A DNA stretch of 64,000 nt from contig NZ_JAPPVQ010000017.1 in the NCBI RefSeq assembly GCF_026768455.1, positions 62,001 to 126,000 of the forward strand, read 5' to 3'. The number at the start of each line of letters is the position of its first letter. The stretch's first letter is position 1. Below are positions 1-64,000 of the stretch, piece by piece. Source of the DNA: Candidatus Nitrosotenuis cloacae. Lineage in GTDB: Archaea > Thermoproteota > Nitrososphaeria > Nitrososphaerales > Nitrosopumilaceae. The position numbers and the translations under genes were made by a program. Below the pieces are notes generated by a model. That model had not been told where the DNA came from. It searched no databases and saw only the letters and a list, made by a program, of their open reading frames with translations.

Positions 1-1
1 G

Positions 2-781
2 GAAAAGCTGATTCATAATTGTGATGTTGTTTTTAATTTTGCTGCGGAATCGCATGTTGATAGAAGCATAGATGCACCAAAACCGTTTTTTGATTCAAAC
101 ATAATGGGAACATACACCATATTGGAGGCAATAAGGAAATTCGATAAGAAATTGGTTCATATTTCTACGGATGAAGTTTTTGGTAGCTTAAAAACAAAAA
201 GCGCCACTGAGACATTTCCATTTAATCCATCAAGTCCGTATGCAGCGTCAAAGGCGTCAGCTGAATTGTTGGTGAATTCGTACATAACCACGTATGGAAT
301 AGATACGATCATTACTCGTTGTACAAACAATTATGGTCCAAGACAGTTTCCAGAAAAGTTGATACCAAAAACAATCCTATTGGCTATTAATAATAAACCC
401 ATACCAATGTACGGAACTGGCAAAAATAAGCGGGATTGGATATTTGTACTCGATCACTGCGAGGCAATTGAAAAAGCATTTGAAAGAGGAAAAAGCAATA
501 ACTCGTACAACATAGCAGGTCATTGCGAATTTGACAACAACACAATAGTTAAAAAAATACTGAAGATCATGGGAAAACCCATCAGCCTCATCAAACATGT
601 TAAAGATAGACCGGGTCACGATTTTCGATACAGCTTGAATACAAGTAAAATTGAAAGAGAGATAGGCTGGAAGCCTAGGTATACGTTTGAAGAAGGAATT
701 AACTTCACAATCAACTGGTACCTCAACAACAGCACATGGCTACAGCAGATATCTAAAAAAAGCATAGGTAGAACAAAATAG
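2..781 (+). CDS. rmlB: dTDP-glucose 4,6-dehydratase, 5' end outside window
   Basis: Converts dTDP-glucose (or a UDP analogue) to the 4-keto-6-deoxy sugar, the entry step to deoxysugars. The reading frame is open back to base 2 and encodes the family motif [11 protein letters not shown] before the first ATG at 104, so that ATG is internal and the gene begins upstream of the window. The extended-SDR features visible are STDEVFG, the catalytic SPYAASK (YxxxK), and a C-terminal substrate-binding part with [11 protein letters not shown]. It is followed after 29 bases by rmlA, as expected for a deoxysugar operon. What is seen is about 260 residues of a family that is usually 310-350 long. The exact nucleotide is not readable from sequence. 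Confidence 0.93.
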
Positions 782-810
782 AAAAATAGATACTAGTTTG
801 ACCTACCTTG

Positions 811-1878
811 TTGAAAGGTATAATTCTACACGGAGGTCATGGAACAAGACTCAGACCACTTACACATACTGGTCCAAAGCAGCTGCTACCAATTGCCAAC
901 AAGCCCATGTCCCAGTTTTGCTTAGAGTCGATGATAGATGCAGGAATAAGGGATATTGCCATAATAATTGGCGGTACGGGCTCAAGCAAGGTAAAAGAGC
1001 ATTATGGAAATGGTGAAAAATTTGGTGTAAAAATCACCTACGTCGAACAGGATTATCCAAAAGGGATAGCTCATGCGATACGATTGTGCAAAGATTTTGT
1101 AAATAATGAAAAATTTTTAGTCTTTCTTGGAGACAACATCATACAAAAATCCATAGCCGAATATTCAAGAAACTTTGAAAAATCAGATGATGCAGCGTCG
1201 ATCTTATTGTGCGAGGTGGACAATCCAAGCAGATTTGGCATCGCAGACGTAAAGGACGGACAAATATTGAATATCATGGAAAAACCAAAAGACCCGCCGT
1301 CCAATCTCGCAGTGACTGGAATTTACTTTCTCACCCCAAGAATTTTTGATGTGATTGATAGACTAAAGCCATCTTGGAGAAACGAGTTTGAGATAACCGA
1401 TGCGTTACACATGCTGCTAAAAGAAAATAACAAAATCACCTACAACATGATAACAGATTACTGGAAAGATACAGGTACGCCGGAGGACATAATTCATGCA
1501 AATGGAGCAATCTTGGAAAAAATGACTCCATACTTTCTTGGCAAAAAAGAATCAAACGTTACGATTGAGGGGAAAGTCATGGTGGGCGAAGGCACAATAA
1601 TAAAATCAGGTTCAAAGATCATCGGCCCCGTAATAATAGGAAAAAACTGTATAATAGAGTCAAATACAGTGATAGGTTCCAATACAAGCATAGGAAATAA
1701 TTCAAGAGTGGCTTTGTGTAATATTAGTAATTCCATTGTAATGGAAGGCTGCAATATAGAATGCAACATTAAGATAAAAAATAGCATAATTGCGTACAAT
1801 TCTGCAATAACATATGATCAGACAGAACAGAATGAAAAAATCTTCCTTCTAGGAGAGGGAACAAGGATTACCATTTGA
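811..1878 (+). CDS. rmlA: glucose-1-phosphate thymidylyltransferase, long form
   Basis: Nucleotidyltransferase that makes dTDP-glucose (or UDP-glucose) from the sugar phosphate. The N-terminus KGIILHGGHGTRLRPLT is the nucleotide-binding signature, followed by GPKQLLPI. The last 120 residues are rich in hexapeptide-like repeats (I-G-N-N, I-I-x-G), so this is the long archaeal/actinobacterial form with a C-terminal left-handed beta helix. Two TTG codons occur in a row at 808 and 811. The second gives the usual start MKGIILHGG and is preferred. It lies downstream of rmlB in the same direction, probably in one transcript. Confidence 0.92.
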   Translation: MKGIILHGGHGTRLRPLTHTGPKQLLPIANKPMSQFCLESMIDAGIRDIAIIIGGTGSSKVKEHYGNGEKFGVKITYVEQDYPKGIAHAIRLCKDFVNNEKFLVFLGDNIIQKSIAEYSRNFEKSDDAASILLCEVDNPSRFGIADVKDGQILNIMEKPKDPPSNLAVTGIYFLTPRIFDVIDRLKPSWRNEFEITDALHMLLKENNKITYNMITDYWKDTGTPEDIIHANGAILEKMTPYFLGKKESNVTIEGKVMVGEGTIIKSGSKIIGPVIIGKNCIIESNTVIGSNTSIGNNSRVALCNISNSIVMEGCNIECNIKIKNSIIAYNSAITYDQTEQNEKIFLLGEGTRITI

Positions 1879-1923
1879 AAAAACACAGTTCAGTCATTAC
1901 AATTTCATGACGCAGATGAGAAC

Positions 1924-2976
1924 ATGAATACAAGTACAGACACTCCTCTTGTCAGCATAATTATTCTCAACTATAATGCAGGACAATTACTGTTTAATTG
2001 CGTTGAATCAATACTAAAGACAAGCTATTCCAATTTTGAAATCATCGTCGTCGACAATAATTCCCATGATCAGAGCCATACAAAATGTAAGGAGTTTTTT
2101 CCTCAGATCAAACTAATTGAGAATAAGAAAAATCTAGGATATTGTGAGGGAAATAACGTAGGCATAAGGTCAGCTACAGGGAAATTTATCGTAATCCTAA
2201 ATCCAGATACCATAGTTTCACAAAATTGGTTGGATGAATTGATTTTTGCATATAATAGAAATGGCGATGGTTTGTATCAACCAAAGATATTGTCGCTATA
2301 CGAGGATGGAATCCTGCAGAGTACCGGAAACATGTTACATGTTTTTGGATTCGGATTTGCACGAGATAAAGGAAATCCAGACGATTTGAAATACAACAAA
2401 GTTGAAGAGATCGGATATGCATCAGGAACATGTCTTTTTACGTCATTAGACGTTATGAAGAAGATTGGGCTTTTTGATCCCTTTTTGTTTTTGTATCATG
2501 ATGATTTGGATTTGGGTTGGCGTGCCTTCCAATTAAACATAAAATCATACTTTGTACCATCAACTGCGATATATCATGCGGAAAGCTATAGCCTAAGATG
2601 GAGCGAAAAGAAATTCTTCTGGTTGGAAAGAAACAGACGGTACTGTATGTTAACGCATTATTCTAAAGACACGTACAAGAAAATGCGATTTTCACTGATC
2701 GCAATAGAGCTCCTTGTGTGGGTTTTTTATTTAAAGAAGGGTTTTGTTGTAGCAAAAATAAAAGCAGAGATCGAGATTCTAAAGAACAGAAAACACATAG
2801 AAGAAAAATATCTGGAACTAGAAACAAAAAAGATTATTTCAGATGTTGAGATGATAAGACGCCTGCCGGACGAGATATTTGTGCCAAAAAATGTTTCAGG
2901 AGAGTATGGCAATAGAACATTTAATAGAATATTGTCACGATTGAGCAGAAAGATAAAAAGAGATATTCAATCATGA
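1924..2976 (+). CDS. glycosyltransferase family 2
   Basis: GT-A fold transferase that would add a sugar to a growing surface glycan. The N-terminus VSIIILNYNAGQLL and the segment FEIIVVDNNSHDQS are the standard GT2 nucleotide-sugar binding start, and ILNPDTIVS holds the metal-binding acidic region. The length (350 aa) and the internal FLFLYHDDLDLGWR resemble rhamnosyltransferase-type GT2 enzymes, which fits the upstream rmlB-rmlA pair. The C-terminus is basic and helical without clear membrane spans. Its last 10 bases overlap the convergent acpS-like gene. The acceptor sugar cannot be told. Confidence 0.88.
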   Translation: MNTSTDTPLVSIIILNYNAGQLLFNCVESILKTSYSNFEIIVVDNNSHDQSHTKCKEFFPQIKLIENKKNLGYCEGNNVGIRSATGKFIVILNPDTIVSQNWLDELIFAYNRNGDGLYQPKILSLYEDGILQSTGNMLHVFGFGFARDKGNPDDLKYNKVEEIGYASGTCLFTSLDVMKKIGLFDPFLFLYHDDLDLGWRAFQLNIKSYFVPSTAIYHAESYSLRWSEKKFFWLERNRRYCMLTHYSKDTYKKMRFSLIAIELLVWVFYLKKGFVVAKIKAEIEILKNRKHIEEKYLELETKKIISDVEMIRRLPDEIFVPKNVSGEYGNRTFNRILSRLSRKIKRDIQS

Positions 2977-3332
2977 GTGTTTATTTTTTCAGATATTACA
3001 ATACCCACAGCAGCATTTTTCTCGTGACTCAGTGATATCAGAAATACATAGTGGTTTGCATATCGTCCCTTTAATTTTACCACAGGTCTTAATTTGTAAT
3101 GCGATGTTTCAATATCCAACATTCGAATTTGTAGGCTGATCGACTTTTTTACAGCTTCTTTTATAGCGAATTTACCCGCAAAATGCTCTGCTGCATTTTT
3201 GTATTTCAGACAGTATTTTATTTCAGAAGGCGAAAACAGTTTCTTGTAGAAATTCGGTCTTGTGCGATATGGGATTTTCTTGAACTGTTCAATGTCAACT
3301 ATATCTATTCCAATGCCAAGTTTTTCAATCAT
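2967..3332 (-). CDS. acpS: holo-acyl-carrier-protein synthase (AcpS-type phosphopantetheinyl transferase)
   Basis: Transfers 4'-phosphopantetheine from CoA to a serine of an acyl carrier protein. Length (121 aa) and motifs match AcpS: GIDIVDI near the N-terminus with D10, and HFAGKFAIKEAVKKS with E59, the two residues that bind magnesium in this family. It is the last gene of a tight minus-strand operon with fkbH-like, ACP and MaoC genes, so its substrate is presumably the ACP two genes upstream. AcpS and ACP are normally missing from archaea, which have no type II fatty-acid synthase. The family call is strong; the pairing is inference from the operon. Confidence 0.9.
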   Translation of the reverse strand: MIEKLGIGIDIVDIEQFKKIPYRTRPNFYKKLFSPSEIKYCLKYKNAAEHFAGKFAIKEAVKKSISLQIRMLDIETSHYKLRPVVKLKGRYANHYVFLISLSHEKNAAVGIVISEKINTHD

Positions 3333-3336
3333 TTGT

Positions 3337-3774
3337 TCATCCGAGATTATCTCTCACCATAACTTTAGCAATGCCGTCAACAAGGCATTTGCCTAGATGA
3401 TCATAGGCCACAGTCTTGATTGTGATAATCCTAGTTGATTCGCTTTTATCAGTCACCTCTCCCTCTATGAAAACTGTTTCTCCCACGAAACAAGGAGCTT
3501 GAAAGTTCAGGGTTTGTGAAAAATACAGAGAGTTTTTACCAGGTAGATGCATGCCAACCAATCTGGAGAAAAACGATCCCAAAAGCATGCCATGACAGAC
3601 TCGTTTTTTGAAGTTTGTTGTACGGGCATAGTTTTCATCCATATGTAGCGGGTTATAGTCGCCAGATACACTTGCGAAATCTGTTATCATGTTTTCATCA
3701 ATGGTTACGGTAAATCGCGCTTTTGTTCCTATTTTTATTTCGTCAAACGAATGTGAGGGAATGTTTTCAGTCAT
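3337..3774 (-). CDS. MaoC-type (R)-specific enoyl hydratase/dehydratase
   Basis: Hot-dog fold protein of the MaoC hydratase family, which adds water to or removes it from enoyl or 3-hydroxyacyl thioesters. The hydratase-2 motif is visible as SGDYNPLHMDENYA, giving the expected catalytic D39 and H44, followed by VCHGMLLGSFFSRLVG, a conserved helix of the family. At 145 aa it is a single hot-dog domain that would dimerise. It overlaps the ACP gene by 8 bases, so the two are probably translationally coupled and the substrate is plausibly an ACP thioester. In archaea this family also serves CoA-linked pathways, so the carrier is not proven. Confidence 0.88.
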   Translation of the reverse strand: MTENIPSHSFDEIKIGTKARFTVTIDENMITDFASVSGDYNPLHMDENYARTTNFKKRVCHGMLLGSFFSRLVGMHLPGKNSLYFSQTLNFQAPCFVGETVFIEGEVTDKSESTRIITIKTVAYDHLGKCLVDGIAKVMVRDNLG

Positions 3775-4006
3775 TTAGTATGATCCCGTGATTTCCCAAA
3801 TGCCTTTTGATGTCAGATACTTTTTTGACATCCATTGCTTCGTCTATAGTAAATTTGACTTTGAATTCGGTTTCAAGCTCGTACAACAACACATAGCCCT
3901 TAAATGAAGACCAACTTTCAATTGATTCTGGCCCAGATGCATCGTCAATACTAGATTCTGGCACATTCATCACCTTTGCAATAAGTGCATAGAGTTTTTT
4001 TGACAT
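3767..4006 (-). CDS. acyl carrier protein
   Basis: A 79-residue acidic helical protein of acyl-carrier-protein size. The predicted attachment site is S34 in ESWSSFKGY, which aligns with the WDSLxH motif of ACPs that work with FkbH-type enzymes. The usual aspartate before the serine is replaced by serine. The following segment LLYELETEFKVKFT is the recognition helix, and VKKVSDIKRHL is the fourth helix. The gene shares one base with the upstream fkbH-like gene and overlaps maoC downstream. The family assignment rests on length, motif, and the presence of AcpS and FkbH next door. Confidence 0.82.
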   Translation of the reverse strand: MSKKLYALIAKVMNVPESSIDDASGPESIESWSSFKGYVLLYELETEFKVKFTIDEAMDVKKVSDIKRHLGNHGIILND

Positions 4007-5760
4007 TATTCAGCACAAACTGTCAAGCATTTTGGGATCTCAAAAGACGAGCTGAGTGAATAAATCCAAAAATCCCCCTCTTTGTAGAACCCGCAATTCG
4101 GCAAAAAATCTTCAATTGGTTTGTTTTTCTGTGTCGGGACAAACTGTGCTCTTATCTTTTCTATACCATTCTCTTTTGCCTTGTTAATGATATATCCGAT
4201 TATACCTTTTTCAACTTCTCTGCCCATCACACGACAGCTAAGAAGAAATGTATCTATGAACCATTCTTTTGGTTGATCTTTTTTAACAATAAAGACCCCA
4301 GTGATGCCATTGTCACCGAATTTGTCTTCTACTTGCGCACAGCCAACCAGATATTGTTGATCTGCTACAAATCCTTTGATATCCGATTCTTGGTATCTTT
4401 TTGTTGTTAGATTGAATTGATTCGTTTTCAATGTAAGTTGAGAAATTCTTGGGATGGTAAAATCATCTGCAGTTTTTATGATCACCTTAAGATCTAGTTG
4501 TTCTAGAAAACTTTCCAAGTCAGGCACGGATTGTTGCAACTCGTTCCTTTTTCGCTGTTCAAGATACATCTTTCCCCTTTGCGCATCTTCTTGAGTTATT
4601 TTCAATACGCTGAATTCATTCATTTCTTTGAGAATCTTTGCATAGATAGATGGATCTTGTGGCAAATCCAGGGTAAGAACTTCAGGAACACCAATTTGCA
4701 TGTATTCTCTGTTGACAGGATCATCGTCGAAAAACACAATGCTGTCCAATCCTATGTTGAGATCATTTGTAATTTCTTTCATGTTTTTTATTTTATCATT
4801 CCAGTTTATCTTAATGGCGCTAAAATGCTCTTCTCGCAGAATCATGTACGGATGTTCTTTTATGACTCTCATTGCGTCGTCGTAGTTGTTTTTACTGTTA
4901 ATTGCAAGGATTATTCCACGCTGATGCAAGGAAAGCAATACTTTTTGAAATTCGACGAATGCGTTCCCAGGAGGCTCAAGACCTAATTTTATTCCATTAA
5001 ACCCATCTTCACCGACTATGCCACCCCATAACGTATTATCCAAGTCAAGTACAATGCATTTTTTTGCTATCCCAAGATGTCCAATTACATAACTCATCAG
5101 ATCGTTTGCAAGGTGTGGGAGATACTCAATCGCAATTTTTATGTCTCCTACAAGAAATTGTTGGTAATTAAAGATGTTTTCCTCACCATATCTGGAAACA
5201 AATCTTTCAAAATCATAAATAAAAACAGAATCAGAGTCAATGAAGCTTGCATTTAATTTTTTGTTTAGATCTTCAATCATCTCATGAAAACCATACTCAG
5301 ATTTTATTTCAGATATTCCATACGGTGAGTAAAACGGGACATGAAAATTTGCAATGACCATCTTTGACTTGAGTTTCATTGCAAAGGCTTGAGTCAATTT
5401 TTTTATTTCATCCAACTTTGCTCCTACATGTGTTCTCCTTTCGGTCACCGAATTGGAATAGGGAAAATAAAACATATCTCCCAATACATTCCTCGTATCA
5501 AGGATTAAAAAACAGATGTCAGGATTAAATTCATAGAGCTTGCTATTTTGATTCAAAATTTCCTGGTTGTACTGATCATAGTTTCCCACATACGTCACAC
5601 ATTCAATGTTTTTTTCAGCACATTTTACACGAAAAATTTCTTCAAGACCATTTATAGTAAAACTACTCAAAAATGCAATTCGGATTTTTTTGCCAAACGA
5701 TCTCACTCCTAACTCACCAGCCTTGTTAAGGTAGTAAGATAATTTCTGTTCAGTAGTCAT
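4006..5760 (-). CDS. FkbH-like HAD-IIIC phosphatase/acyl loading protein
   Basis: FkbH-family proteins take an acyl phosphate (1,3-bisphosphoglycerate in known cases), remove a phosphate and load the acyl unit on an ACP. This 584-aa protein has an N-terminal SGNH-like region (residues about 25-220), then the HAD domain with the DxDxT motif VLDLDNTLWGGIVGEDG (D239, D241), IVFFDDDPVNREYM as motif III, and a C-terminal GNAT-like domain (about 430-570) with NQFNLTTKRY and FLLSCRVMGREVE. This is the full architecture found in surface-polysaccharide loci. It heads the operon with ACP, MaoC and AcpS. A TATA-like element lies about 25 bases upstream of the ATG. Confidence 0.9.
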   Translation of the reverse strand: MTTEQKLSYYLNKAGELGVRSFGKKIRIAFLSSFTINGLEEIFRVKCAEKNIECVTYVGNYDQYNQEILNQNSKLYEFNPDICFLILDTRNVLGDMFYFPYSNSVTERRTHVGAKLDEIKKLTQAFAMKLKSKMVIANFHVPFYSPYGISEIKSEYGFHEMIEDLNKKLNASFIDSDSVFIYDFERFVSRYGEENIFNYQQFLVGDIKIAIEYLPHLANDLMSYVIGHLGIAKKCIVLDLDNTLWGGIVGEDGFNGIKLGLEPPGNAFVEFQKVLLSLHQRGIILAINSKNNYDDAMRVIKEHPYMILREEHFSAIKINWNDKIKNMKEITNDLNIGLDSIVFFDDDPVNREYMQIGVPEVLTLDLPQDPSIYAKILKEMNEFSVLKITQEDAQRGKMYLEQRKRNELQQSVPDLESFLEQLDLKVIIKTADDFTIPRISQLTLKTNQFNLTTKRYQESDIKGFVADQQYLVGCAQVEDKFGDNGITGVFIVKKDQPKEWFIDTFLLSCRVMGREVEKGIIGYIINKAKENGIEKIRAQFVPTQKNKPIEDFLPNCGFYKEGDFWIYSLSSSFEIPKCLTVCAE

Positions 5761-5880
5761 AGATTATGTGTTGTAACTTCATCATAAGTATCGTATTAAT
5801 TATTTATTACGACTAGTGAATTGAATATCTTTTCTCAGAAAGGTTTTAGACAATCAGTCAGCCTCTTGCAATAGTATAGT

Positions 5881-6414
5881 ATGAATGACAAAACAGGAGA
5901 TACCATTTCTGCAAACGAGAAGGAGCTTCTCGAGTACTATGGTTATAAGGGAGAAAGCGGAAGACTCAGACTTCGGTTCAGGTTTTTGAGGTCTTGGATA
6001 TTACATTCATTGGCATATTCTTCCCCCCATCCAGGTTTTGTGACAAGTATGCAACGCGCACGAGGAGTCAGAATAGGGGAAAATTGTCACATTTCCCCTT
6101 ACGTCCTAATCGACTTGTTGTATCCCCAACTTGTAACCATGGGAGACAACATTACAATTGGAAGTAATTGCCTAATTTTTGCACACGTCAATCCTACGGC
6201 TAATGCATTCTTAAAAAAAGAATATCCACGTAAAGTAAATCCAGTCAATATTAAAACAGGTGCAGTTCTTTTTCCAGGAAGCATAATAACTGCAGGCGTT
6301 ACAATTGGAGAAAACTCTGTTATAGGTGCGGGGAGTGTGGTTTTTGAAGATGTTCCAGACTATTGTGTAGCAATAGGCAATCCCGCACGGGTTGTAAAAA
6401 AAATTGAGCATTGA
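5881..6414 (+). CDS. hexapeptide-repeat O/N-acetyltransferase
   Basis: Left-handed beta-helix acyltransferase of the maltose/galactoside acetyltransferase type, 177 aa. Hexapeptide repeats run from about residue 60 to 170 (RIGENCHISPYV, TIGSNCLIFAH, VTIGENSVIGAGSVV) and end in the family's typical VAIGNPARVVKK. It would transfer an acetyl or other acyl group from CoA to a sugar hydroxyl or amine. It is divergent from the fkbH operon with a 120-base shared promoter region and is followed by a polysaccharide deacetylase gene. An acyl-ACP donor is possible given the neighbouring module, but nothing in the sequence shows it. Confidence 0.88.
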   Translation: MNDKTGDTISANEKELLEYYGYKGESGRLRLRFRFLRSWILHSLAYSSPHPGFVTSMQRARGVRIGENCHISPYVLIDLLYPQLVTMGDNITIGSNCLIFAHVNPTANAFLKKEYPRKVNPVNIKTGAVLFPGSIITAGVTIGENSVIGAGSVVFEDVPDYCVAIGNPARVVKKIEH

Positions 6415-6437
6415 AATTCTAATCACATTGCTTGCAA

Positions 6438-7289
6438 ATGAGCGATAAGATGAACATACTTGGAATAGATTTTGAGGACTGGTTTCACCCACAACTAGTT
6501 CAAAACCACATTGGCGGAATGAAGAAAGAACCATCAGTAATCAGAGGAATCGAAAAGATTCTGGATCTATTAAGAGTAAACGAGTCATATGCAACATTTT
6601 TTGTTGTTGGAGAGCTGTTAGAATACGATCCGTCACTTTTAGACAAGATAGTTGAAAATGGTCACGAGATCGGATTTCACACAATGCATCACAAGAGATT
6701 GGACTCTTCTAACCCCCAAGAATTTTCCGAGGAACTGGCAGCATTTGATAGAATTACCAATCACCGCTCAAAGGGTTTTCGTGCTCCCACCTTTTCACTA
6801 AACCAAGATAGTGCTTGGGCAATAGATACACTGATTGAACACAATTATGTTTACGATAGCAGTGTAGTTCCGGTAAAGACTAGCATGTATGGACTGCCCA
6901 ATGCAGAGACGCGACCGTACAGGATTACAAGCTCTTCTCTTGAGAAAGACGATGCAAATGGCAAATTACTTGAGTTTCCTCTAGCCACGGGCAAGTTCAT
7001 GACTAAAAAAATTCCCATCGCAGGCGGATTTTATTTGAGATTTTTACCCATGTCTACAATCAGGAGGGCAATTTACGAATATGAAAAACAAGATATTCCC
7101 GCAACATTCTACATACATTCTTGGGAGCTGACACCAGAATACATGCCGCGGATCAAGATGCCATTTAAAGACAATTTTGTAACATACTACAATATTGAAA
7201 GGGCGTTTTCAAAAATGAAGCATCTTTTAGAGAACTTCACTTTTACATCATTTGATCGGTTTCTCACTAGAAAAGGCCTACAGTTGTAA
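6438..7289 (+). CDS. polysaccharide deacetylase (NodB-like, DUF3473 type)
   Basis: Metal-dependent carbohydrate esterase family 4 enzyme that removes N-acetyl groups from a glycan. The start NILGIDFEDWFHPQ contains the paired acidic residues of the NodB fold, HEIGFHTMHHKRL is the metal-binding HxxxH motif, and GFRAPTFSLNQ is the RxP motif. The C-terminal part with TFYIHSWEL is typical of the exopolysaccharide-locus subfamily. It can start at TTG 6432, ATG 6438 or ATG 6450; ATG 6438 is chosen. There is no signal peptide, so it would act on a cytoplasmic lipid-linked precursor. It overlaps the convergent epimerase gene by 12 bases. Confidence 0.87.
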   Translation: MSDKMNILGIDFEDWFHPQLVQNHIGGMKKEPSVIRGIEKILDLLRVNESYATFFVVGELLEYDPSLLDKIVENGHEIGFHTMHHKRLDSSNPQEFSEELAAFDRITNHRSKGFRAPTFSLNQDSAWAIDTLIEHNYVYDSSVVPVKTSMYGLPNAETRPYRITSSSLEKDDANGKLLEFPLATGKFMTKKIPIAGGFYLRFLPMSTIRRAIYEYEKQDIPATFYIHSWELTPEYMPRIKMPFKDNFVTYYNIERAFSKMKHLLENFTFTSFDRFLTRKGLQL

Positions 7290-8228
7290 AGAGCGAAAGT
7301 GCTGTATCGTATTTTGTACCCCCTGTCGTATTGTAACTCTTGGTTTCCATCCTAGGGATCTGAGTTTAGAGTTGTCCACAACAAAATTTCCAACGTCAAC
7401 TTTTTTCGTATAGGTTGGAGAATTTACGTATTTTATCTCTGCATTGGTCATACTACCAAGTAATCTGCCCAATTGATGGAACCAGAGTTTTGTGCCAGAC
7501 GAGATCCAGTAAGTGTTCCCAGATTTGCCTTTTTTCATGATTAATGTTATTGCAGAGATCACGTCGGAAATGTAGATCAGATCCCGGTATAACTTGCCAT
7601 TGTTGAATAATGTGACCTCTTCCCCCTTGTATGCTTTGTAAATTAGAAAATTTACAGCGTTTTTGTTTGGAGTGTATTTTTCCCTTGGCCCAAATGAATT
7701 AGTTATGCGAAAGATAACGGTGTCCAAGCCATACACGTTATGATAAATTTGGCAGTAATGCTCGCTGGCCAAGCGATTTGTACCATAAATTGTAGTGGGG
7801 CGACATGGTGTCTCTTCATTGACAGGGAGTTTTTTTGGTTTACCAATTACTATGAATGTGCTTCCAAGAAGGAATCTGCATTTTATCCCCAGGGTTCTAA
7901 TTTTTTCTAGAATAAACAGAGTCGATTTTGTGTTTGCATCGATGTCATACATAGGATCCTCAAATGATTTAGAGTGTGATGTTTGCCCCGCAAGATGAAT
8001 TATTACGTCAGGTTTGTGTTTTTCAATGTTTTTTCCAAGTTCATCAAATTTTGTTATGTCTATTTTTTCCAGTGTTATTTTATCGAGAATATGCGAAATG
8101 TTATCTAATTTAGATTTGGGTCTTGTGAGAACTATGATTTTGTGATCAGTCTGGACGAGTGCGTCAGAAAGGTGGCTTCCCACAAATCCCCCCCCTCCCG
8201 TAATCATGATTTTCACAAATGTAAACAA
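7278..8228 (-). CDS. NAD-dependent sugar epimerase/dehydratase (extended SDR)
   Basis: Extended short-chain dehydrogenase acting on a nucleotide sugar. The Rossmann motif GGGGFVGSH is at the N-terminus and VIIHLAGQTSHSKSF is the conserved second strand. In the active site the usual YxxxK reads YGTNR, with arginine in place of lysine, so the enzyme may be atypical. GWKPRVTIRQGVQNTI closes the substrate domain. Alternative starts are the GTG at 8216 and the ATG at 8207, either of which would put the Rossmann motif nearer the N-terminus. Divergent from the FkbM gene across 66 bases. The substrate is unknown. Confidence 0.85.
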   Translation of the reverse strand: MFTFVKIMITGGGGFVGSHLSDALVQTDHKIIVLTRPKSKLDNISHILDKITLEKIDITKFDELGKNIEKHKPDVIIHLAGQTSHSKSFEDPMYDIDANTKSTLFILEKIRTLGIKCRFLLGSTFIVIGKPKKLPVNEETPCRPTTIYGTNRLASEHYCQIYHNVYGLDTVIFRITNSFGPREKYTPNKNAVNFLIYKAYKGEEVTLFNNGKLYRDLIYISDVISAITLIMKKGKSGNTYWISSGTKLWFHQLGRLLGSMTNAEIKYVNSPTYTKKVDVGNFVVDNSKLRSLGWKPRVTIRQGVQNTIQHFRSLQL

Positions 8229-8294
8229 TCTAACAGTTAGTTAAAAATTCATACTGCGCTATCTATTTAATTAAATTCAAAATAAAACGCATAG

Positions 8295-9068
8295 TTGAGT
8301 GCGAGCTTAAAAGTTAAGATTGAAATTCTGTGCAAAGCAGTCAAAATACTCAAAAACTGGCATATCTACGTAGCATCCTATTTTCATCTTGTAAAAGACG
8401 ACGTTATTTTAGAAACTAGAAGTGGAATGAAAATCAAAGTAAGAACAGGATCAACTGATTTGATGGCCTTTACGAATGTATGGATATTACAAGAGTACCA
8501 TAAACCAAGCTTTGAAATTAAACACAATGACACCATAATTGACATAGGAGCACACGCTGGATTTTTTGCACTCTATGCCGCACAATATTGTAACACTGGA
8601 CGCATTTTTTGCTTTGAGCCAGTAAGTGACAATTTCAATTTACTTGTAGAAAACATACGCATCAACAAATTGACCAACATAACTTGTTATAATAATGCAG
8701 TTTCAAATCAGGACAAGGTTGTTCGCATTTATCTTAATAGTACAGATCAAGCCGCACACAGTGTTTATGGGGATGGGAAAGAATACATCGAAGTGGCTGC
8801 AACAACACTGAACGACATTATTAACGTAAACGGTATCAAAGTTGTTAATTTTCTCAAATTGGATTGCGAGGGATCGGAATATGATGTCTTACAAGCAACC
8901 TCAAACGAGCACATGAAAAAAATTCAGAAGATTTGCCTAGAATATCACATTTCAAAAGACGATCACACGTCACTCAATCTGTTAAAGAATCGGTTGTTAT
9001 CGCTGAATTTTCGAATTATTGATAATTCAACCACAAGCGATCTGGGAATACTATATGCAAGTAAATAA
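8295..9068 (+). CDS. FkbM-family methyltransferase
   Basis: SAM-dependent methyltransferase of the FkbM family, which O-methylates sugars. The SAM site is DTIIDIGAHAGFFALYAAQ, with the acidic ribose-binding loop IFCFEPVSDNFNLL. The family signature FLKLDCEGSEYDVL is present near residue 200. Starts at TTG, preceded by an AT-rich stretch with TATA-like sequence around 8265. At 257 aa it is a normal length. Part of the glycan-tailoring set, and it may methylate a sugar added by the adjacent GT4. Confidence 0.88.
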   Translation: MSASLKVKIEILCKAVKILKNWHIYVASYFHLVKDDVILETRSGMKIKVRTGSTDLMAFTNVWILQEYHKPSFEIKHNDTIIDIGAHAGFFALYAAQYCNTGRIFCFEPVSDNFNLLVENIRINKLTNITCYNNAVSNQDKVVRIYLNSTDQAAHSVYGDGKEYIEVAATTLNDIINVNGIKVVNFLKLDCEGSEYDVLQATSNEHMKKIQKICLEYHISKDDHTSLNLLKNRLLSLNFRIIDNSTTSDLGILYASK

Positions 9069-9128
9069 CAGAATACAACGTAGCAGGCATGATTCAGGCA
9101 GATCAAATAAGAAGTGGTGGGATAAACA

Positions 9129-10310
9129 ATGAAAGTTGCACTAGTTTGTCCCGCATCACTTCCAGCTACGCAGTTTGGAGGAATTTTGTTTCTTTGTGTG
9201 GATATTGCACAAGAGATTTCAAAATTTGGACATGATGTCACGATATACACTACAGATCTAGATTTTGCCAACAATGCAAAAACTTTTAACAAAAATCTAC
9301 CGCGATTGGAGACCATTCACGGATTCAAGATAAACAGAACCCATGTCTGGTTTTCATTTCAGTTGTTTTATATCAATCCTGGAATGTATGCCCAGATAAA
9401 GAAGAACAGACCAGACATAATTCATACAGTTGGTGTTAGAAGCTTTCAATCATTTATCGCTGCATTAATTTCGAAAAAACTCAACATTCCGCTAGTCATA
9501 TCGGATCAGGGCGGATTGACAACCCACCCAGACCTACAAGGGAATTTGATTAAAACGATATCCTACAAGATACAGGATCCCATGATAAAATTCGTCATAA
9601 ATCAGGCAACAAAGATTTCTGTAGCAAATGAATATGAGAGAGAGATTTTTTCAAATTTCTGTGATAAATCAAAAACTGTTGTGATTAGAAATGGAGTAAG
9701 CTTAGATGAATTATATTCTGATTCAATAGATTTTAGAAAAAAATATCAAATTGATGGCAAATTTGTTTTGTTTGTTGGCAGGTTTAGTACTGTGAAAGGT
9801 GTGGACATATTGCTAAAGGCATGGGCACTGATCAATAAAGATATGAAAAAGCAGCATGTCAAGCTTGTAATAATGGGAGTAGATTTTGGATTCGAGAAAA
9901 AAATGCTAAACATGATCGAAGAGTTGAAAATTGACGATACGGTATTGGTTATCAAAAAACCTCCCCGTGTTGATGTCATATCAGCCTATAAGACATGCGA
10001 ATTTCTTGCATTACCTTCCAGATGGGAGCTTTCCCCTCTCACACCGTTAGAGGGATTTGCGTTCAGAAAACCAGTCATAAGCACTACTGCACACGGCATA
10101 CCACACACCATTACAAATGGAGAAAACTCAATACTAGTGGAACCAGAAAATAAAAGAGAATTAGCAGATGCCATTTTGAAACTTCTACATGACGACAGGA
10201 TTAGGTCAGAATATGGTGAATCTGGCTACAGTCTTGTTAAGAACACATGCAATTCAAGCAACATGGCGGAAAAAACATTGGAAATTTACAAGGAAATACT
10301 CAATAGATAA
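9129..10310 (+). CDS. glycosyltransferase family 4
   Basis: GT-B fold retaining glycosyltransferase, 393 aa. The N-terminal acceptor domain starts KVALVCPASLPATQFGG, and the C-terminal domain holds the GT4 signature LFVGRFSTVKGVDILLKAW plus the nucleotide-sugar binding stretch LPSRWELSPLTPLEGFAFRKPVI with the conserved glutamate. No membrane segment is seen. The gene stands between a FkbM methyltransferase and a DegT aminotransferase on the same strand, 26 bases before the latter. Donor and acceptor cannot be told. Confidence 0.9.
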   Translation: MKVALVCPASLPATQFGGILFLCVDIAQEISKFGHDVTIYTTDLDFANNAKTFNKNLPRLETIHGFKINRTHVWFSFQLFYINPGMYAQIKKNRPDIIHTVGVRSFQSFIAALISKKLNIPLVISDQGGLTTHPDLQGNLIKTISYKIQDPMIKFVINQATKISVANEYEREIFSNFCDKSKTVVIRNGVSLDELYSDSIDFRKKYQIDGKFVLFVGRFSTVKGVDILLKAWALINKDMKKQHVKLVIMGVDFGFEKKMLNMIEELKIDDTVLVIKKPPRVDVISAYKTCEFLALPSRWELSPLTPLEGFAFRKPVISTTAHGIPHTITNGENSILVEPENKRELADAILKLLHDDRIRSEYGESGYSLVKNTCNSSNMAEKTLEIYKEILNR

Positions 10311-10336
10311 ATTATAGAATTATGGAATCTTGCTGA

Positions 10337-11488
10337 TTGAAAATAAAAGACGCTTTTAACAATAATTCAATTAAAGTGCCCTTTTTTGCGCCAGAAATTA
10401 CCAATCAGGATTGTAAAATGGTGCTGGATGCCTTGAAAAAACCACTTCTTACTGACGGTCCCATTTTAAGAAAATTTGAAGATAGTTTTTCATCCTTTGT
10501 TGGCTCCACATATGCAGTAGGAGTCTCCAACGCAACATCTGCCTTACATTTGTCTCTTAGAGCATTGGGAATAGGAAAAGGTGACGAAGTCATCATACCC
10601 GACATGACATTTGTTGCCACTGCTAGTTCCGTGATATTGTCAGGCGCGACGCCAGTACTTGCAGACATAAATTATGACGATCTAAACATATCTCCAAAAT
10701 CAATTGAAAAAAGCCTGACGCCAAGAACAAAAGCAATTCTTCCGGTTCACTTTGCTGGAAAGGCATGCGATATGGATGAAATAAAACGAATTGCCAGAAA
10801 GAACCACTTATTCATAATAGAAGATTGTGCTCATGCCCTAGGCACGAAATTTGGTGAGAAACACGTAGGCACTATTGGAGATGTAGGTTGTTTTAGTTTT
10901 TACCCAACAAAGAACATCACAACTATTGAAGGTGGCATGATGACTACCAACTCAAAAAAAATTGCAAATCATGTACAAGCCGCAAGAAACCATGGGATTA
11001 TGAAATCGTTGGCACAGAGATACACAGAAGGAAAACCATGGGAATACGATGTGACAGAAGCAGGATATAACTACAGATTAGATGAGATAAGATCCGCCCT
11101 CGGATTAAGCCAGTTGAAAAGACTTACAAATCTGAATAACCAGAGAAGGAAAATTTGTGAATACTATAATCATAGACTTCGGGATCAAGACGGGATTATC
11201 ACACCTGCAATATCAAAGAACGATTCATGTCATCTCTATATTTTAAAAATAAAAAAACAGGCCAACATGAACCGAGACAAATTATTTAAAAAACTGTTAA
11301 AAAACGGAATACGAACCTCTGTACATTACAAGCCACTACACAGATTCTCAGTACTTAAAATGAAAGCAAGAATATACGACAAGTTGGTTTTTTCAGATAA
11401 GGCATATCACGAAATAATCTCCTTGCCTCTTTATCCACAAATGCCAAGAAAGATTCAAGACAAAGTAATAGATTGCATATTACAATAA
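10337..11488 (+). CDS. DegT/DnrJ/EryC1/StrS sugar aminotransferase
   Basis: PLP-dependent aminotransferase that converts a keto nucleotide sugar to an amino sugar. Family motifs in order: NATSALHLSLRALGIGKGDEVI, IEDCAHALGTKFG, and the PLP lysine K192 in SFYPTKNITTIEGGM. The 383-aa length is standard. It starts at TTG 26 bases after the GT4 stop. The 4-keto sugar made by the RmlB-type dehydratases of the locus would be a natural substrate, giving for example a Qui4N or Qui3N type sugar. That choice is inference. Confidence 0.92.
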   Translation: MKIKDAFNNNSIKVPFFAPEITNQDCKMVLDALKKPLLTDGPILRKFEDSFSSFVGSTYAVGVSNATSALHLSLRALGIGKGDEVIIPDMTFVATASSVILSGATPVLADINYDDLNISPKSIEKSLTPRTKAILPVHFAGKACDMDEIKRIARKNHLFIIEDCAHALGTKFGEKHVGTIGDVGCFSFYPTKNITTIEGGMMTTNSKKIANHVQAARNHGIMKSLAQRYTEGKPWEYDVTEAGYNYRLDEIRSALGLSQLKRLTNLNNQRRKICEYYNHRLRDQDGIITPAISKNDSCHLYILKIKKQANMNRDKLFKKLLKNGIRTSVHYKPLHRFSVLKMKARIYDKLVFSDKAYHEIISLPLYPQMPRKIQDKVIDCILQ

Positions 11489-11605
11489 CTAATATTCTGT
11501 TTAGTAAAAACACGACGAAAAATAAATTGTAGCCAATTTTTCAATATTTTAGTTATAAAAAAAGCTCTAACAGATTATTAACGCACCAGCTATTCAGAAT
11601 TAATC

Positions 11606-12556
11606 ATGCGTAGAAAGATCATGATTTCATTGTTTTGTTCTGCAGTTATTGTCGTATTGATGTTGTATGTTATAATGGATTTGTATTTGTATACTTATGA
11701 TCCAACATGGCGCGGAATAATAAATTCCAGACATATTCAAGAAAAACCATATGTCTTTATTCTTGGAGCAAGTTACGCATATCCCATTAATGCAACTCAC
11801 GTAGCGGAAAGTTTGGAGAAGAACGATCTTGAATATGAAATATACAATTTAGCTGATATGAGTGACACACCAACTCACCGATTAAAGAGTTTGGAGCATT
11901 TAATTTCACTAAAACCAGAAGTGGTGATTTACTGCGTGAGTATAACCGATTTTGAGAATCCAGTTACACAGTCAGACATAATGAATAGATCTTCCACAGA
12001 TGAGTTTGAGACATTAAATCCCAAAAAAGAAATTACGAAGATTCTATCCATGACAACACAGAATAATTTAGATGGGAAATTTCCTACTTCACCAAAAGAA
12101 AGAACAATACTATCAATAAAATATCTGATAAGAGGACCAGAATTTATCCACAATCCATTCATAAATTATAAGATAACTCCCGTTACAGATGAGAAGACTT
12201 TTGATGCAAAGTATAATTTCACTTTCAGGGGAGTCGATACATCATATAATAATGAGGAACGAATTGCTCTTCAAAAAATAATTACTGAACTAAAGAAGAA
12301 CAACACCAAAATAATATTATTCACAGCACCGCACCACAAAGTGTTTCTTGACGCCGTAGGAGAATCTAATCTAATCGTTTTTGAATCCATCATGACAGAG
12401 ATTGCTAAACAAAACGATATTGATGTCCATTTTTTACACGACAAGTATGAAGAAATGAACATTTGGAGGGATCCACACCACATCGCAGTAAACAAAGAGG
12501 CAGTAATTTACAGTGATGACATTGCAAGCATACTTGAAAAAGAGCTGGAAAACTAA
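11606..12556 (+). CDS. AlgJ/DltD-like SGNH acyl-transfer partner of MBOAT
   Basis: A 316-aa protein with one N-terminal membrane segment (about residues 5-28) and an extracellular SGNH-hydrolase-like domain. The block I nucleophile region is FILGASYAYP and the block V Asp-His dyad is WRDPHHIA near the C-terminus. Its stop codon overlaps the MBOAT start (shared base 12556), the same pairing as AlgI-AlgJ/AlgX in alginate O-acetylation. It probably accepts an acyl group passed across the membrane by the MBOAT and places it on a glycan. A TATA-like TTATAAAAAAAG lies about 40 bases upstream of the start. Overall identity to characterised members is not visible, so the role is by architecture. Confidence 0.72.
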   Translation: MRRKIMISLFCSAVIVVLMLYVIMDLYLYTYDPTWRGIINSRHIQEKPYVFILGASYAYPINATHVAESLEKNDLEYEIYNLADMSDTPTHRLKSLEHLISLKPEVVIYCVSITDFENPVTQSDIMNRSSTDEFETLNPKKEITKILSMTTQNNLDGKFPTSPKERTILSIKYLIRGPEFIHNPFINYKITPVTDEKTFDAKYNFTFRGVDTSYNNEERIALQKIITELKKNNTKIILFTAPHHKVFLDAVGESNLIVFESIMTEIAKQNDIDVHFLHDKYEEMNIWRDPHHIAVNKEAVIYSDDIASILEKELEN

Positions 12557-14028
12557 TGCTGTTCAATACTTTAGATTTTGTAATTTTCTTTATAGTTGTA
12601 CTTACCACATTTGTGATTATAAAAAATAGAAAGTTCCAGCACCTATTCTTGTTATTGGCCAGTTATTTTTTCTTTTATTATTCAAGTAATTATTTGATAA
12701 CACTTTTAATTTTTACCACAATTTGGGATTTTTATTTTGGCCAACTAATCTACAAAGCTGACAACGTCGCCAGAAAGAAATTGTATTTAATAGTCAGCCT
12801 TGCAGGAAATTTAGGTCTGCTTGGTTTTTTCAAGTATGCCGATTTTGCAATAACACAATTCAATTTTCTAGGACATTATTTTGATCTTGGTATAAACATA
12901 CCCCTGCTAAATTTGGCATTACCCATTGCAATTTCGTTTTACACTTTCCATTCAATTACGTATACAGTAGGAATCTATAGAGGGCAATTGGAACCTGCAA
13001 GAACATTTACAGAGTATGCTATTTTTGTAGCAATTTTTCCGCAACTTGTTGCAGGTCCCATATTGAGAGCTAAGGAATTTTTACCGCAACTCAGAGACAG
13101 AATAGAAAACTCTCATGTCGGAGGAAGGCTTCGCCAGATCGTAATTGAAAGATCCAATCTGAAATATGGTATTACATTAATGATGTTTGGTTTTTTCAAA
13201 AAAATGTTTTTTGCTGATAACATTGCGCCCTTGGTAAACGATGTTTTTTCTAATCCCATAGGCCATGACTCCTTGACAATCATTCTAACAGCAATAGCTT
13301 TTGGTATTCAGATATACTGCGACTTTTCTGGATATTCAGACATTGCAATTGGTGCAGCACTTATAATGGGATTTAAAATCCCAATTAATTTTAACAAGCC
13401 ATATTTTGCAATATCGCCTCCAGATTTTTGGAGAAGATGGCACATTTCCTTGTCCACATGGTTAAGAGACTATCTTTACATTCCACTTGGCGGTAATCGC
13501 AAATCGAATTCTAGAACTTATTTGAATTTGTTCGTTGTCATGTTTTTAGGTGGATTGTGGCATGGCGCATCATGGAATTTTGTCATTTGGGGCACATTAC
13601 ATGGAACGTACTTGGCACTACATCGTGTAATGGTTAACCGATTTCCAAATTTGACCGGAATTAATTTAGAAAAAAATAGAATGCTGAAAATTCTAACAAT
13701 TATAGCGACTCAATATCTTGTATTTTTTGCTTGGATACCATTTAGAATACGAGATTTTGATGGTATGATGTATGCGATGCAGAAATATGTGATGATAGAC
13801 GTATCAGTTTCTTCATTTATAGAAACCATCAGATCATTTGAAATACCTGTGATGCTCATAGTAGCATTTTTTATCATACATTACATATCTTATAAAAAAC
13901 AGAATATGGTTGAGATTGTGTCCAAACTAAAGATGACTCGTTGGTTCCTATTTTCTACAGCTTGTGCTCTTTTAATCGTGTTATTCTACGGTGGAAGTCC
14001 GAGTGAATTCATTTATTTTGAATTCTAA
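12556..14028 (+). CDS. MBOAT-family membrane-bound O-acyltransferase
   Basis: Polytopic membrane acyltransferase of the AlgI/DltB type, 490 aa with around ten hydrophobic segments. The catalytic-histidine region is GGLWHGASWNFVIWG (H336), and a second conserved histidine follows in GTLHG. SPPDFWRRWHISLSTWLRDYLYIPLGGN is the family's most conserved part, quoted here only by its key residues WRRWH and PLGG. It would move acetyl or another acyl group from a cytoplasmic CoA or ACP donor through the membrane to the AlgJ-like partner encoded just upstream. Confidence 0.92.
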   Translation: MLFNTLDFVIFFIVVLTTFVIIKNRKFQHLFLLLASYFFFYYSSNYLITLLIFTTIWDFYFGQLIYKADNVARKKLYLIVSLAGNLGLLGFFKYADFAITQFNFLGHYFDLGINIPLLNLALPIAISFYTFHSITYTVGIYRGQLEPARTFTEYAIFVAIFPQLVAGPILRAKEFLPQLRDRIENSHVGGRLRQIVIERSNLKYGITLMMFGFFKKMFFADNIAPLVNDVFSNPIGHDSLTIILTAIAFGIQIYCDFSGYSDIAIGAALIMGFKIPINFNKPYFAISPPDFWRRWHISLSTWLRDYLYIPLGGNRKSNSRTYLNLFVVMFLGGLWHGASWNFVIWGTLHGTYLALHRVMVNRFPNLTGINLEKNRMLKILTIIATQYLVFFAWIPFRIRDFDGMMYAMQKYVMIDVSVSSFIETIRSFEIPVMLIVAFFIIHYISYKKQNMVEIVSKLKMTRWFLFSTACALLIVLFYGGSPSEFIYFEF

Positions 14029-14061
14029 TTATGTAAATCAATAAGAAGCATGCACAATTTG

Positions 14062-14724
14062 TCAATCAAGCGTAAATTGTATTGACGGCCTTTTTACATC
14101 TTTTGTGATATAACGACTTCCATGCCACGAAACTGGGGTCTCTTTAAAGAGCACCATCGTGTTATCAAGATTATGTGGTTCAAAGATGATAGATGATTCA
14201 TCTTCATTAGCACATATATAAGTTCCACCAGGATCGCCCTTGTTCCAATCTTTTGCAAGATACATGAGACAAGTCATTTTGTAACCACCTACAGCATTTT
14301 GGCTTTCTCCAAAATGATGGTGGGGCATATTAAAATCTCCTTTTCCATTAATAATAAAGATAAAATGTCGTAATTTTGTTAATTTGATACCAGAGTATGC
14401 ACTCATTTTTTCAATAAAATCTTTGGAAAATAAATAATGATGGAAATCATTCCATTCTTTGCTTAGAGATGGATCATCACTATCAACTGCTACTCTCCAA
14501 TCATCTTTTCCAAAATACCTTTTTTTTGCAGATCTTGTCATATCTTGTGGAATATACCAACGATCATCTTCTTTTGGAAAAGTCTTGCGCAATTTCTCAT
14601 AGAGATCTCTTTCCAAAACCTCTTCGATAAATCCATATGGGAATGGTTTATTATTTTTAAAAGTTTGTGAATTTGCAAGAATGTTGTTCCAGTTAAACAT
14701 TGTAAAATTCTCCTTCATAGTCAT
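14062..14724 (-). CDS. 2-oxoglutarate/Fe(II)-oxygenase-like protein
   Basis: A 220-aa protein whose C-terminal half looks like the double-stranded beta helix of prolyl-4-hydroxylase-type dioxygenases: LMYLAKDW, GGTYIC, the distal histidine in PVSWHGSRY and the 2OG-binding arginine in KRPSIQF. The position of the usual HxD proximal iron ligands reads PHHHFGES, so the acidic ligand is not in the normal place. It starts at ATG 14724 or at MFNW at 14700. It lies 5 bases downstream of an SRPBCC-type gene on the same strand. It may hydroxylate a sugar, lipid or peptide; the substrate is unknown. Confidence 0.7.
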   Translation of the reverse strand: MTMKENFTMFNWNNILANSQTFKNNKPFPYGFIEEVLERDLYEKLRKTFPKEDDRWYIPQDMTRSAKKRYFGKDDWRVAVDSDDPSLSKEWNDFHHYLFSKDFIEKMSAYSGIKLTKLRHFIFIINGKGDFNMPHHHFGESQNAVGGYKMTCLMYLAKDWNKGDPGGTYICANEDESSIIFEPHNLDNTMVLFKETPVSWHGSRYITKDVKRPSIQFTLD

Positions 14725-14729
14725 ATGAC

Positions 14730-15173
14730 TTAAGAGGTTTTTAGAGCTAAAGTGTTCATCTTGTATAGTAGACCCATCAATATGGTTTTATAATATTTCT
14801 TTATAACTGGAACGAGTATTTTATATTTTAGGCTAATTTTGAGATTTGCGGCAACCATTATTTTTGTTCCTTCATCCATTTTTTCAAACACTATGTTTAA
14901 TGTTGAGCCACTAAAAGGACCAGATATTACTTTACTAACAATAGTGTTTGGACGTTTAATTTCATGAATTGTTTGTTGGGTAAACTTTGCTTTGATAAAG
15001 CTTGTTAGAGAAATTTGCTCCTCGGTAGTAGTGGTGTTTTCATCCATTGCAATTATTTTAACAGATTCAAGTTGTCGAGTAAAGAAATTCTGTATATTTT
15101 CATAATCGGTAGCAATTTGGAATAATTTGACATTATCTGCAGGTAAATTCATTTCAAATTTTAGATCCACCAT
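14730..15173 (-). CDS. SRPBCC (START/polyketide-cyclase-like) family protein
   Basis: A 147-aa protein with the layout of the SRPBCC ligand-binding fold: a first strand ending in LPADNVKLFQIATDYENIQNFF, a central antiparallel sheet, and a long C-terminal helix (YKTILMGLLYKMNTLAL). Members bind hydrophobic ligands or act as small cyclases or chaperones. A TATA-like TTTTTATAG on the minus strand near 15202-15212 suggests it heads a two-gene operon with the oxygenase-like gene. The substrate is not recognisable. Confidence 0.6.
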   Translation of the reverse strand: MVDLKFEMNLPADNVKLFQIATDYENIQNFFTRQLESVKIIAMDENTTTTEEQISLTSFIKAKFTQQTIHEIKRPNTIVSKVISGPFSGSTLNIVFEKMDEGTKIMVAANLKISLKYKILVPVIKKYYKTILMGLLYKMNTLALKTS

Positions 15174-15373
15174 ATGTCAGCATTCTTGTTTCATGCCTCC
15201 TATAAAAATAGTTTATTAGAATGATTTCTCGAATTTTTCATTGTTCTTTGAATGTCAAATTTTGAAGTCTACAAATTGTATATTGCACGAATCTAGCTAA
15301 ATAATCTACACAATAACGGATATCTTTTATACGGTGAGATTATATGTTCAACAATTAAAGAATAGAGAGACAT

Positions 15374-16258
15374 TTGGATTTAGTAATAGGCATACCTGCA
15401 TATAATGAAGAAAGGAATATTGCCTCCATTATTTTGAAGCTCAGAAAAATAACTGATAAGATCATAGTTTGTAATGACGGTTCCTCAGACATGACAGGAC
15501 ATATTGCAGAAGAACTTGGTGCAATTGCCATAAATCATCCTAAAAACCTAGGTTATGGTGCAAGCATTAGAAGCATATTTTTGAAAGCAAAAGAGATGAA
15601 TTCCGACGTACTTGTAACTTTTGATGCTGATGGCCAGCACAGAGTAGAAGACATTCCAATTGTAGTGGAACCAATCATAGCTAATAAAGCAGATATTGTT
15701 ATAGGATCACGATTTCTGAAAAATGAAACTGAAATTCCAGAGTATCGGAAATTCGGAATTAAAATGATTACAAAACTTACTAATGCATCAATTAACGAAA
15801 ATTTGACTGATTCACAAAGTGGCTTTAGAGCATATAGTAAAAAGGTCGTTAATGAGATTGTGCCATCGGATTATGGTATGGGTGTTTCAACTGAAATATT
15901 GATAAAAGCTAGTAAAAGCGAATTTAAAATTGCCGAGGTTCCGATAGTTATTCTTTATGAGGGAGAGACGTCAACACACAACCCAGTATCGCATGGTGCT
16001 TCAGTACTGTTAAGCACAATAAAATATACTTCCATAGAGCACCCACTAAAATTTTATGGAATAACAGCATTAGTTTTCTTATCAATCGGATTATCATTTA
16101 TTCTTTGGACGATCCAGACCTATGCAGAACAACGTGAATTAATTACAAATGTGGCATTAATCGGAATTGGTACTACTTTAATAGGAGTAGTTCTGCTCAT
16201 CACCGCCATTCTGCTTTATACCTTGGTCAGTGTAGTGAGAGAAAACCACGATCATTGA
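15374..16258 (+). CDS. polyprenyl-phosphate glycosyltransferase (DPM1/GtrB-like GT2)
   Basis: Makes a polyprenyl-phosphate-linked sugar that GT-C enzymes use outside the membrane. The GT2 domain (residues 1-215) has VIGIPAYNEERNI, IVCNDGSSDMTGHIAEELGA and the metal-binding VTFDADGQHR. Two C-terminal transmembrane helices follow (about 222-245 and 257-282), typical of dolichyl-phosphate mannose or glucose synthases. Starts at TTG with a TATA-like TTTTATAC about 45 bases upstream. It precedes a flippase and a GT-C type membrane transferase on the same strand, which together form a lipid-linked glycan export set. Confidence 0.9.
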   Translation: MDLVIGIPAYNEERNIASIILKLRKITDKIIVCNDGSSDMTGHIAEELGAIAINHPKNLGYGASIRSIFLKAKEMNSDVLVTFDADGQHRVEDIPIVVEPIIANKADIVIGSRFLKNETEIPEYRKFGIKMITKLTNASINENLTDSQSGFRAYSKKVVNEIVPSDYGMGVSTEILIKASKSEFKIAEVPIVILYEGETSTHNPVSHGASVLLSTIKYTSIEHPLKFYGITALVFLSIGLSFILWTIQTYAEQRELITNVALIGIGTTLIGVVLLITAILLYTLVSVVRENHDH

Positions 16259-16280
16259 ATAACAGGGTGCTTTCAATCAA

Positions 16281-17408
16281 ATGAAAGAACTAAAAAAAAT
16301 ATTTTCTGTAGGCATAGCAAATGTTGCTGGAAACGGAATCGCGGCAATTTTTTGGCTATATATTGCAACAATTATGAGTGCGGAGCAGTATGGTTTGCTG
16401 CATTATTTTTTTGGGTTAGCAGGAATTATGCAAGTAGTTTCTTTCATCGGAGGTCCGACTACAGTTACGGTATTTACAGCTAAGGGCCTTAAATTACACA
16501 CCACATTATTTTTCATTTCTTTTATAGCGGTAATCATTGCAGCTATAGTAGTTTTTATTTCTTCAAATAACTTTGAAGTAGGTCTACTGGTAATTGGTTA
16601 TCTAATTATCGACATATCCACATCATTTTTGCTTGGAAAAAGATCATATGTCACATATACAAAATTCATTTTATTACAAAAAACTGTAATGGTTATACTT
16701 TGTTTATTCCTTTACAACTTGTTAGAAATCAATGGTATAATTTTGGGATTAGTTATATCTAGTTTCATTTTTGTTCCTCTTTTAGTTAAGGAATTCATCA
16801 GAACTAAGATTGATTTATTTTTATTAAAATCCAACATTCGGTATGTAATAAATAATTATATCTTGAGTTTAGTTGGTGGGTTTAGAAGCAATATTGATAA
16901 ATTAATTATCGCCCCGCTTGTCGGCTACGCAGTTCTAGGGCAGTATACATTATCCTTTCAGATGTATGCTGTGATTATGACGTTTTCTTTGATCGCATTC
17001 AAATATACATTACCAGAAGATGCCGCCAACAATTCAACACTGCATGTGAAGAAAATCACTCTAGCGTTATCAGTGATTGTTGCAATATTGAGCTCTCTTC
17101 TTTTACCAATTATTATCCCAATCACCTTTCCAAAATTTATTGATTCAATTGATTCAATTCGAATTATGAGCTTTGCAGTTATTCCAGCTACAATAAATCT
17201 CATGGTAAATTCAAGGCTATTGGCGGATGCAAGATCCACCATTGCATTAATTGGAATGTTTATCTCGTTAATTTCATTAGTATGCGGCATTATTATTTTG
17301 GGCTCTGTTTTCAATCTTGTTGGAATTGCAATGGCATTTGTAATTTCTCCAACTTTACAAGCAATATTCTATCAGTGTGTTTTACGCATTAAATTAAGGA
17401 GTATCTAA
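16281..17408 (+). CDS. oligosaccharide flippase (Wzx/MATE-like)
   Basis: A 375-aa polytopic membrane protein with about ten to twelve hydrophobic segments. The N-terminus (SVGIANVAGNGIAAIFWLYIAT) and the mid-protein NIDKLIIAPLVGYAVLGQYTLS are characteristic of polysaccharide flippases, which turn lipid-linked oligosaccharides to the outer face of the membrane. Slightly shorter than the usual 400-480 aa of Wzx. It follows the polyprenyl-phosphate glycosyltransferase by 22 bases and precedes the GT-C gene by one base, so the three are probably one operon. Confidence 0.83.
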   Translation: MKELKKIFSVGIANVAGNGIAAIFWLYIATIMSAEQYGLLHYFFGLAGIMQVVSFIGGPTTVTVFTAKGLKLHTTLFFISFIAVIIAAIVVFISSNNFEVGLLVIGYLIIDISTSFLLGKRSYVTYTKFILLQKTVMVILCLFLYNLLEINGIILGLVISSFIFVPLLVKEFIRTKIDLFLLKSNIRYVINNYILSLVGGFRSNIDKLIIAPLVGYAVLGQYTLSFQMYAVIMTFSLIAFKYTLPEDAANNSTLHVKKITLALSVIVAILSSLLLPIIIPITFPKFIDSIDSIRIMSFAVIPATINLMVNSRLLADARSTIALIGMFISLISLVCGIIILGSVFNLVGIAMAFVISPTLQAIFYQCVLRIKLRSI

Positions 17409-17409
17409 G

Positions 17410-18957
17410 TTGTCACATAACAAAGACAATAGTAACAGTAATGAAAAATCGAGCAGGAGTTTAATTCGTAACCCAGCCATCTGGTTATCAATAATTGCCT
17501 GTACTGGCATCATAATACGTCTGTACTATTTCCCATACAGTATTCCGTTATCATTAGATGCGTTGCTATACTTTTGGTTTGCAACGGACGTAAGTACACT
17601 AGGTTACATCCCATCGTATTATTCATTTCCCAATAATCTGTGGCCCTTAATTTTATCTGGGTTCTTTTCAATTATCAAATTTGCAACATGGATCGACTAC
17701 ATGGTTTTTCAGCGTTTGCTAACTATGTCAATTTCTATCGCAACCATAATTCCGCTTTATTTTCTACTGAGAAAATTTGTCGAATACAAATATGCACTAA
17801 TCGGGGCAGCATTATTTGTATTAGACCCAAGAGTAATTCAGAACTCTTTTTCTGGTCTAACCGATCCGTTATTCATTTTTTTGGGAACGGCCACACTAGC
17901 CTTGTTTCTGAGTGATAAAAAATCGGCAGTTTATGCGTCGTTTGCAACGCTGGGCCTGTTTTCCCTAACAAGGTATGAGGGACTGTTATTGCTAGTTCCC
18001 ATTACGATAATGTTTTTTGTTAGATTTAGAAAGGACAAAGTATTCATCAGATACGTAATTGCGTTTGCCATTTTCGTTTTGGTTCTAGCACCTCTTGCAT
18101 ATGTCAGAGTGCAGATTACTGGTAATGATGGACTAACCAGTCATTTGCTAGCAGGCACAAAGGTGGCAGCCGAAGACATGATCCCGAATAGTGCTACTAA
18201 CAAATTTTCTGCTACTAAAGGCCTGGAGGTTTTTGCAAGATTGAGCGCCTGGTCCACCCTCCCAACATATTTTTTGTTCATTATTCCAGGTGCATACTTT
18301 TTGTTTAAGAATAAAAACTACAAAAGCTATGCAGTAATTCTTGCAAGCGTCGCCTTCTTACTTCCAGCATTATATGCCTCTTCCAGAGGTATTGAGGAGA
18401 CCAGATATTTCTTGATGGTCTCCATAGTTTACAACATAGCATCAATACTTGCTATAAGAAAGATTTCTGAAAAAATTGGAAAGAGAAAGACGTTGGTATT
18501 TGTAATGTTATTTGTCATTACAACATCCATACTGTTCCTAAATTGGAAGACGGACAATCAACATGAGAGAGAATCAGCAATAATTGCAGAAGAAGTTGCA
18601 AAAAGAACAAATGTAATCAACGACTATCATCCCGAGTCCGTCTATTTGCGGACTGTCGGATTCAATGATTATCAAGATTTTGCCGGGAAAAAATCTGCAA
18701 TACAGGGCAAAGTGACTACCTTGTTTACCTCAGAATTCACCACGTTGGAGGAGTTTTTGGCATACGGAAAAAGTCAGGGATTGGAGTACCTTATCATAGA
18801 CGATCAAGAAAATAGACAACAATTCCTAACAGACGTATTCAACAATGAGAAAGACTATCCATATCTGATAAAAGACTTTGATTCTGCAGATATTGGTTTA
18901 AAATATCACGTAAAGATCTTCAAGATAGACTACCGATTATTGGAACTGGTGAATTAG
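17410..18957 (+). CDS. GT-C membrane glycosyltransferase (ArnT/PMT-like)
   Basis: A 515-aa membrane protein with about eleven predicted spans. The first outer loop holds the acidic catalytic region (SIPLSLDALLYFWF), as in GT39/GT83 enzymes that use polyprenyl-phosphate sugars. LTRYEGLLLLVPI is a conserved internal loop. A soluble tail of about 100 residues ends in YPYLIKDFDSADIG, which is clearly related to the tail of the convergent gene at 21189-22838. It starts at TTG one base after the flippase stop. It likely glycosylates an S-layer protein or glycan outside the cell. Confidence 0.82.
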   Translation: MSHNKDNSNSNEKSSRSLIRNPAIWLSIIACTGIIIRLYYFPYSIPLSLDALLYFWFATDVSTLGYIPSYYSFPNNLWPLILSGFFSIIKFATWIDYMVFQRLLTMSISIATIIPLYFLLRKFVEYKYALIGAALFVLDPRVIQNSFSGLTDPLFIFLGTATLALFLSDKKSAVYASFATLGLFSLTRYEGLLLLVPITIMFFVRFRKDKVFIRYVIAFAIFVLVLAPLAYVRVQITGNDGLTSHLLAGTKVAAEDMIPNSATNKFSATKGLEVFARLSAWSTLPTYFLFIIPGAYFLFKNKNYKSYAVILASVAFLLPALYASSRGIEETRYFLMVSIVYNIASILAIRKISEKIGKRKTLVFVMLFVITTSILFLNWKTDNQHERESAIIAEEVAKRTNVINDYHPESVYLRTVGFNDYQDFAGKKSAIQGKVTTLFTSEFTTLEEFLAYGKSQGLEYLIIDDQENRQQFLTDVFNNEKDYPYLIKDFDSADIGLKYHVKIFKIDYRLLELVN

Positions 18958-19071
18958 TCACATACAAACACAATTTCATTTTGAGCAAGCTTGGAATAAT
19001 TGATGCCAAACTTTATGCAAAATTGCCGCAAATGGTTATAAGTAATCTTGCGATCTATATAACAAATCACG

Positions 19072-21042
19072 ATGATTAAGGTAAATAGTTCACAGTTTAA
19101 CTACCAATATGGAGATCAGATCCACTTTCCATACAGTATTGCATCTTTGGTCGCATACATAAATTCTACAGACGTAGCACCACATTTCAAGTTTGAAAAA
19201 GCATTTGTTTTCAGAGACAAAATAGACGAATACATTCAGCAATGCAAAGATACCGACATTTTGTTGTGTTCTTGTTACGTATGGAATTGGGAGATAACAA
19301 AACACCTTGCACGCGAAGTTAGAAAATTAAATCCTAAATGCATGATTATATTCGGCGGCCCACAGATTCCAGAATTGTCACAAGGATTTTTTGAGAAACA
19401 TCCCTATGTGGACATTATAGTGCATGGAGAGGGCGAGCATGTATTGGAGAACACACTCAGGACATACCTTGGAAACAAAGACTTTGCCAGTGTCAAAGGA
19501 ATAGAGACGAAAGACTTTCGAACTCCCCCGCAAGAGAGAATCAACGATTTGGACAGCCTACCTTCACCGTATCTCACAAACACCGTGTGGGATCTAGTCG
19601 ACAAGGTAGACGGCGTCAGATGGATTGCATCGTGGGAGACCAACAGAGGGTGCCCTTACCAATGTACCTTTTGTGATTGGGGTAGTGCGACATTTACAAA
19701 GATGCGAAAATGGGAGGAGACCAGATTATTTAAGGAAATAGAGTGGTTTGCAGACAACAAAATTCCATACATTGATTGCTGCGATGCCAATTTTGGAATA
19801 TACCAAGAAAGGGACTTTCGCCTTGCACAGAAACTAAAGGAGGTAGCCCTCAAAAAACACTATCCGGAGAGGATCCGTCCTGCGTGGGCAAAAAACTCTT
19901 CAGAGAAGATAATCCCAATAGCAAAGGAATTGCAGGAAGGCGGCATACTCGGTGCAGTCACCCTTGCAGTACAATCACTTGACAAGAACACTTTGAACAT
20001 CATAAAGCGTGCCAACATCAAATTCGACAAGTTCGCCGACCTTACAACATCCTTCAAGCTTGCAGGCATACCCACCTACACTGAGATAATCATGGGGCTT
20101 CCAGGAGAGACTCTTGAGAGCTTCAAGAACGGTCTTGAGGATATTGCTAGAACAAAGATCGGAATAGTATTCATTTACAATTGCAGCGTACTACCCAATG
20201 CCCCGATGAACGTTCCCGAATACAGGAAGAATCACCAAATCGAGACCATTAGTTCGCCAATCATGCTGGTTCACTCGTCCATACACAGACGAGGCATACA
20301 GGAATATGAAGAGATCATAGTAAGCACGAGCGATTGCACCAAGGACGAACTAAAGGAGATTTACCTTTATTCCTGGGCCTTTTTGACGCTGCACAGTTTG
20401 GGCATTCTCAAACACGTTGCGGAGTATTATCACCAGACTCACGGTTTACCGTTTATGAAATTCTACGAGACGCTAATCGAGTATTGTAGGTCAGAGCAGT
20501 CGATTTTTTCAGAAGAGTTCCAAAAAATAGTCAAGTACAGAGACGACGGATACTCAGGCAGAGGATGGGATCATCATGATTCCAATCTCGGGGAGATAAA
20601 CTGGCCAATCGAGGAGGCAAGTTGGCTGCGGCTATCATACGACAAAACTAGGCTGGCCGATGCGATCGAGTCGCTATTGAAATACCTAGAGAAAAAGATG
20701 CAATACAACACTTCAGAGTCCATAATAAAGGAGCTTGCCAAGTTTCAGTGCTTTTTGCTCACAACCAGGGACGACAAAAACGAGGTTAAGGTGGAGTCTT
20801 TTGGGCACGATTGGAAGAGTTTCTTTGTGAATAACATTCCGCTAAAACCTGCAAGCAAGACATATTATTACAAAAACTCCGTAACGGAACCAGACCCGGT
20901 TCTATGGAATTACAAGGTAATCTGGTACGGAAGGAGATCCCACGACTACAAATGTGATCCAGAGAACCTGCAAGAAGAGCAAAGCCATCCTGATCAGTTG
21001 TTGACGATGAAGATTCCTCATGGCACACCTCAAGCAAACTAG
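19072..21042 (+). CDS. B12-binding-domain radical SAM protein
   Basis: A 656-aa enzyme with an N-terminal cobalamin-binding-like domain (residues about 20-140, including MIIFGGPQIPE) and a radical SAM domain with the cluster motif C194-x3-C198-x2-C201 in RGCPYQCTFCDWG. The radical SAM core continues through TEIIMGLPGETLESF. The long C-terminal part (about 430-656) is not recognised. Cobalamin radical SAM enzymes often do C- or P-methylation, but some only use the fold. Its GC content (52% in a counted line at 19921-19980) is well above the AT-rich neighbours. A TATA-like TTATAAG lies 30-36 bases before the ATG. Confidence 0.85.
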   Translation: MIKVNSSQFNYQYGDQIHFPYSIASLVAYINSTDVAPHFKFEKAFVFRDKIDEYIQQCKDTDILLCSCYVWNWEITKHLAREVRKLNPKCMIIFGGPQIPELSQGFFEKHPYVDIIVHGEGEHVLENTLRTYLGNKDFASVKGIETKDFRTPPQERINDLDSLPSPYLTNTVWDLVDKVDGVRWIASWETNRGCPYQCTFCDWGSATFTKMRKWEETRLFKEIEWFADNKIPYIDCCDANFGIYQERDFRLAQKLKEVALKKHYPERIRPAWAKNSSEKIIPIAKELQEGGILGAVTLAVQSLDKNTLNIIKRANIKFDKFADLTTSFKLAGIPTYTEIIMGLPGETLESFKNGLEDIARTKIGIVFIYNCSVLPNAPMNVPEYRKNHQIETISSPIMLVHSSIHRRGIQEYEEIIVSTSDCTKDELKEIYLYSWAFLTLHSLGILKHVAEYYHQTHGLPFMKFYETLIEYCRSEQSIFSEEFQKIVKYRDDGYSGRGWDHHDSNLGEINWPIEEASWLRLSYDKTRLADAIESLLKYLEKKMQYNTSESIIKELAKFQCFLLTTRDDKNEVKVESFGHDWKSFFVNNIPLKPASKTYYYKNSVTEPDPVLWNYKVIWYGRRSHDYKCDPENLQEEQSHPDQLLTMKIPHGTPQAN

Positions 21043-21048
21043 ATTCTC

Positions 21049-21192
21049 ATGAGTAAATGCTCAAACTGCGGTGAGGGGTTTTATTGCGGAGTGGAGGCAG
21101 GGGACAGTGATTGTTGGTGTTTTCACAAACCAAAAAAACAGCCAAGATCAAACAGCTGTTTTTGTGAGAACTGTTTGGAAAGAACCGACTAG
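21049..21192 (+). CDS. cysteine-rich CWC-type mini-protein
   Basis: A 47-residue protein starting at ATG, seven bases after the radical SAM stop and overlapping the next, convergent gene by 4 bases. It contains eight cysteines (C4, C7, C13, C22, C24, C37, C39, C42) and one histidine in a pattern with the core DCWCFH, matching the cysteine-rich CWC family. This would bind one or two zinc ions or an iron-sulfur cluster. The close spacing suggests co-expression with the radical SAM enzyme. Biochemical function of the family is unknown. Confidence 0.75.
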   Translation: MSKCSNCGEGFYCGVEAGDSDCWCFHKPKKQPRSNSCFCENCLERTD

Positions 21193-22838
21193 GGGTTCAT
21201 TTCGTGAAACTTTTGGTAATCTATTTGATAAACTTTCACTCGTAGCTTTTCAAATCCAAGATCATCGGAATCGACAATCTTGACAAGATATGGGTACGAT
21301 GAATTATCATAGACACCTTCCAAGAATGGGTACCAGGCAGTTGTAACCTCGTCCTTGTTGATTGCCACATATCGGAGATCGTATCGTTCGCCGACCAAAA
21401 CAAGTTCCTCAACGGATTTTGCATGCAAGCTTATTGTTCGAAGTTCGCCATCTTTGGTTTCACCAAGATCGCTTTTAGTCACATAATTTTTGAAAGCACC
21501 GGACGAACCATCAAGTTTGGCATATGCCAGACCTTCCAGCGTGTTACCCGCATCCAAAATCTTGCCTTCATGGTGAGCCAAAAGGTACTTTGCCAGTTCT
21601 ATTTTTTCATGCTCTTTTGCCGTATCGGGGGACTCGTATCTGAGGGTAAAAGACAGTGCGAGAATAAGAGCAAGCCCAAGAACAAGTATCAAAGCAAGAT
21701 CCTTTTGTTTACGCGAAAGCGAAAATGTGCTAAGCCCGTATTCAGTCAGCCTTTGTATTGGTATGATGGAAAATATAATGAAGAAAGGCAGCACGTGAAA
21801 AAGTAATCTACGCTCCTGAATGACGGCAAAATATGTAACAAAAGATCCCAATGTCAACAGTATGATGATCCAGTTTGCACGGATGTTCTTTGGATCTTGA
21901 TCGAATGCCCTAAATGAGAAGAACGCCCCAATAGGCAGCAATACAATAAGATACGGGAATAACAGTTTGATTGTCTGATCAGCCAGATTGTAAAGTCCGC
22001 CTACAACAAATTTCCAGATAAATTGCCCAATACCATGCTCATTGATATAATCTGATGCTGAATAGCTTACACCTTTGGAATTTTCTGCCACCACAGTCAC
22101 AAATTCGCCACTATAGATCACGTCACTTTGAGAAAAATAGAGTGGATCCCCATATTGCGCATACCGTTGCAATAACATCGGAGAACTTACAATGAGAAAT
22201 ATCGAGATGCACGCCAGAAATATTGCAAGCGTCTTGGGCGAACGCCTAAAGTTCAAAAATAATATGATTGTCAAGATAGGCAGCATGACGATGCCGTTAA
22301 ATCGTATCCACCACATAACGCCTGCCAAGAGAAATGACAGATAAGACAATTTTGCATCTTTACTCATTATAAAATATGCAGACATGATCATCACCAAGAT
22401 AAACAGCGGCTCTGAGAGACCAAGCCCGGCATTGTGGTTGAGGTGAGGCTCTATTCCAAACAAAAATGCCGCCACTAACGAGTATTTTTCGTTGGCAAAC
22501 CTTCTTGCTAAAAGATACATCGGAAATATTGAGACAGTCGATATTCCAAGGCTCAAAGCACGTACCACGTTCACATAATCAAGAAAGCGATCGGATTCTA
22601 CGATCTTAAGAAACGGTGAAATGACTATTGACCACCCAAGAGTTTTCCGTTGCGGTTCGGTAAAGTCGCCATTATTATGCGAGAATCCACGCAGCACATA
22701 ACCGAACGTGTCTTCTGGCGGAAGCGAAGAGAAATCTACAGTGTACAGCTTCAAACCCAATGAGATCAGAGATATCGCAACTAGGCAGATGAGTATTTTT
22801 TGTTTAGAGTATCCTACCTTATCTTTTAAGGTATACAT
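21189..22838 (-). CDS. GT-C membrane glycosyltransferase (ArnT/PMT-like), second copy
   Basis: A 549-aa polytopic membrane protein with an acidic first outer loop (LPPEDTFGYVLRGF), ARRFANEKYSLVAAFLFGIEP as a conserved loop, and about eleven spans. The C-terminal soluble tail (YPYLVKIVDSDDLGFE) is the same kind as in the gene at 17410-18957, so the two are paralogues facing each other around the radical SAM and CWC genes. It probably transfers a sugar from a polyprenyl-phosphate donor outside the cell. The ATG lies about 25 bases from a TATA-like box at 22862-22870. Confidence 0.82.
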   Translation of the reverse strand: MYTLKDKVGYSKQKILICLVAISLISLGLKLYTVDFSSLPPEDTFGYVLRGFSHNNGDFTEPQRKTLGWSIVISPFLKIVESDRFLDYVNVVRALSLGISTVSIFPMYLLARRFANEKYSLVAAFLFGIEPHLNHNAGLGLSEPLFILVMIMSAYFIMSKDAKLSYLSFLLAGVMWWIRFNGIVMLPILTIILFLNFRRSPKTLAIFLACISIFLIVSSPMLLQRYAQYGDPLYFSQSDVIYSGEFVTVVAENSKGVSYSASDYINEHGIGQFIWKFVVGGLYNLADQTIKLLFPYLIVLLPIGAFFSFRAFDQDPKNIRANWIIILLTLGSFVTYFAVIQERRLLFHVLPFFIIFSIIPIQRLTEYGLSTFSLSRKQKDLALILVLGLALILALSFTLRYESPDTAKEHEKIELAKYLLAHHEGKILDAGNTLEGLAYAKLDGSSGAFKNYVTKSDLGETKDGELRTISLHAKSVEELVLVGERYDLRYVAINKDEVTTAWYPFLEGVYDNSSYPYLVKIVDSDDLGFEKLRVKVYQIDYQKFHEMNP

Positions 22839-22861
22839 TGTGTTTCGGTCATCCCCATAGC

Positions 22862-22870
22862 TATAAAGTC
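22862..22870 (-). promoter_or_regulatory. TATA-box-like element for the GT-C gene
   Basis: On the minus strand this reads GACTTTATA, 24-32 bases before the ATG at 22838. The spacing puts the transcription start at or next to the start codon, consistent with a leaderless mRNA. Confidence 0.5.
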
Positions 22871-22882
22871 GTATTCATAGAA

Positions 22883-23590
22883 TTATGAGGATTTTCTAGC
22901 TTTGATGATTATGGTTTGTCCAAATGGAAATTTCATGCTCCTCTCTATTTTAAGAAATTTTCCCATTACCGAGGCAAAAAACGAGTTTGACGATTTTTTT
23001 AAATTCAGATTCAGTATTTTGATGAAAAACAGCCACCCCAAAAATCCCATCACGTTCCAATACCTAGATTCCTCTATGCTCAGTCCGGTCTTTTTGACTA
23101 GTTCAGATATTTGTTTTTTGGAATATCTACGAAAATGCCCTTCCTTTTTGTCAAATTCGGAAAACAACAAATTAAAAGCTGGCACAGTCAAAACCAAAAC
23201 TCCGTTAGGTTTGAGTAATGAAAAAAGGATCTGCATTGCAGTTTCGTCATCTTTGATGTGCTCTATTACCTCAGAACACAGAACAGTATCAAACGAGTTT
23301 GAGTATTTTGTCCAGCTGTTCTTATCATTAAGGTCAGCCTTGAAGAAAGTTACGTGTGGATTCTTTTCCTTTGCTTTGTCAAGATTTCCCTGTGAAAAGT
23401 CTGCACCGGTAATGTCAAGGTCTTTTGGAAGGTTCTGGATTAGCAAGCCGGAACCACACCCGACCTCTATGATTTTTTTGCCCTCCAGTAATGACGTCAA
23501 CAAAGACGTTTTTTCTTCCAGCCATTCAGAATAAGTCGTATCAAGAATGTCAAATGATTCCGCATAGAACTCATAATCGTCTACCTTCAT
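22883..23590 (-). CDS. class I SAM-dependent methyltransferase
   Basis: A 235-aa methyltransferase of the UbiG/Methyltransf_11 type. Motif I is IIEVGCGSGLLIQNL and motif II is ITGADFSQGNLDKA. The segment FDTVLCSEVIEHIKDDE is a typical post-II motif for small-molecule O- or N-methyltransferases. The C-terminus is hydrophobic around WNVMGFLGWLFFIKIL, suggesting membrane contact, as seen in glycan or lipid methyltransferases. TATA-like TTTATAT at 23612-23618 (read as ATATAAA on the minus strand) is 22-28 bases from the ATG. Substrate unknown. Confidence 0.83.
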   Translation of the reverse strand: MKVDDYEFYAESFDILDTTYSEWLEEKTSLLTSLLEGKKIIEVGCGSGLLIQNLPKDLDITGADFSQGNLDKAKEKNPHVTFFKADLNDKNSWTKYSNSFDTVLCSEVIEHIKDDETAMQILFSLLKPNGVLVLTVPAFNLLFSEFDKKEGHFRRYSKKQISELVKKTGLSIEESRYWNVMGFLGWLFFIKILNLNLKKSSNSFFASVMGKFLKIERSMKFPFGQTIIIKARKSS

Positions 23591-23644
23591 GCCGTAAAAA
23601 TACCAAGTTGGTTTATATCATTTTTTATATTAAACGTTCAAAAT

Positions 23645-24316
23645 TCAGTTTTTCCAGAATACAAATTCTTTGAGGATTTGACGGCTGAGATCATAACCTA
23701 CATGGAGTGGCCTCATTTTCTTTTTTCCTCCGATCCTTTCCCCTTCGTTCCCAACCAATTCCAAGATTCTCTGTCTTCTTTTAAGTCCCCTGATGCTCAT
23801 TTGTTGAGTAGAAGCCATTTGTAATGTATCAAAGCGTAGTTCCAAGAACGCCTTTCTTGTGATTATTCTGCTTTCATTGAGGGTGTCTGTCCATTGTCCA
23901 CCAAAGAATACGTTGACTAGGAATGCAAACATCTTGTTCCCAAATCGTTCAACGAAATCAGCATCTAGGTTTATTGATCCTTTACCAAACCTGGAGATCA
24001 ATACCTGGTCATAACCTTCTTTTATTTTTTCAGCAAGAATCGATATTTCTTCCGGCTCATGATTTCCGTCAGGCCCAAATATCACAATATTATCAGATGT
24101 TGTCGCCTCAACGCCTTCCAAAATTGCCGCACCGTGGCCTTTTGCCTTTTGTATTAACACAGATAATCCCAGTTTTTTTGCTTCTTCAATTGTTCCATCA
24201 GTTGAACCCCCATCCACCACCAGTATTTCGTCGACCCATTCTTTTTTGATGTTCGGTACGATTTTTTTCATTCCGTCAACTTCGTTAAGTGTGAGTATGA
24301 GTAATGCAGTTGACAT
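23645..24316 (-). CDS. glycosyltransferase family 2 (short, polyprenyl-type core)
   Basis: A 223-aa GT2 protein with LILTLNEVDGMKKIVP, ILVVDGGSTDGTIEEA and IVIFGPDGNHEPEE, similar to the catalytic domain of polyprenyl-phosphate glycosyltransferases but without the C-terminal membrane helices. The start is placed at ATG 24316 because a TATA-like TTTATAAT sits 20-27 bases before it and the GT2 motif follows directly. An in-frame upstream codon at 24328 is less likely. The nucleotide sugar is unknown. Confidence 0.83.
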   Translation of the reverse strand: MSTALLILTLNEVDGMKKIVPNIKKEWVDEILVVDGGSTDGTIEEAKKLGLSVLIQKAKGHGAAILEGVEATTSDNIVIFGPDGNHEPEEISILAEKIKEGYDQVLISRFGKGSINLDADFVERFGNKMFAFLVNVFFGGQWTDTLNESRIITRKAFLELRFDTLQMASTQQMSIRGLKRRQRILELVGNEGERIGGKKKMRPLHVGYDLSRQILKEFVFWKN

Positions 24317-24335
24317 GTAGTTGATCAATCAAATT

Positions 24336-24343
24336 ATTATAAA
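24336..24343 (-). promoter_or_regulatory. TATA-box-like element for the GT2 gene
   Basis: Reads ATTTATAATA on the minus strand, 20-27 bases from the ATG at 24316. It supports that start over the codon at 24328. Confidence 0.45.
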
Positions 24344-24394
24344 TAGATTAAAACGGAAACAAGTAAAAAATTTACACGTGATTAGGTGCTACGG

Positions 24395-24402
24395 TTATAT
24401 AT
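24395..24402 (+). promoter_or_regulatory. TATA-box-like element for the aminotransferase operon
   Basis: TTATATAT, 24-31 bases upstream of the TTG at 24426. It is consistent with a leaderless transcript that begins at the TTG start codon of the aminotransferase. Confidence 0.5.
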
Positions 24403-24425
24403 CTACAATAAAGTGAGATATTGTT

Positions 24426-25529
24426 TTGCCAGAATACACGATAAGAGTGGGCCAGCCATACGTTACAGAAGAAGATGCAAAGGCCATGCATGATGCAGTA
24501 TTAGGAAATTTTTTGGGTCCAGGCCCATACGTAGAGAAATTTGAAAAAGAATTTGCAGGATATCTAGGAGTAAAGGATGCAGTCGCTGTAAATTCTGGCA
24601 CTTCTGCAATGCTGCTTTCACTTGCAGCACTGAACATACAAAGCGGGGATGAAATAATCACAACTCCATTTACGTTTGCTGCTACGTCGAATGTGATTCT
24701 ACTAAACAACGCAAAACCGGTCTTTGTCGATATAGAACCAGAAACATACAACATAGATCCCAACAAGATTGTAAAAGCAATTACAAAGAAGACCAAGGCG
24801 ATAATGCCAATTGATTACGGTGGACAGAGTGCCGACCTAATAGAAATTAACGAGATAGCAGAAAAGTATGATCTACACGTAATAGAAGATGCAGCTCCTG
24901 CCTTGGGTGCGACACATCGAGACCGAAAAGTTGGAAGCATAAGCACCGTGGCAGGCTTCTCATTTGGTCCTGACAAACACATGAACACCGGTGAGGGAGG
25001 CATGATAACCACAAACGATGTGGAATTGGCAGAAAAATGTAGAATATTGAGAAAGAATGGAGCAGCCAAAAGATACTATCACACATACATAGGATGGAAT
25101 GCAAAAATGCCTGATCCCAACGCTGCATTGGGATCATCTCAATTAAAGAGAATAGAGACAATAGTAGACACCAAAAATCAGCTTGCAAAATACTATACGG
25201 AAAAACTTGATGACGTATCTGGAATTCATACGCCCATAGTAAAGGATTACAACAGGCACACGTTCATGCTGTACCCGATTTTGGCAAAGACACCGGAATT
25301 ACGAGAGAAAATCCGATCAGAGTTAGAAAAGAACGGTGTGGAGACTAGGATTAACTTTCCACCAGTACACCTACAGCCCGTTTATAGACAAATTTTGGGA
25401 ACAAAGGAAGGTTTGTGTCCAATAGCAGAAGACCTCGCAGAGAGAATTTTGGGCATTCCGATATTCCTAAAGATTACCACAGAGCAGCAGGATTTGATTA
25501 TAAACATAATAAAACAGGCTGCAAAGTAA
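24426..25529 (+). CDS. DegT/DnrJ/EryC1/StrS sugar aminotransferase
   Basis: PLP-dependent sugar aminotransferase of 367 aa. Motifs: VAVNSGTSAMLLSLAALNI, VIEDAAPALGATH, and the PLP lysine K184 in SFGPDKHMNTGEGGM. The start is TTG, with a TATA-like box 25 bases upstream. It begins a three-gene operon with two nucleotide-sugar SDR genes, so it probably acts on a keto sugar made by one of them. It is the second DegT-type enzyme of the window and is not a close copy of the first, so the locus probably makes two different amino sugars. Confidence 0.92.
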   Translation: MPEYTIRVGQPYVTEEDAKAMHDAVLGNFLGPGPYVEKFEKEFAGYLGVKDAVAVNSGTSAMLLSLAALNIQSGDEIITTPFTFAATSNVILLNNAKPVFVDIEPETYNIDPNKIVKAITKKTKAIMPIDYGGQSADLIEINEIAEKYDLHVIEDAAPALGATHRDRKVGSISTVAGFSFGPDKHMNTGEGGMITTNDVELAEKCRILRKNGAAKRYYHTYIGWNAKMPDPNAALGSSQLKRIETIVDTKNQLAKYYTEKLDDVSGIHTPIVKDYNRHTFMLYPILAKTPELREKIRSELEKNGVETRINFPPVHLQPVYRQILGTKEGLCPIAEDLAERILGIPIFLKITTEQQDLIINIIKQAAK

Positions 25530-25534
25530 TCAAC

Positions 25535-26506
25535 ATGTACAAAGGTAAAAAGATTCTAGTTACTGGCGGAACTGGCATGATTGGCTCTCATGTTGTGGAG
25601 CTTTTGGTAGCCGAAGGGGCACATGTTAGAACCATTGTCCACAGCAGACCAATACCAGAAGAGATACAGAACTGTAATGTAGAATTCATGAACGGTGATT
25701 TAACGGATAAGGAATTTGCAGAAAAGGCAGTAAAAGGAACTGATTTTGTTTTTCACCTAGCAGCATACACGGGCGGATTAGGAAGAACAAGCACACATCC
25801 AGCCAGCACCCTGACACCAAATCTAATAATGGATGGAAACGTCTTAGATGCGGCAAGAAAAGAAAATGTGGAGAGGTTTCTTTACGCAAGCTGTACGTGT
25901 GTCTATCCAAACATTGAGAAGGATCTGATGGAAGCAGATGCATGGGCAGGCGATCCACCAGCCGCGCACGCATCATATTCTTGGTCAAAAAGAATGGGAG
26001 AGCTTCAAGCCATATCACACCACAAAGAATACGGAATGAAGGTTGCTCTAGTCAGACCATCAAATTCGTATGGTCCAAGAGACAGTCTTGACCCGCAAAC
26101 CGCGCACGCGCTTGGGGCACTAATGATAAAAGGATTGAGCAAAATGGATCCATTTGTTATCTGGGGAGACGGAAAACCAGTAAGAGAATACATCTATGCC
26201 AGAGACGCTGCCAAAGGAATGCTTTTGACACTTGAAAAATATTGCACGGCGGAACCTCTGAATTTAGCTAGCGGCGAGTATTTGAGCATCGAGGAATTGG
26301 CAAGAAAAATAATCAAGCTATGCAATTATGAGCCAAAAATTATTTTTGACAAGACAAAGCCATCTGGTCAGGCAAGACGTGTTCTTTTAAACAATAAAGC
26401 TGAGGAAAAAATAGGCTTTAAGGCAGAAACTTCGATGGAAGAGGGATTAGCAAAAACCCTAAAATGGTACAGACAAAACCAAAAGGCGGACAGTATTGAA
26501 ATTTAA
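25535..26506 (+). CDS. NAD-dependent epimerase/reductase (GDP-fucose synthase-like SDR)
   Basis: Extended SDR of 323 aa starting at ATG 25535, six bases after the aminotransferase stop. An upstream in-frame extension into the aminotransferase gene is rejected because the Rossmann motif ILVTGGTGMIGSHVVE directly follows this ATG. The active-site YxxxK is YSWSK. The ASCTCVYP segment with cysteine next to serine resembles GDP-L-fucose synthase and GDP-mannose 3,5-epimerase. It overlaps the next SDR gene by 11 bases. The nucleotide sugar is unknown. Confidence 0.85.
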   Translation: MYKGKKILVTGGTGMIGSHVVELLVAEGAHVRTIVHSRPIPEEIQNCNVEFMNGDLTDKEFAEKAVKGTDFVFHLAAYTGGLGRTSTHPASTLTPNLIMDGNVLDAARKENVERFLYASCTCVYPNIEKDLMEADAWAGDPPAAHASYSWSKRMGELQAISHHKEYGMKVALVRPSNSYGPRDSLDPQTAHALGALMIKGLSKMDPFVIWGDGKPVREYIYARDAAKGMLLTLEKYCTAEPLNLASGEYLSIEELARKIIKLCNYEPKIIFDKTKPSGQARRVLLNNKAEEKIGFKAETSMEEGLAKTLKWYRQNQKADSIEI

Positions 26507-27488
26507 TGATAAACGAGTACTGGTCACCGGAGGAGCTGGATTCATTGGCTCAGAGGTAGTTTCGCAGCTATTAGATGAAGATGCCAGAGTCACAGTTTTA
26601 GACAACTTTGCTTCTGGAAAAAAACACTATCTACCGTCCCACAAAAAGCTGACAGTCATTACTGGAGACATAATGGATGAGAGAGTAGTCAAAAAGGCAG
26701 TCAGGGATCAGGAAATCATATTCAATCTAGCAGCCCTTCCTTTCATACCAGACTCTTATCATTATCCAGTAGACTTTTTCAAAACCAATACCATCGGTAA
26801 CCTAAATGTACTCTGGGAAGCGATAAAGTCCAAATCAACCGATGTATTCATACAGATTTCAACAAGTGAAGTCTATGGTTCTGCCCAGTTCACGCCGATG
26901 GACGAGAACCATCCCACCGCGCCATATTCAACGTATGCAGTAAGTAAACTTGCCGCAGACAGGGCGACTTTTACATTACATAAAGAAAATGGCATTCCTG
27001 TAGTGGTCATTAGACCATTTAACACATTTGGGCCAAGATACACCCAACCATACATCATCCCAGAGATCATAAACCAAATGCTTAACGGTGCAACAGAACT
27101 TTCTTTAGGCAACATTAACGCCACACGAGACTTTACTTTTGTGTCAGACACTGCAAATGCACTACTAAAGGCTGCAAACGAAAAGAAGGCTATTGGTGAA
27201 ATAATCAACATAGGTTCTGGAACGGAGATCAGAATTCAGGATTTAGCTCATAAAATTGCCAAAGTTGCAGGTAAGAAGATCAAGATAAAAACTGATGAGA
27301 GTAGACTTCGACCGTATGACGTAAACCGTTTGATCTGCAACAATACAAAAGCTGTAAAGCTGCTGAAATGGCGGCCACGTGTTTCCATCGAAGCAGGTCT
27401 GAAGATCACGTTCGATTGGGCCAAGAAGAACAAAGTTGCATTCAACGCACCATTCAAACGATGGTATTACAAAAATACAGACGATTAA
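26496..27488 (+). CDS. NAD-dependent nucleotide-sugar epimerase/dehydratase
   Basis: Extended SDR of 330 aa with VLVTGGAGFIGSEVV, ISTSEVYGSA and the active-site tyrosine and lysine in STYAVSKLAAD. The PFNTFGPRYTQPYIIPEII segment resembles RmlB and the UDP-GlcNAc 4,6-dehydratase/decarboxylase group. It starts at TTG inside the end of the upstream SDR gene, suggesting coupled translation. With the aminotransferase and the other SDR it would form a three-step amino-sugar route. Confidence 0.86.
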   Translation: MKFNDKRVLVTGGAGFIGSEVVSQLLDEDARVTVLDNFASGKKHYLPSHKKLTVITGDIMDERVVKKAVRDQEIIFNLAALPFIPDSYHYPVDFFKTNTIGNLNVLWEAIKSKSTDVFIQISTSEVYGSAQFTPMDENHPTAPYSTYAVSKLAADRATFTLHKENGIPVVVIRPFNTFGPRYTQPYIIPEIINQMLNGATELSLGNINATRDFTFVSDTANALLKAANEKKAIGEIINIGSGTEIRIQDLAHKIAKVAGKKIKIKTDESRLRPYDVNRLICNNTKAVKLLKWRPRVSIEAGLKITFDWAKKNKVAFNAPFKRWYYKNTDD

Positions 27489-28423
27489 GAGCTGGTCAGC
27501 CCACCATTAATCTTCAATGCAATAAAACCTACAAACACTGCATACCAAAGTGTGAAAATTCGAATTATAATCCCAATCACAAATGCCGATGCAACATCAA
27601 CGCCACCCAATGTAAGCAAACCAGCAATACTACCCTCAGTTATTCCGATTCCTCCAGGTACGAAGGAAGCTGCACCGAGAATTAATGACGACGAATAAAT
27701 TGAAACAATGTTTAGATATTCAAGTACATCAATGTCTAGAGCCAACATAACTAGATACGCAGCAACACCGATTAGAAACCAGTATGCAATCGAGACAACA
27801 ATAGAGAGAAAGGCTGTCTTGCCCGTAATGGATTGTTGAATTGTATCCTGAGAATTGGAAAGTATATCCGTAGTTTTCTTAAGAAATTTAATTCGTTGTA
27901 AAAACAAAAGGGTCTTGTCGAATGCAGTTTGGGATCTCAACAATATGAAAATCACCGCAAGCACTATAGATGCTGCAATTATTACATAGATGCCAATACC
28001 AAGAAACCATATACCTAATATTGATACGAATAAAGCGCCCGTAAGATCATACAATCTTTCAATAAAAACTAATGGAGCTGTTTTTGTCATCGGAATATTA
28101 AATTTATTTTTCAGTAACTGTGATTTTATCAATTCCCCGATTTGACCAGGTGTTGCTGAAAGTGAAAAACTTGATACATATATCAACAAACTAGAGCGAG
28201 TTGGAAGATAGATTTTCAAATTCTTTAGCAGGATTGTCCATCTGAGAAATAATACAAGCCAGCTACACGATACTATTACCAATATTATTGGCAGATATGC
28301 AGTCTTGAAGTTCACTATTTTGTCATAAATTATGCTAAAATCCAAAACAAGTAAGAAACTTGCATAGATACCGATTGCGATTATTAACACTATGATGAGT
28401 TTGTTGACTAGTTTTGGTTCCAA
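27485..28423 (-). CDS. AglD-like / LPG-synthase-TM-family membrane protein
   Basis: A 312-aa protein of the UPF0104 (lysylphosphatidylglycerol synthase membrane region) family with about eight spans. The conserved loop SFSLSATPGQIGELIKSQLL and the following FIERLYDLTG are family signatures, and SFVPGGIGITEGSIAGLL is the C-terminal one. In haloarchaea such a domain is attached to AglD, which adds the last sugar in protein N-glycosylation. Here it stands alone and may move a polyprenyl-linked sugar. It overlaps the convergent SDR gene by 4 bases. Confidence 0.82.
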   Translation of the reverse strand: MEPKLVNKLIIVLIIAIGIYASFLLVLDFSIIYDKIVNFKTAYLPIILVIVSCSWLVLFLRWTILLKNLKIYLPTRSSLLIYVSSFSLSATPGQIGELIKSQLLKNKFNIPMTKTAPLVFIERLYDLTGALFVSILGIWFLGIGIYVIIAASIVLAVIFILLRSQTAFDKTLLFLQRIKFLKKTTDILSNSQDTIQQSITGKTAFLSIVVSIAYWFLIGVAAYLVMLALDIDVLEYLNIVSIYSSSLILGAASFVPGGIGITEGSIAGLLTLGGVDVASAFVIGIIIRIFTLWYAVFVGFIALKINGGLTSS

Positions 28424-28427
28424 TGTG

Positions 28428-29192
28428 TTACTTGCGCAGTTTCATGTATTTTGAATTGAATCTTGCTATAAAATTAAGGGTGTCATCATTGATCAATTGC
28501 AAGTTAGGTATTACACAATGACCACCAATAAATCCAGGAAACATTTTGGGCCTATTACCTAGAAACTTGTGAATCTCATCCGCAAACGACCACATTTCGT
28601 CATAGTTTACACCGTGCTTCATTGCAATTACATTACTAATTTGAGCGTAAGAAATCAGCCAGCCATAATATGATGTGTCACATACAATCTTGGCCAATTC
28701 CAGTGTGACAGGCTTGGAGATTCTTTTTGTTTTAACGCCGGATCTTTTCATTATCTTGGAGAAGGTCCTGACCGCCCACGCCTTGTTTGGAGCGTTATCT
28801 TCTATTGCAAAAAACTTTGCATATCGCTTAAGATCATACAGCATTCTCTTGTGCACGCCACGAGTAGCACTGTAAATGACTGGAATGGAAAGTTTTGCTT
28901 GCAGTGTTTTTGTAGTGTTTGGCTCTATTGTGCTATGAATTACAACACATTTTGGGCGGAACTTGTCACATATTGCCAACACGTTAGATACAAAATTTTT
29001 TGTAAACGGAATACATATGTGAACAAAAGAAGTATCAAGATTTTCCAAAGACCGGAATTGCCTTTCATTCATAAGTTTTTTGTCAAGATCAAATCCAGTT
29101 ACACAGTTGTTTTTTGAGAGTAATTTAAGAATCGGACTACCAATTTCGCCCAAGCCGATTACGACATCTTTGGTTTGCTTCACTATTTGCAA
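28428..29192 (-). CDS. truncated nucleotide-sugar dehydrogenase-like protein
   Basis: A 254-aa protein with a Rossmann start VVIGLGEIGSPILKLL and an all-helical central domain. It ends at FIGGHCVIPNLQLI, which aligns with the GGHCIPVDP cysteine motif of UDP-sugar 6-dehydrogenases. The whole C-terminal UDP-binding domain (about 150-180 aa) is absent, and the reading frame is intact with a proper stop. It may be a reductase that has lost the second domain, or a protein that binds a different substrate. It sits 5 bases from the AglD-like gene on the same strand. Function unknown. Confidence 0.75.
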   Translation of the reverse strand: MQIVKQTKDVVIGLGEIGSPILKLLSKNNCVTGFDLDKKLMNERQFRSLENLDTSFVHICIPFTKNFVSNVLAICDKFRPKCVVIHSTIEPNTTKTLQAKLSIPVIYSATRGVHKRMLYDLKRYAKFFAIEDNAPNKAWAVRTFSKIMKRSGVKTKRISKPVTLELAKIVCDTSYYGWLISYAQISNVIAMKHGVNYDEMWSFADEIHKFLGNRPKMFPGFIGGHCVIPNLQLINDDTLNFIARFNSKYMKLRK

Positions 29193-29242
29193 GTCGTTCT
29201 GTAATGATAATAACTGTTATGTCCTTTGGCACACTACTAATC

Positions 29243-30355
29243 TCAGCTATCCATATTATTTATGATCAGATTCAAGGCGTGTTCTGAGATTTTATGCTCC
29301 CTATGCGTGTCATCTAGATACACATCAAAAGTTCCCAACCCCAATTTTGACATTGTGTTTTTTATTTCATTTTCGTATGTGGTAAACAAATCACCAGCAA
29401 AACAACAGGGATCATATTTGTTAAATATTTGAATATGTTTGCGGTCTTTACCATACGAATCTAAAATGTAAAGATCCAGATAATTTGCATTTTTGTATAA
29501 TTCTGGCAGTATTTGCTCATAGTCTCCAAGATCTTCAGGCGACGACCTCAGGTAAGTTGGCAGTGAACCAGCTACAGAGTAACTTTGAGTTATGCGTGGA
29601 TCAATTGCAGAATATAGAGTTGTAGTCCATCCACCCCCAGAAATGCCAACCATGTAATACGAATCAAAATCAAAATTTTTATCGACATAATTAAGAGAGA
29701 TCGCAATAGGTTCTACAAAATACTTTATTGAAGAGAACTTATCGGAATCCAAGAGATACAAGTGGTCGTGTGATTCCAACCTTATTTTACCAATATCAGG
29801 TATTTCCACAATAGGTTGATTATTCATGCCAAGCAGTGGCATGGAAAATGCCAAAACAGAATAATTATTTTTTAAAAAGAACTCAATAGAGCTTCTGCCC
29901 CTAACAAACTCACCATCATGGCCTTGGTGATATATTATGAGTTTATTGTTAGATTTTTTCGGATTAAAAAAATATGCTATTGAATTTACGTCGTGTTCCA
30001 TGTTGACTGTGATTTTGTCAATCTGTTTGAGATTATCCATGTTAGAAAAACGTGAATCGACAATGTTTGCCTCAATGGACGGCAGGGTTTCTGTTGGAAA
30101 TCCCGAGTCTTTCCAGATAAACTCTATCAGAGAGGCTCTTTTGTGAGCAACATCGGTGCTATTTCCGATATGTATGAGTGAATCTACGTCTGTTCCATAG
30201 TTTTCAGACTTGCCGTCATCATATGCAGGTGTAACAATGAATTTCGCAAGGCCATATTCCAAATATTGGATGGAATTACCAATCAGAAAACCGCATAGAA
30301 ATACAAATACAGCTAAAATTGCAACAGATCTTGGCTTAAACAATACGATTAGCAA
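29243..30355 (-). CDS. membrane-anchored alpha/beta-hydrolase-like protein
   Basis: A 370-aa protein with one N-terminal membrane segment (residues about 10-30) and an extracellular domain that looks like an alpha/beta hydrolase. The nucleophile elbow is YYMVGISGGGWTTTL (GxSGG), preceded by KLIIYHQGHDGEF as the oxyanion strand, and the likely acid and histidine are in the DPCC and HREHKISEH regions. Such enzymes include sugar esterases, which could remove acyl groups added by the MBOAT system. The exact family is not recognised. Confidence 0.62.
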   Translation of the reverse strand: MLIVLFKPRSVAILAVFVFLCGFLIGNSIQYLEYGLAKFIVTPAYDDGKSENYGTDVDSLIHIGNSTDVAHKRASLIEFIWKDSGFPTETLPSIEANIVDSRFSNMDNLKQIDKITVNMEHDVNSIAYFFNPKKSNNKLIIYHQGHDGEFVRGRSSIEFFLKNNYSVLAFSMPLLGMNNQPIVEIPDIGKIRLESHDHLYLLDSDKFSSIKYFVEPIAISLNYVDKNFDFDSYYMVGISGGGWTTTLYSAIDPRITQSYSVAGSLPTYLRSSPEDLGDYEQILPELYKNANYLDLYILDSYGKDRKHIQIFNKYDPCCFAGDLFTTYENEIKNTMSKLGLGTFDVYLDDTHREHKISEHALNLIINNMDS

Positions 30356-30466
30356 GAAATCGCATTATTTTAAAATCATGATCAAGTGATTTGGCTCGAC
30401 GGCAGTCAGCCTATTTAAATCAACAATACGTCAACTGCGAATAACAAGACGCCGATAAATCAACAC

Positions 30467-30925
30467 CTATGTTTTCTCGACAACCCGATTATTGATATGC
30501 GCTTCAAGTTCTTTTTGTAATTTCGAAATCTCTTCTAGTTGTGACTCTGTCAGTTTCTCATTTTTAGACAGCTTTATCATCATTTCAGTGATTGTTAGGT
30601 ATGCAGGTAACAACATTTCCGTGTTTATCAATATGCGTCTCAGATGCGGGTTAGCCTCAATACTAATATCAGCCTCTGCTTTGAATGCAGAACTTTTCTT
30701 ATAATGAGCATATCCAATAAAGATCAGCAATGGCAGTCCTACAGATGCAATTATGACAACGTATTCAACAAATGATGGAAAGATATTTTTTAGTACAGGG
30801 TACTTGTCAATAGCCAGGAAATATGTCACAGTAAGTGTGTTTATCGCAGCGAATATGAAAGCAAAATAGGTGGTCCATCCCTGTCTAAAATAAAACCATG
30901 CACGAAAAGCTAAATTTTTTCCCAC
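30467..30925 (-). CDS. small membrane protein with two spans and C-terminal coiled coil
   Basis: A 152-aa protein. Two hydrophobic segments (about 18-37 and 52-72) are followed by a charged helical region to the end, with heptad-like spacing in SKNEKLTESQLEEISKLQK. The N-terminus FRAWFYFRQGWTTYFAFIFAAIN is aromatic-rich. It looks like a lineage-specific protein. I do not recognise a family. It is flanked by the hydrolase-like gene and by a divergent GT4 gene. Confidence 0.65.
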   Translation of the reverse strand: MGKNLAFRAWFYFRQGWTTYFAFIFAAINTLTVTYFLAIDKYPVLKNIFPSFVEYVVIIASVGLPLLIFIGYAHYKKSSAFKAEADISIEANPHLRRILINTEMLLPAYLTITEMMIKLSKNEKLTESQLEEISKLQKELEAHINNRVVEKT

Positions 30926-31077
30926 GATATGTAATAATTTGAGACATATATCAAGATTATAAACAAGAGTTCTATTCAGATCGGTTCAAAAATCAGCGTT
31001 ACAAAGTAGATCGAATCATGCGTATTCATGAGCATGTCTTAATATGAGAGAGTTGGCTTGTTTTGCTTGAAGCAGTA

Positions 31078-32163
31078 TTGAAAATTCTTATTGCATATGG
31101 CAGCAAGGGAAAATTTTTTCACATGAAGGAGTTTGCCAATTCACTGGAAAGACTTGGTGTGCAATGTGAATTAGTAAAAGATACTGACTATAGCAGAGGA
31201 TTCCCAAGTAAAAATCCAAGAGACTGGTTTTGTGGAAGCAGTAAATTAAAAAAACTGCTAAAGAACACGAAACCAGATGTAGTGTTTATTGACAGGCAAT
31301 CACATTTTGGATTGAATGTGCTGAAGGCAAAGATCCCACTTTTTGTATTGTTACGAGGGCATTATTGGTCAGAAATTGAATTTGCAAAAAAAACGCTGTA
31401 TCATGGAGCATTAATGCGTCTAGTGCTTTGGTTTAGAAACAGAATTGCTGAGAAGATCTTCGGCGGCGCTACGGTAGTACTCCCAATTTGCAGATACCTT
31501 GAGAGTGTCGTAAAACAGCATCATCCAAGACAGACAACTGCCGTATTTTTTGAGGGGATCAACTCCTCACACTGGCATCATACCGAGAGCATGAAACTGA
31601 AACATCCCTGTGTTGGACTATTACAAGACGCAAATTGGTGGGGAAAAACAAAAGAGATGTTGATATTGAAAAAAGTCTTGGAGGCAATGCACGATGTAAA
31701 CTTCTATTGGGCTGGAGATGGACCCTTCAGAGACCAGATAGTTGCAGAGCTAGGCAAATTTGATAATTTCAAGTGGTTGGGTAGACTGGATTATCCAGAC
31801 AAAGTTCGTGAGTATCTTGGCGAAATTGATGTTTATGCCCTAATCAGTGGAATGGACTTGGCACCGCTTACCTTGAAAGAAGCTCAGCTCATGGAAAAAC
31901 CAGTCGTAGCCACAAATGTCGGAGGAATACCTGAGATGATGCAGGATAAAAAAACAGGATTTCTAGTTAACGAAGGAGATCATCAGGATTTAATTGAAAA
32001 GCTGTCAACTCTGATATCTGATAAAAACATGGCAGACAAGATGGGCAAAAATGGTCGCAAATTTGTTGAGGAGACGTTCAGTTGGGACATAATTGCACGC
32101 GACTTTCTTGATGTAGTCAAACTTAACATGCACAAAGATCGAAAATCACAGATTCCAAAATAA
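31078..32163 (+). CDS. glycosyltransferase family 4
   Basis: GT-B glycosyltransferase of about 361 aa. Visible are KILIAYGSKGKFFHMKEFA at the N-terminus, KHPCVGLLQDANWWGKTKEM, and the donor site SGMDLAPLTLKEAQLMEKPVVA. A close paralogue lies at 39908-40963. The start is placed at TTG 31078 by comparison with that paralogue, whose sequence begins at the same point. A TTG at 31063 would add five residues. The two copies probably add sugars of similar kind. Confidence 0.85.
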   Translation: MKILIAYGSKGKFFHMKEFANSLERLGVQCELVKDTDYSRGFPSKNPRDWFCGSSKLKKLLKNTKPDVVFIDRQSHFGLNVLKAKIPLFVLLRGHYWSEIEFAKKTLYHGALMRLVLWFRNRIAEKIFGGATVVLPICRYLESVVKQHHPRQTTAVFFEGINSSHWHHTESMKLKHPCVGLLQDANWWGKTKEMLILKKVLEAMHDVNFYWAGDGPFRDQIVAELGKFDNFKWLGRLDYPDKVREYLGEIDVYALISGMDLAPLTLKEAQLMEKPVVATNVGGIPEMMQDKKTGFLVNEGDHQDLIEKLSTLISDKNMADKMGKNGRKFVEETFSWDIIARDFLDVVKLNMHKDRKSQIPK

Positions 32164-32213
32164 AACGAATGATGTAATAACATGATATTTGTTGTTTTAT
32201 GTTGACATAGTTA

Positions 32214-33071
32214 ATGGCTTCAATCATTACGAGGTGTATAGTATGTGGTAATACCGAGCTGTCAAAGTATGCAGATGATTCCGGATTAGATTTACCGGTT
32301 TATCAGTGCAAGCAATGCAATCTATATTGTACAGGAGGCTCCGAATCCGCAATAAAGGAAAAAACATCCACGCTGTATCACGGTAAGTACTGGGATGAGC
32401 GAAAGTCAGAGTTTTCACTAAAATCAGATTACATAGATCCTGATTCTCAGAGTAAGAAAAGAAACTGGGTCTCGCAGTATGCCTACTGTGAACCGGATTT
32501 AAAAAATAAAAAGAACCTTTTGGAGATAGGTGCCGGTGCAGGTCAAGCTTCTTTTTGGTTTGAACAAAAAGGCTTTTCCGTTACCGCCATAGAACCAGAT
32601 GAGAGAAATGTGAGATTGATTAATGAGAAGCTGTCAAATGGGCACTGTATTCAGGGATTCATAGAGGATATAGAAATTGATGGGGAGTTTGATGTCATGT
32701 GGATGTCGCATGTGTTAGAACATCTAGTGAGGCCAGATCTTTTTTTGAGGAAGATAAGGAAAAACCTGCGAGAAGACGGCGTATTCTTTATAGAGGTTCC
32801 AAATTGCGAAAACCCGACAATGCTAAAGGCATCCATTAACGAACCACATACTTTTCATTTTTCAAAAAACAACTTACAGAATCTTGTGGAAAACGAAGGC
32901 TATAAGATAAAACATTGCGACTTTTTTCGACCTTCCACCAAAATAGAAGGAGGGATCAACAAAATTATGAGGAATGTAGGAATCAAAACGAGTCATTTTG
33001 CATACTATCCACGCATCAAGACAAGCGGCAGAATGGGTCGAGATTTACGAATGATAATCCACAAACAATAG
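32214..33071 (+). CDS. zinc-ribbon-containing SAM methyltransferase
   Basis: A 285-aa protein with an N-terminal zinc ribbon (CIVCGN and CKQCNLYC, residues 8-37) followed by a class I methyltransferase domain with LLEIGAGAGQASFWF and VMWMSHVLEHLVRPD. This layout is common in sugar C- or O-methyltransferases of surface-polysaccharide loci, similar to the N-terminal half of NDP-hexose C-3 methyltransferases but lacking their C-terminal domain. It follows the GT4 gene by 50 bases. Confidence 0.84.
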   Translation: MASIITRCIVCGNTELSKYADDSGLDLPVYQCKQCNLYCTGGSESAIKEKTSTLYHGKYWDERKSEFSLKSDYIDPDSQSKKRNWVSQYAYCEPDLKNKKNLLEIGAGAGQASFWFEQKGFSVTAIEPDERNVRLINEKLSNGHCIQGFIEDIEIDGEFDVMWMSHVLEHLVRPDLFLRKIRKNLREDGVFFIEVPNCENPTMLKASINEPHTFHFSKNNLQNLVENEGYKIKHCDFFRPSTKIEGGINKIMRNVGIKTSHFAYYPRIKTSGRMGRDLRMIIHKQ

Positions 33072-33087
33072 ATCTATTCACCAAGCA

Positions 33088-33963
33088 TCATTTATGAAAA
33101 TATTTAGAGAATCTTATGTTCCTCAACGCGGGGAATTTTTGATTGATTTTTTGACGCAGCATCCATCTTTTTTCAAAACGACGGTATTTTTTTAGAACAT
33201 GATCAATTTTGTCCTTCGGATATACTTGGTGTAATGGTTTTTTCAGAGAGGCCTGTTCAAACCAACACATTGCGTGAAATAGATTATGCTTGGAGCTGTT
33301 TTCAAGCCCGAGTTGTTCATATTGCTGTTTTAAGTTTGTCTTAATCAGCACGCCATCGAAGTTCTTAGATACGTTGTCATCAATTAGCTTTGTAACTCCG
33401 TCGGACAGTGCATAGTCATCAAATAAAACTCGAAAGTTGTCAGAGGCGATATCCAGAAAGGCGTAAAAATCGTGTTCAACTGCCTCAAATACATGATGTC
33501 CATCTATGTAAGCAAAGTCTATTTTGGGAAATTTGAATTTGTCTACAACTTCACCAGAATAGCCAGAAAATGGTTTGATTTTTGATAGCCATCTGTCAGA
33601 TGCGATCTTGTCCCAAAGCTGAGGTGCAGATAAGATATTGACTTTACCATCTATTACGATTTCAAATTTTGTGTCAAGTGTAGGATCTATCGTATGGATC
33701 GTTCCGGGAATGTCATAGTCATCCATAGCCCACGCCATACACAAAGCTGAGTATCCTTTCGCTGTGCCAATTTCCAGAATGTTCAATGGTTTGTATTTTG
33801 CAACAATGGAATAAAGTAACATGCCACGCTCATAATTAATTATGTATAGTTCTTTGTTTTCAGGATACATTGGAGTCAGTTTACTCAGTTTCAAGAACTC
33901 TTCATCATCAGGCACCGCAACTCCCAAAGACTTTATGAAAGATCTTATGTCAGTTGTTTCCAT
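33088..33963 (-). CDS. class I SAM methyltransferase (CmcI/macrocin-OMT-like)
   Basis: A 291-aa protein with the SAM site NILEIGTAKGYSALCMAWAM, then TIHTIDPTLDTKF, and the catalytic-metal-type segment IDFAYIDGHHVFEAVEHDF, as in the Methyltransf_24 group of sugar O-methyltransferases. The C-terminus is basic. The gene is convergent with the zinc-ribbon methyltransferase and lies on the strand of the amidotransferase operon after a 47-base gap. Substrate unknown. Confidence 0.82.
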   Translation of the reverse strand: METTDIRSFIKSLGVAVPDDEEFLKLSKLTPMYPENKELYIINYERGMLLYSIVAKYKPLNILEIGTAKGYSALCMAWAMDDYDIPGTIHTIDPTLDTKFEIVIDGKVNILSAPQLWDKIASDRWLSKIKPFSGYSGEVVDKFKFPKIDFAYIDGHHVFEAVEHDFYAFLDIASDNFRVLFDDYALSDGVTKLIDDNVSKNFDGVLIKTNLKQQYEQLGLENSSKHNLFHAMCWFEQASLKKPLHQVYPKDKIDHVLKKYRRFEKRWMLRQKINQKFPALRNIRFSKYFHK

Positions 33964-34010
33964 TATTGAGACACCAAATCGTCCTTTATTTTTGTACTTA
34001 TCATGATATA

Positions 34011-35216
34011 CTAATCTAATGTTGTAGTCTCTTTAATTTCGTTAGTAATGTAAAGTCGATACCACACCTCAAAAGCAAGCAGGCCAAGAAACTTGTTGAC
34101 ATATCTAACATCCAGATCAGTTTTGTTCAGATACTTATCAATCCAGTCTTGACTTATCCAGCCGTCTGCAACAATACGCGAGTTTAGCAGGTATTGCTCG
34201 CACAATCGTTTACCGTGGGAATGCCACAGGTTAATTGTATTGACGTTGAATCCGAGTTTTTCTTCAGATATCAACGAGTTTGCATGATATTTCTGCAGCA
34301 GTACACGAAGTAACAGTTTTCCAACATTGGTTTGTGAATCGTACTTGAATTTGTTTGGTAATGGCATGACGTACGAGATTAGATGTGTAGAGAGCAGCGG
34401 CGTGATCGATTCCATATCAAAATGACGATGAAGTGCCGTATTTACTGGACTGAAATTATATAGCAGTTTACCATTATAGTCTGCCAAGAGAACTTGGGTT
34501 AACCGAGGCAGGTTGTTGTCAAAATATGGAATCAGGATATCATATATCGATTCCCATGTAAAACCAGTTTTGTGTCCGAACAGCATTTCTTGGTCTGGAA
34601 CTCGATCTCGCCCATGACATTCCAGATATGCTTTTACCTTTTCTAGCACAGTTGAGTTATCTGTTGTCAATGAGAGAAATTTTTTGTATCTGAATGTATA
34701 TCCTCCAAACACCTCATCCCCCCCGTCTCCAGATGCCAGATATTTTGATAGTGTGTATGCTTTTTTTACGACATAATACCAGTGTATATCCCAGAACGGC
34801 AATTTGATTATGCTGATCGCTTTTGGTAATTCACTCAGATAGTTATCCAGTTCTATGATATGGTGGTTTGCGCCGAAATGTTCTGCAATTTTTGCGGCAG
34901 ATTTTGTCTCGTCTACACTATTTGCAAATTTTATAGATACTGCATCAATTCGAATGTTCGGTAATGTCTTGCGCAGAGATGCTAGTACTAGTGTAGAATC
35001 GACGCCACCGCTTAACGCAATAGATACGTTTTTTGTACCATTAGTTCCCAATTGGTTCCTTATTGTATCCTGAATCGATTTTTCAATTATATCAGTAGAT
35101 GGCTCAATGTTATTTTCAACAAGATTTTTCCACTCCATCTTTGGTAGAATTGGCTTTTGAGAAGAGTCATACCTTAGCGTGAGAATATTTTTTACTGTAT
35201 CAGGATTTAGAGTCAA
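34011..35216 (-). CDS. asparagine-synthase-like amidotransferase without glutaminase domain
   Basis: A 401-aa protein consisting of the C-terminal synthetase domain of class II asparagine synthases. The PP-loop is IALSGGVDSTLVLASL (SGGVDS), and LASGDGGDEVFGGY is the second ATP and pyrophosphate motif. The N-terminal Cys-dependent glutaminase domain is missing, so ammonia must come from another protein or from solution. Its start codon overlaps the stop of the WecC-like dehydrogenase by 4 bases, which suggests that the uronic acid produced by that enzyme is amidated. This proposed reaction is inference. Confidence 0.84.
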   Translation of the reverse strand: MTLNPDTVKNILTLRYDSSQKPILPKMEWKNLVENNIEPSTDIIEKSIQDTIRNQLGTNGTKNVSIALSGGVDSTLVLASLRKTLPNIRIDAVSIKFANSVDETKSAAKIAEHFGANHHIIELDNYLSELPKAISIIKLPFWDIHWYYVVKKAYTLSKYLASGDGGDEVFGGYTFRYKKFLSLTTDNSTVLEKVKAYLECHGRDRVPDQEMLFGHKTGFTWESIYDILIPYFDNNLPRLTQVLLADYNGKLLYNFSPVNTALHRHFDMESITPLLSTHLISYVMPLPNKFKYDSQTNVGKLLLRVLLQKYHANSLISEEKLGFNVNTINLWHSHGKRLCEQYLLNSRIVADGWISQDWIDKYLNKTDLDVRYVNKFLGLLAFEVWYRLYITNEIKETTTLD

Positions 35217-36610
35217 TTAGATTTTCCGCGTCCTAGACCACGAAATATCAGACCTGCTTTTCTTGCTGCGTGTTTATCCATTATTCCCCGCGTATCAATT
35301 ACCACTAGATTCTTCTTTTTTGTTGCAAGGTATGTGGGCTCAATGTCAAAGAATTCCTTGTGCGCAGTTACCAGTATTACCGCATCAACTTGCTCCACCA
35401 AGCCATTTAGTTCACTTTCAACATCTATTCCATACACATTAGAGGACCTGAAATAGGGATCATAGATCTTCACCGTGGCGCCAGCAGATCTGAGTCTATT
35501 TACAATGCTTTCTGCAGGAGAGATCTGTATGTCCTTGACGTCTGGCTTGTATGATATACCAAGAATCAAGATATTACTTTTTTCAATTGTCTTGTTTGCT
35601 TCTGCAAGTGCATGTGTGAGAAGGTTGACTACGTGTATCGGCATACTCTCGTTTATTTCCCTTCCAGCTTTCACTATTCGAAGCAGATTAGGGTCAAACT
35701 TTCGTGCAGAATTGAGCAGCTGATATGAATTTACAGGCAGACAAGGGCCGCCAACGCCAGGCCCAGGATAATGAACTTGAAAGTTGTATTTTTTATCTGC
35801 CGCCTCTAACACCTTTAGGATGTCAATATCCAGTCTCTCAAACAACATTGCTAGTTCGTTAACAAACGCAATGTTGATGTCACGGAAAACGTTTGTTGTA
35901 AGCTTAACTGCATTTGCAGTTTTGCAGTTTGGCATATGCATAAGTTCTACTGGGAATATGTAGTGATATATCTCCAGTATGATGTTCGCTGTTTTATCAT
36001 CTATTCCAGCTACCAGTCTTGGAAGTGTGGTAAAATCTCGCAGTATCTCCCCGGGGTTTGCGTTTTCTGGGCAAACACCGATACCAAAATCTCTTCCTGC
36101 TATGAGACGCCCCTCCGATTCTATTATATGGATCAGCTCATTTTCAATGAACCCAGGTTCGATCGTGCTTTCTACCACCACAAGGGAATGAGGCGTGATT
36201 AATTTCCCAAGTTGCTTGCCGACTATTTTTAGTGCGTCATAGCTAGGAATGTTGTCACTATCCATTGGTGTGGGAAGTGATAACAGGATCAGGTCAGATG
36301 CTGGAACTGCCTCCTCGATCTTTGTTGTTGCGTGGAATAGTTTTTTGTCAATCACATCGTTGAAGATGTTTTCATATCCTGGTTCATCCTTAAGTGGGAA
36401 GATTTTTGAATTAATCTTATTTACAAGATCAGCATTTATGTCAACTCCAATAGTTGGTAGCTTGGAATTTGCAACGAAAAGTGCGGTTGGAAGTCCTATC
36501 CTGCCAATTCCAATTACACAAACTCGCACATTACCGGATTTTAGAAGATTCTGTATTTTCGCGGAATCCTGAAGCATTATCTGGTTTGTTTTTTCACCGG
36601 TGTTTGACAA
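35213..36610 (-). CDS. UDP-N-acetylmannosaminuronate-type nucleotide sugar dehydrogenase
   Basis: NAD-dependent 6-dehydrogenase of 465 aa that oxidises an NDP-hexosamine to the uronic acid. Motifs: VCVIGIGRIGLPTALFVA, VVVESTIEPGF, the catalytic cysteine in PGPGVGGPCLPVNSY, and the C-terminal UDP-binding domain with ILGISYKPDVKDIQ. The VGGPCLPVN form is typical of the WecC/VipA branch. Starts at TTG 36610, or at an internal ATG eleven residues on. It is the first gene of an operon with the amidotransferase. Confidence 0.88.
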   Translation of the reverse strand: MSNTGEKTNQIMLQDSAKIQNLLKSGNVRVCVIGIGRIGLPTALFVANSKLPTIGVDINADLVNKINSKIFPLKDEPGYENIFNDVIDKKLFHATTKIEEAVPASDLILLSLPTPMDSDNIPSYDALKIVGKQLGKLITPHSLVVVESTIEPGFIENELIHIIESEGRLIAGRDFGIGVCPENANPGEILRDFTTLPRLVAGIDDKTANIILEIYHYIFPVELMHMPNCKTANAVKLTTNVFRDINIAFVNELAMLFERLDIDILKVLEAADKKYNFQVHYPGPGVGGPCLPVNSYQLLNSARKFDPNLLRIVKAGREINESMPIHVVNLLTHALAEANKTIEKSNILILGISYKPDVKDIQISPAESIVNRLRSAGATVKIYDPYFRSSNVYGIDVESELNGLVEQVDAVILVTAHKEFFDIEPTYLATKKKNLVVIDTRGIMDKHAARKAGLIFRGLGRGKSN

Positions 36611-36673
36611 GTGGTTGAGTGACTTACGATTTAATCAATTAATATAAATTTACATCACAAGCCGATTTTAAAA

Positions 36674-36680
36674 TTTAAAA
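36674..36680 (+). promoter_or_regulatory. TATA-box-like element for galU
   Basis: TTTAAAA ends 25 bases before the TTG start at 36706, consistent with a leaderless transcript. The region 36611-36705 separates divergent genes and is very AT-rich. Confidence 0.45.
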
Positions 36681-36705
36681 ACACAGTAAATAAGGAAAAT
36701 TACCT

Positions 36706-37539
36706 TTGAAATGCGTCATAACAGCTGCGGGAAAGGGAACGCGACTCCTTCCTATTACAAAAGAGCTCCCAAAAGAGATGATGCCGATTTTTACGAGAAT
36801 GTACGGTAAAGATCGAGTGGTGATCCCCCTTTTGCAGTACATATTTGAACAGCTTTACGCGCTGAACATGCACGATTATTGTTTCGTGGTAGGAAGAGAG
36901 AAGAGATCCATAGAGGATCACTTTACGCCTCACGAGTCATACCTTAAGGAGTTATCAGGCACCAACAGGGAACTGATATCCAAGTTTTATCACCGACTGG
37001 AAAAATCCCACATAATATGGATAAATCAGAACAAACCACGGGGATTCGGGGACGCAGTCAGATTAACGGAAAAATACATTGGACGCGACGATTTCATCGT
37101 ACATGCAGGCGATGTAGCAATACTTAGCAGGTCCGTTCATCCCGTAGAACGACTGATTAGAACCGCAAGAGCAGATTCGGCAGTGTCTGCGGTTCTTTTA
37201 CTAAAGAAGGTAAAAGACACCAAAAGATACGGTGTGCCCAAGATAAACAAAAAAAATTCACAGTATGTTGTGGAGGAGGTGGAAGAAAAACCGGACAAAC
37301 CAAAATCTAGTTTTGGCATTTTGCCATTATACTATTTTAAACCCGAGATTTTCGACTATCTAAAAAGAATCAAACCGGGAAAGGGCGACGAATACCAACT
37401 AACTGACGGCATACAGAAACTAATAGAGGATGGAAAAAAGGTGGTTGCAGTGACTTTGGAAAAAGACGAAATCGAGATTGATGTAGGTACTGTGGAATCA
37501 TATCGCTACTCTCAAGAAATCTCATACAAAAAGGCATAG
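36706..37539 (+). CDS. galU: UTP--glucose-1-phosphate uridylyltransferase
   Basis: Makes UDP-glucose. The N-terminal signature ITAAGKGTRLLPITKELPKEM and the FGDAVRLTEKYIG and VEEKPDKPKSS segments match GalU. It is 277 aa, slightly shorter than bacterial GalU (about 290-300). It starts at TTG. It is followed after 29 bases by a UDP-glucose dehydrogenase and then by a GalE-like epimerase, an order that gives UDP-glucose, UDP-glucuronate and UDP-galacturonate in turn. Confidence 0.92.
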   Translation: MKCVITAAGKGTRLLPITKELPKEMMPIFTRMYGKDRVVIPLLQYIFEQLYALNMHDYCFVVGREKRSIEDHFTPHESYLKELSGTNRELISKFYHRLEKSHIIWINQNKPRGFGDAVRLTEKYIGRDDFIVHAGDVAILSRSVHPVERLIRTARADSAVSAVLLLKKVKDTKRYGVPKINKKNSQYVVEEVEEKPDKPKSSFGILPLYYFKPEIFDYLKRIKPGKGDEYQLTDGIQKLIEDGKKVVAVTLEKDEIEIDVGTVESYRYSQEISYKKA

Positions 37540-37568
37540 TTTTTAACTAAAATTAAGTTCGAAACGAC

Positions 37569-38891
37569 ATGAAGCTAGGCGTAATAGGGCTAGGTTTTGT
37601 CGGGCTCTCACTAGCATCAGTACTGGGTTCAAAGGGATACAAGGTATCAGGATTTGATTCAGACAAATCCAAATTAAATGCGATAAAAAACGGAATTCCG
37701 CCATTTTATGAGCCAGAATTGGAATACACACTAAAGGCCGCATTAAGAAAGGGTTTTGACACCACACATGATCTGGCCAAGATCATCAACAATTGTGAAT
37801 TAATTTTCATAACTGTGGGAACGCCGCAGCAGGACGACGGCTCCATTGATCTTTCAATGATAAAGTCCGTGGCAAGTCAGAGCGGCAGTTTGTTAAGAGA
37901 CACGAAAAACAAACCAATCATAATAGTAAAGAGCACAGTAGTTCCAGGCACAACCCAGAACATTCTCTTGCCGATACTTGAGAAACGATCCCGCAAATCG
38001 GCCAACAAGGATTTTGCTGTAGTTACAAATCCCGAATTTTTGAGAGAGAGTATGGCTATTGCAGACACTAAGAACCCCCACGTGGTGGTGCTAGGAGGGA
38101 CAGAGGGCAAATTCATGGACACAGTTAAAAGATTCTACCAGAAACTGCACAAAAACACCCCAATCATAGTCACGAACAGCCAGACTGCGGAGATAATAAA
38201 GTACGCCAACAACTCCTTCCTTGCCACAAAGATAAGCTTCATCAATCAGATCTCAAATATGTGCCAGTCAATTCCAGGAGCAAACGTCGAAGATGTTGCC
38301 AAGACGATAGGGCTTGACCCGCGAATCGGCCCGCTTTTCCTAAATGCCGGTCCCGGGTACGGCGGCTCTTGTCTACCAAAGGACGTAAAGGCCATGATCA
38401 ACTTTTCAAACAAGATAGGGATAAAACCGGTTTTACTTGACGCCGTGGAAACAGTGAACAGGTACCAATTAGAAAACCTCCTATCAACGATCAAAAAGGC
38501 AACAGGCAAGCTAAAAGGCAAAAAGATAACCATACTTGGCACTGCGTTCAAGCCAGATACTGACGATATCAGAGACTCTGTGTCGATAAAGCTAATCGAG
38601 ATTCTGCTAAAACACCAAGCTACGATAAGCGTTCATGACCCAAAAGCCATAGAGAATACAAGAAGCATATTTGAAGACAGAGTCGAGTATTTTGATTCCA
38701 TAAACGATGCCCTAAGAGGCAGCGAGTGCGCAGTAATAATGACTTCCTGGAAGGACTATACCAGAATAAACAATGAACACATCAAGCAGATGAAAAGAAA
38801 GGTAATTGTCGATACCCGAAGAATGCTAAAAAAATCAAAGATAAATGCCAGGTACTTCCCAATCGGAATAGGATTGTCCGGATCATTTTGA
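37569..38891 (+). CDS. ugd: UDP-glucose 6-dehydrogenase
   Basis: Oxidises UDP-glucose to UDP-glucuronate with two NAD+. It has the Rossmann start LGVIGLGFVGLSLASVLG, IVKSTVVPGTT, and the catalytic cysteine in AGPGYGGSCLPKDV. TAFKPDTDDIRDS is the UDP-binding C-terminal domain. The 440-aa length and GGSCLPKD motif are those of UDP-glucose dehydrogenases, unlike the WecC-like gene at 35213. The preceding galU supplies its substrate. Confidence 0.93.
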   Translation: MKLGVIGLGFVGLSLASVLGSKGYKVSGFDSDKSKLNAIKNGIPPFYEPELEYTLKAALRKGFDTTHDLAKIINNCELIFITVGTPQQDDGSIDLSMIKSVASQSGSLLRDTKNKPIIIVKSTVVPGTTQNILLPILEKRSRKSANKDFAVVTNPEFLRESMAIADTKNPHVVVLGGTEGKFMDTVKRFYQKLHKNTPIIVTNSQTAEIIKYANNSFLATKISFINQISNMCQSIPGANVEDVAKTIGLDPRIGPLFLNAGPGYGGSCLPKDVKAMINFSNKIGIKPVLLDAVETVNRYQLENLLSTIKKATGKLKGKKITILGTAFKPDTDDIRDSVSIKLIEILLKHQATISVHDPKAIENTRSIFEDRVEYFDSINDALRGSECAVIMTSWKDYTRINNEHIKQMKRKVIVDTRRMLKKSKINARYFPIGIGLSGSF

Positions 38892-38935
38892 AGAAACACG
38901 TTAATAATCAGATCCAGAAGTCAACTTAACAAAAC

Positions 38936-39865
38936 ATGAAATTTGCTGTAACCGGTGGAGCTGGGTTCATCGGAAGCCACCTGATCAAATACCTCATAGA
39001 CGAAGGCCACAACGTCACGGCAATAGACAACCTGAACACGGGCAAGCTGAACAACCTGTCCAAAGTAATAGACAGGATCAATTTTATCAGAGGCGATATC
39101 AGGGACACAAAACTGTTACAGGAGAATCTGCGTGGCGTAGACGGGGTTTTCCACGAAGCGGCACTAGCATCAGTACAAGAATCATTTACCAAGATCCAAG
39201 AATACAACGAGGTAAACGTGCAGGGAACCGAGAACATTTTGAAAACTGCAAAGGAGTACGGATTCAAGGTAGTTTATGCAAGCTCCTCAAGCGTGTACGG
39301 CAATCCGACAAAGATCCCAATACAAGAAGACGATCCAAAAAACCCCATCAACCCGTACGCGCAGACAAAGCTCGATGACGAGAAACTGGCTGCAAAGTAT
39401 GCCAAAGAAGGAGTTCGCGTAATAGGATTAAGGTACTTTAACGTTTTTGGCGAAAGGCAGTCTCAGCAGTATGCAGGCGTAATCAAAAAATTCCTAAAAA
39501 AGGCGCGAAACGGCGAGGCGCCAATCATAAACGGCGATGGGACGCAGACGCGCGATTTTGTGTACGTCGGAGATGTGGTAAGAGCAAACGTCTTGGCAAT
39601 GATGAGCAATGTTGATCACGCCTTTTTCAATGTCGGAACCGCAACCACAATAACCGTCAACGAGTTGGCAGACCTTATAGTTGGAGAATTTGGTCTTGAC
39701 ATAAAACCGGTTCACGGTCCAGGCCTTCCAGGGGACGTGCACACCACTAAGGCAGACATTACGCTTGCAAAAAAGCTGCTGAACTGGGAGCCAAGAGTCG
39801 AGATAAGAGACTGGCTCAAGCAGGCAATATCAGAGAAGGGCAACCTCGACTCGATAATAGATTAG
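38936..39865 (+). CDS. UDP-glucose/UDP-glucuronate 4-epimerase (GalE-like SDR)
   Basis: Extended SDR of 309 aa with FAVTGGAGFIGSHLIKYL, the serine-rich YASSSSVYGNPTKIP and the catalytic YxxxK in NPYAQTKLDDEKL. YFNVFGERQ is the substrate loop. The galU-ugd context suggests UDP-glucuronate as the substrate, giving UDP-galacturonate, but UDP-glucose or UDP-GlcNAc are also possible for this subfamily. Forms an operon with the two genes before it and the GT4 after it. Confidence 0.88.
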   Translation: MKFAVTGGAGFIGSHLIKYLIDEGHNVTAIDNLNTGKLNNLSKVIDRINFIRGDIRDTKLLQENLRGVDGVFHEAALASVQESFTKIQEYNEVNVQGTENILKTAKEYGFKVVYASSSSVYGNPTKIPIQEDDPKNPINPYAQTKLDDEKLAAKYAKEGVRVIGLRYFNVFGERQSQQYAGVIKKFLKKARNGEAPIINGDGTQTRDFVYVGDVVRANVLAMMSNVDHAFFNVGTATTITVNELADLIVGEFGLDIKPVHGPGLPGDVHTTKADITLAKKLLNWEPRVEIRDWLKQAISEKGNLDSIID

Positions 39866-39907
39866 TATCACTTTTTATGTATAGCCGGAACCAGAAATGT
39901 TGATACG

Positions 39908-40963
39908 ATGCGACTGCTAATCGGCGGATCCAGCTCAAAGCTGTTTCATTTACAAGAATTTGCATCATCTCTGGCAAAGTTTGACATAGAATGCAGAGTC
40001 GTCTTTGATGCCGACGTATACGACGGCTTCCCAAGCAGAAGGATTGGAAACTGGTTTCAGACCCGCTCAAAATTTAACAAGTTAATCAACGAGTTCAAGC
40101 CGGACGCGATTTTCATAGACAGGCACAGGCACTTTGGGCTTGCTGCAGCCAAGACGGGAAAGCCGCTCCTAGTACACCTGCGCGGCGACCACTGGAAGGA
40201 AATGGAGATGGCAAAGCAGACCCTCTACAGGTCCCTGCCAAGGAAGATTGCCATAGTACAGTGGGAGAAGATTGCGGAAAAATGCTTCCAAGATGCATCC
40301 ATGATTTTTCCCATCTGCAGGTACCTTGCAGACATTGTCAAGGCAAGATATCCGGAAAAACGCGTCTCAACTCTTTACCAGGGCATAGACCCGGACAAAT
40401 GGTTCCACTCTTCAGGAATGAGCTTAAAGCATCCGTGTGTCGGACTGCTGCAAAGCGCAAACATCTGGGATAAGACAAGAGAGATGCTCACGCTGGAATC
40501 CATACTAAAAAAAATGCCCGGTGTGACCTTTTACTGGGTTGGGGACGGTCCGTATCGCGATTATGTCCTGTCGTCACTCAAAAAATACGACAATTTCAAG
40601 TGGTTGGGCGCATTGCCGTATCCAGACAAGGTACGGGAATACCTAAGTGAGATCGACGTTTATGCACTGGTCAGTGGCCTTGACATGTCGCCACTGACGG
40701 TACTGGAATCGCAGCTAATGGAAAAGCCGGTAATTGCCACAAGCGTGGGTGGAGTGCCTGAACTGATAAAAAACAACGTAACTGGATTATTGGTGGAAAA
40801 ATCAAATCCGGACGACCTGTACGAAAAGATCACAATTCTGCTAAATGACGAACAAAAACGAAAAGAGTTCGGCAGATCCGGCAGGGCATTTGTTAAAGAA
40901 AACTTTAGCTGGGAAAGGGTCTGCAGTGACTTTGCAACCACGTTAAAGCAAAACGTCGGCTAA
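39908..40963 (+). CDS. glycosyltransferase family 4, paralogue of the 31 kb copy
   Basis: GT-B enzyme of 351 aa: RLLIGGSSSKLFHLQEFA, KHPCVGLLQSANIWDKTREM, and the donor site SGLDMSPLTVLESQLMEKPV. It is recognisably a paralogue of the gene at 31078-32163 across its whole length, with higher GC. It follows the GalE-like epimerase by 42 bases and shares 4 bases with the convergent GT4. It may transfer the uronic acid made by the upstream genes. Confidence 0.88.
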   Translation: MRLLIGGSSSKLFHLQEFASSLAKFDIECRVVFDADVYDGFPSRRIGNWFQTRSKFNKLINEFKPDAIFIDRHRHFGLAAAKTGKPLLVHLRGDHWKEMEMAKQTLYRSLPRKIAIVQWEKIAEKCFQDASMIFPICRYLADIVKARYPEKRVSTLYQGIDPDKWFHSSGMSLKHPCVGLLQSANIWDKTREMLTLESILKKMPGVTFYWVGDGPYRDYVLSSLKKYDNFKWLGALPYPDKVREYLSEIDVYALVSGLDMSPLTVLESQLMEKPVIATSVGGVPELIKNNVTGLLVEKSNPDDLYEKITILLNDEQKRKEFGRSGRAFVKENFSWERVCSDFATTLKQNVG

Positions 40964-41910
40964 TCTGATTCCAAGAGGCGCGTGTAAAACTCTACATATT
41001 TTGGCAGCATCACATCCCAAGTCATGTTCTTTGTAACAAAATCATAAGCGCTCTCCGCCATCCTGTCAGCCCTGCTTTTGTCTGCCAATAATGCATTTAC
41101 CGATTCCAGCAGTTTCTCTTCGTTACCAGATGGAACCAAGACGCCGGTCTGCCCGTCCTTTACCAGCTCCGGCGTACCCCCAGCATCGGTGGCAACTACT
41201 GGCACTCTCAGGTAGAATGCCTCTTTTACCACAGTCGGAAGGCTTTCGATTCTGGACGGCACTACCAACACCTGCGACTGTTTCAGAATGATCATTGCCT
41301 CCTCCCATGCAAGATCCGTACAATATACTACGTTGCCGCGTATTTTCGGCTCTATCCTCCTTAGCAGATCTATTCCCTTCTCAAAGCTGTCCCGCCCGAT
41401 GTAGACTACCTGGTTTTCTTTTTTTTCCACACTAGGGAGATTCTTGAATTTTGATGTGTCGATGGGACTAGGCAGGTGTACAAAGTCCAGGCCCAGCTTT
41501 TCCTTGTACAGTCTTTTTGTGGCAAGCGAGTCGGTGGTCAGCCTGTCCGCCCATTTCAGAGCGCGCTTTTCTGTGATCCCAGATATGCTCCCAAGCACGT
41601 CGGAGTGAATTGCGTTTACCTGGTCGCTAAAGACGCCGTGGACGGATAGAACCCTTTTTTTTGCCCTAACAGCCTTCATCGCAAAAGCAGAAGGCACGTT
41701 GAATGCGTGAACTATGTCAAATCCGCCCTTGAAGAATCCAGATATCGTACTTGTAATGACAAAGCTTGGGTTTTTCAGATTCTTAATTGGTATCTTTGCC
41801 ACATCTAGTAATTCCACTTTGATCCCATGTTCTCGCAGTTTGTCTGCAAGCATGGCAGCATGACCGCCTATGCCGCCGGAATATCGTGGTGAGACGAAAA
41901 GAAGTTTCAA
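40960..41910 (-). CDS. glycosyltransferase family 4
   Basis: GT-B enzyme of 316 aa. The N-terminus LLFVSPRYSGGIGGHAAMLADKL is the acceptor domain. The C-terminal domain has VVYIGRDSFEKGIDLLRRI and the donor signature VVPSRIESLPTVVKEAFYLRVPVVATDAGG. At 316 aa it is a bit short for GT4 because the first domain is reduced. It lies 45 bases before the tetraether synthase gene on the same strand, but is transcribed after it. A role on a glycolipid headgroup is possible but unproven. Confidence 0.88.
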   Translation of the reverse strand: MKLLFVSPRYSGGIGGHAAMLADKLREHGIKVELLDVAKIPIKNLKNPSFVITSTISGFFKGGFDIVHAFNVPSAFAMKAVRAKKRVLSVHGVFSDQVNAIHSDVLGSISGITEKRALKWADRLTTDSLATKRLYKEKLGLDFVHLPSPIDTSKFKNLPSVEKKENQVVYIGRDSFEKGIDLLRRIEPKIRGNVVYCTDLAWEEAMIILKQSQVLVVPSRIESLPTVVKEAFYLRVPVVATDAGGTPELVKDGQTGVLVPSGNEEKLLESVNALLADKSRADRMAESAYDFVTKNMTWDVMLPKYVEFYTRLLESD

Positions 41911-41954
41911 TTATTCCAAATTGGGTTTGTGTTCTTAAAAGGTGTTGGATTTGA

Positions 41955-43619
41955 TTATACCAGTGCCTGTGATGCTTCGTGCATCATCTGGCTCTTTGCG
42001 CAGCCTGCTGCAAGCTCGTCGCCCTTTCCTCTTCTCATCAGTCCTCTGTACAGGCCGTCCTCTAGTTTGACTCCCTCTCTTTGCTCCCATTCCTCCACTG
42101 TGATAGAGTACTTCTTTTGGATTCTGTCCCTGTACCATTCTGGAATGACATTGAATGCGCAGAACGGGATGATTCTAAGGTCCGGTGTCAGATAGTGGAT
42201 GTCGCATCTCTGCAGTCTTTCCAAGTCCTCGTTGTACTTGTCCTGGAAGTGCATCATGCCAAGGAACAGTCCCTTTACGTGCCATGATCCCACAGAGTCA
42301 AATGATCTCTTCATTAGAATATTGCCAAACATCTTTGCCAGATCCAGTCCTGCCGGCTGCTTTTTCTTGTCTACAAAGCTTGAGAGCTTTCTTACCACCT
42401 CTAGCATTGTGAAATACTTGTTCTTGCCTGAGCGGATCTCCTCTGCCTTGTCCTCGAACAGTTCCAGCATTCCCTGGATGTCGCAGAATCTTGGCAGTGG
42501 GACAAACTTCTTTGTCTCCTCGTCCTCAAAGACATAGGTGCCTGCTCCGCATGCAAAGTGGATTGATAGTTCGTACTTTGGCTTGCTGGAAAAGGCCTCA
42601 ATTACGTTGGTTAGTGGCATGCAACTTGGGACCGGGAACCAGTCGTCTACTGTTACCTCGCCCTTTGTCTGCTCCTCGATTCTCTGGATGCAGTCTGGAA
42701 TGGTGATTCTGTACTTTTCTCTTTCTGCTTTTCCCATTCTGCCAGTTAATGATACCGGCTGGAAGTTTACTGCGTGGACTACGTCCATGTTCTTTTGAGC
42801 GTATCTAATGATTCCACCCAGTTCGTGATCGTTAATTGATTTTATGACAGTTGGTACAAACACAACGGTGGTTCCAGTCTTTCTGCAGCTGTCAAGCGCA
42901 TAAGGAATCTCCCAGTGGTTCTTTGGGTTTGTCCTTGCCGTTACTCCGTCGAAGCTCAAATACAGGTTGTTGCATCCTGCAAGCCTTACCTCTCGTGCAG
43001 CCTCTGGGTCCATTGCATGCCTGATGCCGTTTGTGTTCATCTGGACGTGCTCGACTCCTTCCTGCTTCATTATTTTGATGACATCTGCAATATCGTCACG
43101 TAGCATCGGCTCTCCGCCGGTAATCTGAATAGAGTTTCCAGGAATTGGTCTTTCTGCCCGCAAGGTCTTCATCATTGCCCTAACCTGCGCAAGTTCCGGC
43201 TCGTACATGTATGCTCCTTCAAGTCCCTTCTTTACATAGAAGAAGCAGTACCAGCAGGTAAGATCGCACCTGTTCGTTACAATCATGTTTGCCAGTCCGC
43301 TGTGGGACAGGTGGTTTGAGCACAATCCGCAGTTGTTCGGGCACGAGCATTTCTCTATCATCACGTTTGGTGCGTGCGCGCCCTTGCCGTCGGCCCAGTA
43401 CGTGCTGAACTTTTTGTACATCTCGTATGATCCAAAGTAAAGCTCCTCGCATTCTCCGTGTGAGGGGCATGTTTTTGTCATAAATACGCGGCCGTCGCGC
43501 TCGAATACCTCTGCATCAAGAATCATGTTGCAGTCAGGGCAGATGCTCTGGGTAAATCGTATGGTGGATTTCTTTCCCAGGCTCTTTGTAGAGTGTTTTG
43601 ATAGCTGAATTAGTGACAT
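41955..43619 (-). CDS. tes: radical SAM tetraether lipid synthase
   Basis: Joins two archaeol phospholipids by carbon-carbon bonds between phytanyl ends, giving the tetraether (GDGT) membrane lipids of this lineage. The 554-aa protein has the radical SAM cluster motif C118-x3-C122-x2-C125 in NRCDLTCWYCFFY. Additional N-terminal cysteines (C27/C30, C51/C57 and C91, C93, C97, C100) would hold further metal sites, as in the characterised Tes and MJ0619 group. The GGEP motif is ITGGEPMLRDD. Its divergent neighbour is a TrmB-type regulator. The ATG is about 30 bases from a TATA box, fitting a leaderless mRNA. Confidence 0.9.
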   Translation of the reverse strand: MSLIQLSKHSTKSLGKKSTIRFTQSICPDCNMILDAEVFERDGRVFMTKTCPSHGECEELYFGSYEMYKKFSTYWADGKGAHAPNVMIEKCSCPNNCGLCSNHLSHSGLANMIVTNRCDLTCWYCFFYVKKGLEGAYMYEPELAQVRAMMKTLRAERPIPGNSIQITGGEPMLRDDIADVIKIMKQEGVEHVQMNTNGIRHAMDPEAAREVRLAGCNNLYLSFDGVTARTNPKNHWEIPYALDSCRKTGTTVVFVPTVIKSINDHELGGIIRYAQKNMDVVHAVNFQPVSLTGRMGKAEREKYRITIPDCIQRIEEQTKGEVTVDDWFPVPSCMPLTNVIEAFSSKPKYELSIHFACGAGTYVFEDEETKKFVPLPRFCDIQGMLELFEDKAEEIRSGKNKYFTMLEVVRKLSSFVDKKKQPAGLDLAKMFGNILMKRSFDSVGSWHVKGLFLGMMHFQDKYNEDLERLQRCDIHYLTPDLRIIPFCAFNVIPEWYRDRIQKKYSITVEEWEQREGVKLEDGLYRGLMRRGKGDELAAGCAKSQMMHEASQALV

Positions 43620-43646
43620 TGACTAACTGGCATTTTTCCGATATGG

Positions 43647-43653
43647 TATTTAA
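43647..43653 (-). promoter_or_regulatory. TATA-box-like element for tes
   Basis: On the minus strand this reads TTAAATA, 28-34 bases before the tes ATG. Confidence 0.45.
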
Positions 43654-43702
43654 CGTATTTCCCACCGTTCACAGTGTGATTCAGTAGAATACCCGTTACT
43701 GG

Positions 43703-43710
43703 TTTAAATA
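43703..43710 (+). promoter_or_regulatory. TATA-box-like element for the TrmB-type regulator
   Basis: TTTAAATA ending 25 bases before the ATG at 43736, the clearest archaeal TATA box of the window. The implied transcription start is at the start codon. Confidence 0.6.
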
Positions 43711-43719
43711 TCAAAAAAC

Positions 43720-43734
43720 CCCGACTAGATCGGG
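43720..43734. promoter_or_regulatory. inverted repeat between TATA box and TrmB start
   Basis: CCCGA-5-TCGGG, with arms of 5 bases around a 5-base spacer, directly before the ATG at 43736. A protein bound here would block RNA polymerase, so it may be an autoregulatory operator. It is short, and chance occurrence is possible. Confidence 0.35.
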
Positions 43735-43735
43735 C

Positions 43736-44506
43736 ATGAGCATATCTGACAACACGCGCAAGTCACTTGAGAAGATCGGGCTTACAAGTTATGAAATTAG
43801 AACCTATTCTGCCCTTCTAAAGGCAGGCGAGCTTACCGCGTCCGACCTGAGCCAAAAGTCAGGCGTGCCATACTCCAAGATATACGAGGTGCTCGGCTCA
43901 CTTGAGGAAAAGGGCTGGATAGGCTCAGACGATTCCAGGCCGACCAAATATTTTGCAAAATCCCCCTCCACTGCGCTAGAAGTGACAAAGCAAAAGCTAG
44001 AGTCGGATTTTAAGGAAAACGAAAACGTCGTTCTGCGGGAATTGGTCCCGATGTACGAAAAAAGCGGCGTAAGCGAGCGCCCCGACATATGGGTGCTATC
44101 TGGAATAATGAACATCGCATCAAAGATTTTAGAGATGGTGGATACCTGCAAGAACGAGGTCCTAATAGCCATACCAAAGCCGAACGAGACCATAGTAAAG
44201 CAGGCGCTACCAAAGATGAGGCAGCTGCACGACAAGGGAGTAAGCATCACAATACTAATGTCCGACCAGATGGAAAAAGAGTCTCTCAAGGCGATCTCGC
44301 GCGTTGCAAGCGTCAAGGTCAAAAAGGGTCTCTTTGGCGGCGGCATAATATCAGACAAGCGATACGTGGTGATTCTGCTTGGACCAATTCAGAGCGAGAA
44401 TACAGACGGCGAGGCAGTCGCCATTTGGGCAGACCACGCAGGGCTTGCCGGTTTTGCAAAGGAATACTTTGAATATTTGCTCAAAGATGCAAAGAGTGTG
44501 GAATGA
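43736..44506 (+). CDS. TrmB-family transcriptional regulator
   Basis: A 256-aa regulator. The N-terminal winged helix (residues about 8-70) has LGLTSYEIRTYSALL-type spacing (here IGLTSYEIRTYSALL) and SGVPYSKIYEVLGSLEEKGW as the recognition region. The C-terminal part, with NEVLIAIPKPNETIVKQALP, is the effector-binding domain of the TrmB group, which senses sugars or other metabolites. It is divergent from tes and overlaps the DtxR-type gene by 4 bases, so the two regulators are co-expressed. A role in controlling tetraether synthesis is a reasonable guess only. Confidence 0.85.
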   Translation: MSISDNTRKSLEKIGLTSYEIRTYSALLKAGELTASDLSQKSGVPYSKIYEVLGSLEEKGWIGSDDSRPTKYFAKSPSTALEVTKQKLESDFKENENVVLRELVPMYEKSGVSERPDIWVLSGIMNIASKILEMVDTCKNEVLIAIPKPNETIVKQALPKMRQLHDKGVSITILMSDQMEKESLKAISRVASVKVKKGLFGGGIISDKRYVVILLGPIQSENTDGEAVAIWADHAGLAGFAKEYFEYLLKDAKSVE

Positions 44507-44949
44507 CAGACTCTAACGACGAGGTGCTTTTTGTCGGAACCGCGGAAGCCGAGCACGTAGAGATGTATCTCAAGGCAATCTGGCACATCAAGGAAAAGGG
44601 CGAGCCGGTAAAGATAAGCACCATAGCAAAGATGCTAAACGTAAGGCAGCCAAGCGTCGTGCAGATGCTAAAAAAGCTGAACGAAAAAGACCTGGTAAAC
44701 TATTCCAAGGCCGGAGTCTCCTTGACAGAAGGCGGAGAGAAGGTCGGCTCAAGCATGATGCGAAACAGCCGGTTGCTTGAGGTGCTAATGGACAGCGCGC
44801 TAAAGGTGGAAATAGACGAGGAGATGGTCTGCGGAATCGAGCACCACATGAACAGGCAGTTCACCGACGCGCTGTGCACGATGCTAAAGCACCCAAGAAA
44901 GTGCCCGCACGATCACGAGATCCCGCGCGGCGCATGCTGCACCAACTAA
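44503..44949 (+). CDS. DtxR-family metal-dependent regulator
   Basis: A 148-aa regulator with the N-terminal winged helix (EMYLKAIWHIKEKGE, VRQPSVVQMLKKLNEKDLV) and the dimerisation domain with metal ligands in VCGIEHHMNRQFTDALC. There is no C-terminal SH3-like domain. The C-terminus CPHDHEIPRGACC adds cysteines and histidines that may bind iron or manganese. It is translationally coupled to the TrmB-type gene by an ATGA overlap, an unusual pairing of regulators. Confidence 0.87.
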   Translation: MTDSNDEVLFVGTAEAEHVEMYLKAIWHIKEKGEPVKISTIAKMLNVRQPSVVQMLKKLNEKDLVNYSKAGVSLTEGGEKVGSSMMRNSRLLEVLMDSALKVEIDEEMVCGIEHHMNRQFTDALCTMLKHPRKCPHDHEIPRGACCTN

Positions 44950-45005
44950 CCTGGGCACAGGTGTCTTTGGAGCATCAGATGTGTAATAGTTATTAGTAAG
45001 AAATG

Positions 45006-45023
45006 CCTTACCATATGGTAAGG
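45006..45023. promoter_or_regulatory. perfect 18-bp palindrome before vapB
   Basis: CCTTACCATATGGTAAGG is a perfect palindrome that ends two bases before the ATG of the AbrB-type antitoxin gene. AbrB-fold VapB antitoxins bind palindromic operators at their own promoter, so this is the likely autoregulation site. A TATA-like AGTTATTAG lies just upstream at about 44988-44997. Confidence 0.7.
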
Positions 45024-45025
45024 AA

Positions 45026-45262
45026 ATGTCAGAGATCAGTGTGGGTTCCATGACCAGCAAGGGCCAGATAACAGTCCCAAAGGAGATCAGGGACAGATTG
45101 GATCTAAGTGAGGGAGACAAGGTAATTTTTGTCATCGAGGATGGGCAGGCGACAATAAGAAAGGCACCTAGTGAGAAATTCTCTGAGATTCTGCGCAGGC
45201 AAAAGCCGTGGAGCGAGCATAGCGTCAGATTCCAAAAAAGAGTACGCAAAGAATGGCAATAA
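45026..45262 (+). CDS. vapB: AbrB/SpoVT-type antitoxin
   Basis: A 78-aa swapped-hairpin AbrB-type DNA-binding protein: SMTSKGQITVPKEIRDRLDLSEGDKVIFVIEDG covers the whole fold (quoted by its parts TSKGQITVPKEIR and LSEGDKVIFV). The C-terminal tail from about residue 45 would wrap the toxin. It overlaps the PIN-domain gene by 10 bases, as is usual in vapBC operons. The palindrome directly upstream supports autoregulation. Confidence 0.9.
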   Translation: MSEISVGSMTSKGQITVPKEIRDRLDLSEGDKVIFVIEDGQATIRKAPSEKFSEILRRQKPWSEHSVRFQKRVRKEWQ

Positions 45263-45693
45263 CAGCACTGATTGATACAAACATCATACTAAACGCAAAA
45301 AATGACAGGGAGCCGCACTCTGCATATTCTTTGCAGTTATTGGATGCAGTCGAGGACGGCCTAGTGTATGGGGTGATATCGGTAATCTCGGTGGCAGAAT
45401 TGTGCACCGGGTATTATTCCCAAGGAGACATGAAGGGCAAGGAGGAGCTGCTTGCTCATTTGGTATCAAGTAGGAATTTTGCCGTAGTGGATCTAAGCTT
45501 GGAAATATCTGATGCGGCAGCAAGGATTCGTGCAGATACTGGCCTCAGACTGCCAGATGCCATAATAATTGCCACGGGATTGGCAAAAAATGCGCAATAT
45601 CTGGTAACAAATGACAAGGAGTTAAAGAAGGCAAGCCGTTATCTAAAAGTCGTATCTCCAAAGGAACTGTTAAGCAACAAAGGTAAGAAATAG
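45253..45693 (+). CDS. vapC: PIN-domain ribonuclease toxin
   Basis: A 146-aa PIN-domain protein. The acidic residues of the nuclease site are visible in ALIDTNIILNAKND, SVISVAELCTGYY, RLPDAIIIATGL and LVTNDKELK. It would cleave RNA (tRNA or rRNA in studied cases) when freed from VapB. The frame is intact and overlaps vapB, so the pair looks functional. Confidence 0.9.
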   Translation: MAITALIDTNIILNAKNDREPHSAYSLQLLDAVEDGLVYGVISVISVAELCTGYYSQGDMKGKEELLAHLVSSRNFAVVDLSLEISDAAARIRADTGLRLPDAIIIATGLAKNAQYLVTNDKELKKASRYLKVVSPKELLSNKGKK

Positions 45694-45746
45694 ACAATGT
45701 TACACCGGCGCGTATCGATTATATCATACCAAACCACACACCATCC

Positions 45747-45911
45747 ATGGCATGTTTTTGCGGCTGTGAAACGTACGTAAAGGATCCGTACGGCTTCAAG
45801 GTAGGATGCGTCAAGTGCACGCACGGCCCGCAGAATCACGAAGAAGAGTTCAGATCAGCTGCAAGAAAGAACGAGTCGCAAAGCCAAAAGCGCGACGTCG
45901 ATTTTGGATGA
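45747..45911 (+). CDS. small cysteine-rich (zinc-ribbon-like) protein
   Basis: A 54-aa reading frame starting with ATG and ending one base before the convergent YjbQ gene. The five cysteines (C3, C5, C7, C21, C24), with a histidine at 26, form a CxCxC...CxxC pattern around FCGCETYVKD and GCVKCTHGPQN. The rest is charged and polar. The codon use is like its neighbours (GC-rich third positions), which supports it as a gene. The family is not recognised. Confidence 0.62.
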   Translation: MACFCGCETYVKDPYGFKVGCVKCTHGPQNHEEEFRSAARKNESQSQKRDVDFG

Positions 45912-46337
45912 TTACTCCCCGATTATCTTTACAAGCACTCTTTTTGGTCGCATCCCGTCAAACTCTCCGTAGAATATCTGCTCCCACGGCCCAAAGTCCA
46001 GATCCCCGTCCGTGATTGCAACCACAACCTCGCGCCCCATTATCTGGCGCTTTAGGTGCGCGTCTGCGTTGTCCTCGCCGGTCTTGTTGTGATCATACTG
46101 CTCTGTCGGCTCGTGAGGCGCCAGAGTTTCAAGCCACGCAGCATAATCCCTGTGCAGCCCCGACTCGTTGTCGTTTATGAAGACGCTTGCCGTGATGTGC
46201 ATCGCATTTACAAGGCAGAGCCCCTCCCTGATCCCGCTTTTTTTGACAAGCTGCCTTATTTGCGGAGTCAGATTCAAAAAAGCAACCCGAGTCTTTGTGT
46301 TGAATGTGAGATGTTCCGTTAGCGACTTCATGACCAT
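45912..46337 (-). CDS. secondary thiamine-phosphate synthase enzyme YjbQ (UPF0047)
   Basis: A 141-aa protein of the YjbQ family, some of which have weak thiamine-phosphate synthase activity. Family motifs: [20 protein letters not shown], with its conserved histidine and acidic residues, [18 protein letters not shown], and the closing [16 protein letters not shown]-like ATATAAAAC at 46357-46365 is 20-28 bases from the ATG at 46337. It is convergent with the 54-aa protein gene and shares no bases with it. Confidence 0.88.
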
Positions 46338-46382
46338 CTAGACAATTCCTGAACGGATATAAAACTAAAACCCGTGTTAACA

Positions 46383-46650
46383 TCAGTCTTTTCCATATGC
46401 CGATTTATGATCGCAGACTCGCAGTAAAATTATCGTGTTCTGCTGATAATCCACATCGAAGATGATTCGATCTCCTTTGTTTAGATGGTATGAGAAAGTT
46501 TTCATTGATTTTTTAGTCGCCAAGATCTGCAGGATTTTCACTGGAAGCTAACTCACGTATGCCATCGTCAACCAGTAATTGGCGTACATGTCCAAGACGT
46601 CCATATTGCTTTAAGAATGTGGGTCTTTTGTCAATTCGCCACAATGTCAC
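46383..46650 (-). pseudogene. RelE-type toxin, frameshifted
   Basis: The first part (45 aa from the GTG at 46650) reads MTLWRIDKRPTFLKQYGRLG and ends at TAA 46513-46515. In the +1 frame, translation resumes with FSYHLNKGDRIIFDVDYQQ and ends in VCDHKSAYGKD at the TGA 46383-46385. Joined, they give a RelE/ParE-like toxin of about 88 aa. The element is 268 bases long, one more than a multiple of three, so one base is in excess around 46516-46522. The toxin is broken unless a programmed shift restores it. Its GTG overlaps the antitoxin stop (GTGA). Confidence 0.75.
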
Positions 46651-46781
46651 TTGTTGGCGTGCAGATCGCGGATCAGATCTTCGACATCGTTGTAGATTTT
46701 TCCTTTTTCTGTTCTCGCTTTTTTGATGTCTGCTATTTCCTCGTCAGATAGTGGCGGAGACTCGACTTTGGTTTTAGACAT
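46647..46781 (-). CDS. RelB-like antitoxin, small
   Basis: A 44-aa protein, MSKTKVESPPLSDEEIADIK to HANK, with a helical acidic C-terminal part that would wrap a toxin. The start is preceded at about 20-31 bases by a TATA-like CATAATTAACG (plus-strand 46802-46812). The stop codon overlaps the toxin start by GTGA, the standard arrangement of a toxin-antitoxin operon. No DNA-binding domain is obvious at this length. The call depends on the adjacent RelE-type remnant. Confidence 0.65.
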   Translation of the reverse strand: MSKTKVESPPLSDEEIADIKKARTEKGKIYNDVEDLIRDLHANK

Positions 46782-47040
46782 TGTCCAATATGCGTCTCTC
46801 CCATAATTAACGATTTATGAATTCATATTTACAATGAGGCTCAGAACTCAAGATCCATTTCATCAAATCAAAGGGATAGTCTCATCAACGCCTACGAATA
46901 GTAACTGGCAGAAGGGAATTTAAAATTAAGCGCAAAAACGGACGGGCCGAACCAAAAGACCGGGACACCACAGTCAGATCAACCAAATGGCAGAATATTC
47001 ACAAGAAGCTTGATAAAAGGTGTAAAGCCAATTAAGAGAA

Positions 47041-47445
47041 ATGGTTGCAATAGACGTACCTGCCTCGTTGGAAAGCTTTAGGCGATTCGTTATAGCCAGC
47101 ACCTGCAGCTCATACATACCAAGAAGCTACATCGAGGACGAGGAAGTATTCCCAGAGCGCGAAGAGTCCCTTGGCTCAATATACGTCGAGGCAGCCGACA
47201 AGGTTACACTCAAAAAGGTCCGGGACATCACGTTTGTCAATGCGCGCGACGTGCTTGGAATAATTTACAACTCCAAGAGCGGCAACACTGCCTTAAAGTG
47301 GAGACAGCTTAGAAGAAAGGGAGGAAAGGTGACAGGAGAGGCATCCCCCAACTCGCTTGTCAATCTGTCAGAGGGCGGCGTGATAACCCCCGAATGGGTC
47401 GACCAATACCTCAAAAAGAAGAACTTAGAACATAGCTCCGCATAG
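47041..47445 (+). CDS. conserved-looking protein of unknown function
   Basis: A 134-aa soluble alpha/beta protein with no recognised domain. Notable is the order of charged segments RSYIEDEEVFPEREESLGS and the basic WRQLRRKGGK. It could be a nucleic-acid-binding protein. It lies 24 bases before pelota in the same direction, so it is probably in the same transcript. A TATA-like GATAAAAGG is 21-30 bases before the ATG. Function unknown. Confidence 0.7.
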   Translation: MVAIDVPASLESFRRFVIASTCSSYIPRSYIEDEEVFPEREESLGSIYVEAADKVTLKKVRDITFVNARDVLGIIYNSKSGNTALKWRQLRRKGGKVTGEASPNSLVNLSEGGVITPEWVDQYLKKKNLEHSSA

Positions 47446-47469
47446 AGACTACGGGTCCTGCGATTTTTA

Positions 47470-48528
47470 ATGATCACAAAAACCATTGACGATTCGACGA
47501 TATCATTTCTTGTAGAAGAGCCCGACGACCTGCTCACGCTAAGGAGGATAATAAAAAGCGGGGACAGAATAGTGGCAGACACGACCAGGGTCATAAAGCA
47601 GGAAAAAGACTTTGCCCGACCCGACAGGGGGGAGCGTGTAAGGATAAGAATCGCGCTGGATGTCGAAAAGGCAGCCCTTGATTCGGTCTTTGACAGGCTG
47701 CGAGTCCACGGCACCATAACGGAATCATCAAGCGAGGAGGTCTCAAAGGGCGTGCACCATTCTCTTTTGGTGAAAATCGACGACTCGCTGAACATATCAA
47801 AGAAAAAATGGCTGCCAATCGAGCAGAAGCTGATCAAGTCACAAGACGAAAGCTTTGGCTTTGTGCTAGTCGCAGTGGACAGGGGCGACTGCGGTATCGG
47901 CAAGCTAAAAGGAACGCACCTCCAGTTATTGCAGAACTTGTATTCCGGGTCCGGCGGAAAGCAGTACAAGACGAACTTTAACATCGAGCCATTCTTTGAG
48001 AACATGCTAAAGGCGATGCAGACCGTACTCAGGGAGAACGATGTAATAGTGATTTTCGGGCCGGGCGAGACGAAGAAACAGTTCAACAACTATATCCAAA
48101 AGGCGCCGCTTGCGAAAAAACACAAGATCGAGATAGTAGAGGGAATCGACTCCGGCGGCGAGGACGGAATCTACACCTTCATAAAGTCAAAGTCGATGCG
48201 CCAGATATTAGGCGAGGGCAAGCTTGCAAAGGTCGCAGCAATCCTAGAAGAGATAATGATAAAGGCATACCACAAGAGCAAAAAATTCACGATGGGCTTT
48301 GATGAGACAAAGAAGGCAAACCAGTACGGCGCAATAGAGTCGCTCGTATTCTCTGAGAAGATAATCCAGACGCGCAACGAATCAGAGGTAATAGAGTTCC
48401 TAAACGAGGTGGAGGCAAAGGGCGTCAAGGTGTACGCACTTGATTCCAGCACGGACATCGGCATGCAGGTATCAGGGCTTGGCGGAATGGTCTCCCTTCT
48501 CAGATTCCCAATAGAGTCAGCTGGTTGA
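47470..48528 (+). CDS. pelA: Pelota (Dom34/PelA) ribosome-rescue factor
   Basis: Archaeal Pelota, which recognises ribosomes stalled with an empty A site and works with aEF1A and ABCE1 to split them. It is 352 aa with the usual three domains: an N-terminal Sm-like domain (GDRIVADTTRVIKQEKDF), a central domain (FVLVAVDRGDCGIGKL), and a C-terminal eRF1-like domain (GMQVSGLGGMVSLLRFPI at the end). The NIKS and GGQ motifs of eRF1 are absent, as expected. It is convergent with cutA, overlapping by 12 bases. Confidence 0.93.
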   Translation: MITKTIDDSTISFLVEEPDDLLTLRRIIKSGDRIVADTTRVIKQEKDFARPDRGERVRIRIALDVEKAALDSVFDRLRVHGTITESSSEEVSKGVHHSLLVKIDDSLNISKKKWLPIEQKLIKSQDESFGFVLVAVDRGDCGIGKLKGTHLQLLQNLYSGSGGKQYKTNFNIEPFFENMLKAMQTVLRENDVIVIFGPGETKKQFNNYIQKAPLAKKHKIEIVEGIDSGGEDGIYTFIKSKSMRQILGEGKLAKVAAILEEIMIKAYHKSKKFTMGFDETKKANQYGAIESLVFSEKIIQTRNESEVIEFLNEVEAKGVKVYALDSSTDIGMQVSGLGGMVSLLRFPIESAG

Positions 48529-48828
48529 CTGTACCAGCCACGCCATGTACGGCTTGTTGATATTAGTTACATCTATTTCGGCAATCTCGGGCACCTCGTA
48601 GGGGTGCGTCTCTTGAATGATCTTTTTCAGCTTTGACTTGTTTTTCTGGGTGGTCTTGAAGATGGCAAGGAACTCGTCGGTGTTTTCTATCTTGCCCTTC
48701 CACGAGTATACCGATGAGATCTTTGTAATGTTCACGCATGCCGCAAGTCTTGATGACACTATCTTGTTTGCAATTTTTGCTATCGATTTTTTGTCAGGGT
48801 ATGTCGAGATTATCACTGCTGGAACCAT
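48517..48828 (-). CDS. cutA: divalent-ion tolerance protein CutA1
   Basis: A 103-aa protein of the CutA1 family, a trimeric copper-binding protein of PII-like fold. The features visible are ISTYPDKKSIAKIANKIVSS, AACVNITKISSVYSWKGKIE, and the closing THPYEVPEIAEIDV. The family binds Cu(II) but its cellular role is not settled. It overlaps the end of the convergent pelota gene. Confidence 0.92.
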   Translation of the reverse strand: MVPAVIISTYPDKKSIAKIANKIVSSRLAACVNITKISSVYSWKGKIENTDEFLAIFKTTQKNKSKLKKIIQETHPYEVPEIAEIDVTNINKPYMAWLVQSTS

Positions 48829-48871
48829 AGCAACCGATAAATGTACGTGATTAAAAAAAGTAGCAATTAGT

Positions 48872-50074
48872 TTGAACCTAGATTTTTTGGCGCAAAATTC
48901 TATAATTTATGTGCTCATTGCATGGGGAATAATACTGGTAATAGCAAAGGCGCTAAAGCTGGAAAAGCACGGATTTGACGTAAAGCCGTACAGCCTCACC
49001 TACAAGAACGCGCAGGTGCAGACCGCACTCACAAAGATACTTGGCCGCACAAGGCGGGGAATACGCGTCTTTGCGGACGTGAGCGTAATTGCCGGATTTA
49101 TCATGATGGGATTTGGGTTCTGGTTTCTAATCGACAACGTTACAAAGTTCTTTGACAAGCCAGAAGAGTTCTCAGAGTTAACAGTGCTGATACCAGGTGT
49201 CACCCTCACATCGGCATCATCGATTCTGTACTTTTTGCTTTCAATACCGATTGTGCTAGTCATACACGAGGGCGCGCACGGAATCGTCGCAACTCTTGAG
49301 AAGATAAGAATCAAGACGGGCGGCTTTGCAATATTTATCGCAATGTTTGCAGGCTTTGTAGAGCCGGACGACGAAGAGTTCAACAAGGCAAAAAAGATCT
49401 CAAAGCTCCGAGTCATAGGTGCAGGCGCCACATCAAACGTGATATTCGCACTGGCCCTTGGCGCGCTGCTACTTACCAACCCGTTCTTTGCCATCATAGT
49501 GCCGGACCCGATAAGGGGCGCATTCTACGAGATACCAGAGGGAGTAACAGTACTTTCCATAATGCCCGGAACCGGGGCAGAAAAGGCAGGACTGTTACCA
49601 AATGATATAATCACGTCAATCAACGACATACGGATAGTCACCCCGTTTGACTTTACAAAGGTAAAACTTGCACCGGGGGACACCGCATCAGTGACGGCAC
49701 TCAGGGGCGGACAGACTGTGAACTTTCAGATACAGATAACTGCGTCACCAGACGATCCCCAGAAGGGGCTAATCGGAATAATCCGGGACAACTCCATTTC
49801 CTACAAACCAATCTACAACTTTATCGAGTGGAGCAGCCCCGAGCTGTCGATGTTCCTGCTGTGGCTTTGGATGATCTCGTTTTTCATCGGAATAATCAAC
49901 ATGCTGCCGCTGCCAATTCTTGATGGAGGCAAATTCATCCACAGCATAATAGACAAAAAGATGTCAGACATCATGGTAAACCGCGTCATGTGGGCAATCT
50001 ACGGCTTTACCTTCGTTTTGTTCGGACTGAACATAGCCCTCTCGTACATGAAATCCGGCTGGTTTACAATCTAG
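48872..50074 (+). CDS. site-2-protease-family intramembrane metalloprotease with PDZ domain
   Basis: A 400-aa membrane protein of family M50. The HExxH zinc site is in VIHEGAHG (H132, E133, H136), and the third ligand is in NMLPLPILDGGKF near residue 350. A PDZ-like domain occurs between the two halves (about 210-295: VTVLSIMPGTGAEKAGLLPND). It has about six membrane spans. It would cut a membrane-tethered regulator or clear membrane proteins. Starts at TTG. Confidence 0.9.
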   Translation: MNLDFLAQNSIIYVLIAWGIILVIAKALKLEKHGFDVKPYSLTYKNAQVQTALTKILGRTRRGIRVFADVSVIAGFIMMGFGFWFLIDNVTKFFDKPEEFSELTVLIPGVTLTSASSILYFLLSIPIVLVIHEGAHGIVATLEKIRIKTGGFAIFIAMFAGFVEPDDEEFNKAKKISKLRVIGAGATSNVIFALALGALLLTNPFFAIIVPDPIRGAFYEIPEGVTVLSIMPGTGAEKAGLLPNDIITSINDIRIVTPFDFTKVKLAPGDTASVTALRGGQTVNFQIQITASPDDPQKGLIGIIRDNSISYKPIYNFIEWSSPELSMFLLWLWMISFFIGIINMLPLPILDGGKFIHSIIDKKMSDIMVNRVMWAIYGFTFVLFGLNIALSYMKSGWFTI

Positions 50075-50114
50075 TTGGATTATCGTTAAATTTAGGTCGC
50101 CAAAACCATAAACT

Positions 50115-51023
50115 GTGAAATGCGACAGGTGCGAGAATGCGGCAACATACTCTAGAAAATACTCCGGCGAGAGCCTCTGCTCAGAATGCTTTTCAAACTC
50201 TATCCTAAGAAAGGCGGCAAAGACCATCTCAAAGCACAACATGATACAGAACGGCGAGCTTGTCTGCGTCGCAGTCTCCGGCGGAAAGGACTCACTTGCA
50301 CTATTACACGTATTATCAAAGATGGCAGAGAACCACAACTTTAGAATTCACGCAGTCACAATCGACGAGGGGATACCAGGGTACAGAGAAGAGGCACTGG
50401 ATATAGTCAAGAACTTTTGCAACAGCCTGGGGGTGAGCCACAGCACATACTCTTACAAGGACTTGTTTGATCTCACACTGGACGAATCCCTGAAGATGCG
50501 CGAAAATGAAAAGACATCGTCGTGCTCCATCTGCGGAACATTCCGGAGAAGGGCAATGGACCACGCCGCAAAGGACATCGGCGCAGATGTAATAGCCACA
50601 GGACACAACCTTGACGACACGCTGCAGACGTTTCTCATAAACATGACATCTGGCGACACAAACAAGATAGGCTGGATGGACCCAGACACGTCGGAAAACT
50701 CGCTCCGAAAGATAAAGCCGTTCTGCGAGATTTACGAGTCCGAGATTGTATTTTACGCATTTACAAACAACCTGCCGTTCCAGACAGAGCCGTGCCCCCA
50801 CATGAACGAGGGGATACGCACCGAGATACGCGAGTTCCTCAACAGGATGGAGGGCAGCCATTCCGGAATCAAGAACAGCATGTACAAGTCCATTCTCAGG
50901 GTATCTCAGATAGTAAAAGAGTCAGACTACAAGGAGAGGATCAAGTGCTCCAACTGCGGGTGCGAGTGCACCGGAAACGTCTGCGCAGTGTGCAAGATGA
51001 TAGTGGACCTCAAGGACAGATAA
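50115..51023 (+). CDS. tRNA 2-thiolation protein (TtuA/Ncs6 family)
   Basis: A 302-aa ATPase that activates a tRNA uridine for thiolation. The PP-loop is VCVAVSGGKDSLALLHV (SGGKDS). N-terminal (CDRCENA, CSECF) and C-terminal (CSNCGCEC, CAVCKM) zinc fingers are the hallmark of the TtuA/Ncs6 group. The catalytic cysteine pair is in CSICGTFRRRAM and PCPHMNEG. Starts at GTG. Sulfur is probably supplied by a ubiquitin-like protein not encoded here. It thiolates either position 54 or wobble U34; this cannot be told from the sequence. Confidence 0.9.
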   Translation: MKCDRCENAATYSRKYSGESLCSECFSNSILRKAAKTISKHNMIQNGELVCVAVSGGKDSLALLHVLSKMAENHNFRIHAVTIDEGIPGYREEALDIVKNFCNSLGVSHSTYSYKDLFDLTLDESLKMRENEKTSSCSICGTFRRRAMDHAAKDIGADVIATGHNLDDTLQTFLINMTSGDTNKIGWMDPDTSENSLRKIKPFCEIYESEIVFYAFTNNLPFQTEPCPHMNEGIRTEIREFLNRMEGSHSGIKNSMYKSILRVSQIVKESDYKERIKCSNCGCECTGNVCAVCKMIVDLKDR

Positions 51024-51027
51024 TCCA

Positions 51028-51035
51028 AATATAGT
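51028..51035 (+). promoter_or_regulatory. TATA-box-like element for the SRP RNA
   Basis: AAATATAG located 19-26 bases before the predicted first base of the SRP RNA at 51054. Confidence 0.5.
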
Positions 51036-51053
51036 ATTGTGAAATAATGATAT

Positions 51054-51373
51054 GTGGTAGCAGGTAGGATCGGGGCGCTAGCCGTGCCCTTTTCTGAAAC
51101 CGGCTCTATGCAGAGGTCAGTAACTGCTGGATAAATCTCTAGGTGGATAATTCCCGCTTGATGTACTGAAATGAAATCACGCCGAAGCGGGTGGATGCAG
51201 GGCTGAGATTGTCCGAAGGGATAACGCTCAAGAACGAATTGCCGAAATGGATGAGGTCCGGGAGGGAGCAATCCTAAGGCAAAGTACCCACGCTGCGTCG
51301 TCAACGTGGCGGATCTTGTGCATCCTGAGATGGGGTTACCTGTCTAGACTGGAACTGGCAGAGCTGCTACCAC
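51054..51373 (+). ncRNA. signal recognition particle (7S) RNA
   Basis: About 320 nt of GC-rich structured RNA in a region without a gene. The first ten bases GTGGTAGCAG pair perfectly with the last ten CTGCTACCAC (helix 1 of archaeal SRP RNA). The helix 8 signal GGTCCGGGAGGGAGCAATCC at 51253-51272 contains the GNRA-like tetraloop and the asymmetric AGCA loop that bind SRP54, and the partner strand GGGGTTACC is at 51333-51341. The 5' part, with GCCGTGCC and GTAACTG, has the features of the Alu domain. Short reading frames crossing it are not genes. Confidence 0.92.
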
Positions 51374-51415
51374 TTTCACTAAATCATATTATATTCAGCC
51401 GGCAGAATCTCGGTG

Positions 51416-51736
51416 ATGTTTGCAGGACCAAAGCGGACCTATGAGGACTTTAGGAGACAGGTCAGCCCGCAGATATTACCCACATTTGACCTGCTGCGTC
51501 AGTACTGCCTCTCCCTTGGAGCAAACATAGTAGAGGACGTACGCGCCCACAGAGTGGTGTTTGGCAAATCGATATCGTTTAGGTGGTTTGCCGATTTGGA
51601 GCCTGACGCATCTGGAATCATCATAAAGATTCAACGGGACAGAAAGGAGCCATTCAAAACAGTCACCGTAACAGACAGCCAGAGTTTGGACGAGATAAAA
51701 CAGCAGATGCAGGACGCCTACAGCAACATACGCTAA
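51416..51736 (+). CDS. small protein resembling DUF5655-type domains
   Basis: A 106-aa protein whose central part (YCLSLGANIVEDVRAHRVVFGKS, FRWFADLEP) has the layout of DUF5655-like domains: helix, strand pair, strand pair, helix. The start is ATG 51416; an upstream GTG at 51413 would add one residue. The end overlaps the convergent acylphosphatase by 4 bases. Function unknown. The family resemblance is from memory of the pattern and is not checked. Confidence 0.6.
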   Translation: MFAGPKRTYEDFRRQVSPQILPTFDLLRQYCLSLGANIVEDVRAHRVVFGKSISFRWFADLEPDASGIIIKIQRDRKEPFKTVTVTDSQSLDEIKQQMQDAYSNIR

Positions 51737-52035
51737 TACAGAACCTCGAACTTGGTAAACTCTTCTTTTGGCTTTTCGTTTATTATCTCCACGTCCTCGA
51801 CTCGCGCGTTTGCAGGTCCTGCATGAGACCACTCTACAACAGTGCTGACGCCAAGATCCTCGCCTTCGAGCACCGCCTCAACGCGCCCGTCCTTGAGATT
51901 TTTTACCCAGCCAGTCACGTGATTTTTTGTAGCAGTTACCTTCATTGCCTGGCGGAAGAAGACCCCCTGGACCTTTCCCTTTATGAAAAGATGGACGCGC
52001 TGCCTTGCCATTTGAGAGGAATCCCATCTTGGCAT
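51733..52035 (-). CDS. acyP: acylphosphatase
   Basis: A small enzyme that hydrolyses acyl phosphates. The signature VHLFIKGKVQGVFFRQAM holds the catalytic arginine and the phosphate-binding loop, and ATKNHVTGWVKNLKDGRVEAVLEGE contains the catalytic asparagine. It has 100 aa from the ATG at 52035, or 92 aa from the internal ATG at 52011, which gives the more usual N-terminus. Downstream of the L2 gene on the same strand. Confidence 0.92.
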   Translation of the reverse strand: MPRWDSSQMARQRVHLFIKGKVQGVFFRQAMKVTATKNHVTGWVKNLKDGRVEAVLEGEDLGVSTVVEWSHAGPANARVEDVEIINEKPKEEFTKFEVLY

Positions 52036-52057
52036 TAATCAATTTTTAGGATAAAAT

Positions 52058-52789
52058 CTAGACTCTTTCTTTGATTCTGGATCTTCCAGTCTTTCTTGCA
52101 GCAATGCTTCCCACTTTGGCTCCAGGCGGTGTGTCCCTTGCCACAGTCGAGCTCTGTCCGACGTGCTGGTGTCGTCCTCCTCCGTGCGGGTGTACGTATG
52201 CTGCCTGTGCGACACCTCTGACTATTGGGTACTTGCGTCCCTTGGATCGGTATCGTCTCCACTTGTTTCCTGCATTGAGGAACGGTCTTTCCGATGTTCC
52301 GCCCCCTGCCAAGACTCCGATCATTGCGCGGTTTTTAGAGTTTAATGTGACAAAGTTGCCGGACGGCAGCTTTATGATTACGCCGTCCACATTGTGCGAA
52401 AATACGGTCGCAGAGCTGCCCGCAGTCTTTGCTATAGCTCCGCCGTCGCCAAAGTGCTTTTCAATGTTGCATACCGTGGTTCCGTCTGGAATATTTTGAA
52501 TACTGATAACATTGCCGTTTGAGATCTCGGCGTTTAGGCCGAACTTTATGGTGGCACCAACTGCCGTTCCAAGAACTGCAGGAATCATCGATACAGAGCC
52601 GTCCTCGAATCGAACCTTTGCAAGAGGCGCGTCACGCCCCCTTTCGTGGACCAGATCGATGACTGTTCCCTCGTGCTGAGCTGCGAGGTCAAAATGCGGG
52701 TACTTTGCAGGCGCAACTTTGCCAGTAACTACTGCCCTAAATTGCATGCCTCCTCGGCCACGTCGTCTAACTAGTGGTCGCTTACCCAT
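52058..52789 (-). CDS. rpl2: 50S ribosomal protein L2
   Basis: Universal large-subunit protein L2 (archaeal form, L8e) that stabilises the peptidyl-transferase centre. It is 243 aa with GKRPLVRRRGRGGMQFRAVV at the start and the C-terminal HPHGGGRHQHVGQSSTVARD, which includes the conserved histidine near the catalytic site. The ATG at 52789 is chosen over 52798 because a TATA-like GCTTAAAATC lies 22-31 bases upstream of it. The gene is away from any ribosomal-protein operon here and divergent from cdc48. Confidence 0.93.
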   Translation of the reverse strand: MGKRPLVRRRGRGGMQFRAVVTGKVAPAKYPHFDLAAQHEGTVIDLVHERGRDAPLAKVRFEDGSVSMIPAVLGTAVGATIKFGLNAEISNGNVISIQNIPDGTTVCNIEKHFGDGGAIAKTAGSSATVFSHNVDGVIIKLPSGNFVTLNSKNRAMIGVLAGGGTSERPFLNAGNKWRRYRSKGRKYPIVRGVAQAAYVHPHGGGRHQHVGQSSTVARDTPPGAKVGSIAARKTGRSRIKERV

Positions 52790-52850
52790 TTTGGTCATGC
52801 AAATGCATTAAGATTTTAAGCTTTGTTTTGGTCGTGGATGAATAACTCCA

Positions 52851-55568
<2,718 letters not shown>

Positions 55569-55600
55569 TCTTAAAGCAACTGCCAAACTAATTTCCATCA

Positions 55601-56875
55601 ATGTCAGAGTACAGGGGATACCACGGCGCCGCGCTCGAGTTTCTCAAGCAGCACAACATCAAAGTCGGCGACACCATCAAGATAACCACCGACTCTGACC
55701 ATACCGGAACAATCATGCCAAGATACGAGCATGGCGACGACAGGCACATCGTCCTAAAGTTCAAAAACGGATACAACGTCGGAATCGAGATTAACCAAAT
55801 TAAAAAGACAGAATACATCTCTTCAACTGAGATCACGCCCGGAAAGGAGGACGCCCCAAAGCCAAACCCCGCGCTGCCAAAGATACTACTATTATCAACA
55901 GGCGGCACAATAGCAAGCAGGGTCGACTACAGGACCGGCAGCGTCACGCCTGCACTGTCGGCGCAGGACCTCAACGCATCGGTGCCGGAGCTGTCGGAAA
56001 TAGCAAACATCGATGCCGAGGTGTTGTTATCAGAGTATTCAGAAAACATCACGCCGGATCACTGGATAAAAATTGCACAAAAGCTTGACTCTTACGCAAA
56101 ATCAGAATATGCAGGAATCATAGTTGCTCACGGAACCGACACCATGCAGTATACTGCCGCGTTTCTCTCGTTTGCGCTAGCCGGATTTCCAAAGCCAATA
56201 GTACTAGTTGGCTCGCAGAGGTCGTCGGACAGGCCATCGTCTGATGCCGCACTCAACCTCATCGCAGCAGCCAAGTTCATCATAAACTGCAGAGAATGCA
56301 GGGTCTTTGTCGCAATGCACAACAGCGAGTCAGACGACGACGTCGCATGCCATCTTGGGACGCGCGTCCGCAAAAACCACACAAGCAAAAGAAACGCATT
56401 TGAGACCGTCGGCGCAAAGCCTGCGTTCATAGTAACAAACAACGAGATAGTCTCAAACCTAAAAGAGGGCGCAAGGACCAGATACGCGCCAAAGATCGCA
56501 GTCGACACGCAAGTGGCGCTCGTAAAGTACCATCCAGGATACGACCCAAAGATGCTAGAATATATCATAAACGGCTGCAAGGCGATAATCTTTGAGGGGA
56601 CCGGGCTTGGGCACGTCGGAAAGACGGTATACGATTCCATAAGAAAGGCAAGGGAGAAGGGAATCTTTGTCGGGATGACCTCGCAGTGCATAGACGGCCG
56701 CGTCAACATGGCAGTGTACGAGAGCGGAAGGGACCTGATGCACCTTGGTGTGGTGCCTCTATCAGACATGATCCCAGAGACTGCGCTGGTAAAGGCAATG
56801 TGGGCGCTTGCAAACCATCCTGATTCCATCCAAGATATAATGCTCAGAAACATCGCGTCAGAATTCACAGAATGA
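55601..56875 (+). CDS. gatD: glutamyl-tRNA(Gln) amidotransferase subunit D
   Basis: Archaeal GatD, the asparaginase-like subunit that provides ammonia from glutamine or asparagine for GatE. After an N-terminal domain (residues 1-85) of the SH3-like type, the asparaginase part starts with ILLLSTGGTIASRVDY (catalytic threonine) and continues with VAHGTDTMQYTAAFLSFAL (second threonine and aspartate). It is 424 aa, within the family range. It precedes gatE by 28 bases in the same operon. Confidence 0.95.
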   Translation: MSEYRGYHGAALEFLKQHNIKVGDTIKITTDSDHTGTIMPRYEHGDDRHIVLKFKNGYNVGIEINQIKKTEYISSTEITPGKEDAPKPNPALPKILLLSTGGTIASRVDYRTGSVTPALSAQDLNASVPELSEIANIDAEVLLSEYSENITPDHWIKIAQKLDSYAKSEYAGIIVAHGTDTMQYTAAFLSFALAGFPKPIVLVGSQRSSDRPSSDAALNLIAAAKFIINCRECRVFVAMHNSESDDDVACHLGTRVRKNHTSKRNAFETVGAKPAFIVTNNEIVSNLKEGARTRYAPKIAVDTQVALVKYHPGYDPKMLEYIINGCKAIIFEGTGLGHVGKTVYDSIRKAREKGIFVGMTSQCIDGRVNMAVYESGRDLMHLGVVPLSDMIPETALVKAMWALANHPDSIQDIMLRNIASEFTE

Positions 56876-56903
56876 ATTTAAGTCAATTAGTCAGAGGACG
56901 ACT

Positions 56904-58790
56904 GTGCCAGAGATAGACATAGAGAAGATAGGACTCAGAGTCGGCCTTGAGATTCACCAGCAGCTTGCCACTAACAAAAAGCTGTTCTGCAGCTGCAGGC
57001 CGGTAGAATCAGAAGAATACCCCGTGCAGTTTTCCAGGAGGCTGAGGCTGGCAAAGAGCGAGCTTGGCAAGTACGACCCTGCCGCAGTGTTCGAGTCATC
57101 AAAATCAAAGATAATAAAATACAACGCAAACCCGCAGAGCAGCTGCCTTGTGGAATATGATGACGAGCCGCCGCATGCGCTGGACCATGACGCAAAGTCC
57201 ATCTCCCTGATAATCGCATCCGCGCTGCACTCCAACATATTCGACGAGACATACGTGATGAGAAAAATAGTAATCGACGGCTCTAATACTTCGGGCTTTC
57301 AGAGGACCACTCTGATCTCCCAGGGCGGGTACCTGCAAGTGGACGGAGAAAGGGTCGGAGTCCAGGCCGTGTGCCTTGAGGAGGATGCTGCAAAGCTTGT
57401 AAAAGACGGCGAAAACGTCAGAGAATACGCACTGGACAGACTCAGCATACCGCTAGTAGAGATAGCGCTTGCGCCCGTAAGCGGGACGCCTGCCCAGATA
57501 AAAAAAATTGCACTAACACTTGGCAGACTGCTGCGGGTAACTCGAAAGGTGGCACGTGGCATCGGCTCCATCAGGCAGGACGTAAACGTCTCAATCTCCG
57601 GCGGTGGCATAGTGGAGGTAAAGGGCGTACAGCAGCTGGACCAGCTTGAGAAGGTCATCATGTACGAGGCGCAAAGACAGCACGGGCTGCAGTTGATAGC
57701 AGAGAGGATTAACAGCATCGACATATCAAAAGGCGACGTAATAGATGTAACCGATTACTTTGCAAAATCAAAATCAAAGATAATTCTAAAATCACTAAAG
57801 GATGGCTACTCCATAAAGTCGCTCAAGGTGAGGAACTTTGCAGGCATGTTCGGCTACGAGCCGTACGAGGGAATAAGACTCGGCAAGGAGCTTGGCCAGC
57901 AGGTACGGTTCTTTGGAATAGGAGGCATATTCCACTCAGACGAGCTGCCAAACTACGGAATCGAGCAGGACGAGGTGGACGGTCTGCGCAGTTTACTGAA
58001 GGCAGAAAAAAACGACGGCTTTCTGATAGTGGCAGGCCCAAAGGAGAAGATAGAGTTTGCAGTTGACGCAGTCATAAACAGGATAATCGACGCAAAGAAC
58101 GGCGTTCCCGCAGAGACGCGCGCGGCAACTCAGAGCGGCGAGACTGTATTTCTGCGACCAAGGCCCGGCTCATCAAGGATGTACCCGGAGACTGACATCC
58201 CCCCGATAACAGTGAGCCGCGAGGAGCTGCAGTTTGCAAAAGACAACGTGCCAAAGTCGTGGGACGAGGCAATACTGGAACTGCAAAAAAGGTACGGCCT
58301 CAACGCGCAGCTTGCAGAGCAGATGTTTGACTCAGAATACCTAGACCTCTTTGAGTCAATCTGCTCCGACGGGAAAAACAACCCGAACTTTGTTGCATCC
58401 ATACTGTGCTCCACTATCACCAACCTGCAGAGAAAGGGACTTGACGGCACGCTGCTAAAACCCGAACACATACTAAGGTCCTTTGAGATGCTGGCAGAAG
58501 AAAAGATTGCAAAGGAATCGCTCGAGATGATCTACGAGTACATCATGTCAGGAAAGGTAAAGACAATAGAAGAGTTTGCCGAAAAACACTCCCAGTCCAT
58601 AAATGATACAGAGCTTGAAAGTATGCTGGACAGAATAATCAGCAGCAACATGAACGCAATAAAGAGCCAAGGCGCCCACTCCAGCGGCATGCTCATGGGA
58701 CTTGCAATGAAGTCGCTTCGCGGCAAGGTGTCCGGCGAGAAGATCAGTAAAATGTTGACATTAAAGATTGCAAAAATATTGAAAGAATGA
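56904..58790 (+). CDS. gatE: glutamyl-tRNA(Gln) amidotransferase subunit E
   Basis: Archaeal GatE, which phosphorylates and amidates Glu-tRNA(Gln) to Gln-tRNA(Gln). GLRVGLEIHQQLATNKKLFCSC is the GatB/GatE signature, with zinc-binding cysteines; LVEYDDEPPHAL and GSIRQDVNVSISGG follow. The AspRS-like insertion (about residues 265-410) that separates GatE from GatB is present, and the last 150 aa form the helical YqeY-like tail. Starts at GTG. 628 aa. This archaeon therefore uses the indirect Gln-tRNA pathway. Confidence 0.95.
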   Translation: MPEIDIEKIGLRVGLEIHQQLATNKKLFCSCRPVESEEYPVQFSRRLRLAKSELGKYDPAAVFESSKSKIIKYNANPQSSCLVEYDDEPPHALDHDAKSISLIIASALHSNIFDETYVMRKIVIDGSNTSGFQRTTLISQGGYLQVDGERVGVQAVCLEEDAAKLVKDGENVREYALDRLSIPLVEIALAPVSGTPAQIKKIALTLGRLLRVTRKVARGIGSIRQDVNVSISGGGIVEVKGVQQLDQLEKVIMYEAQRQHGLQLIAERINSIDISKGDVIDVTDYFAKSKSKIILKSLKDGYSIKSLKVRNFAGMFGYEPYEGIRLGKELGQQVRFFGIGGIFHSDELPNYGIEQDEVDGLRSLLKAEKNDGFLIVAGPKEKIEFAVDAVINRIIDAKNGVPAETRAATQSGETVFLRPRPGSSRMYPETDIPPITVSREELQFAKDNVPKSWDEAILELQKRYGLNAQLAEQMFDSEYLDLFESICSDGKNNPNFVASILCSTITNLQRKGLDGTLLKPEHILRSFEMLAEEKIAKESLEMIYEYIMSGKVKTIEEFAEKHSQSINDTELESMLDRIISSNMNAIKSQGAHSSGMLMGLAMKSLRGKVSGEKISKMLTLKIAKILKE

Positions 58791-58801
58791 AAAACTGTAA
58801 T

Positions 58802-59056
58802 TTATTCTAGTTTTCTTCTTCCTGTTCCTCTTCCAGAAGATACGTAACGGCCCTTCGATGACGGTCTTGTAGTCTCTGGAGTGTCCTTTAGCTTTCGTTT
58901 GCCTGTGCCTCGGCCGGAAACAACGTACTCGTTGCCAGCCTTTTCCTTTAGGTTTTTCTGATATTCCTTGAATTTCTCTCCAGACCAGTTCTCATCAGAG
59001 GATTCTGCTACTCTTTTTGATGTACCTCGTCCACCAACTTTGATGATTTTACCCAT
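58802..59056 (-). CDS. basic protein with three GRGT repeats
   Basis: An 84-aa basic protein with three copies of a short motif: VGGRGTSKRV, VSGRGTGKRKL and SSGRGTGRRKLE, the last one at the C-terminus. Between the copies are charged and polar stretches (ENWSGEKFKEYQKNLKEK). I do not recognise a family. Such RG-type basic repeats often bind RNA or DNA. The ATG at 59056 is chosen over 59065 because a TATA-like TTTAAA (plus strand 59081-59086) is 25-30 bases away. It is convergent with gatE. Confidence 0.6.
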   Translation of the reverse strand: MGKIIKVGGRGTSKRVAESSDENWSGEKFKEYQKNLKEKAGNEYVVSGRGTGKRKLKDTPETTRPSSKGRYVSSGRGTGRRKLE

Positions 59057-59243
59057 TGGAGACATTATGACGTACTATGGTTTAAAGTTGTTCTTAACGG
59101 TGATTTTATTTTATGATACATGCAAGGTCTGTTAGTTGGTAAATTAAAAAGCCCGAGACTGCAGTTTAGACTAAAACGGCTGGTCCGAACGGTTCTCCGT
59201 GGAATCGGCATTATACAAGATGGGCAAACGCAGGCAAAATAAG

Positions 59244-59328
59244 TGCGGGAGGTGGGATTTGAACCCACGAACCCCTAGGAGATAAGGATCTGAACCTTAC
59301 GCCGTTGACCGGGCTTGGCGACTCCCGC
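59244..59328 (-). tRNA. tRNA-Leu, anticodon CAG
   Basis: The minus strand folds as an 85-nt type II tRNA: acceptor stem GCGGGAG pairing with CTCCCGC, anticodon stem TAAGG/CCTTA around loop TTCAGAT giving anticodon CAG, a long variable arm, and the T arm with GTGGGTTCAAATCCCAC. The discriminator base A is encoded, and CCA is not. No intron is seen. Confidence 0.93.
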
Positions 59329-59427
59329 AATGAAGGGTCTTTAATGCCAAAATAAGTTCTTTAGGTTCTTTCCTAGATTGGAAGGGCTGCCAAAACAGAG
59401 AAATATCTTCTTCCGATACCGTGGTAA

Positions 59428-59589
59428 TTGGAGTTCAAGGAGATCTACTGCAATAACTGCAAAAAGACGCTGGGCAGATACAACACGCAGTACTTTTCGG
59501 ACGCCAAGATTGCCGAGCTGATAAAGTCAAACCACACCGTACACTATAGAAGCGGCCACCAGCTGTCCATCCGCAAGATCACAAAATAA
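59428..59589 (+). CDS. small CxxC protein
   Basis: A 53-aa protein starting at TTG, ending two bases before the convergent dnaJ stop. IYCNNCKKTLGRY contains one CxxC pair, and the C-terminal half has three histidines (HTVHYRSGHQL) that might complete a metal site. The codon pattern is like the GC-rich neighbours, with most codons ending in G or C. The protein family is not recognised, and the short length keeps this moderate. Confidence 0.55.
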   Translation: MEFKEIYCNNCKKTLGRYNTQYFSDAKIAELIKSNHTVHYRSGHQLSIRKITK

Positions 59590-59591
59590 CA

Positions 59592-60680
59592 CTATTCCAT
59601 CGTGTCGCGCAGCTTTTCAAGGAGTTCCTTTTGCTGCTTGCTCAACTTGGTCGGAATATCCACTACAAGCCTGACGTACTGGTCCCCGCGGCCCCTGGAG
59701 CCCGAATGAGGCAGACCCTTTCCCTTTAGTTTTATGATGGCATTTGGCTGCGTACCCTCCTCCACCTTGACCTTTTCGCTCTTTTCCAGAGTCGGCACCT
59801 CGATCGTCCTGCCAAGGCACGCATCGGCAATCGATATCTTGGCGTCATAGAATACGTCCGCACCGTCGCGCTTGAACAGGTGATGCGGCTGCACACGTAT
59901 GCGCACAATCAGGTCGCCGTTGGGCCCGTTTGGCACCGAGTCGCCCTCTCCGCTGATGACATAGTCGCCGCTGTCTATTCCCGGCGGCACGTCAAATGAG
60001 AGATGCTTTGTCCCCTTTGTCTTTCCAGTCCCCCTGCACGCAGAGCACGGCTTTGGAATGAAGCGGCCCTGCCCGTGGCACTTGGTGCACGGCTGCACCG
60101 TCATGAATGTGGAAAATCCCATGTTGCGAGTTATCCTCACCTGCCCCTGACCCCTGCACGCAGAGCACGTCTCAGTCGTGGTGCCTGGCGCGCATCCAGA
60201 TCCCTTGCAGTCCTTGCAGTCCACGTTCTTCTTTACGTCTATGTCGAGTCTTTTTCCGCTAAACACGTCCTCAAGCGTCAGGCTTGCCTCATACAGAAGG
60301 TCGTTGCCCCGCTGCCTTGAAAATCCGCCAAAGCCGCCAGTCCTGCCAAACAGCGAGTCAAAAATTGAATCAAATCCACCTGCGCCAAAGTTTGAAAATA
60401 TGTCATCAAAGTTGCCCCTTGCCCCCTGGAAGATATCCTCGGTGGAGTATCTTCCCTCAAGTCCTGCGTGCCCGTACTGGTCGTACAGCTTGCGCTTTTC
60501 CGGCTCCGACAGGACTGCGTACGCCTCCGATATCTCCTTGAAATGCTCCGGCGCGTCAGGCGACTTGTTCCTGTCCGGGTGAAACTTTAGTGCCAGCTTT
60601 CGGTACTGCGATTTTATGGCATCAATAGAATCCGACTTTGAGACTCCAAGCACCTCGTAATAGTCTCTTTTTGCTGACAT
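59592..60680 (-). CDS. dnaJ: chaperone DnaJ (type I Hsp40)
   Basis: Co-chaperone that delivers substrates to DnaK. It is 362 aa with the J-domain (DYYEVLGVSKSDSIDAIK and HPD in KFHPDRNK), a Gly/Phe-rich linker, four zinc-binding CxxCxGxG repeats (CKDCKGSG, CSACRGQG, CTKCHGQG, CSACRGTG), and the C-terminal substrate-binding domains. Third gene in the order grpE-dnaK-dnaJ. These are bacterial-type genes present in many Thaumarchaeota by ancient transfer. Confidence 0.96.
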   Translation of the reverse strand: MSAKRDYYEVLGVSKSDSIDAIKSQYRKLALKFHPDRNKSPDAPEHFKEISEAYAVLSEPEKRKLYDQYGHAGLEGRYSTEDIFQGARGNFDDIFSNFGAGGFDSIFDSLFGRTGGFGGFSRQRGNDLLYEASLTLEDVFSGKRLDIDVKKNVDCKDCKGSGCAPGTTTETCSACRGQGQVRITRNMGFSTFMTVQPCTKCHGQGRFIPKPCSACRGTGKTKGTKHLSFDVPPGIDSGDYVISGEGDSVPNGPNGDLIVRIRVQPHHLFKRDGADVFYDAKISIADACLGRTIEVPTLEKSEKVKVEEGTQPNAIIKLKGKGLPHSGSRGRGDQYVRLVVDIPTKLSKQQKELLEKLRDTME

Positions 60681-60711
60681 TTCCTTTAGTGGTATTTGTT
60701 ACAATAAATTG

Positions 60712-62550
60712 TTAGCTTGTAGGACCTGCGCCCTTGTTCTGCTCCGGCTCCCCCTGGGACTGCCCTGCATCCTGTGACTCTGGACCAGGTGGCGGTGTCA
60801 TGTTCTTGTAAAGCTCAGTTGTGATCTGGTTGACAAGCGTCTTTAGCGCCTCCAGCTTTGGCTTTAGGACGTCTGCCTCCTTGTCCATTACCTCCTTTAC
60901 GTCCCTGACTGCCTCCGATATCTTGATTCCCTGCTCCTGCGTCAGCTTGTCCTTTAGGTCCTGCGTGATCAGCTTTTCAGTGGTATAGACAAAGCTCTCC
61001 GCCTCGTTCTTGAGGTCTACTGCCTCCTTTTTCTTTTTGTCGTCCTCGGCGAATTTTTCTGCGTCCTGCTTTAGCTTTTCAATTTCCTCCTTGGACATCT
61101 TTGATCCAGCCTGGATTGTTATCTTTGCCTCCTTCTTTGTTGCAAGATCCTTTGCAGTCACGTTGAGTATTCCGTTTGCGTCGATGTCAAACTTTACCTC
61201 AATCTGAGGCACGCCCCTTGGGGCAGGCAGTATTCCTGTAAGGTTAAAGCTTCCAAGTGAGACGTTGTCTGCTGCCATAGGTCGCTCGCCCTGTACTACG
61301 TGAATGGTCACCGCAGTCTGGTTGTCGGCCGCAGTGGTGAACACTTTGGTCTTGGATGTCGGTATTGTGGTGTTTCTCTCTATGATCGGCTCGCGCAGTC
61401 CCCCGAGTGTCTCCACTCCGAGTGTGAGCGGCGTTACGTCCAATAGTACAATGTCGCTTGTCACGTCCCCTGCGATGATTCCCGCCTGGATTGCGGCCCC
61501 CATGGCAACTGCCTCCATCGGGTCCACCCCGGACTCGGGGCTCTTGTTGATTATGTCGCCGACGAATTTTTTGACCATCGGTATTCTTGTTGGTCCGCCG
61601 ACTAGCACAATCTTTGAGATGTCGGATGTGGAAAGCTTTGCGTCCCTTAGTGCGTTTTCAATCGAGGTACGGCATCTTTCCACTATAGGTCGTATGAGTT
61701 CCTCAAACTTTGCGCGAGTCAGCTTTACTTCGAGGTTCTTTGGCCCTGCCGACTGGTCATATGAGATGAACGGAAGGTTGATGTCGGTTTCCATGACAGT
61801 GGACAGCTCTATCTTTGCCTTTTCTGCGGCCTCCCTGATTCGAGTCATCGCAGTGCTGTCCTTTGTCAGGTCTATTCCCGACGTCTTTCTGAATTCGTTA
61901 ACTATGAAATCTATTAGCACCTTGTCCATGTCCGTCCCTCCAAGCTGCGTGTCACCGGACGTGCTGAGCACCTCAAAGACCCCGCCTCCCATCTCCATTA
62001 TAGTGACATCAAGCGTTCCGCCGCCGAGGTCGAACACCAGAATCTTCATGTCCTGTCCTGCCTTGTCGAGCCCGAATGCAAGCGATGCCGCAGTCGGCTC
62101 GTTGATTATCCTTACTACGTCCAGTCCCGCAATTGTTCCTGCGTCCTTTGTTGCCTGCCTCTGGTTGTCGTCAAAGTATGCCGGAACGGTGATTACGGCC
62201 TTTTCCACGGTCTCGCCGAGGAACGCCTCTGCGTCCTTTTTTATTTTCTGAAGTATGAACGATGATATCTGCTGTGGCTTGTACTCTTTGCCCTGGATTT
62301 TGTAGGCATGGTCTGTGCCCATCTTCCTTTTTGCGGCAACTATGGTATTGTCGGGGTTTGTGACCGCCTGTCGCCTGGCCGGCTCTCCCACAAGGAGCTG
62401 TCCGTCCTTTGTAAAGGCCACCACTGACGGGAACGCCTTGCCCCCGATGGATGTGCCTTCGGCGGCGGGTACGAGTACGGGCTTGCCGCCCATCATCACT
62501 GCCGCAGCAGAGTTGCTTGTTCCCAAATCAATTCCAATTATTTTTGCCAT
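60712..62550 (-). CDS. dnaK: chaperone DnaK (Hsp70)
   Basis: ATP-driven chaperone of 612 aa. The ATPase domain begins [16 protein letters not shown] and includes the phosphate-2 motif [17 protein letters not shown] and [16 protein letters not shown]. The substrate-binding domain starts around residue 370 ([14 protein letters not shown]). A glycine-, glutamine- and proline-rich tail ends without an EEVD motif, as in prokaryotic DnaK. It lies between grpE and dnaJ. It could also serve the J-domain inside the CDC48 protein. Confidence 0.97.
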
Positions 62551-62565
62551 TTTTGTTCACCTAGA

Positions 62566-63087
62566 TTATTCTGATCGTGGTTTTTTTGATATTTCGACTA
62601 ATGTCGGTCTTAAAGTCTTCTTATGAGAAATATATCCTTTCCTGATTTCCTTCGTAATGGTGTTATCGTCAAGTGTCTCGTCCTGTATGACCGCGATTGC
62701 CTCGTGCAGATTTGGATCAAAGATCTCCCCCAGTGCGCTAATCGGTGCAACCCCGTACTCTGCAAGTAATGAGTCCATGTTTTTCAAAATAAAGTCCAGC
62801 CCCTGCGCGTCCGGATTCTCCTTCTTTAGTACCTCCTTTGCCCTGACCAGGTCGTCATAAATTGTCAGAAAGCTGAGGAGGAACCTGTCCATTTTCTCGT
62901 TGACTCCGTTTTCAATGTCGGATCTTGTCTTTCTTTCCAGGTTCTGAAAGTCCGCAAGCGAGCGCTTTAGCTTGTCCTCGCACGAGGCCAGGCTCTGCTG
63001 CAGCTGCGCAATCTGATCTGCGTTGTCATCCCCCGCACCGTCCGACACCTCAACTTGTATTGTTTCATCAGAATCCGGTTCCTGCAA
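62566..63087 (-). CDS. grpE: nucleotide exchange factor GrpE
   Basis: Exchanges ADP for ATP on DnaK. It is 173 aa with a long N-terminal helix (QIAQLQQSLASCEDKLKRSL, then FQNLERKTRSDIENG) and a C-terminal beta domain (IFDPNLHEAIAVIQDETLDD with GYISHKKTLRPTLVEIS). It begins at TTG 63087. A TATA-like element (AATAAAAC on the minus strand) lies about 25-34 bases upstream, inside the end of the preceding gene, so grpE may have its own promoter as well. Confidence 0.94.
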   Translation of the reverse strand: MQEPDSDETIQVEVSDGAGDDNADQIAQLQQSLASCEDKLKRSLADFQNLERKTRSDIENGVNEKMDRFLLSFLTIYDDLVRAKEVLKKENPDAQGLDFILKNMDSLLAEYGVAPISALGEIFDPNLHEAIAVIQDETLDDNTITKEIRKGYISHKKTLRPTLVEISKKPRSE

Positions 63088-63115
63088 GACAGGGTTTGTT
63101 TTCCGCGTTCTAGTT

Positions 63116-64000
63116 TTATTCTTTGTGCGATATCTCGCACAGCGGGTTTGCCTTTATTATGATGAGATCGTTGTCCTGCTTTTTGCGTAGACTCTCATAG
63201 TCGGACTTTGAGCAGATGACAAGTATCGTGGTCTTGTCGTTGTGGAACAGATCCAAGTTCGGATCCTCGTATGCCTCTACGTCGCCGATGTAGTCGCGGA
63301 GTTTCGTAATCAGGTTCTGCAGCATCTCGATTTTGTCCCCGCGCATCTCATGCTGGTCCAGCGACCACGACAGCGCGATCTTTGTTCTGCTTGCCTTCAA
63401 GTCGTTCTTCTTCAGAGTGGTCCTTATCTCGTCGATCAGCCTTTTTATGTAGCCGTCTATTCCCTTGAGGCTTCCGTTTATGATGTACATCAGCGTGTTT
63501 GCGCCCTCAAACGACGTGCCAAGCGAGCGCAGGTCGTACAGGCCGTTTACCATGTCATCAAGGAAGATGTTCTGAAAGTCGTCCGACTGCAGGTCCGCCT
63601 TTGAGCTTTCGTCCTGAGCAAACTTGCAGACCTCGATCACGCTGCACAGCGCGGAAAATCTGGAGAGGACGTTGATTGCGTGAAAGTGCTCAGATGAAGA
63701 AATTCCCACGAATGGAATCGCCTTTTTGTTGCTGGTAAGCAGAGTTGCCAGCGCTGCGTCCTCCTTGCTGTTGTACGAGCCGATAATCTTGGGCGGCTGG
63801 TTGCCGCCGCCTAGCGGATAATAATAATAGTTGATTGACTTGCCGACTTCCAATCCCGTTACGTGTTCCAGAAGCGAGACATTCTCAGAGTTGCCGCCGA
63901 TTCCTGTCGGCAGCGTGTAGATCACGGAGCTTCCCTTTTTGAGCGACGTCGTGGCATCCTTGAATTTGGAGTGCACCTCCGTTTTCGTTTCCTGTCCCGT
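63116..64000 (-). CDS. unknown protein, 5' end probably outside window
   Basis: A frame open through the window edge with 8 codons before the GTG at 63976, so the start may lie outside. The visible 294 residues show no recognised domain. A glycine-rich loop GGNSENVSLLEH and the motif YYYYPLGGGNQPPK occur near the N-terminal part, and the middle has a helical region ending in YIKRLIDEIRTTLKKND. It runs 28 bases upstream of grpE in the same direction, so it is probably co-transcribed with the chaperone operon. Function unknown. Confidence 0.65.
   Translation of the reverse strand, partial: TGQETKTEVHSKFKDATTSLKKGSSVIYTLPTGIGGNSENVSLLEHVTGLEVGKSINYYYYPLGGGNQPPKIIGSYNSKEDAALATLLTSNKKAIPFVGISSSEHFHAINVLSRFSALCSVIEVCKFAQDESSKADLQSDDFQNIFLDDMVNGLYDLRSLGTSFEGANTLMYIINGSLKGIDGYIKRLIDEIRTTLKKNDLKASRTKIALSWSLDQHEMRGDKIEMLQNLITKLRDYIGDVEAYEDPNLDLFHNDKTTILVICSKSDYESLRKKQDNDLIIIKANPLCEISHKE

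Follow-up and report, generated by a model that had tools for sequence, protein, structure and literature searches.

FkbH-type loaders are paired with acyl carrier proteins (ACPs) in polyketide and tetronate pathways, where the glyceryl-ACP pairs OzmB, Mad7/Mad8 and Mad14/Mad12 combine, as does the archaeal locus analysed here, a TIGR01686 FkbH carrying the HAD residues with a stand-alone ACP. Nod-factor assembly, with its NodB deacetylase, NodA acyltransferase and NodF ACP, proceeds by deacetylation followed by N-acylation from an ACP, the order that we model below. In Campylobacter jejuni, the pseudaminic acid (Pse) of flagellin bears a 5-N-(2,3-di-O-methylglyceroyl) group, a precedent for the exchange of N-acetyl for N-glyceroyl (PMC3068675), and the glycan locus includes cj1302, a gene with an FkbH domain (PMC7099621).

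Archaea are generally thought to do without ACPs, save for a few horizontal acquisitions (PMC3533463). The statement in a first-pass annotation of the present locus, that archaea normally lack ACP and AcpS, holds in general, though exceptions that arose by horizontal transfer are known. Bacterial-style carrier chemistry for surface-sugar acylation was not found described for ammonia-oxidising archaea in the literature that we searched.

An intact carrier-protein module

The window (the whole stretch of DNA analysed, 64,000 nucleotides of Candidatus Nitrosotenuis cloacae) contains the following genes in and around the module.

808..1878, plus strand: sugar nucleotidyltransferase with a hexapeptide tail (PF00483, 4e-61), a conserved outer flank by gene order
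1924..2976, plus strand: GT2 glycosyltransferase, 350 aa (PF00535, 1e-25), convergent with AcpS
2967..3332, minus strand: AcpS, holo-ACP synthase, 121 aa
3337..3774, minus strand: MaoC-type (R)-hydratase/dehydratase, 145 aa, D39/H44 dyad, in the variable tailoring slot
3767..4006, minus strand: ACP, 79 aa, predicted phosphopantetheine site Ser34
4006..5760, minus strand: FkbH-type loader, 584 aa, with FkbH_N domain, HAD-IIIC domain and C-terminal acyltransferase-like part
5881..6414, plus strand: hexapeptide (left-handed beta-helix) acyltransferase, 177 aa (PF00132, 5e-13), divergent from FkbH at 120 bp
6432..7289, plus strand: polysaccharide deacetylase (DUF3473/XrtA-type), 285 aa (PF01522, 5e-17; PF11959, 5e-34)
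7278..8228, minus strand: NDP-sugar epimerase/dehydratase-type SDR, 316 aa (PF01370, 2e-52), a frequent neighbour by gene order
8295..9068, plus strand: FkbM-family methyltransferase, 257 aa (PF05050, 8e-19)
11606..14028, plus strand: AlgJ-like protein and MBOAT (MBOAT PF03062, 5e-31), in the locus but not conserved with the module

The tight four-gene operon reported in the first-pass annotation is borne out: transcription would run from FkbH (5760-4006) through ACP (4006-3767) and MaoC (3774-3337) to AcpS (3332-2967), with overlaps of 1 nt (FkbH/ACP) and 8 nt (ACP/MaoC) and a gap of 4 nt before AcpS. Gene families and context likewise agree with its description of a complete module (loader, carrier, primer and tailoring enzyme) within an archaeal glycan locus. 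The GC content of the locus (0.36) is in keeping with the whole left 38 kb of the window (0.38) and lower than that of the right part (0.49).

The ACP scores 19.4 bits against PF00550 as a single sequence, slightly short of the 20.8 cut-off, and a PF00550 scan across the host genome did not recover it; detection needed a profile built from its relatives. A profile of 19 homologues matched 40 distinct PDB sequences, every one an ACP (best 3e-11), and the AlphaFold model (pLDDT 90) returned ACPs as its Foldseek matches, with a TM score of about 0.8. Ser34 sits where helix 2 begins, in a conserved [DTS]-S-[FLM] motif; it is invariant in all 45 homologues and is also present in sequence A1. By profile, predicted fold and invariant serine, the 79-aa protein is a genuine ACP, as had been proposed, and its phosphopantetheinylation is predicted. 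The module AcpS is the sole PF01648 protein (4e-12) found by profile search of the host genome. It matches AcpS structures in the PDB, passes the cut-off of TIGR00556 (62 bits), falls under that of the equivalog TIGR00516 (52.7 against 59.8 bits), and conserves the Mg-binding D10 and E59 and the following K63.

The loader is well above the TIGR01686 cut-off (319 against 147 bits, E=4e-95) and also matches PF21211 (2e-11). Its HAD residues D239, D241, S289, K323, D345 and D346 and the C-terminal C509 do not vary among the 31 archaeal and 6 bacterial sequences compared, and the host genome encodes PGK, the source of 1,3-bisphosphoglycerate. From its sequence, FkbH probably charges the ACP with a three-carbon group of the glycerate type. 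The residue beside the HAD serine is Asn288 in 31/31 archaeal sequences and Cys in 5/6 bacterial ones, so substrate or mechanism could differ in archaea. This Cys is also absent from the sixth bacterial sequence and may not be a defining feature. In the FkbH tree the bacterial sequences are all plasmid-borne and sit on long branches, and the tree singles out no donor.

The MaoC protein (PF01575, 1e-22) is closest in the PDB to the (R)-specific enoyl-CoA hydratases 5cpg and 1iq6. It has the hydratase-2 motif with the Asp/His dyad (SGDYNPLH), in which D39, P42 and H44 reach at least 95% conservation across 25 sequences.

Distribution and strict partners

We found the ACP in 42 of 400 sampled Nitrososphaeria genomes, mostly in glycan loci. 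The first-pass annotation had asked whether the block is a routine part of a known pathway; roughly 10% of the sampled genomes carry it, and the literature searched held no described pathway for it. Searches of openly licensed papers for FkbH in Nitrosopumilus, ACP in glycan loci of ammonia-oxidising archaea, HAD-IIIC with ACP, and FkbH with lactyl or bryostatin gave nothing relevant.

Locus neighbourhoods were compared by profile annotation of their genes. The order AcT/PDA-FkbH-ACP-(MaoC or VOC)-AcpS-GT2 is maintained across several families, and most loci with context have the GT2 gene as the same flank. In 35 of 45 ACP loci FkbH is immediately followed by the ACP gene, mostly with the 1-nt overlap, and the adjacency is therefore not due to chance. 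In one genome of another class (L113) the same genes adjoin an STT3/AglB oligosaccharyltransferase. In most genomes compared STT3 is 57-84 kb from the module; we take this looser proximity as weak evidence, since the region is the same but its synteny is shared by descent.

Immediately upstream of the module lie its strict partners, the hexapeptide acyltransferase and the deacetylase. Within the family, 31 of 34 ACP-positive genomes have the acyltransferase, as do none of the 39 lacking ACP (Fisher 1.5e-17, not corrected for phylogeny); the deacetylase is present in 30/34 and 2/39, respectively. H102 of the acyltransferase is retained in 30/32 sequences; H83 and H87 of the deacetylase are invariant, and the latter protein matches TIGR03006 at 2e-62, under the equivalog cut-off. 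In 11 other loci, too, the module has an FkbM methyltransferase homologue nearby. The first-pass annotation had missed the acyltransferase/deacetylase partnership.

The MaoC position is an exchangeable tailoring slot, another feature that had gone unnoticed. Behind the ACP, MaoC is found in 25 loci, an epimerase-like VOC protein in 9 and both together in 0; the slot can also be empty, and a ketoreductase is sometimes added. The best matches to this ketoreductase in the host genome have 21-25% identity, and no close relative is encoded there.

A putative route to acyl exchange on surface sugars

Since a sugar deacetylase and an acyltransferase accompany the module, it probably serves an acyl-group swap on a surface sugar. 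We propose a dedicated pathway (PMC8949500 is among the papers cited for it) in which AcpS would convert the ACP to its holo form at Ser34, and FkbH would take 1,3-bisphosphoglycerate from the cell's phosphoglycerate kinase, remove the phosphate and leave the ACP charged with glyceryl (2,3-dihydroxypropionyl) as a thioester. The third-slot enzyme would then alter the alpha and beta carbons of the thioester, by MaoC dehydration here, and through the VOC protein in other lineages, sometimes with the ketoreductase. The polysaccharide deacetylase, likely the enzyme that frees the acceptor amine, would strip N-acetyl from an amino sugar. The hexapeptide acyltransferase, likely the user of the charged ACP, would move the acyl group onto that amine, giving an N-acyl-exchanged sugar in the surface polysaccharide or N-glycan. 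The FkbM-type methyltransferase may O-methylate the product, on either the acyl group or the sugar.

The steps are read from the gene set, families, catalytic residues and phyletic coupling, and we hold the pathway as a whole with middling confidence. The earlier suggestion of a glyceryl-type group for surface-sugar decoration is supported, by inference from sequence, as the most likely reading. Several observations count against the pathway, among them the Asn288 of the archaeal loaders and the lack, in this genome, of a close relative of the ketoreductase. In addition, the acyltransferase looks like those acetyltransferases that use acetyl-CoA; a Methanosarcina plasmid encodes a 50% identical acyltransferase with a deacetylase and no ACP nearby; and the N-glycan of Ns. 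viennensis, the sole Nitrososphaerota N-glycan that we found described, bears N-acetyl groups and no glyceroyl (PMC12153357), which would tell only if that strain carries the module.

The fate of the glyceryl group can be drawn out further, tentatively and with confidence well below even. MaoC might dehydrate glyceryl-ACP to enol/pyruvoyl-ACP, the ketoreductase, where present, might reduce this to lactoyl-ACP, and VOC lineages might epimerise the glyceryl. The module would then be a line that tailors three-carbon acyl groups from 1,3-bisphosphoglycerate, and archaeal surface sugars would receive them as pyruvyl, lactyl or L-glyceryl amides. We know of no experimental precedent for MaoC acting on glyceryl-ACP.

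It is also conceivable, if rather doubtful, that the product is not glyceryl-derived, with FkbH loading a different phosphorylated short acid or MaoC hydration giving a 3-hydroxyacyl group. The fixed Asn288 of the archaeal loaders and the nearness of MaoC to (R)-specific enoyl-CoA hydratases fit such a product, and an AMP ligase replaces FkbH as loader in some loci (L067, L068, L102), so that the partners of the ACP can serve other acids. However, the HAD catalytic residues and C509 are all kept, no ketosynthase is seen among the annotated neighbours, and VOC and MaoC exchange in one slot as they do in bacterial FkbH loci.

A Dlt-like export, in which a DltB-like MBOAT and an AlgJ-like protein move the acyl group of the ACP across the membrane onto the finished glycan, we consider unlikely. 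The MBOAT matches DltB (TIGR04091, 3e-42, below cut-off) and lies within three genes of the ACP in four loci (L041, L047, L051, L068); co-occurrence of ACP and MBOAT is 12/27 against 2.8 expected (Fisher 2e-6), and the bacterial loci L083 and L084 cluster ACP, FkbH, MBOAT and VOC. Yet 30 of 42 ACP-positive genomes, complete ones among them, lack the MBOAT, 15 genomes have it without ACP, and AlgJ-MBOAT is a self-standing pair elsewhere, mostly in ACP-free settings. In the window the pair is some 6-8 kb off, with AlgJ starting 5.8 kb and MBOAT 6.8 kb away from FkbH, and neither gene is conserved as a neighbour. The link between this pair and the module, drawn in the first-pass annotation, was accordingly downgraded after the co-occurrence and neighbourhood tests. 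A separate candidate for FabH, c109 of L041, proved to be AlgJ-like.

That the module belongs to a small fatty-acid or polyketide pathway is very improbable: the module does hold components of type II FAS (ACP, AcpS and MaoC, joined in some loci by a FabG-like SDR), but neither the ketosynthase and MCAT expected with the ACP of a type II fatty acid synthase nor an enoyl reductase was seen among the annotated neighbours, which are glycan genes, and the module is coupled to genes for sugar acylation and deacetylation. Patchy distribution, low GC and decayed copies in G073 and G107 might suggest a fragment that was gained recently and does not function, but this is scarcely credible: the window copy is intact, and in several families, with 31 full-length archaeal FkbH sequences among them, catalytic residues and gene order are preserved.

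About one in ten sampled Nitrososphaeria genomes has an intact, recurring, dedicated ACP/AcpS set, and this set is linked to surface-glycan genes and not to lipids. The surface of these abundant ammonia oxidisers is accordingly predicted to bear a specific acyl group other than acetyl, for which glycoproteomics can search, and the MaoC/VOC exchange, which recurs with FkbH in bacteria, makes the tailoring chemistry testable.

Comparison with known systems

Unlike the polyketide and tetronate pairs, the archaeal module has no PKS, FabH or dehydrogenases; it has its own AcpS, a glycan locus, and Asn for Cys beside the HAD serine. It shares with the Dlt system of teichoic acid D-alanylation a small carrier with a dedicated loader, and a DltB-like MBOAT is present in the locus. 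However, the MBOAT is not conserved with the module and no DltA-type ligase accompanies the window ACP, so that the set of DltA-like ligase, DltC, DltB MBOAT and DltD is not found together. Nod-factor assembly differs in its long-chain acyl group, unrelated acyltransferase family and secreted oligosaccharide product.

Bacterial plasmids carry loci with either content of the tailoring slot. FkbH occurs with MaoC and/or SDR in Rahnella, Erwinia, Maritalea and Niveispirillum (L086, L120, L121, L122), and FkbH-ACP with VOC, MBOAT and an SGNH/AlgJ-like protein (L083, L084) in Rhodobacteraceae SC52 (ACP-FkbH-MBOAT-SGNH-VOC-hexapeptide transferase) and Sinorhizobium meliloti (VOC-MBOAT-SGNH-ACP-FkbH). 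The FkbH identity to the archaeal module is only about 27-32%, no AcpS was seen in the bacterial clusters, and in the VOC loci the main partner is MBOAT and not the archaeal type of acyltransferase.

The C. jejuni flagellin locus (Cj1295, Cj1302), likened here by description and not by sequence, has an FkbH gene in a surface-glycan locus and a proposed removal of N-acetyl followed by addition of glyceroyl. Its deacylase is aminopeptidase-like, whereas that of the archaeal module is of the polysaccharide-deacetylase family, and its acceptor is a nonulosonic acid, whereas we model an amino sugar. The genes of an N-glyceroyl swap, namely a deacylase, FkbH/ACP and an acyltransferase in one glycan locus, are all present in the archaeal module.

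The four genes and their products

The acyl-carrier-protein (ACP) module is real and recurring. Its four genes lie on the minus strand exactly where the first-pass annotation had placed them; two of the junctions overlap, by 1 nt and 8 nt, and 4 nt separate the genes at the third. They are listed here together with neighbours discussed below:

2967-3332, minus strand, AcpS
3337-3774, minus strand, MaoC-type hydratase (the tailoring slot)
3767-4006, minus strand, 79-aa ACP with Ser34
4006-5760, minus strand, FkbH
5881-6414, plus strand, hexapeptide acyltransferase
6432-7289, plus strand, polysaccharide deacetylase
11606-14028, AlgJ/MBOAT pair

Family scans of the window proteins identified FkbH (TIGR01686, 4e-95) and left the assignments of MaoC and AcpS beyond doubt. 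The 79-aa protein scored 19.4 bits against PF00550, slightly below the cut-off, and escaped a PF00550 scan of the whole genome. It is nevertheless an ACP, because a profile built from 19 homologues matched 40 distinct PDB sequences, every one an ACP, because its predicted structure contains the ACP helices (TM ~0.8 to ACPs), and because all 45 homologues keep the serine of its W-x-S motif; the first-pass annotation had staked the identification on such profile placement and on retention of the serine. The module AcpS is the sole PF01648 protein of the genome (99% complete), and no PF01648 protein was found in any of four archaeal control genomes.

The FkbH HAD set (D239, D241, S289, K323, D345, D346) and the C-terminal Cys509 are kept in all 31 full-length archaeal and all 6 bacterial sequences, while the position beside the HAD serine is Asn in archaea and Cys in 5 of 6 bacteria. 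Also retained are the MaoC Asp/His dyad, D, E and K of AcpS, both metal-site histidines of the deacetylase (26/26 sequences) and the acyltransferase His (30/32).

Gene order, partners and distribution

Across 45 ACP neighbourhoods annotated by profiles, one layout keeps returning. The genes for the deacetylase and the hexapeptide acyltransferase diverge from FkbH, which is followed by the ACP, the tailoring gene and AcpS; a convergent GT2 gene closes the set. In 35 of the 45 loci the gene immediately 5' of the ACP is FkbH, and AcpS (35) and the acyltransferase (30) lie within three genes of the ACP. Many loci without one of these in place are broken off at contig ends; where three genes are present on both sides of the ACP (31 loci), each of the three is found in 27. 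An FkbM-type methyltransferase (window 8295-9068) recurs nearby in 11 other loci. L051:9945-12239, another compared locus, has one FkbH gene between two ACP genes, and AlgJ-MBOAT upstream.

The partner-gene search covered 73 genomes, 34 with the module ACP and 39 without. The acyltransferase was present in 31/34 and 0/39, respectively, and the deacetylase in 30/34 and 2/39 (Fisher 1.5e-17 and 1e-13, descriptive values, given that related genomes are compared and that the ACP-free set came from earlier search listings). The three exceptions for the acyltransferase are two genomes with decayed modules (G073, G107) and one with an ACP but no FkbH (G239). The AlgJ/MBOAT pair, the partner hinted at by the first-pass annotation, gives way to these genes: MBOAT is absent from 30 ACP-containing genomes and present in 15 without the ACP, and away from the module MBOAT loci mostly show AlgJ-MBOAT with no ACP. 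An optional role for the pair remains, since it lies within three genes of the ACP in four loci. On a Methanosarcina sp. Kolksee plasmid (L123, 7292-9501), a deacetylase and an acyltransferase 50% identical to that of the window occur with a phenylacetate-CoA-ligase-like gene, and no ACP or FkbH is near them.

The module ACP occurs in 42/400 Nitrososphaeria genomes (23/220 good genomes; 11/82 genera) and FkbH in 40/400, in a closely similar set. Across the phylum, FkbH exceeded its cut-off in 12/300 genomes, one of them (G409) outside the class; there AcpS-FkbH-ACP, with acyltransferase, deacetylase and a VOC protein, adjoins an STT3/AglB oligosaccharyltransferase. The FkbH tree sets the archaeal sequences, as a single group, against bacterial, plasmid-borne ones. 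Sequences from another family are interspersed with those from the window's family, a pattern suggestive of within-class transfer. In G073:C52 and G107:C2 FkbH is interrupted by several stop codons, and both genomes lack a matching acyltransferase.

GC content is ~0.49 right of 40 kb and 0.38 in the left 38 kb of the window (1-64000); the whole glycan region is therefore compositionally distinct. Further modifications are possible through a 2OG-Fe(II) oxygenase-like protein (14062-14724) and a B12-binding radical SAM protein (19072-21042) encoded there. Two similar glycosyltransferase-like ORFs (31063-32163 and 39908-40963), sharing FIDR..HFG and VGLLQ.AN stretches, are apparently a duplication.

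The tailoring slot and loader variants

Behind the ACP, MaoC is found in 25 of the 45 loci and a VOC protein in 9, never both together; neither is present in three loci that come from two distant families. By its matches, the VOC protein resembles methylmalonyl-CoA epimerase (4e-22, under the equivalog cut-off) and also glyoxalase structures. An extra FabG-like SDR is found in three loci (L041, L044, L050).

The loader varies too, an AMP ligase standing in for FkbH in L067 and L068. L067:9475-12110 and L068 combine ACP and acyl-AMP ligase with AcpS and the same acyltransferase as the module; in L068 they are immediately followed by AlgJ and MBOAT, which makes a Dlt-like archaeal gene set. L102:3374-6400 reads MaoC-SDR-ACP-AMP ligase, with a FabG-like SDR and a divergent ACP. 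It represents another type of module, and its genome carries FkbH-ACP-VOC as well.

Proposed chemistry and known systems

FkbH enzymes charge an ACP with glyceryl taken from 1,3-bisphosphoglycerate (PMC7489565, PMC8949500), and the genome encodes PGK; the module FkbH would do likewise. Since MaoC and VOC proteins both act beside a thioester, the tailoring slot probably remodels the ACP-bound glyceryl unit. Dehydration of glyceryl-ACP would, on chemical grounds, give pyruvoyl-ACP, which a ketoreductase could convert to lactoyl-ACP; the window's genome has no protein closely related to the module ketoreductase. That deacetylase and acyltransferase accompany the module suggests that an N-acetyl group is replaced by the ACP-borne acyl group. 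The module described in the first-pass annotation stands in outline, but its partner and what MaoC does had to be revised. At the level of glycan structure, the single Nitrososphaerota N-glycan for which a description was found carries N-acetyl groups along with a proposed carboxamide, and no glyceroyl (PMC12153357).

The same logic has been proposed for Campylobacter flagellin, in which di-O-methylglyceroyl takes the place of the 5-N-acetyl of pseudaminic acid (PMC3068675) and the glycan locus contains an FkbH gene (PMC7099621). A tblastn search of plasmids returned FkbH relatives of 26-34% identity. The loci read ACP-FkbH-MBOAT-SGNH-VOC-hexapeptide transferase in Rhodobacteraceae SC52 and VOC-MBOAT-SGNH-ACP-FkbH in Sinorhizobium meliloti (SGNH assigned by sequence reading and position); in Rahnella, Erwinia, Maritalea and Niveispirillum, FkbH is followed by MaoC and SDR, separate or fused. 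The same two tailoring options, MaoC and VOC, therefore accompany FkbH in archaea and bacteria alike. Acyl supply by FkbH and ACP is already known from bacteria; what is new is the archaeal version, which brings an AcpS, an acyltransferase and a deacetylase of its own and an exchangeable tailoring slot.
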